64,000 bases of DNA from Bombella saccharophila (lineage in GTDB: Bacteria > Pseudomonadota > Alphaproteobacteria > Acetobacterales > Acetobacteraceae): assembly GCF_026385475.1 (NCBI RefSeq), contig NZ_JANIDW010000002.1, forward strand, positions 186,001-250,000, in the 5' to 3' direction. Shown here in pieces: positions 1-64,000 of this stretch. Below the pieces are notes generated by a model, which had not been told where the DNA came from, did not search any database, and worked only from the letters and a program-made list of their open reading frames with translations. The number at the start of each line of letters is the position of its first letter. Position 1 is the first letter of the stretch. The translations under genes were made by a program, and so were the position numbers.

Positions 1-1
1 A

Positions 2-532
2 TGCTCGATTTATCGGGAGAAGCGTAGCTGGTATCACACTGCGATGCGGCAGGAGGAGAAATGGCACATCCCTTCTGCCATCCCGATGGCGATTATGAAT
101 CAGGAATCGAGCTTTCGGGCTAATGCGCGGACGCGGCGAACTTATATTCTATGGGTGATTCCGTGGGGGCATATTAGTACCGCCTACGGTTATGCACAGG
201 CGAAGAATGAAATCTGGCGGGATTATCAACGCCAGACCGGGGCCGGGGGTAGCCGGACAAACTACGCTGATGCGTTGAATTTTGTGAATTGGTATCTCAC
301 CAATAGCCATAAAATTGATGGGATTCCCCTCACTAATGCAACACGGCAATATCTTGCGTATCACGAAGGTTGGGGTGGCTACCGCAAGCGGAGTTACGAG
401 GCAAAGCCGTGGTTGGTCACTGTTGCGCGTAAAGTGGGGCGGCGTGCCCAGCAATATCAAAAGCAATATAATGCATGTAAAGATGAGCTAAAGGGTAGTT
501 GGTGGGAGCGTTTTTGGAATAGTATTTTCTAA
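2..532 (+). CDS. SLT-type lytic transglycosylase-like lipoprotein, 5' end outside window
   Basis: The reading frame is open from base 2, before the first ATG at 44, so that Met is internal and the gene starts upstream of the window. The first residues seen are C-S-I-Y-R-E-K-R; this Cys may be the acylated residue of a mature lipoprotein, but no signal peptide is visible. AIMNQESSF carries the catalytic-Glu context of goose/SLT-type lysozyme folds, followed by YGYAQA and YLAYHEGWGGY, in the usual SLT order. The C-terminus is basic and ends in a Trp-rich segment (SWWERFW). The predicted role is cleavage of peptidoglycan glycan strands in the periplasm. The family call is good; the exact subfamily is not determined. 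Confidence 0.75.
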   Translation, partial: CSIYREKRSWYHTAMRQEEKWHIPSAIPMAIMNQESSFRANARTRRTYILWVIPWGHISTAYGYAQAKNEIWRDYQRQTGAGGSRTNYADALNFVNWYLTNSHKIDGIPLTNATRQYLAYHEGWGGYRKRSYEAKPWLVTVARKVGRRAQQYQKQYNACKDELKGSWWERFWNSIF

Positions 533-547
533 TAGCAATGAACATAA

Positions 548-575
548 CCTGCCAGAGCCCAACGACTCTGGCAGG
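548..575. terminator. Inverted repeat between convergent genes, possible bidirectional terminator
   Basis: A perfect 10-bp stem (CCTGCCAGAG / CTCTGGCAGG) with an 8-base loop lies in the 60-bp gap between the SLT lipoprotein and the convergent DUF421 gene. There is no clear T-run on either side, so it could end transcription from both directions inefficiently or act as an RNA-stabilising hairpin. Confidence 0.5.
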
Positions 576-592
576 TATTAACAGAGAGGTAA

Positions 593-1426
593 TTAAGCTT
601 TATTATCCTCTGATGTGGTTTTTTGATCTTTATCCTCAGAGTTAGCTTTATCCTTTGCTTTGGCTTCTTCGGCTTCAGCCTCGGCTTTTTTCTGAGCAGC
701 TTCTTCAGCCCGTTTTTTAGCAGCTTCCTCTTCGCGGTCTTTACGAGGGTGCGGGACGACGAGACCGTTCATTAAGACATAGTGGAATTGTTTGTCTTTA
801 AGCTCGGCCATAAAGACATCTTCTAGCTTTTCGATGCCTCTACGTTTCATATCTTCTTTGAAGTCATCGGCAGAAAGACCAACGTCTTTGAGGTCATCCT
901 CGCGGATAACACCATCATAATAGACGATGAGAGCAGGAAGTTTCTTTTTATCCGTAATAGCTGTCAGCGCACCGCTTGGCTCAACTTGGGCGAAATACAC
1001 TTCATCAAACGAATAAATACCCTGAATATTAAGCTGAGATGCAATATTGAGCATATCAATTTTATTATTCTTATTACGGATATTTTCCATCAAGAAGCGT
1101 CCATCTTTCATGATGGTGATCTGCCGACCAATAGCGACGTTTCTGAACATATTAATCTTCCGGCAGAAGCGCGTAATGGTTAGCAAAATACCCACCCCGA
1201 TGAGGAGGGCGATGACATATTCGTGGAAGGAAATATTGGTCGTGTAGAGAACACCGCCAACAAGCCCACCGAGGATGAAGTTACCAACAAGGTCGATGGC
1301 ATTCATCTGGGAGACTTGGCTACGGCCAGAGATGTTGAGATAACCGATGATGATAGCAAAGCCAGTGACGAGCTTTAGAAACATCCATATATTAAGAGAC
1401 AAATTCGGAAAAATTTGGTGGAGCAT
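593..1426 (-). CDS. DUF421 (YetF/YcaP-like) inner-membrane protein with charged tail
   Basis: The 277-residue protein has three hydrophobic segments in its first 85 residues (about 12-30, 44-62, 70-85), with the family signature SGRSQVSQMNAIDLVGNF near residue 33. A soluble region follows that matches the YetF C-terminal fold: a KDGRF strand, then ALIVYYDGVI. The last 50 residues are an Ala/Lys/Glu-rich, low-complexity, probably helical tail (EEAAKKRAEEAAQKKAEAEA) that is longer than usual. The biochemical function of DUF421 proteins is largely unknown. The gene is single and convergent with its left neighbour. The family assignment is firm; the role is not. Confidence 0.82.
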   Translation of the reverse strand: MLHQIFPNLSLNIWMFLKLVTGFAIIIGYLNISGRSQVSQMNAIDLVGNFILGGLVGGVLYTTNISFHEYVIALLIGVGILLTITRFCRKINMFRNVAIGRQITIMKDGRFLMENIRNKNNKIDMLNIASQLNIQGIYSFDEVYFAQVEPSGALTAITDKKKLPALIVYYDGVIREDDLKDVGLSADDFKEDMKRRGIEKLEDVFMAELKDKQFHYVLMNGLVVPHPRKDREEEAAKKRAEEAAQKKAEAEAEEAKAKDKANSEDKDQKTTSEDNKA

Positions 1427-1652
1427 GAAAGAAAACCTTAACGTGGTTAAGCAGGTAGTATGCCCCGGCGGGTTAACTCATTGTAATATCCCGCGTAGGC
1501 GCAGGGGATGAAGCCCTTGCATCAGAATGCTATAAGCTTCTTTAATAAGTTTTCAAGGTGTTGCGATCTTTTCTTGTCCTGTTACTCTCAGGGGTAGGCT
1601 GTCGCAAAGCGTGTAAGAGAGCAAAATCAGGTAAGGTAAATAAGGAGTGATC

Positions 1653-2396
1653 ATGAGCAAGCACACGAATTTCCCGATTCCCGACCAAGCCCCTGCTGCT
1701 ATATTGCCTACAGGGCGCTTGGAAATGATCATTTTTGATTGTGACGGCGTGTTGGTAGGCGGGGAGCATCTCTCTACCGCGTTGATGGCTGAAGATGCCC
1801 GCCATCATGGGTGGGATATTAGTGATGAAGAAGGCAATAAGCTTTTTGGCGGGGGTGAACTTGCCAAAATTGGCGAGATGATTGCCGAGAAAACAGGCGA
1901 TAAATTGCCTGATGACTGGGATATGATCATGCAGAATCGCATCGTTGAGATGATGCGGAAGAAGGCTAAAGAGGTCCCCGGTGCCACTAAGATGCTGCAT
2001 GATGTTGTTAATGAAATTGGCTTGCCGATTCGTGTAGGGTCTAACTCCTCTGAGGCGGAGATGGAGGCTAAGTTTGCAAGTACAGGGCTGGATAAGATCC
2101 TTAAGGAGGATCGCATTCATTCAGGCCGGGATTTGAATATGCCTAAGCCTCGCCCGGATATTTATCTTTATGGGGCTAAGCAGGAGGGAGTTGACCCAGC
2201 ACATTGCCTTGTGTTGGAGGATTCTGATGCTGGGGTAGAGGCTGCTCACCGGGCAGGGATGGCTTGCGTGCTGCTGCGGGATTTAAACAAGCCTGCTCCA
2301 TCTTGGCCGGGTTTATTGCGTATTGAGCATCTAGATGAATTTGTCCCCTTGTTAAAGAAGATCATCGCTGCGCAGAAAGACCATCACAAAGGCTGA
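1653..2396 (+). CDS. HAD-superfamily phosphatase, beta-phosphoglucomutase/GPP-like subfamily
   Basis: The 247-residue protein shows HAD motif I as FDCDGVLV (nucleophile Asp in a DxDG context), motif II in VGSNSS, motif III Lys in NMPKPRPDIY and motif IV LEDSDAGVEAA. An alpha-helical C1 cap lies between motifs I and II, as in subfamily IA sugar-phosphate phosphatases. ATG 1653 is preferred because AAGGAG lies just upstream; a GTG at 1647 is possible. It is followed after 38 bp by mannitol 2-dehydrogenase on the same strand, so it may release fructose or mannitol from a phosphate ester. The substrate cannot be read from the sequence. Confidence 0.82.
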   Translation: MSKHTNFPIPDQAPAAILPTGRLEMIIFDCDGVLVGGEHLSTALMAEDARHHGWDISDEEGNKLFGGGELAKIGEMIAEKTGDKLPDDWDMIMQNRIVEMMRKKAKEVPGATKMLHDVVNEIGLPIRVGSNSSEAEMEAKFASTGLDKILKEDRIHSGRDLNMPKPRPDIYLYGAKQEGVDPAHCLVLEDSDAGVEAAHRAGMACVLLRDLNKPAPSWPGLLRIEHLDEFVPLLKKIIAAQKDHHKG

Positions 2397-2434
2397 GTTT
2401 CTTCATAGTCGTAACCGTTTTTTGGAGACATGTT

Positions 2435-3898
2435 ATGCTGACATATGAAGGTTTAAAAACATTACCGAAGAATGTCGCTGGCCCTTCTTACGATGTGCGT
2501 AAGGTTACATCGGGCATTGTACATTTTGGTGTGGGCAATTTCTTCCGTGCTCATCTGGGGTATTATGTGGACCGTGTGTTGGCTTTGCCTGGTCATGAAG
2601 GGTGGGGCATTACCGGGGTAGGGCTGCGCTCTGGTGATCGCTCGGAGAAAAAGGCGGAGGAGTTTCGTGCGCAGGAGGGGCTTTACTCCCTGACGGAAAT
2701 CGCCGCTAGTGGTGCGACGCAAATCCGCGTAATGGGCGGGTTACGGGATTATCTCCAAGCCCCTGATGAGCCGGAGAAAGTGCTGGCTCTGTTGGCTGAT
2801 AAAGCTACGAAGATTATCTCCATGACTATCACCGAGGGTGGTTATAATATTGACGAAACAACTGGGGAGTTTCGTCTTACACATCCAGAGGTGAAGGAAG
2901 ACCTCGCAGACCCGCAACATCCTAAGACAGTCTTTGGCTATGTGGTGGAGGGCTTACGCCGCCGCCGTGAGGCTGGCCATGGGGGCTTGACGGTAATGTC
3001 CTGCGATAATTTGCGCCATAATGGGGATGTATCCCGCAAAGCATTTGTCGGTTATGCGCGCGCTGTGGATGCCGAGCTTGCCCAGTGGATTGAGCAGAAT
3101 GTGACCTTCCCCAACGCGATGGTGGACCGTATTACGCCATCTGTCTCCTCCGAGGGGAAAGCGAAGCTGAATGAGCGTAGCGGGTTGGATGACCTCCAGC
3201 CATTAATCTCGGAGGATTTTATCCAGTGGGTGATAGAGGATAAATTTGCCGCAGGCCGTCCCGCTTTTGAGAAGGTGGGGGTAGAGTTTAGCGACCAAGT
3301 AAGCGCGTATGAGCATGCGAAGATTCGTATGCTGAACTCCAGCCATCTCATCCTTAGTGCTGCGGGGATGCTCTTGGGCTTGAAGTTGGTGGACCAAGTG
3401 TTAGCAGAGCAGCGTGTGCATAAATTTGTAGATTTAGTGTTGGAAAAAGACGTTATCCCAACATTAAAGGCCCCTCCTGGTGTGGATCTGCACAAATATA
3501 AAGCTACGTTGTTAAGCCGCTTTTCTAATAAAGCGATGGCAGACCAAGTTGCGCGTATTGCCTCCGATGCGACCTCTAAAGCACAGGTCTTCTGGACGGA
3601 GACTGTCCGTGCTGTCTTAGGTGAGGGGCGCGACCGTAGCCGGCTTGTATATTGTATGGCGTTATTGTTGGAGCTCTTGCGGGGTAAGACCGAAAAGGGA
3701 GAGACAATTAAGTTAGAAGAGCCTTTCTTGAATGCCGAGCAGTTAAAAATTGCTGCTTCTGATGATGTTAAGGCGTCTATTAGCTTGCCAGCGTTTGATA
3801 CATGGCGTGATTTGCTTACGCCAGAGATTGAGCAGGAGATTGCACAGGCGCGCGACGTTATTCGCCAAAAAGGTGTATTGGCGAGCCTACCTGTGTAA
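2435..3898 (+). CDS. Mannitol 2-dehydrogenase (long-chain polyol dehydrogenase family)
   Basis: The 487-residue length is typical for the polyol-specific long-chain dehydrogenases that interconvert D-mannitol and D-fructose with NAD(P). The N-terminal cofactor loop is GVGNFFRAH (residues 32-40). The catalytic set Lys296, Asn301 and His304 sits in AKIRMLNSSH, almost the same numbering as in the Pseudomonas fluorescens enzyme (295/300/303). Mannitol or fructose is the likely substrate; fructuronate reductase and arabitol dehydrogenase are close relatives. The RBS TTGGAGA precedes ATG 2435. Fructose reduction would suit a sugar-rich habitat as an electron sink. A strong terminator follows. Confidence 0.85.
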   Translation: MLTYEGLKTLPKNVAGPSYDVRKVTSGIVHFGVGNFFRAHLGYYVDRVLALPGHEGWGITGVGLRSGDRSEKKAEEFRAQEGLYSLTEIAASGATQIRVMGGLRDYLQAPDEPEKVLALLADKATKIISMTITEGGYNIDETTGEFRLTHPEVKEDLADPQHPKTVFGYVVEGLRRRREAGHGGLTVMSCDNLRHNGDVSRKAFVGYARAVDAELAQWIEQNVTFPNAMVDRITPSVSSEGKAKLNERSGLDDLQPLISEDFIQWVIEDKFAAGRPAFEKVGVEFSDQVSAYEHAKIRMLNSSHLILSAAGMLLGLKLVDQVLAEQRVHKFVDLVLEKDVIPTLKAPPGVDLHKYKATLLSRFSNKAMADQVARIASDATSKAQVFWTETVRAVLGEGRDRSRLVYCMALLLELLRGKTEKGETIKLEEPFLNAEQLKIAASDDVKASISLPAFDTWRDLLTPEIEQEIAQARDVIRQKGVLASLPV

Positions 3899-3928
3899 CG
3901 CGTCGCACGGTTGATAGAAGGCTTAGTG

Positions 3929-3962
3929 AAAGAGGAGAGGGGAAACCTTCTCCTCTTTTTTA
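3929..3962 (+). terminator. Rho-independent terminator after mannitol dehydrogenase
   Basis: The stem AAAGAGGAGA / TCTCCTCTTT has a G-rich/AAACC loop and runs into seven Ts, 30 bp after the stop codon. It separates the dehydrogenase transcript from the CRISPR leader. Confidence 0.85.
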
Positions 3963-4089
3963 TGGGATGGATGTAGGAGGTAGAAAATTGAGAAAAAGCT
4001 TGTAAGGAAAAGGATATTAAATTTATATTTAAGTTGGTACGGCCTTTGACATATGAATTATGTTTATAATACAAGTAGTTCTAGGAAGT
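3963..4089 (+). promoter_or_regulatory. Probable CRISPR leader with promoter-like elements
   Basis: This AT-rich stretch sits directly before the first conserved repeat. It holds TTGACA (4046-4051) and TATAAT (4065-4070), but they are only 13 bp apart, shorter than a normal sigma-70 spacing; TAATAC two bases further would give 15. The side is supported by the opposite end of the array carrying the mutated repeat, as expected of the leader-distal end. Leader identity is inference. Confidence 0.55.
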
Positions 4090-5338
4090 ATGTTCCCCGC
4101 CCTCGCGGGGATGAACCGACCACGTCTGACAACTGCACCACGCGGTCGAAATGTTCCCCGCCCTCGCGGGGATGAACCGTCATTTAAAAAATACCCCCAT
4201 TATTACCCCCAATGTTCCCCGCCCTCGCGGGGATGAACCGAGGGGCGGGTTATCATTATAACGGGTGTGAAAATGTTCCCCGCCCTCGCGGGGATGAACC
4301 GGTGGACGGCAACACGCCAGTGGCTATAGCGAGATGTTCCCCGCCCTCGCGGGGATGAACCGGCAGACCGAGCCAATTACGACACCAATGCTGAATGTTC
4401 CCCGCCCTCGCGGGGATGAACCGATCAAAACTCGATTGAGAGCCACATTCTGAGGATGTTCCCCGCCCTCGCGGGGATGAACCGAAAAATTCCAGTGATA
4501 GGCTCTGTACAGGCCGATGTTCCCCGCCCTCGCGGGGATGAACCGGCGCGGCCCGCTTCAACGCTGCATCGGTCAGCATGTTCCCCGCCCTCGCGGGGAT
4601 GAACCGAGAATCTATTCACTCTGCGCGATGTGCAGTGTATGTTCCCCGCCCTCGCGGGGATGAACCGGGCAAGAGACCGATTCCCGCGTGGATTTTTGAA
4701 TGTTCCCCGCCCTCGCGGGGATGAACCGCGGCCAGACAGCAGCACCGTATCGAGATGGACATGTTCCCCGCCCTCGCGGGGATGAACCGAAAATTCGAGA
4801 AATGAGGCCAAAAAATATTACATGTTCCCCGCCCTCGCGGGGATGAACCGAAACCCAGATGAGCGACACAAGGCTGGGGATTATGTTCCCCGCCCTCGCG
4901 GGGATGAACCGGCGGCCAGCGAGTCAGAAAACCCGGGTCCGAAATGTTCCCCGCCCTCGCGGGGATGAACCTTTAATCCCTCCGGGTCGGGCTTTGTACG
5001 TGCCATGTTCCCCGCCCTCGCGGGGATGAACCGGGACACCACCCCAACCTTTCTGAAACCCTATAATGTTCCCCGCCCTCGCGGGGATGAACCGTCAAAT
5101 ATTGCTGATACCTATATTTTGATGAGATGTTCCCCGCCCTCGCGGGGATGAACCGTGTTTTTTTGACAGTTGTTTCGGACACACCCGATGTTCCCCGCCC
5201 TCGCGGGGATGAACCGCCAACTTGTCCTGCACAGCCTTATCTACAACCATGTTCCCCGCCCTCGCGGGGATGAACCGGGAAAGCGTCTATGAGCGGCTTT
5301 GTTGACGAAATGTTCCCCGCCCCCGCGGGGATGAACCG
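4090..5338 (+). CRISPR. CRISPR array, type I-E-like repeats, 21 repeats and 20 spacers
   Basis: A 29-bp repeat (ATGTTCCCCGCC, then CTCGCGGGGATGAACCG) recurs every 61 bp from 4090 to 5310, leaving 20 spacers of 32 bp. The palindromic CCCCGC/GCGGGG core and the 29/32 geometry match type I-E (Cascade) arrays. Repeats are nearly invariant: the copy at 4944 ends in T instead of G, and the last copy (5310) has a T-to-C change in the loop. The degenerate last repeat puts the leader on the left, so crRNA would be read on the plus strand. No cas gene lies within the window; neighbours are mannitol dehydrogenase and cysG. Spacer targets cannot be identified here. Confidence 0.97.
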
Positions 5339-5482
5339 CAGAACGGCAGAAGCGGGAAGAGGCGGTAGCAATTGGTAACTTTCAGAGGAAGAATAGGCAT
5401 AAAACAACTAAAATTCATCGTTATTAAAAAAAACAACAAAATAATGAGTTGATTTTTGCACCAGATTTGACATGCTCCCTGC

Positions 5483-6931
5483 ATGACGATGAAGCCCTTC
5501 TCTTATCTGCCGATTATGATGCGGACAGACCAACGCGATGCCCTTCTCATTGGGGGTGGGCAGGTGGCGGTGCAGAAGATGCGCTTGCTTAAAGGGCGGT
5601 GCCGGCGGCTTCATATTTGGGCGGAGAGCATGCATCCTGAGCTAGAGGCTCTCATTGCGCAGGGGCAGGCGGTGTTTCGGCAAGGGCGCGTTGAGGAGCA
5701 AGCCCTGCGGGAGATATTGCCGGAGATGGCTGTAGTCTTTGCCGCTACGGATGATGAGGCTGTTAATGAGATGGTGTCGCGGCAGGCTCATGCGTTGCGT
5801 GTGCCTGTATGCGTGGTGGATAATCAAGAGCTTTCCAGCTTTATTACCCCGGCGTTGGTGGATCGCTCCCCCGTGCAAGTGGCGATTACCACGGGGGGAG
5901 CCTCTCCCGTTTTAGCGCGCCGGGTGCGGCAGATGGTCGAGGCTATGCTCCCGGCTAGAGTGGGTGAGGCCGCACGGTTTATGCAGCAACAGCGCGGTTG
6001 GCTGAAGGCTCGCCTCCCGCATGTGAAGCAGCGGCAACGTGTGTGGGAATCCTTTGTGGATGGCCCTGCTTATGAGGCCGCTTTGGCGGGGGAGGAGGCT
6101 TCAGCCCGTCATCAGCTAGAGCAGCTTGTCGAGGCAGCGGAGGGAGTCGCCACGCGCCCGCAAGGGGAGGTGTGGCTTGTGGGGGCTGGGCCGGGGAATC
6201 CCGATTGGTTGACCCTTGCCGCCCTCCGTTTGATGCAAAATGCTGATAGTGTTTTATATGATAACCTCGTGGCTCCAGAGGTTCTGGACCGCGTGCGGCG
6301 GGATGCGGAGCGTGTGTATGTTGGCAAAAAGCGTAGCCATCATACGCTGCCGCAACGTGATATAGAATCCGAGCTTTTGCGCCGTGCCCAGCGGGGGGAA
6401 CGCGTCTTACGGCTAAAAGGAGGGGACCCGTTTGTTTTTGGCCGTGGGGGTGAGGAGATGGAGAGTTTGCTCGCCGCGCATGTGCCGGTGCGGGTTGTCC
6501 CTGGCATTACGGCGGCGAATGGTTGTGCAGTAGCGGCGGGGATTCCGCTCACACATCGGGATTGTGCCCAAAGCTGCATTATGGTGACGGGTCATGCGCG
6601 CGCAGATGGTACGTTAAATCTGCATTGGCCCAGCCTTGCCTGTAAGGGGCAAACGGTGGTGATTTATATGGGGTTAAGCTCTATAGGGGAGCTATGCCAG
6701 CAAATGCAGGGGCATGGTCTGCCCGCCCATTGGCCTGTTGCGGTGATTTATCGTGGCTCCTGCCCGGATCAACGATGCGTCAAGGGTACGTTGGGCACAA
6801 TTACCGCGCTTGTGCAGCAGCAGGGGTTGGAAAGCCCAGTCTTAATTATTGTGGGGGAAGTGGTGCATCATCGTGGTGCGGTGGAGCCGCCGGCTGCTTC
6901 CAGTGAGAGCACATCAAAGGAGCGTGCGTGA
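5483..6931 (+). CDS. cysG: Siroheme synthase (uroporphyrinogen-III methyltransferase / precorrin-2 dehydrogenase / ferrochelatase)
   Basis: The 482-residue protein is a full CysG fusion. The N-terminal half is the NAD-dependent dehydrogenase/chelatase (LLIGGGQVAVQKM at about 21-33, then FAATDDEAVNE and FITPALVDRSPVQVAITTGGASP). The C-terminal half is the SAM-dependent methyltransferase (VGAGPGNPDWLTL, VYVGKKRSHHTLPQ, RLKGGDPFVFGRGGEE). It makes siroheme from uroporphyrinogen III for the sulfite reductase encoded two genes downstream. It is the first gene of a tightly packed cassette. The start may be ATG 5483 or 5489; no strong RBS is seen. The 144 bp between the CRISPR array and this gene are AT-rich and probably hold its promoter. 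Confidence 0.93.
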   Translation: MTMKPFSYLPIMMRTDQRDALLIGGGQVAVQKMRLLKGRCRRLHIWAESMHPELEALIAQGQAVFRQGRVEEQALREILPEMAVVFAATDDEAVNEMVSRQAHALRVPVCVVDNQELSSFITPALVDRSPVQVAITTGGASPVLARRVRQMVEAMLPARVGEAARFMQQQRGWLKARLPHVKQRQRVWESFVDGPAYEAALAGEEASARHQLEQLVEAAEGVATRPQGEVWLVGAGPGNPDWLTLAALRLMQNADSVLYDNLVAPEVLDRVRRDAERVYVGKKRSHHTLPQRDIESELLRRAQRGERVLRLKGGDPFVFGRGGEEMESLLAAHVPVRVVPGITAANGCAVAAGIPLTHRDCAQSCIMVTGHARADGTLNLHWPSLACKGQTVVIYMGLSSIGELCQQMQGHGLPAHWPVAVIYRGSCPDQRCVKGTLGTITALVQQQGLESPVLIIVGEVVHHRGAVEPPAASSESTSKERA

Positions 6932-7284
6932 TGAAACGTCTATCCCGCCCGGGAGAGGGGGAAGTCCTATTGCTGACGGCAAATCGCTTGCTGGATGGCC
7001 GTATTGTTTGGCTTGGCGAGGGAGAGCATTGGCGTGAATCCATTGCTGAGGCAAAACGCTTTAGCTATGAGGAGGCAGGCCCTGCCTTAGAGCGTGCTTT
7101 GGCCGCAGCGGCGCAAAAAGAGGTTGTGGCGATTTATGAAGTTGTCGCCCATGATACACAGCCGCCAGAGCCTGTAACAGCACGCGAAGTGATTCGTGCT
7201 CACGGGCCGAGTGTTCACCCTGATTTTTCGTATGACGATGCCCTAGCGCGGACCCCAGCGCAGGAGAAGGAGCGTGCGCAATGA
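6931..7284 (+). CDS. DUF2849 protein of the sulfite-reduction cassette
   Basis: The 117-residue soluble protein begins with a short beta-rich unit (VLLLTANRLLDGRIVWL) resembling the family start, and lacks signal peptide or membrane segments. DUF2849 proteins are commonly encoded just before the siroheme-dependent nitrite/sulfite reductase in Alphaproteobacteria; their role is not established and a maturation or electron-transfer role is only a guess. ATG 6931 overlaps the cysG stop by one base and has AAGGAG eight bases upstream; GTG 6928 is the alternative. Its stop overlaps the next start (ATGA). Confidence 0.8.
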   Translation: MKRLSRPGEGEVLLLTANRLLDGRIVWLGEGEHWRESIAEAKRFSYEEAGPALERALAAAAQKEVVAIYEVVAHDTQPPEPVTAREVIRAHGPSVHPDFSYDDALARTPAQEKERAQ

Positions 7285-8963
7285 CTCAATCTAACTCACA
7301 TTCTGTTGGGCATTATCAATATGAGGAGCGGGACCGGGCCTTTCTTCAAGAGCGGATTAATGAGTTTGAAGGCCAAGTGCGCCGCCGTCTTGCTGGCGAA
7401 TTAAGCGAGGAGGAGTTTAAGCCGTTCCGTTTGATGAATGGCGTTTATCTTCAGCTTCATGCCTATATGTTACGCGTGGCGATTCCGTATGGTGTGTTAG
7501 ATAGCCGCCAGCTGCATAAGCTTGCTGATGTTGCTGCGAAATATGACCGCAATTACGGCCATTTCACCACCCGGCAGAATATTCAGTTTAATTGGATTGC
7601 GTTGCAGGATATGCCAGCCATCCTGCGGGAATTGGCCGAGGTGGATATGCACGCCATCCAAACAAGTGGTAATTGCATCCGTAATGTCACCTCTGATGAG
7701 TTCGCTGGGGCGGCTAAGGATGAGCTGATGGACCCGCGCATCCATGCCGAGATTGTGCGGCAATGGTCCACTTTGCATCCTGAGTTCACCTTCCTGCCCC
7801 GTAAGTTTAAAATCGCGATTTCTGGTAGCCCAGAGGACCGTGTAGCGGCGCGCTTTCATGATATTGGCTTGCTGGCACGCCCTAGCGAACATGGCCCGCT
7901 CTTTCGCCTTTTTGTGGGGGGTGGTTTAGGGCGGACGCCCGTTGTTGGGCAGGAATTGTTCGATTCCGTGAGGGAAGAAGACCTCATCGCCACGCTAGAG
8001 GCGGTGTTGCGCGTTTATAATGCGTTTGGTCGGCGAGATAATCTCTATAAAGCGCGTATCAAGATTTTGGTGCAGACCATTGGGTTAGAGGCTTTCCGCA
8101 AAGCTGTGGAGGAGGAGCTTAGCCGCATGGACCGTGCGGCTTACCGCTTGACGCCGGAGCATGTTGCACAGATTCGGGCGCGTTTTGCTGTGCCGGACCT
8201 TCAAGCCCCAGCGGATGCGGCCTCTCTCTTTGAGCAGCATAAGCAGGCAGACCCAGCCTTTGCCCGCTGGGTGGCAAGCAATACGCACCCTCATCATCAT
8301 GACAGCTATATTTGTGCGGTTATTTCCCTCAAAACGCCGGGGGCTATCCCCGGTGATGTGACGGCAGAGCAAATGCACGGTCTGGCAGATTTATCCGCTC
8401 GTTATGCCTTTGGGGAAGTGCGGGTGACGCATTTGCAGAATCTGGTGTTTGGTCATGTGCGTAAGGACCAGCTTTATGATGTGTGGCAGGGCTTGCAGAA
8501 GCTTGACCTTGCCGCGCCGAATGTTGGGCTGATTAGCGATATTGTGAGCTGCCCCGGTTTGGATTATTGCAATCTGGCCAATGCGCGCTCCCTCCCCTTG
8601 GCGCAGAAATTGGGAGCCCGTTTTGGGGATGCAGCGTTGCAGGCTGAGATTGGGGCGTTGAGCATCCATATGTCTGGCTGCATTAATGCGTGCGGGCATC
8701 ATCATGTGGGTAATATCGGCCTGTTGGGTGTTGATAAGCGCGGGGCTGAGACGTACCAGATTCTCCTTGGGGGGGATGGGGGAGAGAATGCTGCCATTGG
8801 CGGGATTTTAGGCCCTTCCTTTGCAGAGGATGAAGCCGTAGAGGCCGTAGCGCGGATTGTGGAGTTCTATCTCGCACAGCGGCAGAAGGGGGAAAGCTTT
8901 GCTGCTATGCTGAAGCGGTGCGGGCTGAAGGCCTTTAAGGAGGTGGCTTATGAAACTGTTTAA
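7281..8963 (+). CDS. cysI: Siroheme/4Fe-4S sulfite (nitrite) reductase, CysI-like
   Basis: The 560-residue protein has the duplicated ferredoxin-type and siroheme reductase domains. N-terminal substrate/siroheme residues appear around YGHFTTRQNIQFNW. The cluster ligands are visible as C424-x5-C430 (CPGLDYC) and C467-x3-C471 (GCINACGHHHVG), which carry the 4Fe-4S cluster bridged to siroheme. It reduces sulfite to sulfide with six electrons, feeding cysteine synthase at 13 kb. The family also contains nitrite reductases; sulfite is favoured because cysG, DUF2849, DUF934 and cysK surround it. No flavoprotein partner (CysJ) is nearby, so ferredoxin is a likely donor. The start overlaps the upstream stop by 4 bp. 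Confidence 0.9.
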   Translation: MTQSNSHSVGHYQYEERDRAFLQERINEFEGQVRRRLAGELSEEEFKPFRLMNGVYLQLHAYMLRVAIPYGVLDSRQLHKLADVAAKYDRNYGHFTTRQNIQFNWIALQDMPAILRELAEVDMHAIQTSGNCIRNVTSDEFAGAAKDELMDPRIHAEIVRQWSTLHPEFTFLPRKFKIAISGSPEDRVAARFHDIGLLARPSEHGPLFRLFVGGGLGRTPVVGQELFDSVREEDLIATLEAVLRVYNAFGRRDNLYKARIKILVQTIGLEAFRKAVEEELSRMDRAAYRLTPEHVAQIRARFAVPDLQAPADAASLFEQHKQADPAFARWVASNTHPHHHDSYICAVISLKTPGAIPGDVTAEQMHGLADLSARYAFGEVRVTHLQNLVFGHVRKDQLYDVWQGLQKLDLAAPNVGLISDIVSCPGLDYCNLANARSLPLAQKLGARFGDAALQAEIGALSIHMSGCINACGHHHVGNIGLLGVDKRGAETYQILLGGDGGENAAIGGILGPSFAEDEAVEAVARIVEFYLAQRQKGESFAAMLKRCGLKAFKEVAYETV

Positions 8964-9354
8964 TCTCAGCGGGCGTAAGACGTTAGAGGAAGCCTCCCCT
9001 GTGGCTTTTGCAGATTGGAAGGACGCTCCCCACGGTACAGCTATCTCTCTGCCTCAGGATGTCGAGGTGGAGGATTTACGCTCTCATCTCAACGAGCTGA
9101 CCTTGATTGTGTTGGAGTTCCCCATCTTCCGGGATGGGCGGGCTTTTACGCAAGCGCGCTCTCTGCGGGAATATGAGGGGTATAAAGGGGAGATCCGGGC
9201 CTCTGGTCATCTTTTGCCAGACCAAGCGATTCACCTTAAACGCTGTGGGTTTGATAGTGTGGCCTTACCAGAGGAAGCCAATACGCAGGACTGGGACGAG
9301 CAGTTGAGCCGTTATCAGTTTTATTATCAGAATACCGCTGTTAGCCTGGTATAA
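8950..9354 (+). CDS. DUF934 protein of the sulfite-reduction cassette
   Basis: The 134-residue protein contains the DUF934 core: LTLIVLEFPIFRDGRAFTQA, then SLREYEGYKGEIRASGHLLPDQ, and a C-terminal SRYQFYYQN. Proteins of this family are encoded beside CysI-type reductases in many Proteobacteria and are linked to sulfite reduction by context only. The start overlaps the cysI-like gene by 14 bp, with AAGGAGG upstream, so translation is probably coupled. It is the last gene of the cassette. Confidence 0.85.
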   Translation: MKLFNLSGRKTLEEASPVAFADWKDAPHGTAISLPQDVEVEDLRSHLNELTLIVLEFPIFRDGRAFTQARSLREYEGYKGEIRASGHLLPDQAIHLKRCGFDSVALPEEANTQDWDEQLSRYQFYYQNTAVSLV

Positions 9355-9373
9355 GGGGGCATATTGCCCCCCC
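9355..9373. terminator. GC hairpin between convergent genes
   Basis: GGGGGC-ATATT-GCCCCC directly follows the DUF934 stop codon and faces the convergent permease stop. There is no U-tract, so termination strength is uncertain. Confidence 0.45.
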
Positions 9374-10725
9374 TAAGATTTATTGGTTGGGGTGCGCGTT
9401 CCGCCGATGAAGCTTGCACATATTAGCACGAGAATGACCGCTAAAGAGAGCAAGGCATCCTCCCGTGCAGCGGGTAGAATGAGAAGAATGGCCCCCAAAA
9501 TGGGGATGAGCAGGATTAATCCACGCGCCACGGGCATGGCGGTGGCTGTTTGTGATTGTCGGCCCCACAGCCAATAAGCAATGGCGATGATGAAATAGAT
9601 AAAGAGGATTAACCCACCTGATGAGCCAAGCAGGACGGGGTAGAGTGTTTCTGGCGAGCTAATGGCCGAGGCAATGACGAGCAACTCCAACAAAGTTGTA
9701 AGCCGTAATGACCAAAGCGGTACATGGCGAGCGGTCTCAAGGGTTAGCTTTTGTGGGGCTAAGCGTAGGCTTGCGAGCTCTTTTAATGTACGCGAGACAA
9801 CATAAACCGCCGAATTTAAGCAGGAGAGAACCGCCACAAGTGTTACCGCAATTGCCGCATAGCGTGCCAAGGGGACCTTGAGATATTCCAACACGCTGAG
9901 GAAGGGTGATTGCCCGACATGCACGTCACTCCACGGCAGAAGGGCGATAATGACCAAAACCGACCCAGCGTAGAAGAACAGCACCTGCAAAGGCAGTCGC
10001 CGCATAGTCCGTGCAATAGCGCGTAGGGGGCGATCACTATCGGTTGCGGCAATGATGGCAATTTCGCAGCCGGTGAAGGTCTGTATGATCATGGGCACAG
10101 CCCCGATGACAGCCCATCCCCCTTTAGGGAAGACCCCACCATGAGCAGTAATGTTCTGGAAGGCTATTGCAAAGGGATGGCCCGAAAGGGCTAGCCACCC
10201 TAAGCCAAGGGCAATAAACCCACCTAGAAAGAGTAGCTTAAAAATGGAGAGGCCTGTCTCTGCTTGTCCATAATGGCGGAGTGAAAGACGGTTAATAGAC
10301 CAAGCGATGGCTACAAGGACGAGCGCACCCCATAAAGGGGCAATATGAGCCAGCCGCCCGATAATCATACCTCCGGCCACAGCTTGTGCCCCAGCGGTCA
10401 CAGCCCAGAGGAAGGCATAGCTCCAACCTGTAATAAAGGCGGTGCGTGGGCCGATATGGGTGGCAATATGGGTAATAAAGGACCCTTGCCCGCGTGCGGT
10501 AATGGCCAAGCCGCCCAAAAGACGCATCACCAGCCAGACCACTAACCCTGCCGCAAGGTAGGAGAGCAGCACTGCGGGTCCTGCCGCAGCGATGGTGGCA
10601 GAGGTGCCGACAAATAGCCCCGCCCCGATGATCCCACCAATAGAGATCATCGCGACATGGATGCCTTTAAAGCGGTTGGTACTTGGAGGATGTGTCGTAG
10701 AGGACGCCGCGGGGGACTGGGCCAT
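9373..10725 (-). CDS. APC-superfamily amino-acid permease
   Basis: The 450-residue integral membrane protein has about 12 hydrophobic segments. The first helix carries the APC substrate/sodium-site motif ISIGGIIGAGLFVGTS, followed by AAGPAVLLSYLAAGLVVWLVMRLLG, characteristic of the AAT (GABA/aromatic/histidine permease-like) branch. It imports an amino acid with protons; the specificity cannot be told. It lies 6 bp downstream of the TauD-like dioxygenase on the same strand, so it may instead import an amino-sulfonate-like or sulfur-containing compound. That link is inference. Confidence 0.85.
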   Translation of the reverse strand: MAQSPAASSTTHPPSTNRFKGIHVAMISIGGIIGAGLFVGTSATIAAAGPAVLLSYLAAGLVVWLVMRLLGGLAITARGQGSFITHIATHIGPRTAFITGWSYAFLWAVTAGAQAVAGGMIIGRLAHIAPLWGALVLVAIAWSINRLSLRHYGQAETGLSIFKLLFLGGFIALGLGWLALSGHPFAIAFQNITAHGGVFPKGGWAVIGAVPMIIQTFTGCEIAIIAATDSDRPLRAIARTMRRLPLQVLFFYAGSVLVIIALLPWSDVHVGQSPFLSVLEYLKVPLARYAAIAVTLVAVLSCLNSAVYVVSRTLKELASLRLAPQKLTLETARHVPLWSLRLTTLLELLVIASAISSPETLYPVLLGSSGGLILFIYFIIAIAYWLWGRQSQTATAMPVARGLILLIPILGAILLILPAAREDALLSLAVILVLICASFIGGTRTPTNKS

Positions 10726-10731
10726 CGGGCT

Positions 10732-11640
10732 TTAACCTTCCTGATGTCCGGGGCCAAAGGGACGATCCCCGATGATGGTAACGCGGTTCATAATACGCCG
10801 GGCAGGAAGGTAGTCATTAACAGCATAATGCTGCGTGACACGATTATCCCAAAAAGCGACATCCCCTTCTTCCCACCGCCAGCGGATGGAAAACTCGGGC
10901 TTTGTGGCATGGCGGGTGAGATAAGCCAAGAGGGAGGCGCTTTCCTCTGGGTCAATGTCGTTGATCTCAGATGTAAAGCCCTCATTGACGAAAAGGGCTT
11001 TTTGCCCCGTCTCTGGGTGGACGCGGACAACAGGATGGGTCACTGGGGGATAAGCATCGCGTGTTTCGGCCCATTTTTTCCGTTCCGCTTCTGTCCGTCC
11101 ATAACGGGAGACAGGGAAAGAGCGGAGGAAGTCATGCTGGGCGGTGAGGGGGTCGATCCTCTGTTTTAATCCTTCAGAAAGCGCATCATAAGCGGCAGTG
11201 CCACTGGCCCAAAGCGTATCGCCACCGCCTGTCTCTGGTAAGAGACGGCTTGTGAGGACAGCCCCTAAAGGTGGGTTTTGCTGGAAGGTGACATCTGTAT
11301 GCCAAAGGGCATTATCGCGCAGGTCGTTTTTGGCGGTATCAAGCACAATGGCTTCTGGCACATCGGGTACAGTCGGGAAGATGGGATGGAGATGAAGTTC
11401 GCCAAAATTACGGGCAAAGTCCCGTTGTTGGGTTGGGCTAATGGTTTGTTTACGGAAGAACAGCACTTGATAGCGTAAAAGTAGCTGATGGAGGGTGTCT
11501 CTTTGCTCTGCGGAGAGAGGGTGGGAGAGGTTAACCCCTTCAATAATCGCTCCGATAGCGGGGCTGAGGGGAGTCGCTTTAATATCCGCATTAGCGGGTG
11601 AGGGAAAAGATGGGGCAAAAGCTGTAGCGGTGGCAACCAT
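10732..11640 (-). CDS. TauD/TfdA-family Fe(II)/2-oxoglutarate dioxygenase
   Basis: The 302-residue enzyme shows the facial triad: His and Asp in LWHTDVTF and the distal His in [10 protein letters not shown], with the 2-oxoglutarate-binding Arg in [10 protein letters not shown]. TauD-type enzymes release sulfite from taurine or other sulfonates or alkyl sulfates. Since sulfite reductase and cysteine synthase are encoded nearby, a sulfur-scavenging role is likely, although no sulfonate ABC transporter (tauABC/ssu) is present and other TfdA substrates are possible. ATG 11640 is preferred over GTG 11649 because AGGAG lies 8 bases before it. Confidence 0.82.
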
Positions 11641-12111
11641 GATGGGCACTCCTAAAAGCGATCATATATCGTTATTAAGTAAAACAACGATTCATATGTA
11701 CATAATGATATAAATAATCATTTTGAAAAGTGAAAATTAGCAAAAAGCGATTATTTTTTATAGCTTATTGTTTTATAAGGATTAATTAAGGGTAAGACGC
11801 GAGGGATTTTGTCCGATTCGGAGGGAGGGAGTCATTTAAAAACTTTTTAAATAACTATTATTAGTCGTGTTAATTGCCTTTTGAGGGTAGCCATAGCTAA
11901 TTGCTCTAATCGGTTTGCTCTATAGGCATGGAAGATATGCAGCTTAGGGCGAAGGTGCCCATTAAGGGCTGAAAATGGCGGTTCATGGCTTTGCGCACCC
12001 TCTAAAACCAGTGCGATGAGCCAATATGCGGGTGTTATTTTTATGTAAGTTCAGATGGTTTTATGCAAAGACGGTTATGTGACACAGACCCTTTATCTGA
12101 GGAGATAACAG
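11641..12111. promoter_or_regulatory. 471-bp divergent intergenic region between tauD-like and SDR genes
   Basis: The left half is AT-rich and must hold the minus-strand promoter for the dioxygenase-permease pair. It includes an inverted repeat at 11703-11723 (AATGAT-n6-AATCATT) that resembles a Fur-type or other dyad operator. The right part is more GC-balanced with no convincing ORF, tRNA or known riboswitch fold. The RBS GAGGAGA precedes ATG 12112. Confidence 0.4.
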
Positions 12112-12882
12112 ATGGGACGGATTTCTGGAAAGATCGCATTAGTCACCGGTGGTGGTAGCGGTATTGGTAAAGGCATCGCCGTACTTTTGGCTAAAGAAGG
12201 GGCGAAGGTTATTGTCGCGGACCTCAACCCAAAAGGTGGTGAAGAGGTCGTAGAGGAGATTCGTAAAGCTGGTGGCAAAGCATGCTTCTTACCGCTGAAT
12301 GTGGCGAAAGAAGATGAGTGGAAAAAGACGATGGCCGCCATCAAAGAGCATGATGGCCGTCTGGATATTGTCGTCAATAACGCTGGTATCGCTTTTGATG
12401 GTACGATTGAGAGCACCTCTTTGGAGGAATGGCGGCGTGTGCAGTCCATCAATCTGGATGGTGTCTTTCTCGGTGTGAAATATGCCGTTGCTGCGATGCG
12501 TGAGCTTAATGGTGGGGATGGCGGGTCCATCGTCAATATGTGTTCCAGCTCGGCTCTGGTAGGGATTCCCAACCTCGCTGCTTATGGTTCCTCCAAGGGT
12601 GGGGTGAAGATGCTGACCAAGTCCGCTGCGCTGCATTGTGCGCGTAAGGGCTATAAGATCCGCGTCAATAACGTCTGCCCTGGTTATATTCAAACACCGC
12701 TGGTGGATGAGCTAACACATACGGACAAAGCTGCTTATCAGCATCTTGTGGATATTCACCCTGTTGGTCATCTGGGGACGCCAGAAGATGTGGCCTATGG
12801 TGTGTTGTATCTGGCCTCTGATGAATCCAAATTCGTCACCGCTACCGAGCTGGTGATTGATGGTGGTTACACCTCAGAGTGA
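12112..12882 (+). CDS. Short-chain dehydrogenase/reductase (classical SDR)
   Basis: The 256-residue protein shows TGGGSGIGKG (cofactor loop, residues 14-23), NNAG in IVVNNAGIAF, catalytic Ser in SSSALVG, and Y-x3-K in YGSSKGG, ending with the typical ELVIDGGYTSE. DLNP after the second strand has an acidic residue that suggests NAD(H) preference. Relatives include alcohol, gluconate and 3-oxoacyl-ACP reductases; the substrate is not readable. It stands alone between two intergenic regions and ends in a strong terminator. It could supply a ketoreductase missing from the polyene locus, but nothing in the context supports this. Confidence 0.85.
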   Translation: MGRISGKIALVTGGGSGIGKGIAVLLAKEGAKVIVADLNPKGGEEVVEEIRKAGGKACFLPLNVAKEDEWKKTMAAIKEHDGRLDIVVNNAGIAFDGTIESTSLEEWRRVQSINLDGVFLGVKYAVAAMRELNGGDGGSIVNMCSSSALVGIPNLAAYGSSKGGVKMLTKSAALHCARKGYKIRVNNVCPGYIQTPLVDELTHTDKAAYQHLVDIHPVGHLGTPEDVAYGVLYLASDESKFVTATELVIDGGYTSE

Positions 12883-12912
12883 GGTAAAGCGCGCTTAGGG
12901 TGCGTTACTAAA

Positions 12913-12948
12913 AAAGGCCTGCTCCCTTGGGGGCAGGCCTTTCCTTTT
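12913..12948. terminator. Bidirectional rho-independent terminator
   Basis: A 10-bp stem, AAAGGCCTGC / GCAGGCCTTT, is flanked by an A-run on the left and a T-rich run (TTTCCTTTT) on the right. It serves the SDR gene on the plus strand and cysK on the minus strand. Confidence 0.85.
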
Positions 12949-12977
12949 AGGTAGGTTACCTCTTTTACAGGCTCGTC

Positions 12978-13976
12978 TTACAAGCCAGAGAAGAGAGCGG
13001 TTGAGAGGTAGCGTTCGGCAAAATCAGGAATGACGGCAACAATGGTTTTGCCTGCCCATTCATCTTGTTTTGCAAGCTCCATCGCCGCAAAGAGGGACGC
13101 CCCGGAGGAAATACCAATAGGTAGCCCTTCTACCTTGGCGCAGAGGCGCGCTGTGGTAAGAGCGTCATGCTCAGCAACAGGGATGACTTTATCAATAGCG
13201 CGGATGTCTAACGTCTCAGGCTTAAAGCCCGGGCCAAGGCCCTGAATCCCGTGTGGGCCGGGGTCATCCCCATTGAGAATAGCACTCTCTGATGGCTCTA
13301 ACCCAAAGACTTTCAGTCCTTCTTTGCGTGGTTTAAGCGCATGGGCAATGCCGGAGGCCGTCCCACCTGTACCTAACCCAGCCACAATAGCATCCACCTG
13401 CCCTGCTGTATCAGTCCAAATTTCCTCAGCGGTGGTGTTCTCATGCACGCGTGGATTCGCAGGGTTTGTAAACTGGCTTGGCATCCATGCGTCTTTAGTC
13501 TGTTTGAGGATCTCTTCAGCTTTGTTGATGGCCCCTTTCATCCCTTGTTGAGCGGGGGTTAGTTCCAACGTGACACCGAGGAGCGCCATCATTTTACGCC
13601 GCTCTAGCGAGGCACTTTCGGGCATCGTGACGATGAGCTTATAGCCCATAGAGGCCGCAGCGAAGGCTAGGCCAATCCCTGTATTGCCAGAGGTCGGCTC
13701 TACAAGGACGGATTTGCCCGGTGTGATGAGGCCCTTCTCTTGTGCATCACGCAGCATCGCCACGCCGATACGATCTTTGACGGAGGAGAGAGGGTTAAAG
13801 AATTCCAATTTTAGGAGCAGATGAGCTTTAAGATGCTCTTTTTTGGTCAGATTCGGGATGGCTACCAGCGGTGTGCCGCCCACAACTTCTAAAAAAGAAG
13901 GATAAACATGCCCACGCGGTTGCGCAAAAGCAGTTTTTGAAAGGGGAAATGGAACGTGTGAGGATGATCCTGACAT
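12978..13976 (-). CDS. cysK: Cysteine synthase (O-acetylserine sulfhydrylase)
   Basis: The 332-residue fold-type II PLP enzyme has the Schiff-base Lys in PLSSVKDRIG, the phosphate-cofactor loop in PTSGNTGIGLA and later GLGTGGTASGIA. It joins sulfide with O-acetyl-L-serine to give cysteine, completing the pathway begun by the sulfite reductase cassette. A cystathionine beta-synthase-like activity cannot be excluded, but length and motifs fit CysK. It has a short N-terminal extension of about 20 residues. It is divergent from an Rrf2-family regulator. Confidence 0.92.
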   Translation of the reverse strand: MSGSSSHVPFPLSKTAFAQPRGHVYPSFLEVVGGTPLVAIPNLTKKEHLKAHLLLKLEFFNPLSSVKDRIGVAMLRDAQEKGLITPGKSVLVEPTSGNTGIGLAFAAASMGYKLIVTMPESASLERRKMMALLGVTLELTPAQQGMKGAINKAEEILKQTKDAWMPSQFTNPANPRVHENTTAEEIWTDTAGQVDAIVAGLGTGGTASGIAHALKPRKEGLKVFGLEPSESAILNGDDPGPHGIQGLGPGFKPETLDIRAIDKVIPVAEHDALTTARLCAKVEGLPIGISSGASLFAAMELAKQDEWAGKTIVAVIPDFAERYLSTALFSGL

Positions 13977-14098
13977 TTAAGTGGTACTCCCTGTCATGGT
14001 ATAAAGGACCTCGTCCATAGGACTTGTGTGGTACTTACTGCTATAGCTTAAACGATTGTAAGGGGAATACGCAAAGAGATGATGTTAAAATTATAAAT

Positions 14099-14135
14099 CC
14101 CTTTTTTCTACCGTAAAATGAGGTAAAAAGAAGGG
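14099..14135. promoter_or_regulatory. Long imperfect inverted repeat upstream of the Rrf2 regulator
   Basis: Two 14-base arms, CCCTTTTTTCTACC and GGTAAAAAGAAGGG, are separated by 9 bases. All but one position pair (one G-T, one mismatch). The site lies 31 bp upstream of the regulator start and 123 bp upstream of cysK, in the divergent promoter region, so it is a good operator candidate for the adjacent Rrf2 protein. A hairpin role in the leader mRNA is the alternative. Confidence 0.5.
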
Positions 14136-14165
14136 GCATATTTTGATGCTTAAAGGATGTTAGGC

Positions 14166-14633
14166 ATGTATCTTAAAACTGACCGTATTTTAACAGCTCT
14201 ATCTATTATGTTAGATGTCGCCTTCCATGCGGGGCGTTCTGGAGTAGTGAGTGGGGCCGACATTGCCCAGCGGAGCGGCCTTTTACGACGGGGGATAGAG
14301 CCAGTCTTACAAGCCCTTTCGCGGGCTGGGTTGTTAGATAGTGTAAGAGGCCCTAAGGGAGGGTATCGCTTAGGGCGTTCACCTCGTGTCATGAATTTGC
14401 ATGAGATCGCCTGTGCTGTGGGCGCAGGAGGGCGTGAGCCTAATGAGGCGACATCCACCGCGGGAGAGAGAGACAATCCCCTTCAAAATATAGTGATGGA
14501 GCCTTTGTGGCGCGAGCTTAATGATGGGGTAAAAGATAAGCTGAGTAACGTTACATTGGCAGATCTGCTACAACAAGCAGAACGTTGTGGTTTGGAACGA
14601 CCAAGGCAAGTACCTATTTCTTTTACAATCTAA
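14166..14633 (+). CDS. Rrf2-family transcriptional regulator
   Basis: The 155-residue protein has an N-terminal winged helix starting MYLKTDRILTALSIMLDVAFH, recognition region IAQRSGLLRRGIEPVLQALSRAG and wing SVRGPKGGYRLGR, all typical of Rrf2. The three-Cys cluster that binds Fe-S in IscR/NsrR is absent: only two well-separated Cys are visible (EIACAVG and ERCGLE). It therefore resembles Fe-S-free members such as CymR, which controls cysteine genes with CysK. Divergence from cysK supports a cysteine-metabolism role, as inference. ATG 14166 is chosen over 14157 because AAAGG is then 8-10 bases upstream. Confidence 0.82.
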   Translation: MYLKTDRILTALSIMLDVAFHAGRSGVVSGADIAQRSGLLRRGIEPVLQALSRAGLLDSVRGPKGGYRLGRSPRVMNLHEIACAVGAGGREPNEATSTAGERDNPLQNIVMEPLWRELNDGVKDKLSNVTLADLLQQAERCGLERPRQVPISFTI

Positions 14634-14961
14634 ACTTAAACAAAAATTAGGGAATCTAGTAAAGAGTACGTCCCAATTTTTACTAAATTTTAATATTTTT
14701 TATGACCTTTCTTTATAAGATTAATCTATCTTACATAAAATTTTATCTGATCTTATTATTTTTTTTAGGAAAAAATAGTTTTCTTTTCAGCGTTGTTTTA
14801 GTATTCCTTATAAACGGTGAAAAATTTCATCATTAATTAATCTGTATTGATATAATGTTAACTCTTAGTTATCCTGGTTTCCAAGAATTTTCTGTTTTGG
14901 CGATTCGAACTTTCAAAGGGTCCACAGTTTAAGGTGGGATTCCTAGGCGCGGGGAGGGAAT
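14634..14961 (+). promoter_or_regulatory. 328-bp AT-rich leader region before the autotransporter gene
   Basis: This is one of the most AT-rich stretches in the window, with several T-runs and A-runs and no credible ORF. It probably carries the autotransporter promoter, but no single -35/-10 pair stands out. The last 20 bases turn GC-rich and end in a strong RBS (GGGGAGGG) four bases before ATG 14962. Confidence 0.45.
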
Positions 14962-17900
14962 ATGCGCAACAAACTCTTGTTTACAGCGGCTTTGTTCTGC
15001 GTGGAAATGACGCCTTTTGGGCGCGTTTATACGTCTGCCCGCGCCGCTGATGCTTATGATGCTGCGGTAACTGGCTTGGACGACTCCGGCATTACGGGTG
15101 TCTATAATGCTAATGGTGACCTTGCGGGGGGGGCGGATCACCCTACCGATGCAGTCGCGTCGCAAATTTTAGAGCGTGAGAAGGCGGGTCTTCCCACGGG
15201 GCCTAATGGGGTGCAGTCCAATTTTTTTGGTCGGGGCACGGCATATGCAACCGATCAAAACAACAATAAGCTTCCTATTGTTACCCAATCTGCTGGACTG
15301 ATTGTTGGTCTCGGTTCTAATGACACTGCGACTGATAAGATGAACATTCTTCCGCTTAAGGCTAAGGCTGAGTATGACGGTTATACGTTGGTGCGCGGCA
15401 ATGGTAGCCTGATCCTACAGGATGGGGGGTCTATTAACTCTCAGGGTGTGACGGAAGTCGGTAACCGGACTGTTGATGCGGCTCATATGATTGTGGATCG
15501 CGGTAGTTCCTTGACGCTGAATGGGGATGCATCAGGTCAGACACCTAATGCGGTGATTGGCACGCTGATTGTTGGCAATAATGATCCGACCCCAGATAAT
15601 CTAGGGACGGTTGAGAGCGAAGGTAATAATAACCTTACTGTGCAGAACGGGGGGACAGTCTCTGCCCGGACAGTCTCTATCGCCAATAATGTGGGTAACA
15701 ATGGCGGTGTTATTTACGTTACGGGTGATGGGTCACAGCTTGTTGCTGGTGATGGTGGGATCACCGTTAATGAAGGCAAAGGTATTGTCCTCGTAGATCG
15801 CAGCGGTGTTATTGAGAGTAAGGGTGTTATTTCCTTTGGGGACGTTCACGCTGTTAGCACAACAGGTACAGCGCAGAATAGTAATGGTAATACCTCAGAT
15901 AATGCTTATGACACAGTCCAGGGTAATCTGATTGTCGGGCGGCGTGGTACGCTTATTGCGGGGGATAGCAATGTTGCGGCCAATAATACTGTCGTCGATG
16001 GTAGTAACGGCAATGGGTTGATTGTCCATCAAGCAAAGCTTTTTGATTATGGGCGTGTGGATGGGATTACGCGCAGCTACGGGCAGAATGCTGTAGTGTC
16101 GTCTAGCGCGTTGCATCCTAAAGAGGCACAATTTTCCATCATTGATGGGACATTGGCTAACCGCACAGATAGCGGCTCTGATGGTAAGCAGGCCGACCCA
16201 TTGCATACGAATATGAATATCGGCATCGCTGGTACGGCAACCTTTAGGGCCACAAATGCGGCGGTGAATTCTTCCACGCCATTGGATCCTATTAGTAATA
16301 AGCAGGATGCAACAGGGATTACCGTTGCTGGTAATATCTCTAATTATAAAGATACGTCCGGCAATAGTTATACAGGTAACCTGAATAAAACGGGTTCTGG
16401 TACACTAACCTTGTTGGGGAATAACACCTACACAGGTGTGACGACCGTAGAAGATGGTACGTTGCAGTTGGGGGGGATTGTTGGTTCGGCTACGCCATCA
16501 ACGCCTTATGATCAAAGATTGGCAGCACGGCTTTTGGAGGAGAATACCAATGGGTCTGCACAATCTTACAAAGGGAGTGATGCGTATAATAACGACCTCC
16601 AGACAGCTTATAATCAAGCCGGTAAGATTGATCCCTCAAGTGCTATAACATTAGGCAAAACAGGTACATTAAACCTCGCTTGGGCTACAAATACCTTAGC
16701 TGATACGCCTAATAACCCCAATCATTCGCCTAATAGTGCAGCGCGGGAAAATTATCGTGTCTTTTCAAACGATATTTCCGGTCAGGGGCAATTATTGCGT
16801 GATACTACCGATGGCGTCATCAATGAGTCGGCAGATACATTGGATCAAGCGAATAGCTTTACCCATTTGACAGGCCAGACAAACTTAACCCACGTAGATG
16901 GTAGCCCCGATACAGCACTATTGTTGCGTAAAGGCAACTTGGCTGTAGATTCTTATGCCGGGAAAACAGGGAGTGTTACCATCACTGGCGGTGGGAACAT
17001 TGTTGTTGGTAGTGACCTTGGTGGGCAAAAAGATCATACCAATGATAAAGCTGCCATGTTGGAGGACAATAATAGGCTTGTTGTACAAAATGGTGGTAGC
17101 ATCACCAGTGATGGCGACATGACTATTGGGGACAAGGCCTCTGGTGCTGGTGCTGTGATTGTCTCTGGCAAGGATGTAACGGGTGATTTGCCTGCTGATA
17201 AAATCACGACTGGTGCTACCTCTAGCATTACGCTGAAGAATACAGGGAAGACCGGTAATATCGTTGTTGGTAATGCTGGGACTGGCTTCTTGAATGTAGA
17301 TGAGCGTGCTTCAGTAACGGCTGGTGGTAATTTGACCATCGGTAACGAAGCTGGGGGATATGGTAAGGTTGTAGTTGGGGATGGACGGTACGGTCTGCCA
17401 GATACTGGCGTAACGTCCCATCTGGACCTTACAGGGACTGGGACGTCCGGCAATATCATTGTTGGTCAACAGGGTTATGGTAATCTGAGCATCCAAAAAG
17501 GTGGTGAGGTTACCGCTTATGGTGTGTCTGTTGGTGGGACGCCGGGGAGTTCGCTCAATGTCGGGGCTTATCCGCCTGGCGTAGCAACAGATGCAAATGC
17601 CTTGGATGGTGGCCAGTTGACCATTGGTAAAGGCGGTTTAACCATTGGTAATGATAAACAGGATCAAACTCTTTATGCGGTTGGGGTGACCCATGGTGGT
17701 ACCATCAACAGTGAAGGGCAGGTTCACATTACACGTGATGGCTTCTTGAAGGTCGGCGATGGTGATGCCTCCTTTGAATCAGGTAAGAAGGGGACGTTGA
17801 TCGCAGGTGATTTGGATGGCAACCCTGGCATTCTGAGCACTTCTACGCAGGCGAACGCCTTTACCTTGTTTGGTAATGGTGTCATCCAGAATCGGCAGGG

Positions 17901-19905
17901 AGCTGACCTGCATATTGTTTCAGATATTTACCTCTCGGATGGGCATTATGGCTCTGACGTGCGTCGTGGGACGTTCGACACGAATGGCCAGAACACCTAT
18001 GTTCAAGGTAACCTGCTTGACCGTGGGCAAGGTGGTATTGAGAAAACAGGCGATGGCACCCTGTATCTGACGGGTCATGACAGTAATTACACGGGTGAGA
18101 CACTCGTTAAGCAGGGTACGCTGGCATTGGCATCTGATTATGGTGTGGAATCTGATGCGAATATTGCTACCTCTTCTGGCCTAACAGTTGCTGATGGGGC
18201 GCGCCTAACTGGGTACACGAAGCAAGATGCGAATGACTACGGTGCTGCACCTGTTACGACTGTAGAGGGTGGCGGTACGATTGAGGCAAACTGGAGCCGT
18301 CCTACAGGGACATTGAATGTTGGTGCATTGAACCATACTGGTACAGCACTGACGATGAATGGCACCGCTGGGCATCAGTCTGTCTTATCCGTTGGTGTTG
18401 GCTCGGCTGCGACAAATAACTACATCAATCTTGATAATGCTACGGAGTATAGCCGCGCGAATGGCGCTATCGATACAACGGGTAAGACTGTAAGTGGTCG
18501 TTATCGGCAGTTGAGCGGTGGGCAGATTCACGTCAATGGTGATGCTGTCCTTAATAGCGCGACGATTAATATCCAAGGCGGCGAGACAGGTCGGGTCTTC
18601 GCAGGGGATGGCTATCGTATCTTGACGGCGACAGGCTCGGTAAGCGCGAATCATGATAACGCGTTGACGGGTGATTTGACGAATGGCTCGCTGTTCGTTG
18701 CGCCTTACCTGGTTTTTGAAAATCAGGCCGTGGATGTACTCTATGACCGGAATGATCGCTCTTTCGAGAGTGTAGGTCAGACACATAATGAGCGTGAGAC
18801 CGGCCACGGGCTGGATGGCTTACCGGGGAGCAGTGACATCGTAAAAGCGATGACGGGCGCGACATCGGGTAAGGAAGCACGCCGGGCGCTGAATAATCTT
18901 TCTGGTGAAATTCATGCGTCTGCACGCACGGCTCTGATCCAAGATAGCTATTTGATTGAGCAAGCTGTGCTGGATAGACTCTCTGATGCTGGCTGCCATG
19001 GTCACGATGGTGATTATGTGTCGTCTCAGGGGCGTTATGACTTCTATACGCGTCGTAAGGAGTCACGTTGCTATAGTGACCACGCTATCATGTGGGGCCA
19101 AGCTTACGGTAGCTTGGGTCATAATGGTGGTGCGGGCAATGCAGATAGACTCCACCATCAGACGGCTGGTTTTGTCATGGGGGCAGATGCTCCGGTGGGT
19201 GACCGCTGGCGCCTTGGTGGCATGATTGCTTATGGCCATTCCATGTTTAACACGAATGGGGCGAGTAACTCTTCTGGGAATAGTAACAATATAAGCTTAG
19301 GTGCTTATGCTGGGTCTCATTGGGGTGGGTTCAATCTACGTTTGGGCGCCTTCTATACATGGAACTTGATGAACATGCGGCGTCATGTTGATGTGTTCGG
19401 CTTTGGCGGACGGCAGACGAGCCATTACCGTAACGGTACGGGTCGTGCCTTTACGGAGCTGAGCTATACGATGCATGCTGGTCAGTTCCAGTTTGAGCCT
19501 TTCCTTGAAGGGGCTTATGTGAACCAGTATGCGGGCCACTTCAATGAGCGTGGAGCGGCGGCTCTTTATAGCCAGTCGAAGAACCGTAGCGTAGGCTTCA
19601 CCAGCTTTGGGTTCCGTACGGCGCGTGACTTCCGGATTGGTGATCTGCGTTTGCATGCTCATGTGATGGCAGCTTATCGGCGTGCTTACGGGTCGCTGCA
19701 TTCTAGCCGTCAGGAGCGTTTCTACGGCAGTGCGAATGATATGGATGTCACAGGTGTGCTGCTCTCCCGTGATGCTGCTGTAACGAAGGCCGGTGTTTCT
19801 GCTAAGGTGACGGACCGTATTGATCTTGACCTGTCCTATATCGGTCAGTACGGCAACCACTCTATTGATAGTGGGGCCACAGGGTCTATTAAGGTTGCCT
19901 TCTAA
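14962..19905 (+). CDS. Large autotransporter adhesin-like protein (type Va secretion)
   Basis: The protein is 1647 residues. A signal peptide ends near residue 28 (TSARA-ADAYD). The passenger is Gly/Thr/Asn-rich with repeated beta-solenoid strands such as GNIVVGNAGTGFLNV and GNIIVGQQGYGNLSI. Two passenger-associated transport repeats are clear: KTGSGTLTLLGNNTYTGVT at about 475 and EKTGDGTLYLTGHDSNYTG at about 1027. The last roughly 270 residues form the outer-membrane barrel, opening near MWGQAYGSLGHNGG and ending in Phe (GSIKVAF), as barrel proteins do. No protease or lipase motif was found, so an adhesin or surface-layer role is likely. It has no operon partner and is followed by two terminators. 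Confidence 0.9.
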   Translation: MRNKLLFTAALFCVEMTPFGRVYTSARAADAYDAAVTGLDDSGITGVYNANGDLAGGADHPTDAVASQILEREKAGLPTGPNGVQSNFFGRGTAYATDQNNNKLPIVTQSAGLIVGLGSNDTATDKMNILPLKAKAEYDGYTLVRGNGSLILQDGGSINSQGVTEVGNRTVDAAHMIVDRGSSLTLNGDASGQTPNAVIGTLIVGNNDPTPDNLGTVESEGNNNLTVQNGGTVSARTVSIANNVGNNGGVIYVTGDGSQLVAGDGGITVNEGKGIVLVDRSGVIESKGVISFGDVHAVSTTGTAQNSNGNTSDNAYDTVQGNLIVGRRGTLIAGDSNVAANNTVVDGSNGNGLIVHQAKLFDYGRVDGITRSYGQNAVVSSSALHPKEAQFSIIDGTLANRTDSGSDGKQADPLHTNMNIGIAGTATFRATNAAVNSSTPLDPISNKQDATGITVAGNISNYKDTSGNSYTGNLNKTGSGTLTLLGNNTYTGVTTVEDGTLQLGGIVGSATPSTPYDQRLAARLLEENTNGSAQSYKGSDAYNNDLQTAYNQAGKIDPSSAITLGKTGTLNLAWATNTLADTPNNPNHSPNSAARENYRVFSNDISGQGQLLRDTTDGVINESADTLDQANSFTHLTGQTNLTHVDGSPDTALLLRKGNLAVDSYAGKTGSVTITGGGNIVVGSDLGGQKDHTNDKAAMLEDNNRLVVQNGGSITSDGDMTIGDKASGAGAVIVSGKDVTGDLPADKITTGATSSITLKNTGKTGNIVVGNAGTGFLNVDERASVTAGGNLTIGNEAGGYGKVVVGDGRYGLPDTGVTSHLDLTGTGTSGNIIVGQQGYGNLSIQKGGEVTAYGVSVGGTPGSSLNVGAYPPGVATDANALDGGQLTIGKGGLTIGNDKQDQTLYAVGVTHGGTINSEGQVHITRDGFLKVGDGDASFESGKKGTLIAGDLDGNPGILSTSTQANAFTLFGNGVIQNRQGADLHIVSDIYLSDGHYGSDVRRGTFDTNGQNTYVQGNLLDRGQGGIEKTGDGTLYLTGHDSNYTGETLVKQGTLALASDYGVESDANIATSSGLTVADGARLTGYTKQDANDYGAAPVTTVEGGGTIEANWSRPTGTLNVGALNHTGTALTMNGTAGHQSVLSVGVGSAATNNYINLDNATEYSRANGAIDTTGKTVSGRYRQLSGGQIHVNGDAVLNSATINIQGGETGRVFAGDGYRILTATGSVSANHDNALTGDLTNGSLFVAPYLVFENQAVDVLYDRNDRSFESVGQTHNERETGHGLDGLPGSSDIVKAMTGATSGKEARRALNNLSGEIHASARTALIQDSYLIEQAVLDRLSDAGCHGHDGDYVSSQGRYDFYTRRKESRCYSDHAIMWGQAYGSLGHNGGAGNADRLHHQTAGFVMGADAPVGDRWRLGGMIAYGHSMFNTNGASNSSGNSNNISLGAYAGSHWGGFNLRLGAFYTWNLMNMRRHVDVFGFGGRQTSHYRNGTGRAFTELSYTMHAGQFQFEPFLEGAYVNQYAGHFNERGAAALYSQSKNRSVGFTSFGFRTARDFRIGDLRLHAHVMAAYRRAYGSLHSSRQERFYGSANDMDVTGVLLSRDAAVTKAGVSAKVTDRIDLDLSYIGQYGNHSIDSGATGSIKVAF

Positions 19906-19909
19906 TGAG

Positions 19910-19942
19910 AAAGCCCCCGGGGTTTATCCGGGGGCGCTTTTA
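19910..19942 (+). terminator. Terminator of the autotransporter gene
   Basis: AAAGC-CCCCGG, loop GGTTTAT, then CCGGGG-GCGCTTTT, beginning five bases after the stop codon. The stem is strong and GC-rich with a short T-run. Confidence 0.75.
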
Positions 19943-19962
19943 GAAAGCTTTTATGTAAAAGG

Positions 19963-19993
19963 ACGGATCACCATCTCGGTGATCCGTTTTTTT
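19963..19993 (+). terminator. Second terminator hairpin
   Basis: A perfect 10-bp stem, ACGGATCACC / GGTGATCCGT, with loop ATCTC, is followed by seven Ts on the plus strand. On the minus strand a weaker T-run (TTTT) follows, so it may also end the LysE-type gene transcript. Confidence 0.82.
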
Positions 19994-19999
19994 ATGTCT

Positions 20000-20632
20000 T
20001 TATGGATTGGGTAAAGCGGCGTGGTAGATAAGTGTACCCGCTAAAGTCAGCATGATGAGAGCTGTTAACCCGTCTAATATGCGCCATGAAAGAGGGTTGC
20101 TGAAGATAGGTTTCAGTATGGCGGCACCATAGCCAAGTAGGGGAAACCAAACGAAACTTGCCATTATGGCTCCTAGCCCAAAATAAGGACGACTGGCCTC
20201 TGGTTGGGTTAAGCTGACAGAGCCCATAAGGAGTACTGTATCTAAGTATAAATGGGGGTTGAGCAGCGTAAAGCCGCAGGTCATCATCATAACCTTTTTA
20301 AGGCTTTGGGGCGGTTGGTCCTCTAGGGTAAGGTGGTTGTGGCTTATCATATGGCGTAGGGCTTGTAGCCCCTGCCAGAGCAGAAAAGCAGCGCCTCCGT
20401 AGGTCAGAGCTGTTGTAAGATACGGGACGGTTTGCACAACATGTCCAACCCCTAGGACAGAAAGGGTAATCATCACCGCATCCACCCCAGCACAGAGCAG
20501 GATGATAGGCAGGACATGCTCTCGTTTTAGGCCCTGCCGTAGGATGAAAACATTTTGGGCGCCGATGGCGATGATAGCCGAAGCTCCCAAACAAAAACCA
20601 GTGAAGACGGGTGTGAAGATTGTATGCATCAT
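20000..20632 (-). CDS. LysE/ArgO-family amino-acid exporter
   Basis: The protein has about 210 residues and six hydrophobic segments. The first carries the family signature GASAIIAIGAQNVFILRQGLKREH, written here as its core AIGAQNVFILRQG, and a later LLNPHLYLDTVLLMG matches the conserved Asn-Pro motif. The family exports basic amino acids such as arginine or lysine. The start is uncertain: ATG 20632 gives a normal N-terminus, while ATG 20689 would add 19 unusual residues; neither has a good RBS. It lies downstream of the halogenase-like gene on the same strand and may be co-transcribed with the pigment operon without being part of the pathway. Confidence 0.82.
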   Translation of the reverse strand: MMHTIFTPVFTGFCLGASAIIAIGAQNVFILRQGLKREHVLPIILLCAGVDAVMITLSVLGVGHVVQTVPYLTTALTYGGAAFLLWQGLQALRHMISHNHLTLEDQPPQSLKKVMMMTCGFTLLNPHLYLDTVLLMGSVSLTQPEASRPYFGLGAIMASFVWFPLLGYGAAILKPIFSNPLSWRILDGLTALIMLTLAGTLIYHAALPNP

Positions 20633-20694
20633 TAAAGGGAGTGGTTGGTGGTGGAGCCGTGCATAGTTATTTATGCAGGGCGTAAACATTTTTA

Positions 20695-21957
20695 TTAAAG
20701 TCCAGATGAGTGTTTAAAGCGTTTTGCAAGCCCGAAGATTACTGTAAAAGCGCGGAAGGGAAGCATAACCCGCCATGAAGGGGCAAAATTTCCCGCTAAG
20801 AGGGCAATGATAGCATCGCGCATTCTAAGAGGTTTGTTTTTAGGGCGCATGAAGAAATAGCGTAACAGCGGGTCATTGATGCGATAGACGAGCCAGCTAA
20901 TTAGTTGCATTTCTTGGCGTGTTTGACGCTCAGCCTTACGGGCGGCTTTGCGGCCCCATTGGGGGCTAAGTAACCATTGGGAGGCAACATGAGCCCCACG
21001 GAGGGCCCCTTTCATGGCTAGCATGACGCCGGAGGAAAAGACGGGGTCCAAAAAGCCGAACGCATCTCCAATGATGAAATAACGCTCCCCCCATGCTTTG
21101 TCGCCTTTATAGGAATAATTGCCCGTGGTGGAGAGGGGGGCGAGGGCTTCGGCTTTGGCCATACGGGCTTGTACGCTAGGGCTTGCTTGCACATGCTTCC
21201 AGAAGAGTGCGTCGAGAGAGCCACCATGATGTTTAAAGCTTTCATGGTCGCCTACAAAACCAACACTCATGACATTATCTGGCAGGGGGATCATCCAAAA
21301 CCAACCGCCCTGGACAAGATGGACGGAGATATAGCCCTCCATCCCTTCGCCTTCAGCGCGTGGGACATTGCGGAAATGGCTGAAGATTGCCGCTTTATTA
21401 TTGCGAAGGTCGCTATATTTCTGCCCATGTTGGCGGAGCATGAGCGTATCTCTCCCAGAGGCATCAAGGAGAAAACGAGGGGCAAAGAGGCGCATCTCGC
21501 CCGTTTCCGTTCTGGCTTCGATTAAAAGGGTTGCGGTGGGTGTGAAAGTTACTTTTGTAACGCGTGTTTTCTCTAGCGTTGTGGCCCCAGCTTTTGCGGC
21601 ATGGCGGAAGAGTATTTCATCAAATTCAGCCCGTCGAACCTGGAAGGCATGGTCCGCTTGTGCATCAATGGCGTAACGAAAGGGGAAGGACATGCGCCCC
21701 TCTCCTGTGTCGGTAACAAATTCTGCACCAGGTTTGTACACGCCTATAGCGGCAACATCGTCCAAGACGCCCAGCTCTTTTAGAATGGGTATATTGCAGG
21801 CGAGCAAGGATTCCCCGATGTGAAAGCGGGGATGCTGCTCTTTTTCTATTATAACGACATCAAGTCCTTGTCGTGCCAAGGTGATTGCCGCTGTGCTGCC
21901 TGCTGGCCCACCGCCGATAATGAGCACATCACAAGGGAGGGGAGAGTTGTTGGTCAT
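20695..21957 (-). CDS. Flavin-dependent halogenase-like FAD monooxygenase of the polyene locus
   Basis: The 420-residue protein has an N-terminal FAD motif GGGPAG (15-20) and the family segment RFHIGESLL (44-52). The WxWxIP signature that marks flavin-dependent halogenases is present as WFWMIP in GGWFWMIPLPD. Lys75 in VYKPGAEF sits where halogenases carry the lysine that forms the halogenating species. DAFGFLDPVFSSG is the second FAD contact. Related proteins occur in xanthomonadin and flexirubin clusters. It may halogenate the aryl head or polyene, or act as a non-halogenating oxygenase or reductase, which also occurs in this family. It is the last biosynthetic gene of the minus-strand operon, 5 bp after the dehydratase. 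Confidence 0.8.
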   Translation of the reverse strand: MTNNSPLPCDVLIIGGGPAGSTAAITLARQGLDVVIIEKEQHPRFHIGESLLACNIPILKELGVLDDVAAIGVYKPGAEFVTDTGEGRMSFPFRYAIDAQADHAFQVRRAEFDEILFRHAAKAGATTLEKTRVTKVTFTPTATLLIEARTETGEMRLFAPRFLLDASGRDTLMLRQHGQKYSDLRNNKAAIFSHFRNVPRAEGEGMEGYISVHLVQGGWFWMIPLPDNVMSVGFVGDHESFKHHGGSLDALFWKHVQASPSVQARMAKAEALAPLSTTGNYSYKGDKAWGERYFIIGDAFGFLDPVFSSGVMLAMKGALRGAHVASQWLLSPQWGRKAARKAERQTRQEMQLISWLVYRINDPLLRYFFMRPKNKPLRMRDAIIALLAGNFAPSWRVMLPFRAFTVIFGLAKRFKHSSGL

Positions 21958-21962
21958 AACAG

Positions 21963-22388
21963 TTATCCAGTTGGTAACATGACAGTCCCCGTCCCGCTCA
22001 GCAGGAGCGTGGCAGAAGGGCTCAAGAGGGAGAAATCATAAATCATGCCATTATGGCTCTGATGTTTCTGCGTGACGGTAATGGTCAGCCTATCCCAATG
22101 GGGGATATCCAGCTTATCGCAATGGATGTGAACATCACGCACGCTTGTTAGCCAGCCTTGGCGGGCTTCATGGGCGGTTAGTGCTCCATGAAGGGCCGCT
22201 GCTTGCATGGCTATCTCTACCCCTGTGATGGGTGGGAGATGGTCTGCGATACGGTAAGGATTCGCGGGGTCATTATGGCATAATATCTGGGCTGTTAGCT
22301 GTGTTGCATCCCAGTGGGTGGCACGGTCTAACAAACAGCTTACCCCTTGGTGAGGAATAAGGGTGAGTATGTCATCACGAGTTAGCAT
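21963..22388 (-). CDS. 3-hydroxyacyl-ACP dehydratase, ApeP-like hotdog protein
   Basis: This is a 141-residue single hotdog domain. LTLIPHQGVSCLLDRATHWD at the N-terminus matches the FabZ/ApeP start (HRxPMLLLD-like), and GVEIAMQAAALHGAL carries the central helix. In aryl-polyene systems ApeP pairs with ApeI as a heteromeric dehydratase; here the likely ApeI counterpart is fused to the AMP-ligase. It would remove water from 3-hydroxyacyl intermediates to build the conjugated chain. Its start overlaps the upstream gene by 14 bp. Confidence 0.8.
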   Translation of the reverse strand: MLTRDDILTLIPHQGVSCLLDRATHWDATQLTAQILCHNDPANPYRIADHLPPITGVEIAMQAAALHGALTAHEARQGWLTSVRDVHIHCDKLDIPHWDRLTITVTQKHQSHNGMIYDFSLLSPSATLLLSGTGTVMLPTG

Positions 22389-23172
22389 GAGCGAGGGCGA
22401 GTCTAAGATGGTTCGCCCCGTAAGGCAAGGTGAGCGTGCAGTCCCGTTTATGGGCTATGGCATAGAGTAGCGGGAGAACATGCCCTGCTGGGTTATGACG
22501 TAGAATGTTCATCATCACGTCTGGGAGAGGCGGTGGCGGAGTGGCCTCACCTTTTCCCTCTTGGAAGGATAATGTGAGCGATAGGGCTCCGTTTGCACCA
22601 GGTGTGAGGATGAACGCACAACTAAATGCGTGGTCTGTGCGGCGTGCTGTGCCTAAAGAGCCGGGGACGGGCGCATCATAAATGCAGAATAGAACGGGGC
22701 GCTGCTCTATATGTGCTTCAATAGCGGCTTTGAGGAGTGCGGCGGGGAGGGTTTCATCATGAAGGCCGAGTGAAACAGCTGGCTGGTGGCTGTGATGGCC
22801 GATCATCCAATAACCTGCTGGTGCATTATGGACGGAATTATGAAAGAGCGAGGGAGATACCGCCCCTCCCGGTGTGGTGAGGGATTCTAAAATCCGGTTG
22901 ATGATAAAGCCATCCCCATTAGAGCTTGCAAAAATAACGGGGAGGTCCTCCGGCTTATAGGGGGTTTGTTGGCAGGCTTCTTCAGCGCAGCGCAGAGCAA
23001 GACGGATAATCTGGCTTGCTCGGCGTTGTTCATTCATCGGGAGGCTCGTAGGAGCGGGAAGTTTTAGCGATTCAGCACATAAAGAGGCTTCACCACGAAG
23101 GATGTTTTGTACGGTTGGCCAACCATGCAGCCCCTCTCCCCAACAGCCAATGGCTTCGATTGTGACGATCAT
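22375..23172 (-). CDS. Ketosynthase-like chain-length-factor partner (ApeC-like)
   Basis: The 265-residue protein resembles the truncated thiolase-fold proteins (beta-ketoacyl synthase N-terminal-like) seen in aryl-polyene clusters: VIFASSNGDGFIINRILE and SPSLFHNSVHNAPAGYW match the family. The active-site Cys of real ketosynthases is absent; the position reads HNAPAGYW. Known ApeC proteins pair with the ApeO ketosynthase as a non-catalytic partner that sets chain length. The start overlaps the ketosynthase stop by 4 bp, which suits an obligate heterodimer. Confidence 0.8.
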   Translation of the reverse strand: MIVTIEAIGCWGEGLHGWPTVQNILRGEASLCAESLKLPAPTSLPMNEQRRASQIIRLALRCAEEACQQTPYKPEDLPVIFASSNGDGFIINRILESLTTPGGAVSPSLFHNSVHNAPAGYWMIGHHSHQPAVSLGLHDETLPAALLKAAIEAHIEQRPVLFCIYDAPVPGSLGTARRTDHAFSCAFILTPGANGALSLTLSFQEGKGEATPPPPLPDVMMNILRHNPAGHVLPLLYAIAHKRDCTLTLPYGANHLRLALAHANS

Positions 23173-24374
23173 GCAAACCTCCCTAGAATGAGGCTGCTAT
23201 TAGTCCCGCCAAAGCCAAAGGCATTATTCATTACATAATCAGAGCGGCTATGACGGGCGGTAAGGAGAATATCGCTGCGAAAGGTAGGGTCAGTTGTGTG
23301 GCTATTCATGCAAGGGGGGAGGTGATGAGTATTGAGTACGATAGCGCAGATCATCGTCTCTAAAATACCAGAAGCTCCTAGCGTATGGCCTGACCATCCT
23401 TTGGTAGAAGAGCATGGCACGCGAGACCCAAAGAGTGTGTAAATCGCACTATCCTCCATTTTATCATTTGCGCGGGTGCCGGTACCATGCATGTTGATAT
23501 AGCCAATCGCCTTGGCGGGGAGGTGTGCGTGTTCTAATGCGCGTTGCATAGCGCGTATGGCCCCTGCCCCAGTGGGATCGGGAGAGGACATATGGTAGCC
23601 ATCACTACTCGCCCCATAGCCGACAAGCCGCGCTCTATAACTTGATGTTTCGAGGGGAAGAGGGCGGGCGTTAGCACGCTCTAATAAAGCAAAACCGGCG
23701 GCCTCCCCAATGGAAATGCCATCACGCTCGGCATCACATGGGCGAGCAGGGTGAGGGGAGATGAGCTCTAGTGAAGTAAAACCTTGGAGGGTCATCCGGC
23801 ATAGGCTATCGGCCCCGCCAACAATAGCGGCATCACATACGCCGCTCGTAATAAGATGAGCGGCATCTATAAAAGCCCGTGTGGAGGAGGCGCAAGCGTT
23901 GGAAATGGTCAGCAAAGGCCCACTAACACCGAGTCGTGCAGCGACATAACGGGGGAGGGAAGAGAGGTCTTGCGTGTTGGTGTAATGAAAGCTCTTCGGT
24001 AGCGTCGGGTCACCGGGCGTACGGGCTGCGTATGCCTCTTCTGCACTGAGAATACCGGATGTGCTTGTACCCATAATGACCGCAATGCGATGAGGGCCAT
24101 AATGCGCAGATGCGGTTTTTACAGTTTCTATGAAGCCATCTGTCATTAAGGCCATATCGGCCAGTCGGTTATTCCGGCAGTCAAATTGTGCGAGATGAGG
24201 GGAGATGATATGCTCCTCCACCCCGGCGACTCGGCCTATATAACCATGCCCTGTTGGTTGAAACTGGTCAGGTTGGAGGGTGTGTTGCTTATTTTGTAAA
24301 CAACGCTGCGTTGCCTCTATGCCGCGCCCCATAGCACTAATAGCGGTCCCTGCGGTGATGATAAGCTCTGTCAT
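23169..24374 (-). CDS. 3-oxoacyl-ACP synthase (KAS II-type, ApeO-like)
   Basis: The 401-residue enzyme has the complete Cys-His-His set: Cys161 in ISNACASST, His296 in INMHGTGTRAND and His330 in KGWSGHTLGASG, with Lys325 before it. It performs the decarboxylative condensations that lengthen the polyene. It is the only catalytically intact ketosynthase seen in the locus; canonical aryl-polyene clusters carry a second one (ApeR). It overlaps both neighbours by 4 bp. Confidence 0.85.
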   Translation of the reverse strand: MTELIITAGTAISAMGRGIEATQRCLQNKQHTLQPDQFQPTGHGYIGRVAGVEEHIISPHLAQFDCRNNRLADMALMTDGFIETVKTASAHYGPHRIAVIMGTSTSGILSAEEAYAARTPGDPTLPKSFHYTNTQDLSSLPRYVAARLGVSGPLLTISNACASSTRAFIDAAHLITSGVCDAAIVGGADSLCRMTLQGFTSLELISPHPARPCDAERDGISIGEAAGFALLERANARPLPLETSSYRARLVGYGASSDGYHMSSPDPTGAGAIRAMQRALEHAHLPAKAIGYINMHGTGTRANDKMEDSAIYTLFGSRVPCSSTKGWSGHTLGASGILETMICAIVLNTHHLPPCMNSHTTDPTFRSDILLTARHSRSDYVMNNAFGFGGTNSSLILGRFA

Positions 24375-26686
24375 AGCTTCGCTCTCATTGATGCTTTGGG
24401 AGGCATGGCCCCCATAAGGAGGAAGCTAAAGATCAACGCCAATAAGGCCCCGCAGGAGATGGTGAGGCCAATTTCTCGCAAGAGGGGCGTTTGGCAGCTG
24501 GCGAGGATAGCAAAGGAAGAAACAGTCATCAGGTTACAGGTCAAGAGTGTGCGTAGGGTACGGGTGCGTTCGGCATCATCTAATTGAGGTCGTCCAAAAA
24601 AGAGAGCGTAATCTATGTTTACACCTAGCACAAAGGCGAGGGCGACAATATGGATGATTGAAAAAACAGGGTTATGAAGGCGCAATAAGGCTAATGTACT
24701 TAGGCCGGTGAGCGTTAAGGTGAGGGCCACACGGCCAACGCGCCCTGGGCTTTTAAGGCAGAAAAAGAGGGTTATGAGGGCAAAACCTATCCCGATGATG
24801 AGCCATAAGGCCGCTTGTTGAACATAAGGGTGAAGCAGGTCGCCTACGGCTGTCCTCATATTCACCAGCAATATTGTAGGGTCGTGCTGAGCATCACGAC
24901 GCAACCATTCGGCTGCTTCTGGCGTGCGGGGGATAAGCAGGCCGTACCAACTGCCATGACGGGGAAAGAGTAGGAGTGCAAGGCGATAAGCGAGCGTGGT
25001 GTTAGTGAGGTCTTCTATTCCTAGGGATGGTTGTTGTTGTGCGGAGGCAACGTCCCGGGGGATAGTGGCGAAGGCATCAGCTGAGAAGGGAGAGCCTTGT
25101 AACGCTGTATGTAGATTAGCTGTGATAAGTTTTTCTGGCGGGAGGCTCTCCACCCTGTGTTGCTGGCGGGCTTTGCTGGGGAGTAGTAACGCAGCAGCTT
25201 CTATATCATGTGAGGGGGGGAGACGCTCTAGAATGGCTTCTTCCCGCTGAAGGACAGTTTCACTATCAGCGGCGTGGATAACACCTAACAGGCCTGCTTG
25301 GGGGGCTCCAAGTTGTTGACGGAGTTGGCGGTCCGTTTCGAGCATGGAAGGGGGTATGGGGTTGAGGATTTGGCCTTGGCGTTCGATTTGAAAAGGATGA
25401 AGCCAGAGGAGGGCCAAAGCTAAGGGGGCAGCAAGAAGGCAGAGCATACGATAATGCCGTAATTTTTCCCAGCGTAAGAGCGAGCGGGAAATGCCTTGAT
25501 GATAGGCTGCTAAGTCGGCCTGGGTGATGAGATGGGGCAGCACCCAGATGGTCAAGCATGCGGCGGTGAGGATGCCGATGGCTGAGAACAAACCGAGTTG
25601 CATAAGCCCCGGCAAGCCGCAGAAGATCATACTTAATAGGCCGATGATGGCTGTCAGAGCGGCTAATTTCAGGCTTGTACCGATACGGCCTAAGACAATG
25701 GGGATGGCCTCGCCTTTATCACGATGGCCGAGGAGGAGAACGGGATAATCTAACGAAACCCCCAGCATAGTCATGCCAAACCCTAGGGCAATGCCATGTA
25801 CCCAGCCAAAGAGGAGGTGTAGCCCGAGCATAGCGAGCGAGAGAGACAGCAAAAACGGCACACCAATGGCGGCTAGGACCCAAAGGGAGCGAAACCGCCA
25901 ATATAGGATTATAATAACGAGTGAGAGAGAGAGTAGGGCCAGGCGGTCCATATCATGCCGCAGGGATTGTGCGGCAAAAAAAGAGAAAGCTGGTGTGCCT
26001 GTAAGGGTGAGCGTGTAGCCTTTATGCCCGTCTACACTTTGGGCAAAGGCTTGCATAATGGTGTGATGAAGTTGCGTGAGCTGGGCGGTATCAAGGCTGG
26101 GATGGCGGAGATGGAGCAGCATCAATGTGGCGTGATGGTCCGTTGTGAGCCATAAACCATCTTTGCTCTGAGGTGGGTTTACTTCATTGAGACTTGCCAA
26201 GTAATCCCCATAAGCCCCTGTAGGGTCATGTAGGCCGACATCTTCCACCACGGGGGCTGCCATAGATTGTAGGAGGTCGTAAAGCTGGTTTAGGTCGGCT
26301 CTGAGAGCCGTTGGGGTGAAGAGGCGGGTATGGTCATGAGGGGCAAGACCATAACGATGAGCAAAAAGAAGGGGCTGGTCCTTTTGCCATGAGAGGGCGG
26401 TCGGGCCATCAAGAATAAGGTTGAACTGCCCTCCCGCGACTAAAGCGTCATGAAAGCGATGACCTATGTTGAGGAGAGTGGCTTCATCATCGCCTTTGAT
26501 AGAGGCGAGCATAAGGGATTGCGTCGTCCCGTTATTAAGCTCGTCAAGCAGGAACTGAGATGTATCGTCATGGGGCCGGGGGAGGAAGGCCCGCATATCC
26601 ATGCGTAAAGGGATGCAGGAGAATGTACCTATGGCTACGGCGATGGCGCAAAAAACTGCGAGTAGGAGGGGGAGGCGGCGTCTCAT
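24371..26686 (-). CDS. MMPL/RND-family exporter of the polyene locus (ApeM-like)
   Basis: The 771-residue membrane protein has two repeats, each with one helix, a large periplasmic loop and a block of five or more helices, the usual MMPL layout with about 12 helices. LGFGMTMLGVSLDYPVLLLGHR and AFVLGVNIDYALFFGR are the paired conserved Asp-Tyr helices (SLDY, NIDY) that relay protons. It probably moves the finished polyene lipid across or out of the inner membrane. Its start overlaps the LolA-like gene by 4 bp, matching a hand-over from exporter to periplasmic carrier. Confidence 0.85.
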   Translation of the reverse strand: MRRRLPLLLAVFCAIAVAIGTFSCIPLRMDMRAFLPRPHDDTSQFLLDELNNGTTQSLMLASIKGDDEATLLNIGHRFHDALVAGGQFNLILDGPTALSWQKDQPLLFAHRYGLAPHDHTRLFTPTALRADLNQLYDLLQSMAAPVVEDVGLHDPTGAYGDYLASLNEVNPPQSKDGLWLTTDHHATLMLLHLRHPSLDTAQLTQLHHTIMQAFAQSVDGHKGYTLTLTGTPAFSFFAAQSLRHDMDRLALLSLSLVIIILYWRFRSLWVLAAIGVPFLLSLSLAMLGLHLLFGWVHGIALGFGMTMLGVSLDYPVLLLGHRDKGEAIPIVLGRIGTSLKLAALTAIIGLLSMIFCGLPGLMQLGLFSAIGILTAACLTIWVLPHLITQADLAAYHQGISRSLLRWEKLRHYRMLCLLAAPLALALLWLHPFQIERQGQILNPIPPSMLETDRQLRQQLGAPQAGLLGVIHAADSETVLQREEAILERLPPSHDIEAAALLLPSKARQQHRVESLPPEKLITANLHTALQGSPFSADAFATIPRDVASAQQQPSLGIEDLTNTTLAYRLALLLFPRHGSWYGLLIPRTPEAAEWLRRDAQHDPTILLVNMRTAVGDLLHPYVQQAALWLIIGIGFALITLFFCLKSPGRVGRVALTLTLTGLSTLALLRLHNPVFSIIHIVALAFVLGVNIDYALFFGRPQLDDAERTRTLRTLLTCNLMTVSSFAILASCQTPLLREIGLTISCGALLALIFSFLLMGAMPPKASMRAKL

Positions 26687-27291
26687 TGCGGGGTGATGAT
26701 GGTCTCGGTGCTATCGCCATTTGCTTGGATGAGGCGTGTACGTTCTAGCACGTTATTGCGCCCCTCTAGTTGGACGCGTTGGATAATCTGCGCAACCTCT
26801 GATGTGCGGGGGGTGAGGAGGAGCGTCCAATGTCCCATATCGCCTTGTGCGCTGAGATTATAGTAGGTTTGTAACAAAGTTACGTCACCTTGGAGGGGGC
26901 CGCGGATTGTTGCTGCCATAATTTGCATAGTTGGGTTTATGTGCAGGGGGATGCTCCGCATAGGGTTTTGCCCATGTTGGAGCTGCACCATATCGCCTTC
27001 CAAAATAAAGTGATCTTGCACAGGGGTGAGGGTGTATTTCTCTATATGGTCAGGGGGTACGAAGCGGAGCAGCCCTTCGCTATGGAGGGGTTGCTTTAAC
27101 GCATGGAGCTGGCGTGTTTCACGAAAGTGATTATCCCGTTGGGAGACCAGCCCAATATGGTGAATGATCTCTACGGCTAGGGCCTCATTAGATGTGGAGG
27201 AGGCTATGGGGGCGTGGTCTTGCCTGTAGAGGGGCTGGGCTAGAGCAGGGCTGAAGGTAAGGCAGCAGAGAAGAAGAGAGAGATATTTCAT
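26683..27291 (-). CDS. LolA-like periplasmic carrier (ApeL-like)
   Basis: The 202-residue protein has an N-terminal signal peptide MKYLSLLLCCLTFSPALAQP with cleavage after ALA. The mature part is beta-rich with LolA-type features: LHSEGLLRFVPPDHIEKYTL, FILEGDMVQL and later TLLLTPRTSEVAQII. LolA-like proteins of aryl-polyene clusters are thought to carry the lipid to the outer membrane. An upstream frame extends to 27561 but overlaps the acyltransferase gene; ATG 27291, five bases before that gene's stop codon is passed, is the reasonable start. Confidence 0.8.
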   Translation of the reverse strand: MKYLSLLLCCLTFSPALAQPLYRQDHAPIASSTSNEALAVEIIHHIGLVSQRDNHFRETRQLHALKQPLHSEGLLRFVPPDHIEKYTLTPVQDHFILEGDMVQLQHGQNPMRSIPLHINPTMQIMAATIRGPLQGDVTLLQTYYNLSAQGDMGHWTLLLTPRTSEVAQIIQRVQLEGRNNVLERTRLIQANGDSTETIITPQ

Positions 27292-27295
27292 AAGG

Positions 27296-28195
27296 TCAGA
27301 GACCTTCTTCCCAGAAGTCGAAAAAATTGAACCAAGCATAAGGGTTTTGCTCACATAAATCTTCCATCCAGCGGGCATAGGCGAGGATGTGCGGATGTAA
27401 AGTGGACTGTGTTTCCCCTTGTGAGAGAGTATCAGTAAGGCGGCGGCATGCAATATGGTAAGAGCCATTTTTCTGCCGAATGGCCGAGACAAGCACAACC
27501 GGGGCGCCTGTACGGGCAGCAAGTTGATGCGGCCCTGCGGGAAGGCGGGCGGTTTGCCCAAGAAATGTCACAGGGACAGAGCGGCTATCATCATGAGCGC
27601 GGTCGGCTAATATGCCCACTACCTCCCCTTGTTTAAGGGCGTTGAAGGTTGTGAGCATACTATCTGCATGGCCAAGCTCAATGAGGTCGGCTTGAAAGGT
27701 CGGGGCAAGGGTTTCAATCAAACGTGAGGTTTCCCCTAGGAACCGTCGATACATCAACATGCGAAAGCGGACAGGGGCATCTATGCCGAAATAACGGAGG
27801 ACATCAAAAGAGCCAATATGTGCCCCCATGATGATGCAGCCTTTTTGTTGTTTTAGGGCGTCTAAGAGGTAGTCGCGCCCATGGATATGGATTTTATGGG
27901 GTGGGAAACGTCCACTGAGAAGATAAATGCGGTCTAAAATATTGGTGCTGTAAGCATAAATATGTGCAAGGACCATACCATAATGGGGCTGTTGACCTCG
28001 CCCAACATTATGGAGATGAGTAAGATAGCGCCATGAGGCACGGCGCACCGAAGGATAAAAGGTGGCGTAATAAAGGGTTGCAGGCCAGCGGAATAACGCT
28101 GTGATGTGGTACCCCAAATGCAGTGCAACCCAAATGAGCAGCCGGCCGATTACTAGATTACCCTTTTCTGGGCGGAGCCATGTGTTGGCGCTCAT
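27296..28195 (-). CDS. LpxL/HtrB-type acyltransferase of the polyene locus
   Basis: The 299-residue protein has a hydrophobic N-terminus (about 14-48) that may anchor it, and the acyltransferase HX4D motif His126-Asp131 in GAHIGSFD, followed by RFRMLMYRR and GEVVGILADR (substrate-binding blocks). It resembles the lysophospholipid/lipid A acyltransferase family members encoded in aryl-polyene and xanthomonadin clusters, which are thought to attach the polyene acyl chain to a lipid anchor. The start overlaps the AMP-ligase stop by 4 bp. Confidence 0.82.
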   Translation of the reverse strand: MSANTWLRPEKGNLVIGRLLIWVALHLGYHITALFRWPATLYYATFYPSVRRASWRYLTHLHNVGRGQQPHYGMVLAHIYAYSTNILDRIYLLSGRFPPHKIHIHGRDYLLDALKQQKGCIIMGAHIGSFDVLRYFGIDAPVRFRMLMYRRFLGETSRLIETLAPTFQADLIELGHADSMLTTFNALKQGEVVGILADRAHDDSRSVPVTFLGQTARLPAGPHQLAARTGAPVVLVSAIRQKNGSYHIACRRLTDTLSQGETQSTLHPHILAYARWMEDLCEQNPYAWFNFFDFWEEGL

Positions 28196-29841
28196 AAGGA
28201 TGGGCCTTTAGCCGTACCACGGAGGATGGTGCTTGTGGTGGTATGGCCGTCATGATGATGCAAACTAAAGCGGATCCGGCCATCGCCTAAAGCACTGGAG
28301 AGAAGATGGAGTGGTTCCTCCGGGCGGACAATAGAGAGAAATTTTACATTTTCGATAAAATGGGGTTTGAGCTTTAAGCGTGTAAAGACTTCCTCCAGCA
28401 GGACAATGCCTGGCACAGTAGGATTCTGGGGAAAATGGCCAGGGAGGGCAGGGTGTGTAGCTGGGATGGAAAAAGGTGGATAGGAGCGTTTTTCAGCATA
28501 ATCGCGGATGAGGCTCTCCCAAGCGTGCCGTGTAAGTTTGCCAATGGCATTGCGTGGTAAATGCGGCAGGCGGACAAGCCGGCGTGGCATAAAGGCGGGG
28601 TCAATATAATGGCGCAGGGCCCGCATAAGAGCAGTAGTATCGTCTATTGAGCTGACAATAAAGGCTTGCAAGCGCGTGGGTTCTGGCTTGTCGTTTTGGA
28701 GCTCTGCTTCACTAAAGAGGGGGGCGAAGCAGCCATCTAAGACCCCGTCTAGTTGGAGGAGTGCTTTGTTAAGGGCTCCATAAGAGGTGCGTTTTCCCGC
28801 GATTTTGAGGAGGTCCCCTTTGCGGCTCATGAGCGTGAAATGGCGTGGCCCTTTTTGGGTGATAATGTCATTAAGGGGGTGAGGTGTTGCATAGGGAGCG
28901 GTGCAGATATAGGCCTCTGCATCTGTTGAGGTTGGGTCTGCAGTTAGGGTTACCCCGTCGTAAAGTTGCCATGGGTCGGGGTTTATTGTGCGGCGGCTAG
29001 CAATGGAGCCTGTCTCGGTAGAGCCATAAATCTCCATCACTGGGGCGTGGAAAAGGGTTTCTGCCTCAAGAGCGAGGTCATGGGGCAGGGGAGCAGAGGC
29101 GGAGATAATGCGCCTTACTTCTGGCAGGGCGATACGTGCTGTGGTGAGGGAGCGTAGATGCACTGGCGTTGTGATGAGTGTATGTTCTGTGGGTATGTGA
29201 GCGGCTAGTTTTTCGACATCGCGGGGGAAGAAGGAAGGGCCGCTTGCTGTGGCTGTGTGGGTATGGAGGCTTTGGAGGATGAGTGTCTCAAACCCGTACA
29301 TATGGTAGGGCGGTACCGTACCTAGCATAGTCGTAGTGGTGGGATGATGTGGGGCGAGGAGGGGTAGGGCTGCGTGACTGCGAGCGACAAGCTCCCCCCA
29401 ATATTTAACATGCATTTTAGCTTGGCCCGTACTGCCTGAGGTAAAGACGTAGGCCGCTTTATAGTCCACAGCAAGGTGGGGATTATCTGATTGTGTTGCC
29501 TTGAGTGTGGCCAGAGGTGGGAGGGACAGATTCACCAGCTCTTCTGGCAACGCTGTAGGGCTGCTGCAAAGGGCGTTATGTTCCTTTTGTAAGGTCAGTA
29601 ATTGCGAAGCTGCGTGATTGCTGGAGAGTATGCAATATTGTCCCTTTAGCAGGCTTGTTAAAAAGACGATGGTAAAGTGTAGAGGGTCGGTATGGAGGTT
29701 GATAATGGGGCGTTCTGGCCAATGATCAGCCAAGGCCCATGCGAAGGAGAGAAGTTGCTCACCGCTAATAGGCCCGGCCATCGTGTAAAAAATAGGGCGT
29801 GCTGGTGCGGTGATGAGGGATAGATCAAAAGAGGCATGCAT
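28192..29841 (-). CDS. Fused AMP-ligase (acyl-activating) and FabZ/ApeI-like dehydratase
   Basis: The protein has 549 residues. Residues 1 to about 445 form an acyl-adenylating enzyme: P-loop FTSGSTGQAKMHVKYW (133-148), MEIYGSTETGSIASR, and a C-terminal hinge with PRNAIGKLTRH. Residues 457-549 are a hotdog domain with HPALPGHFPQNPTVPG, the FabZ/ApeI active-site stretch (His463). The first half would activate an aromatic acid (such as 3- or 4-hydroxybenzoate) and load it on the ACP; the second half would dehydrate 3-hydroxyacyl-ACP intermediates with the ApeP-like protein. In Escherichia coli these functions are separate genes (apeH, apeI). The frame is continuous across the junction. Confidence 0.85.
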   Translation of the reverse strand: MHASFDLSLITAPARPIFYTMAGPISGEQLLSFAWALADHWPERPIINLHTDPLHFTIVFLTSLLKGQYCILSSNHAASQLLTLQKEHNALCSSPTALPEELVNLSLPPLATLKATQSDNPHLAVDYKAAYVFTSGSTGQAKMHVKYWGELVARSHAALPLLAPHHPTTTTMLGTVPPYHMYGFETLILQSLHTHTATASGPSFFPRDVEKLAAHIPTEHTLITTPVHLRSLTTARIALPEVRRIISASAPLPHDLALEAETLFHAPVMEIYGSTETGSIASRRTINPDPWQLYDGVTLTADPTSTDAEAYICTAPYATPHPLNDIITQKGPRHFTLMSRKGDLLKIAGKRTSYGALNKALLQLDGVLDGCFAPLFSEAELQNDKPEPTRLQAFIVSSIDDTTALMRALRHYIDPAFMPRRLVRLPHLPRNAIGKLTRHAWESLIRDYAEKRSYPPFSIPATHPALPGHFPQNPTVPGIVLLEEVFTRLKLKPHFIENVKFLSIVRPEEPLHLLSSALGDGRIRFSLHHHDGHTTTSTILRGTAKGPSL

Positions 29842-29858
29842 GGATGAGGCAAATCGCG

Positions 29859-30155
29859 TTACGATGGACGATGAGCCTCAATATAATGTGCAAGGGAGCG
29901 TAATGAGTGGAATATCTCACGATTGTTATCATCATGTGATTCCAGCTTGATGCCGTACTGTGTGTTGACCATCAGAGCAATTTCAAGCACATCGATGGAA
30001 TCGAGCCCCAACCCTTCCCCAAAAAGGGGCGTCTCTGGGTCGATGTCGTGGGGGTCCATATCAAGCTGCACGGCGTCCACAAGATGTGTTGCAACCTCGT
30101 GCTCAAAGGGGGTTTGTTCATGCAAAGGGGCAGTGGCTGTCACTGAAAGAGGCAT
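29859..30155 (-). CDS. Acyl carrier protein of the polyene locus
   Basis: A small acidic protein (98 residues from ATG 30155) with the phosphopantetheine site Ser53 in GEGLGLDSIDVLEIA. The DSxD form and the helix following it match the ACPs of aryl-polyene clusters. It carries the growing chain. The start is uncertain: upstream frame extends to 30194, and the conserved fold begins only near residue 18, so internal GTG or TTG starts are possible. It is the first gene of the minus-strand operon, almost touching the divergent membrane-protein gene. Known clusters encode two ACPs; only one is seen here. Confidence 0.85.
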   Translation of the reverse strand: MPLSVTATAPLHEQTPFEHEVATHLVDAVQLDMDPHDIDPETPLFGEGLGLDSIDVLEIALMVNTQYGIKLESHDDNNREIFHSLRSLAHYIEAHRPS

Positions 30156-30163
30156 CCATTTAT

Positions 30164-30832
30164 ATGAAGGGCAAAAGCTGTGACCTCTTAACACCGGGTG
30201 TAGCAGGCAGCAAGAGCCGTAGGGCTTGGCTTTGGCGGATTGTCATATTTGCTAGTGGTGTAGGAGTGGTGAATCTGACAATCGGAGGGCCTCAGTGGCA
30301 GGCAGTATGTGTCGGGTTGGGTATGATGATGCAGCTTGTGATGTTGCTGCCATACCGGGTGTGTTGGGGTTATGGATTATTATTGTTTATAGGGGTAGCC
30401 GGTGGGTTATGGCCGGGCTTTGTGCGGCTGGGGGACCAGCTCTTACTTTATGCGCTGGCTTTGCTGGGGCCGTTTATGATGTTTGTACGCTCCTTACGGC
30501 GGGGGCAGACGGCGTTTATCACACAATTAGCTGAGGCAGTACACGGGCCTTTGCGCCAGGATATACGGCGTTACACGATCATCCTAACATGGGTGTGGAG
30601 CGGCTTTTTTATGATCGCCTTGGGGGCCCCGGTTATTTTGTGGCTCTATGCGCCACAGCAAGGATGGTGGCATATCCCCATACGCGGCGGTACGTTGGGC
30701 GTGGCATTGCTTTTATTTTGTGGTGAGATGCCTCTGCGGCGGGTGATTATCCGTCACTATCAACATGCCACATTAAAGCAAAATATTATGGCAAGCCGTG
30801 TTGTTTTTATGAGAAAGAACTCTCTATTCTGA
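30164..30832 (+). CDS. Polytopic membrane protein, COG4648-like (ApeG-like)
   Basis: The 222-residue protein has about six hydrophobic segments (from WLWRIVIFASGVGVV to GTLGVALLLFCGE), a conserved-looking central loop RSLRRGQTAFITQLAEAVHG and RYTIILTWVWSGFF, and a basic C-terminus. This pattern fits the membrane protein of unknown function found in aryl-polyene clusters. AAAGAGG lies about ten bases before ATG 30164. It begins 8 bp from the divergent ACP start, so the promoters for both directions must lie within the opposing N-terminal regions. Family assignment is by pattern and context. Confidence 0.65.
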   Translation: MKGKSCDLLTPGVAGSKSRRAWLWRIVIFASGVGVVNLTIGGPQWQAVCVGLGMMMQLVMLLPYRVCWGYGLLLFIGVAGGLWPGFVRLGDQLLLYALALLGPFMMFVRSLRRGQTAFITQLAEAVHGPLRQDIRRYTIILTWVWSGFFMIALGAPVILWLYAPQQGWWHIPIRGGTLGVALLLFCGEMPLRRVIIRHYQHATLKQNIMASRVVFMRKNSLF

Positions 30833-30872
30833 TAGGTCTTAAATAGTTCACTCATATGTGATGAAATAGGCC

Positions 30873-31604
30873 ATGTCTGATAGTACATTTTCTTCACAAC
30901 GCTCATCGTCTTTTGTGCCTGGGGACATGCGGGAGGGCATTATGGCGCGTGGTTTATTTGATGACGTGGCAATATATTATGATCGGATAAATAGCTTATT
31001 TTCTCTAGGGACGGGTCGTTGGTATCGTCGTCGTATGCTCAGGCGTGCGGGGTTGCAGCCGGGGCAAACTGTTTTGGATGTGGCTATTGGCACAGGCCTC
31101 ATCGCGCGGGAGGAGGTAGCTATTATAGGGGCGGAGCATGTTATAGGGGTGGATGTAAGTTGGGGTATGCTCCAGCAATGCCAACGCGCTTTGCCTATTT
31201 CGCTTGTGCAGGGGGATGTGATGTCCCTTCCTTTTGGCGATGAGAGTATTGACTTCCTTAGTCTAGGTTATGCGTTGCGTTTGATGGAAGATTTGACTCA
31301 AACCTTCGCTGCTTGCCGCCGTGTGTTAAAACCGGGCGGGCGGATTTTGGTCCTGGAGATTGGGCGGGCGGAGAGCCGTCTATTGCATAAATTATTGCAT
31401 ATTTATCTAGGACGGGTTGTTCCATTTTTATCGGGGCAAGCGGCGTATCGGGCGAGTCGCGGCCTGATGAATTATTATTGGGATACGCTAGAGAGCTGTG
31501 TATTTCGCCACGATGTGATCGCAGCGATGGAGCGTGCGGGGTTTCATAATATACGGTGCGAGGTCTCTTGTGGTGTGTTTCACGCATATATGGGGTGTGT
31601 GTAA
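30873..31604 (+). CDS. UbiE/COQ5-family methyltransferase, copy 1
   Basis: The 243-residue SAM-dependent methyltransferase has YYDRINSLFSLGTGRWYRR at residues 35-53, the diagnostic UbiE start; SAM motif I VLDVAIGTGLIARE (68-81); and the later LKPGGRILVLEIGRA. UbiE enzymes C-methylate quinone rings. Copy 2 lies 46 bp downstream with strong similarity throughout. A chorismatase follows, so this pair may act on a hydroxybenzoate-derived product (polyene head group) or serve ubiquinone synthesis. In the post-motif region this copy reads LSLGYALRLMED where copy 2 keeps the commoner ALRHV, hinting that copy 1 has diverged. Confidence 0.82.
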   Translation: MSDSTFSSQRSSSFVPGDMREGIMARGLFDDVAIYYDRINSLFSLGTGRWYRRRMLRRAGLQPGQTVLDVAIGTGLIAREEVAIIGAEHVIGVDVSWGMLQQCQRALPISLVQGDVMSLPFGDESIDFLSLGYALRLMEDLTQTFAACRRVLKPGGRILVLEIGRAESRLLHKLLHIYLGRVVPFLSGQAAYRASRGLMNYYWDTLESCVFRHDVIAAMERAGFHNIRCEVSCGVFHAYMGCV

Positions 31605-31650
31605 GAGGGATAGTAGATGCATTTATTGTCGGATGTGCTAAGGAGGCGGC

Positions 31651-32385
31651 ATGTCTAATTCTCCTAAATCTCCTCATCCTGTTTTATCGCGCTTTTATAC
31701 ACATCGTGAAGAACGCGAAGAATTCGTTAGTGGTTTGTTTGATGAAACAGCCAGCCATTATGACCGTATCAACGCTTTGTTTTCGTTAGGGACGGGTGGT
31801 CGTTATCGCCGGCAAATGTTGCACAAGGCGGGGTTAAGGGCAGGCCAAAATGTTTTAGATGTCGCGGTGGGGACGGGCCTTGTTGCGCGCGAGGCAATGG
31901 CCATTGTGGGCGCAGAAAAGGTGACCGGGCTGGATATGAGCTTTGGGATGCTCCAGCAATGCCGTCATTCTTTACCTATTTCTCTTGTGCAAGGGAATGC
32001 GATGTCATTGCCTTTTGCTGATGGGAGTATCGATTTCCTCAGCATGGGCTATGCGTTGCGGCATGTAGCGGATTTACAGCAAACGTTTGCCTCTTACCAT
32101 CGTGTGTTGAAGCCTGGCGGTCGTGTTTTGATTTTGGAGATCAGCCGGGCAGAGCATAAAATCGTTCAAAAGCTTTTGCAGTTTTATTTAGGGCGTGTTG
32201 TGCCGTTTCTCTCTGGTGTGGCGGCCTCGCGGGCTAGTCGTCGTTTGATGGATTATTATTGGGATACGATAGATCATTGTGTGTCTTATCAGGAGATTAT
32301 GGCCGCGATGGAAGCTGCGGGGTTTCAGGATGTGCGCTGTGATGTCGCGTTGGGGATTTTCCGTGCTTATATGGGGCGCGTCTAA
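31651..32385 (+). CDS. UbiE/COQ5-family methyltransferase, copy 2
   Basis: The 244-residue paralogue of the preceding gene has HYDRINALFSLGTGGRYRR, motif I VLDVAVGTGLVARE (68-81) and GYALRHVADLQQTF, closer to standard UbiE than copy 1. The start has a strong RBS (AAGGAGG). It ends 3 bp before the chorismatase GTG start, so the two are probably translated together. Whether this copy is the housekeeping ubiquinone enzyme or a pathway-specific methyltransferase cannot be decided; a search for another ubiE elsewhere in the genome would help. Confidence 0.82.
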   Translation: MSNSPKSPHPVLSRFYTHREEREEFVSGLFDETASHYDRINALFSLGTGGRYRRQMLHKAGLRAGQNVLDVAVGTGLVAREAMAIVGAEKVTGLDMSFGMLQQCRHSLPISLVQGNAMSLPFADGSIDFLSMGYALRHVADLQQTFASYHRVLKPGGRVLILEISRAEHKIVQKLLQFYLGRVVPFLSGVAASRASRRLMDYYWDTIDHCVSYQEIMAAMEAAGFQDVRCDVALGIFRAYMGRV

Positions 32386-32388
32386 GCT

Positions 32389-33414
32389 GTGACATCGTCT
32401 TTTAAGCGGCGGGTATTGGTGCCCCATTATGCGAGGGGTACGCCTGTTGAGACAGCGCATAACCCTCTGGCTTGCGTGCGTTATGGGGGCGATGAAGCTG
32501 GGGTAGAGGTCGCACAGGGATGTGTTTTTATGACCCTTCCCGGCCCTTCGCCTGTTCTTTATGAAACATGGCATCCTATGCAGATAGGAGAACAACAGGC
32601 TGAGGGCGCAGCGTCTATTATACCGCGTATGGTCGGTAAGGAATCTGGCATAGGTTGGAGCTGCGAAGGTGATGTGTTGTTTGCAGCTTTTTGGGTGCAA
32701 GACCAGCCAGAATTATGCGATGCAGTACAAACACATTATGAGCGTTTGATCACATTAAGCCGGCAGAAGGGCTTCCCCCATATTTATCGGATGTGGAATT
32801 ATTTAGGGGCGATCAATCAGGATAATGAGTATGGGGAGGAGCGCTATCGCGATTTCTGCCGCGGGCGAGCGCAGGCATTCGATGCGCTGGGGGTAGAGCT
32901 TACGGCCCTACCTGCTGCGACAGGGATTGGGTTGCCCGCGGGAGGAGTGGCTGTTTATCTTATTGCTCATCGTGTCATGCAGGGCGTGAATGTAGAAAAC
33001 CCATCTCAGTTGCCTGCTTATCATTATCCACCACGTTATGGGCGGCGGTCCCCGTCTTTTGCACGGGCTACAGTGATGGAGGGTGAGAGCCAGACAGTCC
33101 TTTACCTTTCTGGCACGGCTAGTATTCGTGGGCATGAATCGGTTGGTCATACGCTTGATGAGCAACTTGCCATTACAATTGAGACAATCCATAGCCTGCG
33201 TGCGGCAGCAGAGAAACGCTTTCCGTGTCTTCAGGCTGGTCGGTTTGAGAGCATGAAGCTCTATGTGCGTCATCCTAAGGATGTGTCTGTTGTGCAAGCG
33301 GCAATAGAGCGTGCTTTTCCGTGTCCTGCTGGTCAAGCCCCGCTCTTGGTGGCAGATATTTGCCGAGCGGAGCTGTTGGTAGAGGTAGAGGGTATTCTCT
33401 TAGCGCGTCATTAG
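32389..33414 (+). CDS. Chorismatase (XanB2/FkbO/Hyg5-like), hydroxybenzoate-forming
   Basis: The 341-residue protein resembles the chorismatase family: GIGWSCEGDVLFAAFW, the central IYRMWNYLGAINQDNEYGEERYRDFCRGRAQAF (shown by its core RMWNYLGAINQ), LPAATGIGLPAGG and LYLSGTASIRGHESVGH, a Rid/YjgF-like tandem fold. Family members turn chorismate into pyruvate plus a dihydroxycyclohexadiene carboxylate, 3-hydroxybenzoate or, for XanB2, both 3- and 4-hydroxybenzoate, the precursors of xanthomonadin and ubiquinone. Which product is made here is not readable. The start is GTG 32389, coupled to the methyltransferase. The 3' end overlaps the convergent DyP gene by 15 bp. Confidence 0.82.
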   Translation: MTSSFKRRVLVPHYARGTPVETAHNPLACVRYGGDEAGVEVAQGCVFMTLPGPSPVLYETWHPMQIGEQQAEGAASIIPRMVGKESGIGWSCEGDVLFAAFWVQDQPELCDAVQTHYERLITLSRQKGFPHIYRMWNYLGAINQDNEYGEERYRDFCRGRAQAFDALGVELTALPAATGIGLPAGGVAVYLIAHRVMQGVNVENPSQLPAYHYPPRYGRRSPSFARATVMEGESQTVLYLSGTASIRGHESVGHTLDEQLAITIETIHSLRAAAEKRFPCLQAGRFESMKLYVRHPKDVSVVQAAIERAFPCPAGQAPLLVADICRAELLVEVEGILLARH

Positions 33415-34605
33415 CAGGTCCTCACCGAGATAATGACCTTTACGATAGCCGGGGCAGGCAAACAGACCGCTGCCAATATGGGTTGTGTATTGGTTCATCA
33501 TATCGAACTTTGCCATACGCTCAAAAATGCGGGTGAAGGCTTTGCGTGGGTCTTGCTGATAGGCAAGGAACATCAAGCCAGTATCAAACTCATTGCCCTG
33601 TCGCCACGGGGGCCAACGCTCTGCGATGTAGCTTAGGCCATTATCGTAGGAGTAAGCGCGCCTTAAAAACTCGGCTCCGCCATTCTCTTCTGGGGCGGCA
33701 AGGCGTGCATGGGAAGCCTCCGCCGTGATGGGATTACCGTATTTATCGGTTTGCTTGAGGGTGAGGGGCTCAAACTCATGATGCCCCCCAATAGGGGCCC
33801 CGCTGCGTTTTTGCCGCCCCATTGTTTCCTCTTGGAAGCTGGTTTTCGTGCGGTCCCAATGCTCTAGGGCAATGCGGATAATCCGGGCAACGAGATAGGT
33901 CCCACCCGTCATCCATGCTTTATCATCATCTGCGGCCCAGAGGACGCGCTTAGCAACAGCAGGGTCGGCAATATTGGGCTGCATGGTCCCATCTTTAAAG
34001 CCCATAAGATTGCGGCCCGTTTGGTGCGGCCCAAAATCAGGGAGGAAGCCCGTTTGTGCCCAACGTGGTGTGGCGATGCCATCAGCAAGGCGGGTGAGGA
34101 TGCGGATGGCATGAAAAGCCGTTTGCGGATTATCGGCACAGCTTTGGATGCACAAATCGCCCCCCGTATGGGCGGGGACAAGCTGGTCCCCTGTAAAGCG
34201 GGGGAGGTCGGCTAAGGGGGCGGGCCGTTGGGCAGCGAGGCCGAACCTATCTTTCCCCTCTTTGGTAAAAAGGGTGGGGCCAAAGCCAAAGGTCAGCGTT
34301 AAGGCCTGATGAGGCAGGCCGTATGTTTCATCAGAATCAACAAGGTCGGGGATGGGCTTCTCTGCCATAAGAGCCGCTGCGGCGTCCGTCCATCGTTGCA
34401 TAAGCTGGGCAACATCATGGCGGTTCTCGGTCGTGATATCCAGCGTGAGGAAATAGAGAAAAGGCAGTTGTGGCAGGGTAATACCTGGTTGATGGAGGAA
34501 CTCTGCGGGGGATGTCGCCCAAGCATGGCGCGGGGCGAGGCAGCCCAGCCCAGCCATACTAAGAGCAGTGCCTAGAGCTTTACGGCGTGTGAGGAGATGA
34601 GCCAT
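33400..34605 (-). CDS. Tat-exported DyP-type heme peroxidase (EfeB-like)
   Basis: The 401-residue protein has a twin-arginine signal near its start (LTRRKALGTALSMAGLG, cleavage near AWA-TS). The DyP signature GxxDG is present as GFKDG (202-206), followed by EEETMGRQKR-like context and the heme-pocket region GGTYLVARIIRIALEHWDR. It is a periplasmic peroxidase acting on dyes, phenols or porphyrins; EfeB relatives take part in iron uptake, but efeU and efeO are not here. ATG 34605 is preferred over GTG 34614 (AAGGGTG upstream). It is 11 bp downstream of the NHL-type protein gene on the same strand. Confidence 0.88.
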   Translation of the reverse strand: MAHLLTRRKALGTALSMAGLGCLAPRHAWATSPAEFLHQPGITLPQLPFLYFLTLDITTENRHDVAQLMQRWTDAAAALMAEKPIPDLVDSDETYGLPHQALTLTFGFGPTLFTKEGKDRFGLAAQRPAPLADLPRFTGDQLVPAHTGGDLCIQSCADNPQTAFHAIRILTRLADGIATPRWAQTGFLPDFGPHQTGRNLMGFKDGTMQPNIADPAVAKRVLWAADDDKAWMTGGTYLVARIIRIALEHWDRTKTSFQEETMGRQKRSGAPIGGHHEFEPLTLKQTDKYGNPITAEASHARLAAPEENGGAEFLRRAYSYDNGLSYIAERWPPWRQGNEFDTGLMFLAYQQDPRKAFTRIFERMAKFDMMNQYTTHIGSGLFACPGYRKGHYLGEDLLMTR

Positions 34606-34616
34606 GGCTTTCACCC

Positions 34617-35792
34617 TTATGGTAGGCTGACATTGAGGGTATTCATATCGTCTTCGACATAATAAAAACCCTTATTATCTGGTGTCATAGCAAGGCCAAA
34701 GAGGTCGCCATTACCGGGTGGTTGCTGGGCTTGGTCATTATCTACCCATTGGGCGTAAAGCTGTTTTTTCGCCACCGGGTCAATCTCTACCACTTGCCCA
34801 TTACGGCCATTGGCAACAAGCAAATGATGGCCGGGGACCCAAATCATCGCTAAAGGCCAGTTGAGCAATTTGCCTTTGGTGATAATGCGCCCAACAGCAT
34901 CATTTTGGCGTGTTACAGGCTCGGTGCGGGTGAGGGCGTTATCAATAGCGGTGACTTCCTCATCATAGCCATCGGTGACGTATAATGTGCCATCAGTATC
35001 TAGGGCTAAGCCTGTGGGGCCAAAGAGGAAGTTATCGCGGTCCGCACGCCCAGCAAAACCACTGGCAATGACGGTTTGTTGGGCGATAACAGGGGGCTTG
35101 CCTGCGGGGATGTCGAGGTTAAAGCGTACCACTGTCGCATTATGTAAGATGGGGGGATAATGGGTGACAGGGTCGCTCACATAAGGGCTGGGCAAGCCCG
35201 CTGCGGCCATGGAGATAAAAAGCACTGCCTTATCGCCATTATCGACGCTGGCAATATTGCCCCATGGGCCAGTGATGAGCGGGCCTTTCCATGCCGTGGT
35301 AAAGGTGCCGTTTGCATCAAAGACGAGCAAGCAACCATCGCCCTTTGTGCCGGTTGTGCCATCTTTGCTGGGGGTGCTGCCGACAATCACCCAGCCGGAT
35401 TTGAGCACTGTGAGAGCCGTAGTAAAGCCTATACCACCGGGGCAGGCGGCGAGATGAGCGGGCGCGCTGGCAAAGAGGCGTACGCTTTTCGTTACGGGAG
35501 AGTAAGCAACAATGGTTGTGCCTGTACCTTGTAGATTATTGACGTTGTTAAAATTAGTAACAAGTACCTCATCTTTCTTCAGGCTTCCCATATCTTGGGG
35601 GACAACATAAATTGCATAAGGGTTGAGGTCGCCATTACCGGGGCTAGTGGAAGCGAGCATGGCATGGCGGTGGATGGTCTCTAAAAACCCTTTTGGGGCA
35701 GCCTGAGCCTGCGTGGAGGAGAGCTGCCAGCCTAGCAAGAAGCCGAGAGTAAGGAGGGTAAAAGGGCGAGAGGAGAGCGGTTTAATGCGCAT
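34617..35792 (-). CDS. Exported NHL/SMP-30-type beta-propeller protein
   Basis: The 391-residue protein has a signal peptide ending near QAQA-AP (residue 31). The rest is made of beta-propeller blades: GPTGLALDTDGTLYVTDGYDEE, WPLAMIWVPGHHLLVANGRNGQ and DLFGLAMTPDNKGFYYVEDD (cores LALDTDGTLYVTDG and LAMTPDNKGFYYVE). No catalytic residues are evident. Such proteins may bind sugars, lactones or proteins, or act as lactonases. It lies between an OprB porin (11 bp upstream) and the DyP peroxidase (11 bp downstream), suggesting a common periplasmic task. Confidence 0.75.
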   Translation of the reverse strand: MRIKPLSSRPFTLLTLGFLLGWQLSSTQAQAAPKGFLETIHRHAMLASTSPGNGDLNPYAIYVVPQDMGSLKKDEVLVTNFNNVNNLQGTGTTIVAYSPVTKSVRLFASAPAHLAACPGGIGFTTALTVLKSGWVIVGSTPSKDGTTGTKGDGCLLVFDANGTFTTAWKGPLITGPWGNIASVDNGDKAVLFISMAAAGLPSPYVSDPVTHYPPILHNATVVRFNLDIPAGKPPVIAQQTVIASGFAGRADRDNFLFGPTGLALDTDGTLYVTDGYDEEVTAIDNALTRTEPVTRQNDAVGRIITKGKLLNWPLAMIWVPGHHLLVANGRNGQVVEIDPVAKKQLYAQWVDNDQAQQPPGNGDLFGLAMTPDNKGFYYVEDDMNTLNVSLP

Positions 35793-35803
35793 GATGTCTA
35801 TCC

Positions 35804-37300
35804 TTACAGAGCAATGATGGCGCGTAGCCCAAGGACGGCAATATCTTTAATGCGCCGTGTGGGATGGAGTGGGTTGGGGATGCCCCCAGAGGGGTTAAAG
35901 AGATATTGGAAGTCCGGCTGAAGTTGGAGCCAGCCTGTCATCTGGCATTGATACATCAGCTCCATATAGGTCTCGCCGGTTTGGGTAGGGTTATAGGTGC
36001 CAGAATAGTTCCGCACGGCGCGATCATATTTTGCCAGGGCGTGGCTAACATGGGTGTAGCCCATCCCGAGGCCTAACGTATCATCTTGGCGGTAGGGGAG
36101 AGGGTCTTTTAAGGTGAAGCCAAAATTCATGCTGAAATCAATCGGCACGCGGTGTGATTGCGGCGTTCCCATAACGCGGGCAAACATATTGAAGGTGCGG
36201 TTAGGGTCGAAGTGACTATGCCAGAGCATTTGGTCAACCACGGCATAGAGGCTAAAGGCCCCTCTATGCCTGCGTGGGGTTCCATTACTATCGGGGGAGG
36301 CGAGGGATGTGCCACTTGTATCCCAATATTGGTCGGCAAAAGGCTCGGAATTATACCAGCCTCCGATGCGATAAACGCGGGAGAGGGCGTCAGCATCATC
36401 GGGGGAGACCATAGCCCCAAGGCCCGGATAGACATATTGGAACTCCATAATCGCCATCACCCCACGGTCGAGCGTAAAGCTTGTGCCAGAGCGATTATGT
36501 TGTTGGGGGTCGCCTGTACGGTTATGGACGGGGCTGCCGCTAAACACGCCTCCTTGAATATAAAGCGGCGTGGCAGCCCAATAGCGTGCGCGTACCCCAA
36601 GGCTGGAGAGCGGATAGGCCGGGCCACCGCCGGGGAGGTCGGCAGAGGGGAGCATCGGCCAGCCGAACATCGTATTGGCAAAGACGAGGGCGTTATTGCT
36701 GACCATCCATTCTTGGTCCAAGCTTTGTTGGCCAATTTTAATATCAAGAGTCTGTTGGTCGAGGAATTTTTGGTCAAACCACATTTCCCATAAGCGGGTG
36801 GAGCGGTCGGCCTCAATCCCGCTGACAGTTTGATACACACCAAGATTATCAGCACTTAAACTACGGCCATGGATTTGTTCCATACTGATTTGGAAGGTCC
36901 CGCCATACCAGCCAAAAGCGCGTTGTGTGTTCATTTGCAGGACGGCCGTTGTCAGCCCATCATAAGCAGGGCCTTTATGAAACCCACCAGAGACATTGGC
37001 AAAAAGCTCCGATGTTTCTTGGATAGCAAGGACAAGCCCGGCCTTGCCCATCTCTGTGCGTAAGCCCCACATATTGCCAAGAAGGTTGGCATCGCGCTTC
37101 CAGTTGGAGAGGAAGCCAAATACACCATCTGATGATTCATCACCCGCAGCGGCCGCATTGCCGATATTGACCATCGGCGCACGGGCATAAGCTATATGTC
37201 CAGCTAAGAGGAGGGCACTCGCCCCTGCGAGACTCATTGCTTTTAGGAAACGTTTTAGGGGTGATTGTCTATCCAGCAGAGCGGTGTGAGGAGGGGTCAT
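35804..37300 (-). CDS. OprB-type carbohydrate-selective porin, copy A
   Basis: About 498 residues, with a signal peptide ending near YARA-PM. The body is typical of OprB: GLVLAIQETSELFANVSGG, TLDIKIGQQSLDQEWMVSNNA and the C-terminal barrel end DIAVLGLRAIIAL, with FQYLFNPSGGIPNP before it. It forms an outer-membrane channel for sugars. ATG 37300 is preferred; the upstream TTG at 37312 has no better RBS. It is the first gene of a run porin, propeller, DyP peroxidase. It is paralogous to copy B upstream. Confidence 0.88.
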   Translation of the reverse strand: MTPPHTALLDRQSPLKRFLKAMSLAGASALLLAGHIAYARAPMVNIGNAAAAGDESSDGVFGFLSNWKRDANLLGNMWGLRTEMGKAGLVLAIQETSELFANVSGGFHKGPAYDGLTTAVLQMNTQRAFGWYGGTFQISMEQIHGRSLSADNLGVYQTVSGIEADRSTRLWEMWFDQKFLDQQTLDIKIGQQSLDQEWMVSNNALVFANTMFGWPMLPSADLPGGGPAYPLSSLGVRARYWAATPLYIQGGVFSGSPVHNRTGDPQQHNRSGTSFTLDRGVMAIMEFQYVYPGLGAMVSPDDADALSRVYRIGGWYNSEPFADQYWDTSGTSLASPDSNGTPRRHRGAFSLYAVVDQMLWHSHFDPNRTFNMFARVMGTPQSHRVPIDFSMNFGFTLKDPLPYRQDDTLGLGMGYTHVSHALAKYDRAVRNYSGTYNPTQTGETYMELMYQCQMTGWLQLQPDFQYLFNPSGGIPNPLHPTRRIKDIAVLGLRAIIAL

Positions 37301-37454
37301 GATGATGTCCAACTCATGGGTAATATTTATTACAGATATAAAAAAGCTTTTCTAAAAGTCAACGATTCTAATAATCATTCGCAACAAAATAGTAACGCTA
37401 TCTTCTGTCACTCCATTTTGACGTAGGATGGGGCATTATGGAGTATATTTGTTT
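37301..37454 (-). promoter_or_regulatory. Promoter region of the porin-propeller-peroxidase run, with Fur-box-like sequence
   Basis: This AT-rich gap lies between the two porins. On the minus strand 37385-37364 reads GTTGCGAATGATTATTAGAATC, given here by its core GAATGATTATTAG, which resembles a Fur box (7-1-7 pattern around GATAAT). The match is imperfect and AT-rich DNA gives chance hits, so this is a candidate only. A similar AATGATTATT core lies upstream of the TauD-like gene. Confidence 0.35.
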
Positions 37455-39005
37455 TTATAACGTAATGTTTGCGCGCAGCCCAAAGACGGCGATATTTTTA
37501 ATACGCCGTGTGGGATGGAGCGGATTAGGGATGCCCCCAGAGGGGTTGAAGATATATTGAAAATCCGGCTGGAGTTGGAGCCAACCTGTCATTTGGCCAA
37601 GATACATTAGCTCCATAAAGGTTTCGCTGCCTTGAGCAGGGCTATAGCGATTTGTATGTGTTTGTACAGCGCGGTCATATTGGGCAAGGCTATGGCTTGT
37701 ATGGGTGTAGCCCATGCCAAGGCCCAGCACATCATAAGGATGAGCGGGGAGAGGGGCTTTGAGGGTGAGGCCAGCATTCATGCTGAAATCAATCGGCACA
37801 CGGTCTGATTGTGGGGTGCCCATTACACGGGCAAAGAGAGCCAGAGCGCGGCTTAAATTGTGATGGCTGTGCCAGAGTGTTTGGTCCATCACAGCATAGA
37901 GGCTAAAGGCCCCACGATGGAGGCGTGCCCTACCGGTACTTTGGGGGGAGCTTAGGGCGATGCCATGTTCATCCCCATATTGGTCAGCAAAGGGCTCGGA
38001 ATCATACCAACCGCCTAGACGATAGACATAGGGCAGGGTTGTGGCTTCCTCAGGTGAGGCGATATGTTTTAGCTCGCCACGCGCATATTGGAGTTCTGCA
38101 ATAGCAAATATACCGCGATTGAGGACAAAGCTTGTGCCGGAGCGGTTGCTCTTTTGGGCATCGCCAGTGCGGGCATAAGCGGGGCTACCACTAAAGATGC
38201 CTGCTTGGATGTAGAGTGGCTTTACGACATGATACCGGGCACGTCCCCCAAGGCTGGCAAGAGGAGAGGCTGGGCCACCACCGGGGAGGTCGGCTGAAGG
38301 GAGCATCGGCCAGCCGAACATCGTATTGGCAAAGAGCAGCGCATTATTGCTGATCATCCATTCTTGGTCCAAGCTTTGCTGCCCAATTTTGATGTCGAGC
38401 GTGTGATGGGGGAGGAATTTTTGGTCAAACCATAACTCCCATAAACGGGTGGAGCGGTCGGCCTCAATCCCGCTGATAGTTTGATACACACCAAGATTAT
38501 CCGCACTGAGATTACGGCCGTGTATTTGTTCCATACTGACTTGGAATGTCCCGCCCGACCATCCAAAAGCGCGTTGTGTGTTGAGTTGAAGGACGGCTGT
38601 TGTCATGCCGTCATAAGCTGCCCCGCGACGGAACCCACCAGAGATATTGCCAAAAAGTTCTGATGTTTCTTGAACGGCTAGAACAAGGCCGATTTTGGCC
38701 ATTTGGGTCCGCAGCCCCCCCATTGCGCCGAGGAGGGTGAGGTGATTGCTCCAACTCGGGAAAGGGGAGAGCAGGCTATAAAGGCTGCCTAAAGGCGGTG
38801 TATCGAAGATGTTGTGGGAAAGGTTATCAAAGATGGCCGTGGAGGAGTCCTCCCCCGCTGCAGTGGCATTGCCGAGATTCACCAATGGCGCACGCGCATA
38901 AGCGGGAAGGACAATAAGAGGCAGGGCTAACCCTGTTATAGCGATGCGGGGAAGATGGCGCTTTAATAAAGATAATATGTTGGATAGGGAGGCAAGAGAG
39001 GGCAT
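37455..39005 (-). CDS. OprB-type carbohydrate-selective porin, copy B
   Basis: The 516-residue paralogue of copy A matches it almost along its full length (for example GLVLAVQETSELFGNISGG and SLDQEWMISNNALLFANTMFGWP). Near residues 60-90 it has an insertion of about 20 residues (IFDTPPLGSLYSLLSPFPSW) that copy A lacks. A signal peptide ends near YARA-PL. ATG 39005 follows a strong RBS (GGAGG, five bases). It ends 154 bp before copy A and has its own promoter region downstream of tRNA-Glu. Confidence 0.88.
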   Translation of the reverse strand: MPSLASLSNILSLLKRHLPRIAITGLALPLIVLPAYARAPLVNLGNATAAGEDSSTAIFDNLSHNIFDTPPLGSLYSLLSPFPSWSNHLTLLGAMGGLRTQMAKIGLVLAVQETSELFGNISGGFRRGAAYDGMTTAVLQLNTQRAFGWSGGTFQVSMEQIHGRNLSADNLGVYQTISGIEADRSTRLWELWFDQKFLPHHTLDIKIGQQSLDQEWMISNNALLFANTMFGWPMLPSADLPGGGPASPLASLGGRARYHVVKPLYIQAGIFSGSPAYARTGDAQKSNRSGTSFVLNRGIFAIAELQYARGELKHIASPEEATTLPYVYRLGGWYDSEPFADQYGDEHGIALSSPQSTGRARLHRGAFSLYAVMDQTLWHSHHNLSRALALFARVMGTPQSDRVPIDFSMNAGLTLKAPLPAHPYDVLGLGMGYTHTSHSLAQYDRAVQTHTNRYSPAQGSETFMELMYLGQMTGWLQLQPDFQYIFNPSGGIPNPLHPTRRIKNIAVFGLRANITL

Positions 39006-39117
39006 GCAAGCCTCCAAATGAAAAGGGAAGGCTGCATCACTATAGGAGTAACGTTAAAGGTTAGAAAATTGTTTTTTGAATGAAACTGAGCCGCTTTATT
39101 TTCAATTATACTGAAAA

Positions 39118-39193
39118 TGGCGTCCCGTACGGGATTCGAACCCGTGTTGCCGCCGTGAAAGGGCGGTGTCCTAGGCCTCTAGACGAACGGGAC
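39118..39193 (-). tRNA. tRNA-Glu (anticodon TTC)
   Basis: The 76-nt cloverleaf reads from GTCCCGT at 39193 to ACGGGAC-G-CCA, with CCA encoded. The 7-bp acceptor stem pairs perfectly; the anticodon loop is CTTTCAC (TTC) in a CCGCC/GGCGG stem; the T-arm has GTTCGAATC. No integrase or duplicated 3' end lies nearby, so it is not an evident att site. Confidence 0.95.
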
Positions 39194-39233
39194 TAAAGGC
39201 GTGAGGGGTTAATAGGCAGGATGGGGCGTGGCG

Positions 39234-41057
39234 TCAAGCCAGTGCGGCGTCAAAAATGAAAAAAGTAAGATTTTCCCGCTCTTGCCAACGCTCTAGCCGT
39301 AAGTGCCCAGCAATATGGAGGAGGGGACGGCTCTTATCCTCTAAGAGGGGGGTAAAACGCTTTTCCCCAGCGCGAAAGAGCAACCCCTTAAGGCGGCTAT
39401 AGCCATCGCTGCCTTGGAGGATCACCCGTAATGTATTGCCATCTTGACCGATGCGATCAGCTTTAACACAGCGGATATCGCGGATGGCTAATAATGGCTC
39501 CTCATTTCCCGGTCCAAAAGGGGCGAGTTGAGCGATATGTTGGGCAAGGGTAGGTGTAGCCCCTTGAATATTCACCACGCCATCCAAGAGCAAATCATCT
39601 TGCGGGGGGAGAGTGCGGGCCTCACTGAGCATATCGTCTAGGAAGGCGTGAAAAGCGGGGCATTGTTCCTCAGTAAGGGAGAAGCCAGCCGCCATAGCAT
39701 GCCCCCCACCGGTTAAGAGCAACCCGGATTGTTGGGCCTGAATAATGGCTGCCCCCATATCCAACCCTGTGACGGAGCGGGCAGAGCCTTTCACTATCCC
39801 TTCCTGCAAGGCTCCGACAAGGGCAGGGCGGTTAAAGCGTTCTTTCAACCGGCCTGCGACAATGCCCACCACACCGGGATGCCAATCCGCCCCGTGGAGG
39901 AAGATAACCGCATGGCCAGCCTCGAGCTGCGTTTGGGCTTGCTCTATAGCTGCATCAAGAATATGGCTCTCAACGGTTTGTCTTTTGCGGTTGATCTCAT
40001 CTAGGGCTTCGGCAATGGGGCGAGCATCGTTCTCAGTCGGGCTGAGGAGGAGCTGCAAACCTTGCCCAGCTTTACTAATACGTCCCCCAGCATTAATGCG
40101 CGGGCCTAGGGCAAAGCCGCAGCTCATTGCGGTGGCATCGGCCTTTACCCCGGCAATATCAGCCAGTGCGGCTAAGCCGGGGCGTTGACGGCGATTCATG
40201 ATTTTGAGGCCTTGGGCAACAAGAGCGCGATTAAGCCCCTGTAAGGGCATCACATCACAAATGGTTGCTAAAGCTGTGAGGTCTAGCAGAGCCATAAGGT
40301 CAAGCTCTGGATGGTGGTTGAACCACCCTTGCTGGCGGAGTGTGCGTTGGAGGGCTATGATGGTGAGGAACGCAACAGATGTGGCACAAAGCTGCCCAAG
40401 GCCGGATTCACAATCAAGACGATTCGGGTTGACGACCAACCCTTTTGGTAGGCGCATACCATCGGGCTTGTGATGGTCTAGTACGATGCGGTCTGCCCTG
40501 CCCTCAAAATGGTCGAGTGTTTCAACCGCGGCGGTACCGCAATCCACACATACGAGCAGTGTCGCCCCTTGTTGGAGGAGCCCTTCTAAAGCGGGGATGT
40601 TGGGGCCATAGCCTTCGGCAATGCGGTCAGGGATGTGGGTAAAAACCCGGCAGCCCAAAGCAGTGAGTGTGGAGCAGAGCAGGGCCGTCCCACAAGCTCC
40701 ATCAACATCATAATCCCCTAAGATGCCGATTGTCTCATGGTGTGTCACGGCTGCTGCCAAACGGGCTGCTGTGGCGTCCATATTTTTGAGGCAAGAAGGG
40801 TTTGGCAGCGCATCGCGCAAACGGGGTTGGAGGTAAGATTCCACCGTCTCCACCGTGATGCCACGCCCTGCCAGGATGCGTGCTGTAAGCTCGGACATAT
40901 CCAGCTTCTGGGCAAGGGCGAGGGCCAGCCTGTTATCTGCTTGGGCAAGGAGGGGATGCCGCCATACCCAGCGGCGTAGCCCTGCACTGCATTGTATATT
41001 TAAAACAAGGTCCGGCGTAGTGGGGGGAGTGGTGGTAGAAGGCGAGGTGGCACGCAT
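39234..41057 (-). CDS. recJ: Single-stranded-DNA-specific exonuclease RecJ
   Basis: The 607-residue DHH-family nuclease has GDYDVDGACGTALL (motif I), VDCGTAAVETLDH, LDHHKPDG (the DHH motif) and the DHHA1 motif GGGHAMAAGFSL, followed by the OB-fold C-terminus. It degrades ssDNA 5' to 3' in recombination and repair. It is last in the minus-strand run alaC-hom-glpX-recJ, 18 bp after glpX. Confidence 0.93.
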   Translation of the reverse strand: MRATSPSTTTPPTTPDLVLNIQCSAGLRRWVWRHPLLAQADNRLALALAQKLDMSELTARILAGRGITVETVESYLQPRLRDALPNPSCLKNMDATAARLAAAVTHHETIGILGDYDVDGACGTALLCSTLTALGCRVFTHIPDRIAEGYGPNIPALEGLLQQGATLLVCVDCGTAAVETLDHFEGRADRIVLDHHKPDGMRLPKGLVVNPNRLDCESGLGQLCATSVAFLTIIALQRTLRQQGWFNHHPELDLMALLDLTALATICDVMPLQGLNRALVAQGLKIMNRRQRPGLAALADIAGVKADATAMSCGFALGPRINAGGRISKAGQGLQLLLSPTENDARPIAEALDEINRKRQTVESHILDAAIEQAQTQLEAGHAVIFLHGADWHPGVVGIVAGRLKERFNRPALVGALQEGIVKGSARSVTGLDMGAAIIQAQQSGLLLTGGGHAMAAGFSLTEEQCPAFHAFLDDMLSEARTLPPQDDLLLDGVVNIQGATPTLAQHIAQLAPFGPGNEEPLLAIRDIRCVKADRIGQDGNTLRVILQGSDGYSRLKGLLFRAGEKRFTPLLEDKSRPLLHIAGHLRLERWQERENLTFFIFDAALA

Positions 41058-41075
41058 GAAAGGGGTAAAAGGTCC

Positions 41076-42080
41076 TTAAGCGAGATGAGGGTCGAAATGG
41101 TGATAAGCATCCATATAGCGGATTGTGCCACTCTCTGAGCGCATCATGACGGAATGGGTGCGGATATAATGCGGGTTGGGATATTCCACCCCTTTTAGCA
41201 AATCACCAGAGGTCACCCCTGTAGCGCAGAAAAAGACAGGACCGGCCGCCATATCGGCCAAGGTAAGGGCCTGTGTAGGGTCGAGGTCAGCGCGAATCAT
41301 GCTGTGTGTGCGTGTAATTTGGGCCTCGTTTTCAAAAAGGAGGCGGCCTTGCATCTGGCCATTCAGGCACCGTATTGCCGCGGCGGCTAATACACCTTCC
41401 GGTGCGCCACCGCTGCCTGCATAAATATCGACCCCGCTATTGGGCAAGCATGTGGCGATGACGGCGGCTACATCACCATCACTGATGAGCCGGACACGCG
41501 CTCCGGCTTCGCGTGCTTTGGCCACAAGCTCATTATGGCGTTCCCGCTCTAGCGCACAGAGGGTGAGGTCGCTGACATCGCAGTGTTTGGCGCGTGCTAG
41601 ATTAGCGAGATTTTGGCCTATAGAGGCATCAATCTCTATCACGCCGTCCGGCAGGCCGGGGCCTACAGCGAGCTTTTGCATATAAATATCTGGCGCGTGG
41701 AGGAAGCAGCCTTTTTGGGCGAGGGCTACAACAGTGATGGCATTGGGCAGGCTACGGGCGCAGAGATTGGTTCCCTCCAGCGGGTCCACAGCAATATCCA
41801 TCTCTGGGCCGCCGTGGCCTACTTTTTCGCCAATATAGAGCATGGGGGCTTCATCCATTTCCCCCTCACCAATGGTCACTGTACCGCTGATGGCAACAGT
41901 GTCAAAGGCTGTACGCATTGCTGCAACAGCGGCCGCATCCGCAGCGTTTTTATCGCCACGGCCTGTCCAACGGGCAGAGGCAATGGCAGCGGCCTCGGTC
42001 ACACGGGCGAGGTCAAGGCCCAGATTCCGCCCCGTTACACGGTACGCATGAGGTGTGATGCTGGAGGGCTGGGAACTCAT
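41076..42080 (-). CDS. glpX: Class II fructose-1,6-bisphosphatase
   Basis: The 334-residue protein has the GlpX signatures ARWTGRGDKNAADAAAVAAM (core WTGRGDKNAADAA), GEGEMDEAPMLYIGE and DPLEGTNL, the metal- and phosphate-binding sites of the Li-sensitive phosphatase fold. It performs the gluconeogenic step from fructose-1,6-bisphosphate to fructose-6-phosphate. It overlaps hom by 4 bp (translational coupling). Confidence 0.93.
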   Translation of the reverse strand: MSSQPSSITPHAYRVTGRNLGLDLARVTEAAAIASARWTGRGDKNAADAAAVAAMRTAFDTVAISGTVTIGEGEMDEAPMLYIGEKVGHGGPEMDIAVDPLEGTNLCARSLPNAITVVALAQKGCFLHAPDIYMQKLAVGPGLPDGVIEIDASIGQNLANLARAKHCDVSDLTLCALERERHNELVAKAREAGARVRLISDGDVAAVIATCLPNSGVDIYAGSGGAPEGVLAAAAIRCLNGQMQGRLLFENEAQITRTHSMIRADLDPTQALTLADMAAGPVFFCATGVTSGDLLKGVEYPNPHYIRTHSVMMRSESGTIRYMDAYHHFDPHLA

Positions 42081-43420
42081 GGTAAATCCTCCAGCTTGAG
42101 GGCGAGTGGTGTGCCGTTGATAAAGGCGACTTCCTCTAAAATGGGGAGGAGGCGGTTAATCTCGGCCAAGCTTGTGGTGCCGGTGAGGAAGATAAGCTGG
42201 GCAGCATCACCCTCCATATGGTGATGGCCGCTCTCTATCGGGAGGGCCTCATTTTCTAAAATAGTGCGGACCTCACGCAGGGCCGTAGTAGCATCTGGTA
42301 CCGCATCTGATGGGGTTTTGAGCGTGATGCGGAGATAGAACCGGCTGGGCAAGCCTTCAATCGGCTCGCACGCGATGGGGGCTTGCTCTGCCATACGGCC
42401 CCAGAGAGGGAGGGCATGACCACGGGCGAGGTCGATAATATCGGCCATGACCGCATTTGCTGTAGGGCCTTCCCCTGCCCCTTGGCCGGAGATGGTAATC
42501 GGCCCGCTGAAAGGCCCTTCCGTTGTGAGGGCATTATACACGCCATTAACCTGCGCGAGGCCCGATTGTGCGGGGATGAGGCAGGGTTGCACCCATGCTT
42601 CTACGCGGTCATCGGCAAGACGGCGGGCAACACCGAGCATTTTGATGGCATAACCCAGCTTACGAGCTTGATGAATATCGCTTGTTGTGATGCGGCGCAT
42701 CCCGCTGACGGCAAGACTATCAAAGAGAATCGGGCGGAAGGCAATGGCCGTGAGGATGCTTAGCTTATGGGCGGCATCCCAGCCATCAATATCAGCGGAG
42801 GGGTCAGCCTCGGCATAGCCTTTCTCTTGGGCTTCCTTCAATACATCATCAAAAGCGCGGCCTGTTTCTGCCATCTCGGTGAGGATGAAGTTGCTTGTCC
42901 CATTGAGGATGCCGCCTAAGCGTGTGAGGGCATCTGGGGCGACCCCTTCGCGCACCATTTTGATAGCGGGGATGCCCCCTGCCACGGCTGCTTCAAACAA
43001 AAGTGGGGCGTCATGTTTATGGCTGAGACGCGCGAGCGTTTGGGCATGACGAGCTACAAGGGCCTTATTAGCTGTGACGACAGCTTTGCCCGCCTTCAAG
43101 GCGGCTTCCACCAAAGCACGGGCCGCGCCGTCTGCCCCGCCCATAAGCTCTACTACCACATCAATATCAGGGGCGGCAGCAAGGGCGATGGGGTTGTCGT
43201 ACCATTGCAGGGCGGAGAGGTCGATCCCCCGATCGCGTGTGCGATTGCGGGCACTGACGGCAATAACCTCAATCTGACGGCCTGTACGGCTTTGGAGCAA
43301 AGCCATATGAGTGCGCAATAGGCGAATAACGCCCGTCCCCACTGTCCCAAGGCCTGCAATACCTAACCGAAGCGGCGGAAGGGCGGGAGATGATACAGTG
43401 TTGTGATGGGCAGTCGTCAT
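42077..43420 (-). CDS. hom: Homoserine dehydrogenase
   Basis: The 447-residue protein has a Rossmann motif GIAGLGTVGTGV (19-30), VVTANKALVA, the catalytic-domain stretch GGILNGTSNFILTEM and PSADIDGWDAAHKL, and a C-terminal ACT domain (about 360-447) for threonine feedback. It reduces aspartate semialdehyde to homoserine for threonine and methionine. It lies between alaC and glpX. Confidence 0.94.
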   Translation of the reverse strand: MTTAHHNTVSSPALPPLRLGIAGLGTVGTGVIRLLRTHMALLQSRTGRQIEVIAVSARNRTRDRGIDLSALQWYDNPIALAAAPDIDVVVELMGGADGAARALVEAALKAGKAVVTANKALVARHAQTLARLSHKHDAPLLFEAAVAGGIPAIKMVREGVAPDALTRLGGILNGTSNFILTEMAETGRAFDDVLKEAQEKGYAEADPSADIDGWDAAHKLSILTAIAFRPILFDSLAVSGMRRITTSDIHQARKLGYAIKMLGVARRLADDRVEAWVQPCLIPAQSGLAQVNGVYNALTTEGPFSGPITISGQGAGEGPTANAVMADIIDLARGHALPLWGRMAEQAPIACEPIEGLPSRFYLRITLKTPSDAVPDATTALREVRTILENEALPIESGHHHMEGDAAQLIFLTGTTSLAEINRLLPILEEVAFINGTPLALKLEDLP

Positions 43421-43468
43421 GAGCGCTGGCTTTCGTCTGATGGTACAAGCCCCGAGAGGGGGAGTGAG

Positions 43469-44662
43469 TTATGATTTAACGGCGTTATGGTGGTTCATAA
43501 AGGCTTTAATAGAGCGTGTGGCCTGGCGGAGGCGTTGGTTATTTTCCACCAGCCCGATACGGACGAACCCATCTCCATGTTCACCAAAGCCTAACCCTGG
43601 GGCAACGGCGACTTTTGCTTCCTTCAATAAGAGTTTGGAGAAAGCCACACTGCCCATATGAGCAAAGTGAGGCGGAATGGGTGCCCATGCGAACATCGAC
43701 CCCTCCGGTGTGGGGACATCCCACCCCGCAGCATGGAGGCCGCGGATAAGAACATCGCGCCTATCTTTATAAAGCAGGCGCATATCTTCCACATAATCTT
43801 GCGGGCCATTAAGAGCGGCCGTGGCAGCAACCTGCACAGGGGTAAAAGCCCCATAATCAAGGTAGGATTTAATGCGTGTGAGGGCCTGAATTAAACGCGG
43901 GTTGCCCGCTGCAAAGCCAATGCGCCAACCCGCCATGGAGTAGGTCTTGGACATGGAGGTGAACTCCACAGCGATGTCCTTTGCACCCTCAATAGAGAGG
44001 ATGGAAGGAGGAGGCTCATCACCAAAATAGATTTCCGAATAGGCGAGGTCGGAGAGGACCCAGATATTCTCCTTCCGCGCGAAGGCGACGATCTCTTTAT
44101 AAAACTCCTTAGAGGCGAGATAGGCTGTCGGATTGGAGGGGAAATTGATGATGAGGGCCGTTGGCTTGGGGACGGAGTGACGAACAGCCCGGTGGAGCGC
44201 ACGCAGCATCGTCTCATCAGGTGAGGCAGGGACAGAGCGGACAGAGGCCCCAGCAATGATGAAGCCGAATTGATGGATAGGATAAGAAGGGTTAGGCACC
44301 AAGATGGTATCGCCGGGGCTAGTGATGGCTGAGGCGAGGTTCGCTAAGCCTTCTTTAGAGCCGATGGTGGCGATAATCTCCGTCTCTGGGTCCAACTTCA
44401 CACCAAAGCGGCGGTCATAATAAGCGGCTTGGGCTTTACGTAACCCGGGGATGCCACGGCTGACAGAATAACCATGTACACGCGGGTTACGCAGTGTCTC
44501 GGTTAATTTATCAATAACATGCTGCGGGGGTGGGCTATCTGGGTTGCCCATGCCGAGATCCACAATATCCTCCCCGGCGGCGCGTGCGGCGGCTTTGGCT
44601 TTGTTGACTTCAGCAAAGACATAAGGCGGCAGGCGGCGGATTTTGTGGAATTCTTCAGTCAT
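43469..44662 (-). CDS. alaC: Alanine-forming class I aminotransferase (AlaC-like)
   Basis: The 397-residue fold-type I PLP enzyme has the N-terminal RRLPPYVFAEVNKAKAAARA (core RLPPYVFAEV) and VDLGMGNPDSPPP, which match AlaC; PLP residues appear in NFPSNPTA, LSDLAYSEIYF and the Schiff-base Lys in SMSKTYSMAGWRIGF. It exchanges glutamate and pyruvate for alanine. Databases often call this family LL-diaminopimelate aminotransferase, but the adjacency to hom and the N-terminus fit AlaC better. ATG 44662 is preferred to the TTG at 44671. Confidence 0.85.
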   Translation of the reverse strand: MTEEFHKIRRLPPYVFAEVNKAKAAARAAGEDIVDLGMGNPDSPPPQHVIDKLTETLRNPRVHGYSVSRGIPGLRKAQAAYYDRRFGVKLDPETEIIATIGSKEGLANLASAITSPGDTILVPNPSYPIHQFGFIIAGASVRSVPASPDETMLRALHRAVRHSVPKPTALIINFPSNPTAYLASKEFYKEIVAFARKENIWVLSDLAYSEIYFGDEPPPSILSIEGAKDIAVEFTSMSKTYSMAGWRIGFAAGNPRLIQALTRIKSYLDYGAFTPVQVAATAALNGPQDYVEDMRLLYKDRRDVLIRGLHAAGWDVPTPEGSMFAWAPIPPHFAHMGSVAFSKLLLKEAKVAVAPGLGFGEHGDGFVRIGLVENNQRLRQATRSIKAFMNHHNAVKS

Positions 44663-44713
44663 GACACTCAATCAATCAACAGGCGGGGCAATAGGGCAGG
44701 GCCTAAAACCTCA

Positions 44714-44752
44714 AAAAACGAACGCCCCATGTTTCATGAGGGCGGGGCGTTC
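44714..44752 (-). terminator. Terminator of the OmpA-like lipoprotein gene
   Basis: On the minus strand a perfect 9-bp stem GAACGCCCC / GGGGCGTTC with a 15-base loop is followed by TTTTTTGAGG. It lies between the OmpA-like gene and alaC and should insulate the two. Confidence 0.8.
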
Positions 44753-44813
44753 GACAAGGGTTTTTCGCGCAGATGAGGCGATTTTTATTTCACAGGAGTG
44801 CGATGACAGCCCG

Positions 44814-45779
44814 TTAGCGTTGGGCTGTTTGGGTGGGTTTGATGTTTAGCTCGTAAGAGACGCGCACCCCATCGCCGATAGGCTCACCAGTAAGACGCAT
44901 ATCGCTTGCTGAAACACCCATGAGGGTTAATTGCTGCGCGACTGCCCGGGCGCGTAGGAGGGCGAGGGCAATCTCATTGGCTTGCTCTGTAGGAGAGAGG
45001 CCCGCTTGTGCAGTAAGGGTGGTGCCGAAGCCACGGATGACAAGCCGATGATGGCGGCGATGGGCGATAATCTCGTTAAAACGATCAGTCTGATTTTCTA
45101 CCATCCGGTCTGTACCAGATTGAAAACGGATGAGCGTCCCTGTTGGGGTGGTGGTATCAAAATTAGGGATGAGAGAGCGGGCCGTATCTGGCAGCGTGAA
45201 GCCGGGGAAAAGTACCGGTTTAGGAGGGTGCCCGGGGTCTGGCAGATAAGTAGGCATTTTGTGGGAGATGGGTTGATAGATGAGCGTTGAGCCAGAGCTA
45301 GAGATTCGTGCAGGAGGAGGCGCGGGTGTGTCCTCCAATGCGGGAGGCTGGCTTGAGCTGTTTAAGGTTGTTGCCCCGCCATGTTGAGTGCGTGGGGGAA
45401 GGGGATTGACCATACCAATTGGCAATGCACCCCCTGATGCGCCGACATGTTGGGTGAGATTACGGTCTTGCTCTAGCCGAGTCGTAATCATGGCGCGGTT
45501 TTCTGGGCTGGGGAATTCGGGAATGGTGGTGGGGGTAAAGGCGATGTTAGGGGCAGGTGTATTATAACCTGGTGTAAGGGGGTGCAGTTTTTTAATCTCG
45601 CCGCCCATGAGGTCATGCGAGAGGTCGCGCGTTATTTCCACCGGGCCGCGATGTTGGCAAGCTGTAAGGGGTAATATTACAACCAACAGGCATGCTGCCC
45701 TATCGCTTTTTATGGAGGCGATGTGGGATAGGGCGTTGTAAGTAAGGCGGGAGAGGTGATCAAAAAAGCTGCGTGTCAT
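44814..45779 (-). CDS. Lipoprotein with C-terminal OmpA-like domain
   Basis: About 321 residues. An N-terminal basic and hydrophobic segment ends in the lipobox LPLTAC, giving a lipidated Cys. A Pro/Thr-rich, low-complexity linker of about 150 residues follows. The last about 120 residues resemble the OmpA peptidoglycan-binding domain (LIRFQSGTDRMVENQTDRF, then ANEIALALLRARAVAQQL), but the usual NxxLSxxRA core is altered, so binding is uncertain. ATG 45779 is chosen because the upstream frame (to 45818) adds residues without a signal-like pattern. Confidence 0.7.
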   Translation of the reverse strand: MTRSFFDHLSRLTYNALSHIASIKSDRAACLLVVILPLTACQHRGPVEITRDLSHDLMGGEIKKLHPLTPGYNTPAPNIAFTPTTIPEFPSPENRAMITTRLEQDRNLTQHVGASGGALPIGMVNPLPPRTQHGGATTLNSSSQPPALEDTPAPPPARISSSGSTLIYQPISHKMPTYLPDPGHPPKPVLFPGFTLPDTARSLIPNFDTTTPTGTLIRFQSGTDRMVENQTDRFNEIIAHRRHHRLVIRGFGTTLTAQAGLSPTEQANEIALALLRARAVAQQLTLMGVSASDMRLTGEPIGDGVRVSYELNIKPTQTAQR

Positions 45780-46003
45780 AATCCGGGCGTAAGATGGGGG
45801 CAAAGGGACAGGGCCCAAAAAGAAAGCCCCAAAGGAATTTATGGGGGCAGAATATGTATCTCTGCTGTTTGACGCAATTCCTTATCTGCATAGGAAAGGG
45901 AGAAAAAGAGTCCTAATTTTATCTTAGGAAATAATGAAAAAGCGACCCAGAAGTGCGTTTTTATGACTTGGCAGAGAGACAAAGCGGGAGCAGGATAGCA
46001 CGC

Positions 46004-46690
46004 ATGATGACATATGACGAACGCGATACACATACCGTAGCCCATCGGCTTGCTCGTACTTCTGTTTCAGAGAGGGTGCCCTCTCATATGGCGGAGCAGA
46101 AGGATAGATCGGAGGAGGAGAAAAAGGCCGCTCCCGCCCCGGAGGTAGAACGCCATCTCTTTGAGCAGCGCAAAGTGCTGATCTTTGGGGAGGTGAATGA
46201 CCGCATGGCCCGCGAGATTACCGGCCGCCTTCTCGCTCTTGCTGGAGAGTCGGATAAGCCGATTGAGGTTTACGTGAACTCTCCTGGTGGCCATGTAGAG
46301 AGTGGCGATACCATCCATGACATGATTCGCTTTGTGGATTCTATTGCCCCTGTGACGATGATCGGCACAGGCTGGGTGGCCTCGGCTGGGGCATTGATCT
46401 TTGCTGCGGGGCAAGCAGCGCGGCGTGTATGTCTTCCCAATACCCGGTTCCTTTTGCATCAGCCGATGGGCGGTGTGCGGGGGCCGGCGACCGATATTGA
46501 TATCGAGGCCCGCGAGATCATTAAAATGCGTGAACGCCTCAACCGGCTTTTCGCGCGGGAAACAGGGCAGCCTTACGAGAAAGTGGCCCGTGATACGGAC
46601 CGCAATTATTGGATGTCGGCGAAGGAGGCGGTTGAATACGGGCTTGTTGACCGCATCATTTCGTCCGCGGCTGATCTTAAGAAGGTCTGA
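46004..46690 (+). CDS. clpP: ClpP-family serine protease subunit
   Basis: The 228-residue protein has the complete triad in family order: Ser in GWVASAGALIF, His in FLLHQPMGG and Asp in RDTDRNYWMSAKEA. An N-terminal extension of about 45 residues rich in charge (SEEEKKAAPAPE) precedes the fold. The nucleophile context (GWVASAG) departs from the standard GQAASMGA, suggesting a second, divergent ClpP rather than the housekeeping subunit encoded with clpX. ATG 46004 has AGCAGGA upstream; the frame opens at 45953. It is 27 bp before the ferritin-like gene. Confidence 0.85.
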   Translation: MMTYDERDTHTVAHRLARTSVSERVPSHMAEQKDRSEEEKKAAPAPEVERHLFEQRKVLIFGEVNDRMAREITGRLLALAGESDKPIEVYVNSPGGHVESGDTIHDMIRFVDSIAPVTMIGTGWVASAGALIFAAGQAARRVCLPNTRFLLHQPMGGVRGPATDIDIEAREIIKMRERLNRLFARETGQPYEKVARDTDRNYWMSAKEAVEYGLVDRIISSAADLKKV

Positions 46691-46717
46691 TGCCCAGTTA
46701 AAGAAAGGAGCCTATCG

Positions 46718-47734
46718 ATGAGTGACGTGAAGAATTCAGCTGGTAAAAGCTCTTTGGCGGATATTTACTCCCATCTGCCAGATAGCCCGTCTGAAAAAAC
46801 GTTGGAGCAGGTGGATTACGATGCCCGCCATTGGAGCAGCCCCATTAAGGGACCGCTGAAGCCGGGTACACCGGAGCATAAAAAGGCAATGGCTGATATG
46901 TTCCGTGAGACGTTTAACCCGTACAAGCCTTCCGTCATTCCTTGGCCAAAGTTGGACCCAGAGACGATGCAGCGCATCACTTCCTTGCCTATCTGGGATA
47001 TTGCGGTGCAGACAGAGGGTAAGGCGCGCCTGCGTATGGCTGCCTATGCCGAGATGCTGGATGACCCGGATGTGAAAGATGCTATCGCGCGTAATGCGTG
47101 GGAGGAGAATCGCCATAAAGAGGTGCTGGCCCGCATGGTCGAGCATTACGGCATCCCGCTGGCCCCGGAAGAGCCATATATCGAGCCACGCGATACGGAA
47201 TGGGCTTATCTGGTAACGGGTTTCTCTGAATGTTGGGATAGCTTCTTTGCATTTGGGCTGTTCTCTCTTGCTGAGAAGGCAGGCCTCTTCCCGATGGAGC
47301 TGATTGAGACGTTTGAGCCAGTGATGCAGGAAGAATGTCGCCATATTCTGCTCTTTGCAAACTGGCTGGCTTATCATCGTGCGGTTATGCCGCTTTGGCG
47401 TCGCCCATGGTTTGAGATGCGCGTTATTGGTGTTCTGTTCTTCCTACTTTATGAGCGTCTGAGCCTGGTGCGTAGCTTTGATGATAATGGCGTGGAGCAT
47501 ACGCAGGATAACAACTTCACCGTTACAGGTGCAAAGAGCATGACGGACAAGCAGGTCGATTTTGTCGAGCTGATGGAGTTGTGCCTCCGTGAGAATGAGC
47601 GTCGCTTTGCTGGGTATGATTCCCGTCTCGTACGGCCTCAGATGGCACCATTTGCTGCGCGTTTAGCTTTAGGTGGTGTAAAGCTGTGGCGGCGTTTTAC
47701 GGGCCAGGATAATACAGCACGGCATGCGGCCTAA
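46718..47734 (+). CDS. Ferritin-like di-iron protein of unknown function
   Basis: The 338-residue, mostly helical protein has two ExxRH motifs, EENRHKE (about 128-134) and EECRHILLF (about 207-215), together with upstream Glu residues in TEGKARLRM and SECWDSFF, which together give the ligand set of a ferritin-like carboxylate-bridged di-iron centre. The family has oxidase, oxygenase and storage members; no substrate is evident. The RBS AAAGGAG precedes ATG 46718. It is followed by a strong terminator and probably co-transcribed with the ClpP-like gene. Confidence 0.72.
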   Translation: MSDVKNSAGKSSLADIYSHLPDSPSEKTLEQVDYDARHWSSPIKGPLKPGTPEHKKAMADMFRETFNPYKPSVIPWPKLDPETMQRITSLPIWDIAVQTEGKARLRMAAYAEMLDDPDVKDAIARNAWEENRHKEVLARMVEHYGIPLAPEEPYIEPRDTEWAYLVTGFSECWDSFFAFGLFSLAEKAGLFPMELIETFEPVMQEECRHILLFANWLAYHRAVMPLWRRPWFEMRVIGVLFFLLYERLSLVRSFDDNGVEHTQDNNFTVTGAKSMTDKQVDFVELMELCLRENERRFAGYDSRLVRPQMAPFAARLALGGVKLWRRFTGQDNTARHAA

Positions 47735-47774
47735 AAAACAAGGGAGCTCAGCCTAAGGGTGGAGCTAAGTTTTG

Positions 47775-47808
47775 TCCCGTCTCGTTTAAAACGAGGCGGG
47801 ATTTTTTT
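47775..47808 (+). terminator. Terminator of the ClpP-like/ferritin-like pair
   Basis: CCCG-T-CTCGTTT / AAACGAG-G-CGGG stem followed by seven Ts, 41 bp after the stop codon. Confidence 0.88.
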
Positions 47809-47900
47809 ATGTCGTTATTTTTTAGGTAATCATTTTCATAGCAAGATAATAAAAGGTTGCTCAGTAGGATATGAGCTGAATTACTAGGGCCAAGGATAGT

Positions 47901-48167
47901 ATGGTTTCTATATCAGGATATGCGGAATTTGTTATACCGCCAGATAGGAAGGTGATTGTCCCTTCAGCAGCGATTGAATGGAACGAGGTCGTTACGCAGA
48001 CACGTGGAGTGGAAACAGCGACGCGTCATTCTGGTCGGTTTGCGATTGAAGGCGCAGGGGAAGCTTCTTTAGAGGTTTATGAATATTCAAAAGGCGTTTT
48101 TAGTTATCGTAATGTCAATCTGCCTGATGGATGTGAATGTGTGAGTATGTTTAATATCGAGGCATAA
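47901..48167 (+). CDS. Small hypothetical protein
   Basis: An 88-residue acidic protein with no signal peptide or membrane segment. It looks beta-rich (ISGYAEFVIPPDRKVIVP, then GRFAIEGAGEASLEVYEY). An AAGGA RBS sits 5-6 bases before ATG 47901. It stands alone between a terminator and the convergent recA gene. I do not recognise the family. Codon use looks like the neighbours', which mildly supports a real gene. Confidence 0.5.
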   Translation: MVSISGYAEFVIPPDRKVIVPSAAIEWNEVVTQTRGVETATRHSGRFAIEGAGEASLEVYEYSKGVFSYRNVNLPDGCECVSMFNIEA

Positions 48168-48182
48168 TAATAAAGGAGGTGT

Positions 48183-48211
48183 GGTCCTATGAAGATACCC
48201 TCCATAGGACC
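48183..48211. terminator. Inverted repeat between convergent small gene and recA
   Basis: GGTCCTAT / ATAGGACC, an 8-bp stem with a 13-base spacer. It lacks a long T-run on either side, so it is a modest terminator candidate. Confidence 0.45.
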
Positions 48212-48219
48212 AAAGGATT

Positions 48220-49314
48220 TTAGCTTTTACGTTTTGAGGGGGCGTTATCCAGGGGGAGTTCTTCCCCTGTAAGGTCGGTGTCGTCCTCTTGTTCTCCCGT
48301 CATCATATCATCAGCGATGAGGCCAGCACTCTGGCGGACGCGTTTTTCAATCTCATCGGCCATTTCAGGATGTTCGCGTAGATATTGCTTGGCATTTTCC
48401 CGCCCTTGGCCAATGCGCGTGCTATCGTATGAGAACCACGCGCCGGATTTCTCCACCACATTTGCTTTAACGCCGAGGTCCAGCAATTCACCCATTTTGC
48501 TGACCCCCTCACCATACATGATGTCAAACTCGACCTGACGGAAGGGCGGGGCCATTTTGTTCTTCACTACCTTAACGCGTGTCTGGTTCCCCACCACCTC
48601 GTCTTTATCTTTGACCGAGCCGATACGGCGGATATCCAGCCGAACAGAGGCATAGAATTTCAGCGCATTACCGCCTGTTGTGGTCTCTGGGTTGCCGAAC
48701 ATTACCCCAATCTTCATACGGATTTGGTTGAGGAAGATGATGGTGGTGTTAGAGCGGGAGACAGAGCCGGTAAGTTTGCGTAAAGCTTGGCTCATAAGGC
48801 GGGCATGGAGGCCGACATGGCTATCGCCCATTTCGCCTTCCAATTCAGCCTTGGGGACGAGAGCGGCCACAGAGTCCACTACCAGAATATCAATCGCCCC
48901 AGAGCGGACGAGTGTGTCGGCAATCTCTAAAGCTTGCTCACCTGCATCAGGTTGGCTGAGGAGGAGGTTATCAATATCCACACCCAGCTTGCGGGCATAG
49001 ATGGGGTCAAGCGCGTGCTCGGCGTCAATAAAGGCAGCGGTGCCGCCCTTTTTCTGCGCTTCAGCAACGGCATGGAGGGCTAAGGTTGTTTTACCAGAGC
49101 TTTCAGGCCCGTAAATCTCGATGATGCGCCCTCGTGGCAGCCCCCCAATCCCAAGGCCAATATCTAAGCCGAGCGAACCGGTGGAGATAACATCCACCTG
49201 TTCCTTGGGGCGTTGGCCCAACCGCATGATGGAGCCTTTACCAAAGGAGCGTTCAATTTGGCTGAGAGCGCCGTCTAAGGCTTTGCTTTTTTCGGCGTTT
49301 TTATCTGCTGACAT
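48220..49314 (-). CDS. recA: Recombinase RecA
   Basis: The 364-residue protein has Walker [14 protein letters not shown], Walker [15 protein letters not shown], the DNA-binding L2 region [17 protein letters not shown] (cores [10 protein letters not shown]), and the acidic C-terminal tail. It catalyses strand exchange and LexA cleavage. It stands alone on the minus strand; no LexA box search was made. Confidence 0.97.
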
Positions 49315-49359
49315 GAAGAAACCTCGTTATGATGCGTTGTCGCGTAGGAAGAGATGGGA

Positions 49360-50781
49360 TTAGTGATGTGGTAGGGTCTGCGCGCTCAGGCCTTTACCAT
49401 TGGCAGCGGCGTGACCTGTGCAATTTGTGCCTGTGCAGGTAATGCTATTAAGCACGCCAGAGCCGCTTGTAGTGGTCGCAGCCATGTGGTTTTGGGTGAT
49501 GTTGCGTAGCCCATCAGCCACGGCTTGGGCAGCGTCATTTTGACCAGAAGCCGCAAGGATAGCCTGCATGTGGGTACGCGACGAACTGATAAAGGCGGCA
49601 CTGAGGAGCGGGGCGGGGTAGTAGCGTGGTGCCCCACCGAGGACAACGCCTGTGCTGCCAGCTAGTCGCCCCGTACCGAAGAGGTTATTTTCCGTCAGGA
49701 CACAACCGACGCTTAGACCCTTGCCGTCGCGCACCACAAAGGAGGTTGAGGCAGGGAGCGGGGGTAAGCCTGTGGCATCACTCTGGCCAGAGGTAATAAA
49801 GCTTTGTGCGTCCCGAAGGCTGTTGTGCGAGCCAGAATGCCGCCAGGCATTAACGACATTTTCTGCTGGTAGACCACGGCTGAAGGCCGCCGCACTGCCG
49901 ATCCCACCATCAGCAGGGGGGGCTAGGAAATTGAGACTATATTGCCCATCAGAGAGAGAGAGGGCTTTGGTCCATCCGGGTATGGCGTGGCGAAGGTCAT
50001 CACGCGTGAGGGCCGCTCCCGCTTGGTTCGCTTGTGAGACAAATACGTCAGAGAGCGCACCTGTATAGAGGTCACCAACCCCTACAAGTTTGAGGCGGGA
50101 GAGGAAGGAGGTCAGGCGTGGTTGGGTGAGCTGATCTCCCTCGCTCACAGCCGTGCCGGTGGCATCTTTGCTTAAAAGAGCGCGCATGCCTTCATTGGAA
50201 AAGAGCGGTGCTTTGACAGTCGCAATATCGTCTGAAAGGAGACGGCTGACAGTAATGCCCTGTTGGCCAAGGGTAATGGCGGGGTCGATTGTCTCGCCAA
50301 ATTGAACAGAGCCATAACGTAGATGCAGGAGGAACAACCCGCGTGCGACCATCGGGACGGAGGCCGGGCGATCGCCTGTTGGGCCACTGCCATTAACAGG
50401 GACAAAGGTGATGCTCTCGGCCGCTTTGCCAGGGCGGACGACAAGGCAGGCCCCACCCCCGCCAAGAGAGGCGCGTGAGGGCAGCGTGACGGAGAGCGCA
50501 AAGGCTGTGGCTGTTGCAGCATCGGCGGCATTACCCCCTCGGGCGAGGACATCCCGCCCAATTAGCGCGGCTTGGGGTTCATCAGCGACAACAATACCGC
50601 TATTAGGTGCGTTTGTTGGGCCAAAGAGATGATGTTTAAGGCTCTTACCGCTGGAGCATGCACTAAGTGTACCACCTAAAAGGCTGACAGAGGCCAGTAA
50701 GGCACAATGGCGGACCCACCGGCGGGTTGGTCTTTTAGACAGGCAGGAGGATGAGGGTGTCTGGCTGTCATGCTGTGGCAC
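49360..50781 (-). CDS. Gamma-glutamyltransferase-like lipoprotein, probably divergent at the active site
   Basis: About 473 residues, shorter than the usual 550-580 of GGT. A signal with lipobox LSAC (SLLGGTLSACSS) predicts a lipoprotein. GGT-family features are DEPQAALIGRDVLARGGNAADAATA, LGGGGACLVV and the junction region SFVVRDGKGLSVGCVLTENNLFGTG (cores GGNAADAATA and NNLFGTG). At the autoprocessing site where GGT has Thr-Thr-His, this protein reads PASTSF, so the nucleophile may be displaced or lost. GTG 50781 is chosen because GGAGAG lies 8 bases upstream; GTG 50811 is the alternative. Confidence 0.72.
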   Translation of the reverse strand: MPQHDSQTPSSSCLSKRPTRRWVRHCALLASVSLLGGTLSACSSGKSLKHHLFGPTNAPNSGIVVADEPQAALIGRDVLARGGNAADAATATAFALSVTLPSRASLGGGGACLVVRPGKAAESITFVPVNGSGPTGDRPASVPMVARGLFLLHLRYGSVQFGETIDPAITLGQQGITVSRLLSDDIATVKAPLFSNEGMRALLSKDATGTAVSEGDQLTQPRLTSFLSRLKLVGVGDLYTGALSDVFVSQANQAGAALTRDDLRHAIPGWTKALSLSDGQYSLNFLAPPADGGIGSAAAFSRGLPAENVVNAWRHSGSHNSLRDAQSFITSGQSDATGLPPLPASTSFVVRDGKGLSVGCVLTENNLFGTGRLAGSTGVVLGGAPRYYPAPLLSAAFISSSRTHMQAILAASGQNDAAQAVADGLRNITQNHMAATTTSGSGVLNSITCTGTNCTGHAAANGKGLSAQTLPHH

Positions 50782-50997
50782 GGTGGCGGCTCTCCAGTAT
50801 TTTGCGGTCACGTTTAAGTTAGGTGGTCATTCAGACTGTGGAAAGCTATGGTGAGCTTCCAGAAAAGCTATCATAGCGTTAAAGCGGTCGGCAGGGAAAG
50901 AGCAAGCTCTTTTCATGGGAATTGTGATGGTTGGACCGTTTTGTGTAAAAGGAGCGGCCTGAGGGCCATATTATTGAAGGTATTGGAAGGCATGAGC

Positions 50998-51765
50998 ATG
51001 AAGAATTATGTAGCAGCATGTGCATTAGCGTTATGTATTGGCCTACCTGTAGGGGGAGGGGCTTTTTTGCAGCAAGCCCATGCGGCCGGAACAGATGTTT
51101 TTAACCCCCAACAACGTGCTGCTATTATAGAGATTGTCCGTAATGCCTTAAAGACGGACCCGACTATCCTCTCTGATGCGATTCAGTCTATCCGTCAACA
51201 AGCGACAGCGCAGCAGGATGCCCAAGCAAAAGCGGCTGTACGGGCGAATTGGGCGGCTCTTTCCACCGCGCCTTCTTATGCGGTGCGGGGTAATCCACAA
51301 GGGCAAGTTACGGTTGTAGAGTTCCTCGACCCTCGTTGTGGTTATTGCCGTAAGGCGGCCCCGCTGGTGGATCAATTCCTTACAAAACATCCTGATGTGC
51401 GCTTGGTGGAAAAGGTCATCCCTGTATTGGGTGAAGCCAGTATTTTGGAAGCACGGGCGATTTATGCGGCGGCTTTTCAAGGGCAATATGATGCGATGCG
51501 CCGCCGTTTAATGGAGGACAATGCTAAGCCAAGCATGGAGCGTATTCGTGATATTGCGAAGGGTTTAAAGCTGGACCTAACACGGTTTGAAAAAGATATG
51601 GCAAGCCCGGCTGTTATGGGCCTGCTCGCTACGAATTTACATCAAGCGCAAATGGTTGGTGTGCAAGGGACGCCGACCTTCCTATTTGGCCAAGCTGCAA
51701 TTGCCCCCGGTGCGTTGGATATGGCGCAAATGGAGCAGTTCTTGACCCTTGCGCAGAAGGGTTAG
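50998..51765 (+). CDS. DsbA-family periplasmic thiol-disulfide protein
   Basis: The 255-residue protein has a signal peptide (MKNYVAACALALCIGLPVGG, cleavage near AHA-AG), a Gln/Ala-rich helical segment at about 35-75, and a thioredoxin-fold domain with CxxC in DPRCGYCRKA and the cis-Pro loop GVQGTPTFLFG. It resembles the DsbA/Com1-like oxidoreductases. ATG 50998 is chosen because GGAAGG lies 7 bases upstream; the frame extends up to 50848 without a better start. It is first in the run with folP, folB-folK and folE, 37 bp before folP. Confidence 0.85.
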   Translation: MKNYVAACALALCIGLPVGGGAFLQQAHAAGTDVFNPQQRAAIIEIVRNALKTDPTILSDAIQSIRQQATAQQDAQAKAAVRANWAALSTAPSYAVRGNPQGQVTVVEFLDPRCGYCRKAAPLVDQFLTKHPDVRLVEKVIPVLGEASILEARAIYAAAFQGQYDAMRRRLMEDNAKPSMERIRDIAKGLKLDLTRFEKDMASPAVMGLLATNLHQAQMVGVQGTPTFLFGQAAIAPGALDMAQMEQFLTLAQKG

Positions 51766-51802
51766 GCGTGCCGATGCCTTGTATGTAAGGTGGTGCGGAT
51801 AG

Positions 51803-52681
51803 ATGAAACCTACCCTTGTTGAACAGATTGCGGCTTATGGTCCGTCTGACCTCACATCGCCGGGACGGTGTCCTCTCATTATGGGGATTGTGAATGTCAC
51901 GCCGGATTCATTCTCCGATGGGGGGCAGTTTTTCACCCCGGAGGCGGCACTCCAGCAAGCGCGTCTATTACGCGCCCAAGGGGCTGATGTTTTGGACCTT
52001 GGGGCGGAATCTACAAGGCCGGGTTTTACCCCTGTGGAGGCGGATGAGGAATGGATACGTCTAGCCTCTGTCATTCCTCCTTTAGTGGATGAGGGGGCGG
52101 TATTGTCTATCGATACCACTAAAGCCTCTGTTGCACGCCGGGCGTTAAAAGCTGGGGCGCAGATGATTAATGATGTGTGGGGGTTGCAGGCGGACCCGGC
52201 TATGGCCTCTGTCGTGGCGGAAGGCGGGGCGGTTGTTGCAGTGATGCATAACCGACAAGAGGTTACCCCGCAGTTGGATTTATGGGATGAGTGGCAACGT
52301 TTTTTTGACCACTCCCTTACGTTGGCTGAGCAAGCGGGTATTGCGCGGGAGAAGATTATGCTGGACCCCGGCATTGGCTTTGGCAAAACAGTAGAGCAAA
52401 ATCTATGGGCAATACGGCATATGCGCGCATTAGGGGCGTATTATGAGCGGCCTATTCTGCTCGGTGTGTCGCGTAAGTCGCTTTTTGGGAAGTTGCTTGG
52501 CCGAGAGGTGGAGGCCCGCTTGCCTGCAACATTGGCCACTCATCTTTATGGGGCCGCAGAGGGGGCTTGTATGGTGCGTGTGCATGATGTTCAAGCGCAC
52601 AAAGATGCCCTTACAATGGCGGCATTATTGGCTGGGCGCGATGAGGGGGCGGCTTGTGCTATGGTGGGAGAGACAGCGTGA
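51803..52681 (+). CDS. folP: Dihydropteroate synthase
   Basis: The 292-residue TIM-barrel enzyme has IMGIVNVTPDSFSDGG (24-39), DLGAESTRPG, IDTTKASVARRAL and LDPGIGFGKT, the known pterin- and pABA-binding stretches. It condenses pABA with the pterin pyrophosphate made by FolK, which is encoded by the overlapping next gene. The RBS AAGGTGG precedes ATG 51803. Confidence 0.95.
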   Translation: MKPTLVEQIAAYGPSDLTSPGRCPLIMGIVNVTPDSFSDGGQFFTPEAALQQARLLRAQGADVLDLGAESTRPGFTPVEADEEWIRLASVIPPLVDEGAVLSIDTTKASVARRALKAGAQMINDVWGLQADPAMASVVAEGGAVVAVMHNRQEVTPQLDLWDEWQRFFDHSLTLAEQAGIAREKIMLDPGIGFGKTVEQNLWAIRHMRALGAYYERPILLGVSRKSLFGKLLGREVEARLPATLATHLYGAAEGACMVRVHDVQAHKDALTMAALLAGRDEGAACAMVGETA

Positions 52682-53529
52682 TTACTGCTCCTTTATCGCA
52701 TGTGCGTGTGCATGATCTTTGCCTTTTTGGCCCTCATGGTGTGCATGGGGAGGAGCAACGCCTCGGCCAGCGTTTTTATATCTCAATAGATGTGCAGGCG
52801 GACCTTTCTGCTGCGACAAGTGCGGATGATTACGAAAAGGCCGTCTGTTATGGCCAGCTATGCCAGATTGCTGAGGCAGTGTTCCATGATACGACCTATC
52901 ATTTGATAGAGACATTAGCCGCGCAGATTGGTCATGCTGTGTTGGCGGCTCATGCTGTGGTGGAGCAGGTTTCTGTAACGGTGCGTAAACCGTCTGCCCC
53001 TGTACCGCATCCGGTGGAAGATGTCTCTGTGACGGTGGCGCAGCAGCGAGCGCATGAAGTGGGTTTTTCTTTAGGGGCGAATTTGGGGGAGCGCGAGGCG
53101 GTGTTACGCGCCGCGGTGGAATCGCTCGGCCATTATGAGGGGATGGAGATAGAGGCTGTTTCCTCCTTTTATGATAGTGCCCCGTGGGGGGTGGAGGACC
53201 AACCGCCTTTTGTAAATATCGCAGCCCTAGGGCGTACGACCCTGCCCCCGCAGACGGTATTGCGCTTATGCAAAGAGATTGAGCAGCGTTTAGGCCGCAT
53301 GCCGGGGCGTCGCTGGGGTGAGCGTGCTGTGGATATTGACCTTCTTTTCTATGGGGAGCGTGTTATCGAGCATCCTGCGCTGAGCGTGCCGCACCCTCAT
53401 CTGTTTGAGCGCGCTTTTGTGTTAGAACCGCTTGTGGAAATCGCACCAAAGCTTGAGATTGCTGGACGTTCCATCGCGGAGGCGTTAGCAGGGATGGAGC
53501 GTATAGCCGGGGATGTAACACGGCGATAA
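52678..53529 (+). CDS. folK: Bifunctional dihydroneopterin aldolase / HPPK (FolB-FolK fusion)
   Basis: The 283-residue protein starts with GTG 52678, overlapping the folP stop (GTGA). Residues 1 to about 118 are FolB: VRVHDLCLFGPHGVHGEEQRLGQRF with Tyr/Glu region DYEKAVCYGQL and Lys near VSVTVRKPSAPVP. Residues about 130-283 are FolK: LGANLGEREAVLRAAV, SSFYDSAPWGVEDQPPF and the signature RWGERAVDIDLLFYG followed by PHPHLFERAFVLEPL. It makes 6-hydroxymethyl-dihydropterin and pyrophosphorylates it. The fusion places three consecutive folate steps in one operon. Confidence 0.92.
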   Translation: MITAPLSHVRVHDLCLFGPHGVHGEEQRLGQRFYISIDVQADLSAATSADDYEKAVCYGQLCQIAEAVFHDTTYHLIETLAAQIGHAVLAAHAVVEQVSVTVRKPSAPVPHPVEDVSVTVAQQRAHEVGFSLGANLGEREAVLRAAVESLGHYEGMEIEAVSSFYDSAPWGVEDQPPFVNIAALGRTTLPPQTVLRLCKEIEQRLGRMPGRRWGERAVDIDLLFYGERVIEHPALSVPHPHLFERAFVLEPLVEIAPKLEIAGRSIAEALAGMERIAGDVTRR

Positions 53530-53558
53530 TGGGGCTATGTGGTGATGGGGAGTGTTGA

Positions 53559-54200
53559 ATGGCGCGTAAGACGATAAAGGCAGTAACAGAGGCAAAACCC
53601 ACGCCAGAGGGCGCAGCCGGGGCTATCATTCAGCCAGAGGACGCGTTGGAGCGCATTGCCGGTGGCGTGCGGGAGCTTCTGCTCGCTATAGGGGAGGACC
53701 CTAGCCGTGAGGGGCTACGCGATACGCCAGAGCGTGTAGCCAAGATGTATCTGGAGATTTTCTCCGGCCTGTATGAGGACCCGCGCGACCATCTCAAAAA
53801 GCAATTCAGTGCGGATCATCATAGTGGGATGGTGTTGGTGAAGGATATTCGCTTCCATTCTACATGCGAGCATCATCTCTTGCCGGTTATCGGGCGGGCG
53901 CATGTGGCGTATCTGCCAGAGGGCGGGCGTTTGACGGGCCTAAGCAAGTTAGCCCGTGTTGTGGAGGGCTATGCACGCCGCCCTCAATTACAAGAACGAC
54001 TAACGGACCAGATTGTCCAAGCCCTTGTGGAGATATTGGAGCCTAAAGCCGTGCTGGTCATGATAGAGGCAGAGCATATGTGCATGAGCCTCCGTGGTGT
54101 GCGTAGCCCCGGTGCTACGACCGTCACGACAGGGTCTTACGGTTTATGGGCTGAAGATGCCCAAGCGCGGCAGGAAGTCATGGGGTTGATGCGCGATTGA
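53559..54200 (+). CDS. folE: GTP cyclohydrolase I
   Basis: The 213-residue type IA enzyme has [17 protein letters not shown], the zinc/active-site motif [10 protein letters not shown] and [18 protein letters not shown] with the second zinc Cys. It converts GTP to dihydroneopterin triphosphate, used both for folate (upstream genes) and for queuosine (QueD, convergent downstream). It is the last gene of the folate run. Confidence 0.94.
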
Positions 54201-54219
54201 CGTGGTTGTGCGTGCGGGT

Positions 54220-54774
54220 TTAATCGCGCGTACTGTCATCAGCCCGGTGCCACCAGCATTGCTCTGCGGGGCGGTCCACTAATGGGAGATAGGGGGTCGG
54301 CTCGCCATGCAGGCGCACCGTGTTGGTGGGTGTTTCTTTAATCTCTAAACTTGCAGGGGCAAGTAGCCCGCCTTGGGCGGTGAGGAAGGCTTGTAGTTTG
54401 CTCATCAGCAGGGCAGCGAGCAGCTCCGTTGTTGGGTCACCCGGTGTAACGACGATTCGCTCTAGGCGTTGGGGTTCATGTGTTGTGAACCATTGTAAGA
54501 GCGGGTCGGATGCGGAAAGCTGAAAGCTATGGTCCATCCGCTCATCAATAAAGCGATGCCAACGGCCTTTGGCCTCTGCAAAGGGCAGCATCATATTATG
54601 GTGCCCATCAAGCCTCTGACCCTGCGGGGCGTTAGGGCCGGGGATGAGCGTGACGGTGACATATTCATTATGCCCATGTGGGATGGCACAACGCTCGCTA
54701 CAGCCAGAGATAAGCCGATGCCCCATGCAGAAACGCCGGGTAAAAACGAGTTCTGTGCGGGTGATGTCGCTCAT
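54220..54774 (-). CDS. queD: 6-carboxytetrahydropterin synthase (QueD/PTPS family)
   Basis: About 184 residues from ATG 54774. [17 protein letters not shown] and [16 protein letters not shown] carry the zinc His residues and the catalytic Cys of QueD (C-x3-HGHxY), with a later [12 protein letters not shown] matching the substrate-binding Glu. The protein is longer than many QueD (about 120), with insertions near [12 protein letters not shown]. It makes the second intermediate of the preQ0 pathway. The start overlaps queC by 4 bp. Confidence 0.88.
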
Positions 54775-55508
54775 AACCCCTCCTGATAGTGCCGCCACCC
54801 TTCAGCACGCAAGGCGCAGGCGGGGCAATCCCCACAGCCAAAGCCCCATGGATGCTCATGGGAGCGTTCCCCTTTATAGCAAGAATGGCTCTCATGGCGG
54901 ATGATGTCCACAAGGCTATCCCCGCCAAGCTCGTGGCAGAGTTGCCATGTCTGCGCTTTATTGATCCACATAAGCGGTGTGTGGAGGACAAAGCGTTGCT
55001 CCATGCCGAGATTAAGGGCGACTTGCAGGGCTTTGATGGTATCATCGCGGCAATCAGGATAGCCGGAATAATCCGTCTCACACACGCCGGTGACAATATG
55101 GCGGAGGCTACGGCGAAAGGCTAAGGCTGCCGCAAAGGTGAGGAAGATGAGATTGCGCCCCGGCACAAAGGTGTTGGGTAGGCCATTCTCCCCCATGCTG
55201 ATTTCAGCATCACGGGTGAGGGCTGTGTCGGAGAGGGCCCCAAGGCTGGCGAGGTCAATCATATGGTCCTCCCCCAGCTTTTTTGCCCAAAGAGGGTTCT
55301 GTTCTGTTAGGCCGTGGCGAAGGGTATTGCGGCATTCCAGCTCGATGGCGTGGCGTTGGCCATAGGCAAAGCCGACCGTCTCGACATGCTCAAAATGCTG
55401 CAACGCCCATGCGAGGCATGTTGCAGAATCCTGCCCGCCGGAGAACAGGACAAGCGCACGGCGATTCTGCGCGGCTTGATGGCTGGCGGAAAGGGGAGCA
55501 TTGGGCAT
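54771..55508 (-). CDS. queC: 7-cyano-7-deazaguanine synthase QueC
   Basis: The 245-residue PP-loop ATPase has [18 protein letters not shown] (SGGxDS, about 18-35) and the C-terminal zinc site [20 protein letters not shown] (cores CGDCPAC). It converts 7-carboxy-7-deazaguanine to preQ0 with ammonia and ATP. It lies between queD and queE in a tight minus-strand operon. Confidence 0.94.
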
Positions 55509-55510
55509 AA

Positions 55511-56152
55511 TTAGGCAATCCCGATGAGTTTATGAGTTTGCAGGCTAAGACGCCATTGCGGATGCGCTTGGCAATACTGCACAGCGTGCCTTGTGTTAGC
55601 GATGCGCTCTGGCCCATCCATAGGTTGGAGCCAGAAATGTTGGAAGGCTAGCCCCGCGAATTGCTCTGGTGTGAGGCTTGGTTGGGGATAGACGAGTTTA
55701 AGCTCATGACCATGGGTTTGTACGAGCGACTGGCCCGGTTTGGGGCTAACGCATATCCAATCAAGCCCCGCAGGGGCGGGGAGTGTTCCATTAGTTTCTA
55801 CTGCGAGGGTAAAGCCGCGGGCCTTTGTGGCTTTGATGAGGGCATCATCAAGCTGAAGCAAAGGCTCCCCCCCTGTAAAGACGACATAGCGATGTGCTGC
55901 GTCATCTGTATGGGCGCGCCAGCATGATTCTAGGGCCTCTGCAAGGGAATCGGCATGTGCAAAACGGCCTCCACCGGGGCCATTCGTGCCGATAAAATCC
56001 GTATCGCAGAAGTTGCATTGGGCTTTATGGCGGTCCTCCTCCCGGCCAGACCAGAGGTTACAGCCTGCAAACCGGCAGAAGATAGCCGCACGGCCCGCAT
56101 GGGCTCCCTCGCCTTGCAATGTAGCGAATAATTCCTTGATGATATAAGCCAT
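55511..56152 (-). CDS. queE: 7-carboxy-7-deazaguanine synthase QueE (radical SAM)
   Basis: The 213-residue protein starts with [16 protein letters not shown]. The radical-SAM cluster is a long-spaced form, with CRFAGCNLW, an insert of about a dozen residues ([11 protein letters not shown]) and CNFCDTD, followed by the GGEPLLQ motif and SPKPGQ. It rearranges the carboxytetrahydropterin to CDG. ATG 56152 is chosen; an upstream frame to 56200 is not needed. It is first in the queE-queC-queD run. Confidence 0.93.
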
Positions 56153-56268
56153 GGGCAGAGATGTCGGGCAGCAGCGCGCTGGATGCAAGCGATTTCTCAT
56201 CGCATGGGGTAAGTTTTTTATTTTTGAGAGGGGGGATGATACAAAAACGCCACCCTTTGAATAAAGAG

Positions 56269-56345
<77 letters not shown>

Positions 56346-56437
56346 AGTCTCAACGACCCTACAAAAAGGTCTGTCCCGTGGGATGGCGTCTGTTTAGCGG
56401 GATAGAGCAGGGCTGGCAATAGTGAAAAATGATTTTT

Positions 56438-57409
56438 TCACTTTTTCTGCGGAGGGTTTGCCTCATGAGCGGTTTGGACAAATACGGCACCTTCCGGTCC
56501 TGCGGAGAGCCATAGGTGATGATGCATCAGCCAATCTGCCCCAAGGAGCATATCAGCTTGTTCATGCAGGGATGTCACCGTAAGGACTGGGTGCAGCTGG
56601 GTTTGCCCCCCCAAGGTGAGGCGGCCAAAACGGTGCCAATGGTAGCGATGTTCTTTATCGCCAATACCTGCACTAATACCGCCGGGGTCTTGGGCGAGTG
56701 CTTCTTTTGTAATGCCGAGTTTATAGACGAACTCTTTGCTGATGATGTGCGAGCGTGCTCCACTATCAATTAAGGCCACACCATCTTGGCCGTCTAAGGT
56801 AAAGGGGATGAAGAATCGCCCTCTCACCCGCCCTGCGGTGAGCCTCTGGCTCTGATACGGCCAAAAGGGAGGTTGTTGGCAGAGCATAGAGCGCGCATGA
56901 ACGTCCCAAAGGCTTAACTGATGGTGAGGAAGATCAAGGTCAAGATCATAATGGCCGAGCAAATCCATCCCAATTAACCCCAATACGGGCGGTTGAATCG
57001 CGGGGAAGGCGGGTAAGGCCCCTAAAGGCATAATCGGTTGATGAAAGGTCACATGGCCGAGTGTGAGGGAGGCCAGCTCAATAGTGGGGACAACATGACC
57101 ATGCCCATCCGCCCCGGAGATGATGGCGGCTTCTTCTGCATTGGGTGTGAGATGTAATTGGCTAATAGCCTCTGGTGTGAGCAAGCTCCCCTCCGAGCCT
57201 GTATCAATAATCATGGAGAGGGACCGGCCATGAATCTGTGCCACAGAGGTTAGATAATAGCCTGTCTCTTGCAAGGTGATGGTGGTGAGATGCCTCTGCC
57301 GACAAGCAGGCCCCGGCTCGCTCGCATAGGCTATGGGCAGGATGAGGTTCAAGAGAGCCATCATCATGGTTGGGATTATCACTTTGAGAGCGCGGGGGAA
57401 GGTCATCAT
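56438..57409 (-). CDS. Two-domain retropepsin-like aspartic protease, secreted
   Basis: About 323 residues from ATG 57409. A signal-like N-terminus (LLNLILPIAYASEP) is followed by two retropepsin-type domains: DTG at 69-71 in MIIDTGSEGSLL and DSG at 215-217 in ALIDSGARSHII, each followed by a hydrophobic-hydrophobic-Gly stretch (LIGMDLLG, MLLGADWL). In the pepsin-like arrangement two such domains in one chain would give one active site without dimerisation. The function is unknown. It follows xerC by 16 bp on the same strand. Confidence 0.75.
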   Translation of the reverse strand: MMTFPRALKVIIPTMMMALLNLILPIAYASEPGPACRQRHLTTITLQETGYYLTSVAQIHGRSLSMIIDTGSEGSLLTPEAISQLHLTPNAEEAAIISGADGHGHVVPTIELASLTLGHVTFHQPIMPLGALPAFPAIQPPVLGLIGMDLLGHYDLDLDLPHHQLSLWDVHARSMLCQQPPFWPYQSQRLTAGRVRGRFFIPFTLDGQDGVALIDSGARSHIISKEFVYKLGITKEALAQDPGGISAGIGDKEHRYHWHRFGRLTLGGQTQLHPVLTVTSLHEQADMLLGADWLMHHHLWLSAGPEGAVFVQTAHEANPPQKK

Positions 57410-57425
57410 CAGCCATTTATGTTGG

Positions 57426-58433
57426 TTAGGGGGATGTATCAGCACGGGGATGGGCTTTCTGCCATACATCCATGAGGTGTTGTTCATCAGCAAGGGTGTA
57501 GATTTGCGTGCTAGAGAGGCTGGCATGGCCCAACAGCTCCTGAATCGTGCGAAGGTCGGCCCCATTTTGCAGGAGATGAGAGGCAAAAGCATGGCGTAAG
57601 GCATGCGGTGTTGCAGAATCGGGCAGTCCTTCCATCATGCGCCATTGGCGCATGGCCCGTTGTGCGATGGCCGGATTCAGTCGTCCCCCTCGTACCCCAC
57701 AAAAGAAGGGAGCCTCTGCATGGCGGTAAGGATGTGCTGCTAACCAACGCTCCAAGGCTTGCTTAACAGGTGGTAGAATCGGCACGGCGCGCTCTTTACC
57801 GCCCTTACCGGTGATGAACAGCATATCATCACTGAGGCGTTCTATATCCCCGATAGAGAGGGAGAGAGCCTCGCTGATTCGCAAACCTGCACCATAGAGC
57901 AAGGTAAAGAGGGCTTCATCACGTGCAGCAAAATGAGGATTAACGGTTTGCTCTGCAATGCCTTCTGGGGCGAGGCGTGCAGCGTCTGGCGTAAGGGGGC
58001 GGGGCAAGCGGGTTTTTAACCGTGGGCTACGAAGGAGGGTTAAAGCGGGGTTGGTGAGGTGATGTTCTTTTTCCAAATAACGGTAAAAAGAGCGTAGAGC
58101 GGAGATGCGGCGGGCGCGGCTGCGGGCATGGCCATCTTGTGTATGGCGGCTATGGGGATGGCGGCGGGCGTTCTGCTCTGCACGTGTTGTCTCATGGGCC
58201 AGCCATGAGCGGAAGTCGGTTAAAGAGAGGCGAGCAAGAGCGTGTAGAGGCAGCTCCCCTCCAAAATGACGGCTGAAGAAGCCTAAAGCGAGGGCAACAT
58301 CATGTTGATAGGCTATGCAGGTCGCTTTACTGGCGCGTTTTTCGTAGAGGAGCCATTCTTGCCACGCGGTGAGGGCCTCTTGCGCGGTATGTAGCGTAAG
58401 CGATGAAGGCGTGCGCGTTGGTAGATGGCTCAT
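57426..58433 (-). CDS. xerC: Tyrosine recombinase XerC
   Basis: The 335-residue protein has a core-binding N-terminal SAM-like domain and a catalytic domain with Arg in GAGLRISE, Lys in GKGGKER, HxxR in HALRHAF, His in LLGHASLSS and the nucleophile Tyr in QIYTLADEQH. It is likely the chromosomal dimer-resolution enzyme rather than a phage integrase: size and position beside priA fit. An Arg/His-rich insert (ARRHPHSRHTQDGHARSR) lies between the N-terminal helices. ATG 58433 follows GGGGA; the frame extends upstream without better starts. Confidence 0.88.
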   Translation of the reverse strand: MSHLPTRTPSSLTLHTAQEALTAWQEWLLYEKRASKATCIAYQHDVALALGFFSRHFGGELPLHALARLSLTDFRSWLAHETTRAEQNARRHPHSRHTQDGHARSRARRISALRSFYRYLEKEHHLTNPALTLLRSPRLKTRLPRPLTPDAARLAPEGIAEQTVNPHFAARDEALFTLLYGAGLRISEALSLSIGDIERLSDDMLFITGKGGKERAVPILPPVKQALERWLAAHPYRHAEAPFFCGVRGGRLNPAIAQRAMRQWRMMEGLPDSATPHALRHAFASHLLQNGADLRTIQELLGHASLSSTQIYTLADEQHLMDVWQKAHPRADTSP

Positions 58434-58469
58434 GGTATTTCCCCGCCGGAGAGGGTAAGGTGATGCGAT

Positions 58470-60722
58470 ATGGCAGAACAACGCCTCTCCCCCCATAGCA
58501 GGAGACGGGAAGCCGGTCATCGTCTTTCCGTCCTTGTGCCACGTCCTTTTACGGGGCCGTTGGATTATAAGTTCGATACGCCTTTGGCACCGGGCACGGT
58601 GGTGCGCGTCCCCTTGGGGCGGCAGGAGATCGTAGGCTGTGTGTGGGAGGCCGAGCCAACACATTTACCGGTGGACCTTCGCCCGCCACGCTCTAGCCGA
58701 CATGTGGCGTTTAGCTCTTTACGCGCGATTATTAGCGTGGAGACGCACATCCCTGCCTTACCGGAGACGTTACGGCATTTTATCGACTGGGTAGCTGCTT
58801 ATGGGCTGAGTGCGCCGGGTATGGTGCTCGCCATTGCGCTGCGCGTGCCTGCCCAAGGGGGAGGGATGAAGCCGATGCTTGGGTGGGCCCGTAAAGCCGG
58901 CCCGTTGCCAGAGTCTTTACGGCTTACCCCCGCGCGTAACGCGGTTTTAGCCGCGTTGGCGGCTCATGGCCCGGCCAGTACAGCGGCATTAAGCGCGCAA
59001 AGTGGGGCGAGCGCGGCGGTGATTCGCGGCTTAGCACATGCCGGTGTGCTGGAGGAGAGCGTGCTGGAAGGCTCCCCCATGAGTGCCACGCCGCCTGAGC
59101 CTGATTACGCCCCGCCCACTTTATCAGCCGAGCAAGCTGAGGCTGCTCATGCTTTGATAGAAGCAGTGGAGGAGCGCGCTTTTAATGTAACCTTGCTAGA
59201 GGGAGTAACGGGCTCTGGCAAAACGGAAGTGTATTTCGAGGCTGTGGCGGCGGCTCTGCGGCACGGGCGGCAAGTGCTGGTCTTGGTGCCAGAGATTGCC
59301 TTAACAACCCAATGGACGGAGCGTTTTGCCAAACGTTTCGGCACTATTCCGGCGATTTGGCATTCCGATTTAGGGCAGAAGGCCCGGCGGGAGACATGGC
59401 GTGCGGTGGCAGATGGGCAGCAGCGCGTGGTTGTGGGTGCGCGCTCGGCCCTGTTTCTTCCCTTTGCTGCGTTAGGGCTTGTTGTGGTCGATGAGGAGCA
59501 TGAGAGCACCTATAAGCAGGAGGAAGGGGTGCTGTATCATGGGCGGGATATGGCCATTGTGCGAGCGCGCCTTGCCGGGGCTGCGGCGATTTTGGTTTCA
59601 GCAACGCCCTCTATGGAAACATTAGTGAATGTCCAGAAGGGCCGCTTCCGTCATGAGGTGCTCGAATCGCGGCACGGGCCAGCCTGTATGCCAGAGATTA
59701 GCCTGATTGATATGCGTGACCACGGGCCGGAGCGTGGCTTGTTCCTCTCCCCTTTATTATGTGAAAGCATTGAGGATGGCATGAAGGCGGGGGAGCAAAG
59801 CATGTTGTTCCTCAACCGGCGTGGCTATGCCCCGCTGACTTTATGTCGGGCTTGTGGGCATCGCATCCAGTGCCCGCATTGTGCGGCATGGATGGTGGAG
59901 CATCGGCGGCGGCGGATTTTAGCGTGCCATCATTGCGACTATACCCAACCTTTAATGAAAGCCTGCCCCGCTTGTGAGGCGGAAGATAGCCTCGTGCCCA
60001 TTGGCCCGGGGATAGAGCGGATTCATGAGGAGGTACAAGCGCGCTTCCCGGAGGCCCGGTTGCTGGTTATGGCCTCTGATACCTTAACCTCTCCCGCTGC
60101 GATGGAGGAGGCAGTCCGCAAAATTGCCCAAAAGGAGGTGGATCTCATCATCGGGACGCAAATTGTCGCGAAGGGCTGGCACTTCCCCGACCTCACCCTT
60201 GTAGGGGTCGTGGATGCAGACCTTGGCCTAGGCGGGGGGGATTTACGGGCGGCTGAGCGGACGATGCAGCTTCTTCATCAAGTGGCAGGGCGGGCAGGGC
60301 GTGGCTCAAAACCCGGCCGTGTGATGCTGCAAAGCTATGTGGGGGATCACCCCGTTATGCAGGCTCTTATAGAGAATGATTTTATCCGTTTTATGGAGCA
60401 GGAGGCCGCCCAACGCCGCCCCGGCTTTTGGCCCCCCTATGGGCGGTTAGCAGCTGTGATTGTCAGTGCTCCTAAGGAGACGCATGCCGAGGCCCTTGCT
60501 CGCCATCTAGCCCTTAATGGCCCGCATGGGGAGGGGATGGAGATTTTAGGCCCGGCCCCTGCACCTTTAGCGTTGTTACGCGGGCGGTATCGCTTCCGCC
60601 TCCTTTTGCGAACACGGCGTGACATCGCCCTCCAACCCGTTTTGCGCCATTGGCTCGCAGGGGTGACTTGCAAGAATGACGCGCGCATTGATGTAGATGT
60701 GGACCCGGTATCTTTTATGTAA
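58470..60722 (+). CDS. priA: Primosomal replication-restart helicase PriA
   Basis: The 750-residue protein has an N-terminal DNA-binding domain, Walker A GVTGSGKTEVYFE, DEEH in VVDEEHEST, the helicase motif SATPSMETL, and the paired zinc-binding CRACGHRIQCPHC and CHHCDY...CPACE. ATG 58470 is divergent from xerC, with 36 bp between the starts. It restarts stalled forks by loading the replicative helicase. Confidence 0.95.
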   Translation: MAEQRLSPHSRRREAGHRLSVLVPRPFTGPLDYKFDTPLAPGTVVRVPLGRQEIVGCVWEAEPTHLPVDLRPPRSSRHVAFSSLRAIISVETHIPALPETLRHFIDWVAAYGLSAPGMVLAIALRVPAQGGGMKPMLGWARKAGPLPESLRLTPARNAVLAALAAHGPASTAALSAQSGASAAVIRGLAHAGVLEESVLEGSPMSATPPEPDYAPPTLSAEQAEAAHALIEAVEERAFNVTLLEGVTGSGKTEVYFEAVAAALRHGRQVLVLVPEIALTTQWTERFAKRFGTIPAIWHSDLGQKARRETWRAVADGQQRVVVGARSALFLPFAALGLVVVDEEHESTYKQEEGVLYHGRDMAIVRARLAGAAAILVSATPSMETLVNVQKGRFRHEVLESRHGPACMPEISLIDMRDHGPERGLFLSPLLCESIEDGMKAGEQSMLFLNRRGYAPLTLCRACGHRIQCPHCAAWMVEHRRRRILACHHCDYTQPLMKACPACEAEDSLVPIGPGIERIHEEVQARFPEARLLVMASDTLTSPAAMEEAVRKIAQKEVDLIIGTQIVAKGWHFPDLTLVGVVDADLGLGGGDLRAAERTMQLLHQVAGRAGRGSKPGRVMLQSYVGDHPVMQALIENDFIRFMEQEAAQRRPGFWPPYGRLAAVIVSAPKETHAEALARHLALNGPHGEGMEILGPAPAPLALLRGRYRFRLLLRTRRDIALQPVLRHWLAGVTCKNDARIDVDVDPVSFM

Positions 60723-60731
60723 GGCGGATGG

Positions 60732-61397
60732 TTAATCCGGTGTGCCGTTTGCGCGTTGCTCTAGCTGTTGGTAGCGTTTTTGCCCATTGGGGAGGAGCGG
60801 GGCATGGGTGAGGGCCTCCGTATAAGCATGGAGGGCCTGATGAGGGTGATGGAGATGCTCTTGCGTGCGGGCGAGCAAATCCCAGCTTTGAGCATCACCG
60901 GGGTCATGCACAAGGGCGACTTGGAGGTCCTCTACCGTGCCGGTGAGGTCATTGCCGATAAAGCGAATCGCTGCGCGTTGGCGGCGGAGAAAGGCATTAT
61001 CCGGCTGAAGGGTCAAAGCGGCAGAGAGGGCGCGTTCAGCCTCATCCGTATGGCCTTTTTGGATGGCCTCTTGCGCTTCGCTCAGCAGTAAACGGCCACT
61101 ATTTTGCACGGTATAGAGGCGTAATGTTTCGGCCTTTTTCATCAAGGCTTGGGCTTTTTGATCGTCTTGCTCTGTGGCGAGAGCCTGTTCGGTTTGGGTG
61201 ATTTTCTCTTTTAAGCTGAGGCTATGAGCCTTAGGGGGGGCAGAGGCAGCAGGCGTGGGATGAGTCGGGGCTGCTGCATAGGCGAGCGGGGTAGTCGTAA
61301 AACAAAAAAAAGCCCCCAGCCAGAAGGCAAGAGGCTTCCCCCCCTTATAAGGGGGCAGAGCATGAAGTACGCAGCACATCAAGCGGTGCGTCCCCAT
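60732..61397 (-). CDS. Exported TPR-repeat protein
   Basis: The 221-residue protein has an N-terminal hydrophobic segment (FWLGAFFCFTTTPLAYAAAP) as signal or anchor, a Pro/Ala-rich stretch, then helices with at least three TPR-like units (GHTDEAERALSAALTLQPDN, LTGTVEDLQVALVHDPGD, HPHQALHAYTEALTHAP, given here in part). TPRs mediate protein contacts; no specific role is evident. It begins 11 bp after rpmJ on the same strand and converges with priA. Confidence 0.7.
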   Translation of the reverse strand: MGTHRLMCCVLHALPPYKGGKPLAFWLGAFFCFTTTPLAYAAAPTHPTPAASAPPKAHSLSLKEKITQTEQALATEQDDQKAQALMKKAETLRLYTVQNSGRLLLSEAQEAIQKGHTDEAERALSAALTLQPDNAFLRRQRAAIRFIGNDLTGTVEDLQVALVHDPGDAQSWDLLARTQEHLHHPHQALHAYTEALTHAPLLPNGQKRYQQLEQRANGTPD

Positions 61398-61408
61398 AAA
61401 TCCGTTAC

Positions 61409-61534
61409 TTAGCCCTGACGAGCCTTCATACGTGGGTTTTGTTTATTGATGACATAAACGCGGCCACGGCGGCGAACAACGCGGCAGTTTTTATCACGAA
61501 TCTTAGCGGATTTCAGGCTATTACGAATCTTCAT
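61409..61534 (-). CDS. rpmJ: 50S ribosomal protein L36
   Basis: Translated by hand from the minus strand: a 41-residue, very basic protein beginning [17 protein letters not shown], with [20 protein letters not shown] and ending KARQG. This is the longer, Cys-poor (one Cys) form of L36, which binds no zinc. The RBS GGAGCC is about 8 bases before ATG 61534. It lies between the small secreted protein gene and the TPR gene. Confidence 0.95.
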
Positions 61535-61721
61535 AATGTTCAGGCTCCCCGACCAAAAGATGCGCCTCCCCACCTTTTTGCAAGGTAGTGGCTCTCATAA
61601 TGCAGGGCTAACACGCCCGCGAAACTTGGCGACCGCATAGCCTGTAATGGAGGGGTGAGTCAAGGTGATGTCGTGCAAAAGCCCCATTTCCCCTTCATGT
61701 TTTTCGGATTATGGTAGGGGA

Positions 61722-62183
61722 ATGAGCCAGTTTTCTTTCTTCTTGTCCCGCCGGTCCCGCCTTTTAGGGGGGCTTTTGAGCCTTGTTTTTATGAGTTCGA
61801 TGGGGGTGGCATGGGCTGATGGCTCTGCCCGCACGGATGATGATGACCCCGCAGTGAATGAAAAAGGCGCGGTCGTGAACAACATCCTCGCCGTTTTGCG
61901 CGACCATACGCGTGTCGTCAGCACAGCTTGTGTGAATAATCTGCATGAGATGCGAAAGGTGCAAAAGCAGCTCGATGTTGAGGAAACCGCACAACGTAGC
62001 TTTGACGTTGGGCTTGTCCGCGATGTTTTGGAATCGGACATGGAGAGCGTGATTAAAAGCTGCGGTAAAGATGCGCGCACAGCTTGCGGGGAGGGCGTGG
62101 GGCAGGGTGATTCCCGGCTAGGTAAGATTTGCTCCCAGCTTGCAGAGATGGATATGGATAGCGAGGGGGATGACCTCCAATAA
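61722..62183 (+). CDS. Small exported protein of unknown function
   Basis: About 153 residues with a signal peptide (LLGGLLSLVFMSSMGVAWA-DG) after a basic N-terminus. The mature part is acidic with four Cys (TACVNN, KSCGKDARTACGE, KICSQ), which could form two disulfides, and a helical centre. The family is not recognised. The start is uncertain: ATG 61722 gives a normal signal peptide but AGGGGA is directly against it; ATG 61668 with GGAGGGG 12 bases before is the alternative. Confidence 0.6.
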   Translation: MSQFSFFLSRRSRLLGGLLSLVFMSSMGVAWADGSARTDDDDPAVNEKGAVVNNILAVLRDHTRVVSTACVNNLHEMRKVQKQLDVEETAQRSFDVGLVRDVLESDMESVIKSCGKDARTACGEGVGQGDSRLGKICSQLAEMDMDSEGDDLQ

Positions 62184-62209
62184 GGCTCTCCCCCGCTTTA
62201 ATGGAGGGG

Positions 62210-64000
62210 TTATGCGTTAGCGCGTTGGAGGCTCCATAATGCGAAGGCTTGCACGAGGGCGACTTCCTTCAAACGTGCAAACCGCCCGGAGGAGCCGCCA
62301 TGGCCTGCCTCCATATTGATATGACAGAGGAAAGGCCCGCCCTTGGCTTCCTCTCGCAAACGGGCAATCCATTTTGCTGGCTCCCAATAGGTGACGCGTG
62401 GGTCAGATAAACCCCCCATCGCCAGAATCGCCGGATAGGGGACAGGCCGGATGTTATCGTAAGGGGAATAGCTGGCGATGAGATCGTAAGCCTCTGGGTC
62501 GGTGAGAGGATTACCCCATTCTGGCCATTCCGGCGGGGTGAGGGGGAGGGAGATGTCCGACATTGTGTTGAGCATATCCACAAAGGGCACTTGGGCCGCA
62601 ATCCCGGCAAAAAGCTCCGGAGCCATATTGGCAATCGCCCCCATAAGCAGCCCCCCAGCAGAGCCCCCATGGGCGACAATGCGGCGTGGTGCGGTATAGC
62701 CTTCATCAATCAAATAATGAGCAGAGCTGATGAAGTCGGTAAAGCTGTTGGTCTTTTTGGTGGCTCGCCCGTCTAGGAACCACCCCCATCCTTTCTCACT
62801 GCCACCACGCACATGGGCTATAGCGTAAATGACTCCACGATCCACCAAGCTTAGCGCAGTGGTGGAGAAGCTGGCCTCCATAGAGATACCATAAGAGCCA
62901 TAGCCATAGAGCAACATGGGGTTCTTCCCATTTAGCTCCGTGCCTTTTTTCATCAAGAGGGTGATGGGAACCAACGCGCCATCCTGTGCTTTAGCAAAAA
63001 GGCGGCGTGTTTCATAAGCGGCAGGGTCATGCCCGGAGGGGACCTCCCGCACTTTGCGGAGGGTCTTTTGCCCTGTCTGCATATCGTAATCATACCAATG
63101 GGCCGGTGTGGTGGGGGATTGGTAAATATAACGCAGAATAGGCACGTCATATTCCAACACCCCGAGGAGGCTGAGCGTATAGGCTGGCTCATCCATGCTG
63201 ATACGGCGTGCATGGGTGCGAATCGCCCCTTTATCAGCATCCTTATGGTCAAGGATGAAGATTTCCGTATTGCCATTGCGCCGTTCTATCCAAGCGAGAT
63301 GCTCGCGCCCTGTACTAACACCGAGGAGGAAATGGCCTTCCTCATAAGGGAGGAAGTTCCGCCAATGGCTCCGGTCTGGCGTGGCTTCTGGTGCGGTCAT
63401 GAGCTTGAAATCAACCGCCCCCCCTGCATTGGTGAGGATGATAAAACGGTCATTCCAATGGGTGAGGCTATAGCGTTCTCCCCGCACGAGGGGGGCGGCT
63501 AATTTTGGAGGGGCTGTTGGCTCCGCTGCGGGGATGAGGAGGGTCTCATTCGTATCATGGTCCCCGCGCTCGATGATAATCCATGCGCGGGAGGCACTCA
63601 CCCCAATGCTGAGGAAGAAACCGGGGTCGGTCTCATCAAAGACGAGCGTATCATCCCCCCCACGCAGGGGGCGGCGATAAATACGGGAGGGGCGGCCATT
63701 ATCATCGCGGTAAATCCAAAAGAGATATTGGCTATCCGGCGAAAGGGTGAAGCTGCCGGTACAGCTCTCCACCGCTGGGGCGCAGAGTGTCCCTGTGGAG
63801 AGGTCTTTGACCTGAATGCGATAGACCTCTGAGCCTTGTACATCCTCAGCATAGACGTAATAGCGGTGGTCTTCGGTATGGGCAGCTTGGGCGAGGCTGT
63901 AGAAGCTATGTTGAGCGGCAAGCTTGTTGACATCAAGGAGAATTTCTTCCGGCCCATCGGCCTCGTTAGTGCCAGCTTTGCGGGGGCGGCGGACATGGAG
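62210..64000 (-). CDS. ptrB: Oligopeptidase B (S9 prolyl-oligopeptidase family), 5' end outside window
   Basis: The frame is open from the right window edge to the stop at 62210 (about 596 residues), so the Val/GTG at 63772 is internal and the N-terminal part of the beta-propeller lies beyond. The C-terminal alpha/beta hydrolase has the nucleophile motif GGSAGGLLMG, PWATM-side region AAQVPFVDMLNTM, the Asp region DPRVTYWEPAKW and the His in EAGHGGSSGRF. It cleaves after basic residues in short peptides. The GAWQ-like propeller strands are visible (ESCTGSFTLSPDSQYLFW). Cytoplasmic or periplasmic location cannot be judged without the N-terminus. Confidence 0.88.
   Translation of the reverse strand, partial: LHVRRPRKAGTNEADGPEEILLDVNKLAAQHSFYSLAQAAHTEDHRYYVYAEDVQGSEVYRIQVKDLSTGTLCAPAVESCTGSFTLSPDSQYLFWIYRDDNGRPSRIYRRPLRGGDDTLVFDETDPGFFLSIGVSASRAWIIIERGDHDTNETLLIPAAEPTAPPKLAAPLVRGERYSLTHWNDRFIILTNAGGAVDFKLMTAPEATPDRSHWRNFLPYEEGHFLLGVSTGREHLAWIERRNGNTEIFILDHKDADKGAIRTHARRISMDEPAYTLSLLGVLEYDVPILRYIYQSPTTPAHWYDYDMQTGQKTLRKVREVPSGHDPAAYETRRLFAKAQDGALVPITLLMKKGTELNGKNPMLLYGYGSYGISMEASFSTTALSLVDRGVIYAIAHVRGGSEKGWGWFLDGRATKKTNSFTDFISSAHYLIDEGYTAPRRIVAHGGSAGGLLMGAIANMAPELFAGIAAQVPFVDMLNTMSDISLPLTPPEWPEWGNPLTDPEAYDLIASYSPYDNIRPVPYPAILAMGGLSDPRVTYWEPAKWIARLREEAKGGPFLCHINMEAGHGGSSGRFARLKEVALVQAFALWSLQRANA

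Follow-up and report, generated by a model that had tools for sequence, protein, structure and literature searches.

Described aryl-polyene and xanthomonadin-type loci

In Lysobacter, deletion of the ketosynthase (KS), the CLF-like ORF16 or the acyl carrier protein (ACP) abolishes the yellow xanthomonadin-like pigment, and a chorismatase deletion lowers pigment by about 90%, an effect that 3-hydroxybenzoate (3-HBA) reverses (PMC3691225). Aryl-polyene clusters, which the original prediction described as known from Gammaproteobacteria and Xanthomonas pigments, had already been reported from Acetobacteraceae, in 28 of 96 acetous and 19 of 43 acidophilic strains (PMC8776678), and from Bombella apis, a species studied for protection of bee brood against fungi, where antiSMASH called an aryl-polyene cluster at 14% to xanthomonadin (PMC8262860). 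The B. apis cluster (our L105/L189) is probably the same locus as the one described here. The available text of these two reports mentions neither a missing ketoreductase nor a chorismatase (PMC8776678, PMC8262860). This kind of cluster is already known; what is new is the absence of a ketoreductase, the grouping of the chorismatase and the patchy distribution within the genus.

Organization of the locus

The window, 64,000 nucleotides of Bombella saccharophila DNA, contains a type II aryl-polyene pathway at 20695-33414. By ORF calls and domain assignments it comprises 13 genes, rather than the eleven or twelve first counted, in two divergent arms; all 13 reading frames are open and tightly packed, and every gene originally named is present. 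The minus-strand arm (20695-30155) has nine genes, ordered halogenase, ApeP-like dehydratase, CLF-like protein, KS, MMPL exporter, LolA, acyltransferase, AMP ligase/FabZ-like protein and ACP, with overlaps of up to 14 nt and gaps of at most 17 nt. The plus-strand arm (30164-33414) encodes a membrane protein, two UbiE-like methyltransferases and a chorismatase, separated by gaps of 40, 46 and 3 nt. LolA and ACP have ATG starts at 27291 and 30155, and the profile scans took 198 and 93 residues of them, respectively, a few short of the ATG-start lengths. A promoter scan returned 12 sites against 13.1 expected. The core gene order is kept in 8 of 11 Bombella-genus genomes and in two Saccharibacter loci, one of which (L190) is cut within the halogenase, and the locus is therefore not a chance reading.

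Synthase core, export set and halogenase

The KS (23169-24374) scored 493 bits on NF006618 (cut-off 407), carries its active-site Cys in ACAS at 160 and has 6qsp_A as its closest solved relative. The chain-length-factor-like (CLF-like) protein (22375-23172; ketoacyl-synt_2, PF13723, 83.2 bits) is closest to 6qsp_B (E 5e-7), the partner chain of the KS match; we take 6qsp to be ApeO:ApeC. The ACP (29859-30155) has a GLDSI motif and matched NF006617 on 29859-30140 (114.3 bits, cut-off 70). The ligase (28192-29841) passed PF00501 (AMP-binding; 55.4 bits, cut-off 29.9), no NCBIfam model passed its cut-off in the NCBIfam profile scan, and the substrate is probably aryl. The KS tree used a 250-bit limit and did not include loci lacking a full KS or the five family loci whose layout differs (L144, L167, L170, L173 and L174). 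Across 1281 records in a plasmid search with the KS, the best place was always below 60% identity.

Two dehydratases are encoded, as predicted, with the second forming the C-terminus of the ligase instead of a separate gene; this region carries GHFPQNPTVPG at 468, and its likeness to FabZ is weak (E 0.02). The ApeP-like dehydratase (21963-22388) itself has no PF22817 (ApeP) match, and 9 of the 26 proteins in its alignment match that family with E values of 0.1 or lower, the best being 3e-6. A sequence search of the PDB gave no match for it, and its AlphaFold model (pLDDT 94), a predicted hot-dog fold, has as top Foldseek match 6qsr_B of the Xenorhabdus dehydratase ApeI:P.

The export set consists of a lipid acyltransferase (27296-28195; PF03279, 58 bits), a LolA-like carrier (26683-27291; PF19574, 49.4 bits), which resembles flexirubin LolA2 at 48 bits, below the cut-off of 125, and an MMPL-family exporter (24371-26686; PF03176, 54.3 bits). 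The locus thus combines an aryl-polyene-type KS and CLF-like partner, two dedicated dehydratases, its own ACP and AMP ligase, and the acyltransferase/LolA/MMPL set of a type II aryl-polyene/xanthomonadin locus, and the KS, CLF, ACP and dehydratase assignments bear out the prediction of such a locus in an acetic acid bacterium.

The best solved relatives of the halogenase (20695-21957; Trp_halogenase, 99.2 bits) are halogenases, with ChlB4 first (E 3e-53) and PltA and CmlS among them. It combines the FAD fold with the WxWxIP and FxxPxxSxG motifs and the active-site Lys of flavin-dependent halogenases in WFWMIP at 219, FLDPVFSSG at 302 and YKPGA at 74. Identity is about 82% to the other Bombella group and 85% to Saccharibacter L190, the latter over residues 3-75 only. 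The window copy of the membrane protein (30164-30832) has no Pfam or NCBIfam match; its model is all-helical (pLDDT 75, poor in the first third), and the gene adjoins the ACP gene in many, though not all, loci.

Absence of a cluster ketoreductase

The locus in the window has no ketoreductase of its own of the ApeQ, Lysobacter ORF13 or ArcH type, and none was found in the eight Bombella loci or in the fetched portions of the Saccharibacter loci. In other family loci, the ketoreductase adjoins the dehydratase in 44 of 55 examined. A profile search found no cluster-type ketoreductase in the eight Bombella and two Saccharibacter genomes that carry the locus, where the best scores were 182-192 bits, compared to 386-450 bits in three genomes having one; in the window genome (G000) the best match is an SDR adjoining FabF. 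The SDR at 12112-12882 of the window was considered as a relocated ketoreductase and rejected, as among NCBIfam models it fits an alcohol dehydrogenase best (294 bits, under the cut-off of 400) and it reached only 123-133 bits on the cluster-ketoreductase models. In the ketoreductase tree, all 15 cluster ketoreductases group together (97/93), and the tree adds little beyond the scores because the 10 own-genome SDRs form long branches. Four of the 15 were over-long ORFs and were dropped from the later profile (11 rows), of which alignment A1 used 10.

The absence of a ketoreductase beside intact dehydratases is a new observation, missed in the original prediction, and for this reason the locus is classed as a variant working like xanthomonadin-type loci and not as a complete member. 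Housekeeping FabG probably stands in for the absent enzyme. The xanthomonadin-type loci of Lysobacter and Azoarcus carry a dedicated ketoreductase, which is required in Lysobacter (PMC3691225, PMC3949708); its deletion there gives white cells, such that FabG is no replacement in that organism (PMC3691225). The white mutant, together with the failure to find a ketoreductase in the loci and genomes above, speaks for a product short of a full polyene, such as an aryl polyketide, short or incompletely reduced, that undergoes halogenation and export. We regard this as unlikely, since both dehydratases need a reduced substrate and stay under purifying selection, and the rest of the core is complete and undamaged. 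With the pathway kept under selection but its ketoreductase gone, this lineage offers a test of whether the housekeeping FabG is able to serve a type II polyene synthase, and the loss would fit genome reduction in bee symbionts.

Chorismatase and methyltransferases

The chorismatase (32389-33414) belongs to the FkbO/Hyg5 family (PF21168, 113 bits; TIGR04444, 242 bits, below the cut-off of 325) and matched the Hyg5 structure 5ag3 at E 1e-54. In the best tree, built from the best 80 of 566 relatives, the chorismatases of acetic acid bacteria group with actinobacterial Hyg5/FkbO enzymes (99/95), so that the starter-making enzyme appears to be related to those of actinobacteria. The AU test gave p = 0.276 for a xanthomonad placement, 0.064 for a beta placement and 0.007 for placement with other Acetobacteraceae, so that kinship with the XanB2-type (CH-III) enzymes of xanthomonads stays plausible. 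Hyg5-type (CH-II) chorismatases are described by a characteristic Gly and Cys plus the catalytic Glu, and by a further Gly-164 (PMC7170507). The Bombella enzyme has G242, C325 and E332, the first two being Ala in FkbO, and a Hyg5-type call from these residues was dropped, as all 81 alignment rows share them, which leaves no way of telling CH-II and CH-III apart by them.

The combination of an own chorismatase with a halogenase was thought unusual, and it is not: the Azoarcus genes arcA/arcB encode a halogenase and a chorismatase of XanB2 type (PMC3949708). A halogenase-like gene also lies in the fetched flank of 24 of 73 chorismatase loci outside the acetic acid bacteria, and in 14 of the 35 among these with three or more further aryl-polyene genes. 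The twin UbiE-like genes, likewise called unusual, are so only in being duplicated, as the gene itself is common in such loci (14 of the same 73, and near the KS in several other family genomes). Methyltransferase 1 (30873-31604), the extra copy, and methyltransferase 2 (31651-32385) scored 132 and 152 bits on TIGR01934 (cut-off 158), and are 67% identical. Copy 1 occurs in 3 of 11 genus genomes, and copy 2 is closest to the single Saccharibacter copy (78%).

A role of the plus arm in ubiquinone synthesis, with the chorismatase supplying 4-HBA in the manner of XanB2 and the UbiE-like enzymes methylating the quinone, would be in keeping with the UbiC search, which gave no match in any of the 11 genus genomes or in 147 of 150 family genomes, and Xanthomonas XanB2 does make 4-HBA for ubiquinone (PMC5069965). 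Yet a canonical UbiE is encoded elsewhere in all 11 genus genomes (in the window genome at G000:C1:606742, 266 bits), and pigment loci in other taxa also contain UbiE-like genes. Moreover, the chorismatase was not seen in two of the 11 genus genomes and is represented in a third only by a part matching residues 108-339, and 118 of the 150 family genomes lack any chorismatase-family match, which argues that 4-HBA should have another source. We therefore rejected ubiquinone synthesis as the main role of either the chorismatase or the UbiE pair and consider it quite improbable. The chorismatase is probably dedicated to the pigment, given that the locus is absent from three of the 11 genus genomes and that UbiC was seen in none.

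Distribution and selection

Methyltransferases are present in only three of the eight Bombella-genus genomes with the core order. The KS and chorismatase are 99% identical to those of Bombella sp. ESL0385, which places the genome with Bombella. Three genomes (G032, G154 and G157) lack the locus, which is accordingly dispensable, and these strains offer natural locus-free material for comparison. Against Bombella L101, the 11 genes compared contain no stop, with pS of 0.71-0.79 and pN of 0.095-0.340; against Saccharibacter L190 there is one stop, in the membrane-protein alignment. This pattern indicates that the genes compared, including the dehydratases, are under purifying selection. A decaying relic heading for the loss seen in those three genomes, a reading that the small genome would suit, is very improbable with 13 of 13 frames open, no stops and pN far below pS in the Bombella pair.

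Proposed pathway

We consider it rather likely that the locus is functional and represents a reduced form of the xanthomonadin type of aryl-polyene cluster. The KS, CLF, ACP and dehydratase assignments, the conserved core order, purifying selection, the halogenase motifs, the Lysobacter deletion phenotypes and the lack of a cluster-type ketoreductase in the searched genomes favour this reading; the white ketoreductase mutant of Lysobacter, a ligase that passes no NCBIfam cut-off and the dispensability of the locus count against it. From the observed gene content, intactness and conservation, with no cluster-type ketoreductase found, we infer every chemical step, FabG's part in the pathway, and the nature and location of the product. 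The chorismatase would convert chorismate to 3-hydroxybenzoate, which the ligase would put onto the ACP, and the KS and CLF would extend the chain by malonyl units. Each beta-keto group would be reduced by a ketoreductase from outside the cluster, most likely housekeeping FabG (G000:C1:640650), after which dehydration by the two cluster dehydratases would yield a conjugated polyene. Decoration of the ring or chain may fall to the halogenase and to one or both UbiE-like methyltransferases. The acyltransferase would attach a lipid, and the polyene lipid would then reach the outer membrane by way of LolA and MMPL.

A more detailed and tentative scenario, possible but with the odds against it, is that a 3-HBA-only chorismatase of Hyg5 descent first took over the supply of starter, that the ketoreductase was later dropped in the common ancestor of Saccharibacter and Bombella with FabG taking over, and that a halogenated, methylated 3-hydroxyphenyl polyene results. 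Chorismatase transfer is kept only as part of this scenario because of the AU result for the xanthomonad placement. If true, pigment and fatty-acid synthesis would share one reductase, a chorismatase of actinobacterial descent would have made pigment synthesis independent of the single enzyme that supplies both 3-HBA and 4-HBA in xanthomonads, and bee-associated bacteria would make this polyene.

Comparison with known systems

The nearest structures, the Xenorhabdus doucetiae dehydratase ApeI:P (6qsr) and the KS heterodimer 6qsp, are remote, with 19% identity for the dehydratase. The arcuflavin system arcA-X of Azoarcus sp. BH72 has in common with the Bombella locus a halogenase, methyltransferase, LolA, acyltransferase, exporter, chorismatase (XanB2-type in Azoarcus) and a KS with an N-terminal KS-like partner (PMC3949708). 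Only Azoarcus has two unlinked loci, the reductase ArcH, a glycosyl transferase and a resorcinol branch, and its dehydratase and ligase genes (arcS and arcT) are separate (PMC3949708). The xanthomonadin-type loci of Lysobacter enzymogenes (ORF1-17) and Xanthomonas (xan) share the KS and CLF-like partner, ACP, two dehydratases, acyltransferase, lipoprotein carrier, exporters and chorismatase, as well as, in Xanthomonas, the halogenase (PMC3691225). Unlike these, the Bombella locus has no ketoreductase, carries a UbiE-like pair and encodes a chorismatase that falls with Hyg5/FkbO in the best tree.

Organization of the pigment locus

The 13 genes at 20695-33414 were confirmed as real and tightly packed, in two divergent arms, within a genome (G000) of 1.91 Mb. 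The ketosynthase scored 493 bits against NF006618 (cut-off 407) and the ACP 114 bits against NF006617 (cut-off 70), while the two chains of 6qsp are the nearest solved relatives of the ketosynthase and its chain-length-factor-like partner, respectively. The other domain assignments comprise a relative of flavin halogenases, MMPL and LolA proteins, a lipid A-type acyltransferase, an AMP ligase, an FkbO/Hyg5-family chorismatase and two UbiE-like methyltransferases, and active-site motifs were found in the proteins of the locus. The small protein at 21963-22388 has no Pfam match itself; ApeP was matched by 9 of 26 proteins aligned with it (E-values up to 0.1, best 3e-6), and the top Foldseek match of its structural model (pLDDT 94) is the Xenorhabdus ApeI:P dehydratase (6qsr_B). 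Among the matches listed, Bombella sp. ESL0385 is the nearest named relative by both ketosynthase and chorismatase (99%). Since the ATG codons of the ACP and membrane-protein genes lie 8 nt apart (30156-30163), promoters there are probably within coding sequence.

Several features surround the locus. The adjacent autotransporter (1647 residues, 14962-19905) is far less conserved in its N-terminal part (~36%) than in its C-terminal part (54-61%) in comparison with genomes G118, G032, and G154. In the window species the LysE and halogenase genes are separated by just 5 nt (20690-20694); sister species have a LysR gene there, and G151 and G118 a DoxX gene as well. A DyP-type peroxidase gene (33400-34614; closest model TIGR01412, with a score under its cut-off) runs convergently to the chorismatase gene, the two sharing 15 nt at their ends; in five other Bombella genomes it was not found within the 2-6 kb fetched past the chorismatase. 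A ketosynthase domain within a 2159-residue frame approximately 19 kb ahead of the window (G000:C10:167065) probably belongs to the type I PKS reported for Bombella apis (excerpt of PMC8262860).

Conservation within Bombella

The aryl-polyene ketosynthase occurs in 8 of 11 genus genomes (G000, G118, G150-G153, G155, and G156) and the chorismatase in nine. The ninth, G032, has only a partial chorismatase matching residues 108-339, and neither the nine-gene arm nor the membrane protein was found in the stretch searched. The stretches from G154 and G157 yielded just the LysE and autotransporter genes of the flank, plus a LysR gene in G154. Comparison with another Bombella locus (L101) gave no stop codons in 11 genes, with pN of 0.095-0.340 and pS of 0.71-0.79, which is near saturation. 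The halogenase is the best-conserved long gene (~82% across Bombella); its 85% similarity to Saccharibacter covers residues 3-75 only.

The UbiE-like pair (METHYLTRANSFERASE; 30873-31604 and 31651-32385) is restricted to G000, G155, and G156 among the 11 genus genomes, all of which encode a canonical UbiE elsewhere. Saccharibacter has a single copy, 78% similar to the second gene. Elsewhere in the family, as well as in Beta- and Gammaproteobacteria, UbiE-like genes also lie near the ketosynthase or chorismatase. Because the first gene joins the Saccharibacter copy in the tree (93/80, unstarred, on a long branch), the pair may have arisen before Bombella and Saccharibacter diverged, with later losses.

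Absence of a ketoreductase

The locus is a variant without its own ketoreductase. Among 150 family genomes drawn evenly from a larger group (the label "Acetobacteraceae" being taken from named relatives), 57 had a ketosynthase above the family cut-off, and stretches were fetched for 55, the loci of G000 and G118 being already in hand. A cluster-type short-chain reductase adjoins the dehydratase in 44 of the 55 loci: 43 by a score above 240 bits with a profile that was itself derived from 11 of them, and L141 by tblastn (261 bits; profile 180). Five of the 44 (L144, L167, L170, L173, and L174; 244-262 bits) differ from the rest in a ketosynthase-reductase-ketosynthase layout. No adjoining cluster-type reductase was found in the other 11 (L108, L110, L112, L140, L142, L143, L147, L148, L154, L155, and L157), of which the L154 stretch stops shortly past the dehydratase and L155 showed only the ketosynthase and its partner.

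Among these 11, genome-wide searches covered the genomes of L108, L110, and L112. Against the cluster-ketoreductase alignment, the top match in genomes having such an enzyme scored 450 (G025), 429 (Acetobacter cibinongensis) and 386 bits (G100), the last lying outside the fetched stretch L110. The top match was only 182-189 bits in all eight Bombella genomes with the locus, 188 and 192 in two Saccharibacter genomes, 186 in G022 (L112) and 180 in G130 (L108). In G000 this match is the reductase beside FabF. The absence is thus common to Saccharibacter and Bombella, but not confined to them. Since the ketoreductase is required in Lysobacter (excerpt of PMC3691225), a substitute reductase should act in the Bombella locus. 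FabG would be the obvious candidate.

Chorismatase origin and ubiquinone

Of 566 relatives confirmed in named genomes, the 80 ranking highest by likeness to the query were kept. A 92-row tree built on this sample placed ten acetic-acid-bacterium chorismatases (Bombella, Saccharibacter, Acetobacter cibinongensis, and Asaia astilbis) in one group (100/94), which joined 11 actinobacterial and reference rows including Hyg5 and FkbO (99/95), apart from the Xanthomonadaceae and betaproteobacterial groups. An 81-row tree was concordant (99/97); the Gly, Cys, and Glu residues occur in all 81 rows and hence do not separate types. Four other family chorismatases (Acidisoma, its duplicate G130, G086, and G100) fall with the betaproteobacterial type, G081 forms a long unplaced branch, and weaker relatives (G093, G065, and G062) fall far outside. 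AU tests rejected a common group of the ten and those four (p 0.007), gave a borderline result for a place in the betaproteobacterial clade (p 0.064), and let placement in the xanthomonad clade stand (p 0.276); actinobacterial descent of the Bombella-type chorismatase is not proved. In a quick ketosynthase tree, the window protein falls among 58 family and acetic-acid-bacterium rows (support 100), with five further family rows beside betaproteobacteria. As the two trees place them differently, the ketosynthase and chorismatase probably differ in history.

UbiC had no match in the 11 genus genomes or in 147 of the 150 family genomes, and the chorismatase family none in 118 of the 150, so 4-HBA probably reaches much of the family by another route. 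There is thus no need to invoke ubiquinone synthesis as a role of the chorismatase in Bombella.

Comparison with known loci

In a limited literature search, Bombella and aryl polyenes were found paired, and no paper was found pairing chorismatase with Acetobacteraceae or with aryl polyenes. The pigment locus is real and of an already reported kind. Its outline is ordinary, and its moderate interest lies in the trans-reductase question and in where the starter enzyme came from. For comparison, 73 chorismatase loci outside acetic acid bacteria were fetched and their flanks searched by tblastn (E 1e-4; many contigs cut). One of the loci examined, L264 (JAHREJ010000002.1), labelled Bacillus subtilis SK7B5, carries, near aryl-polyene genes, a chorismatase grouping with that of Stenotrophomonas rhizophila; the assembly is probably contaminated or misnamed.

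Within the fetched flanks, halogenase-like genes occurred in 24 of the 73 loci and UbiE-like genes in 14. In the subset of 35 loci carrying three or more other aryl-polyene genes, 28 had a match to cluster-type ketoreductases, 14 to a halogenase-like gene and five to a UbiE-like gene. The gene combination had been called unusual; given these counts and the Azoarcus arc locus, which contains a halogenase as well as a chorismatase (excerpt of PMC3949708), this does not hold for chorismatase with halogenase, which is common; an additional UbiE-like gene is less so.
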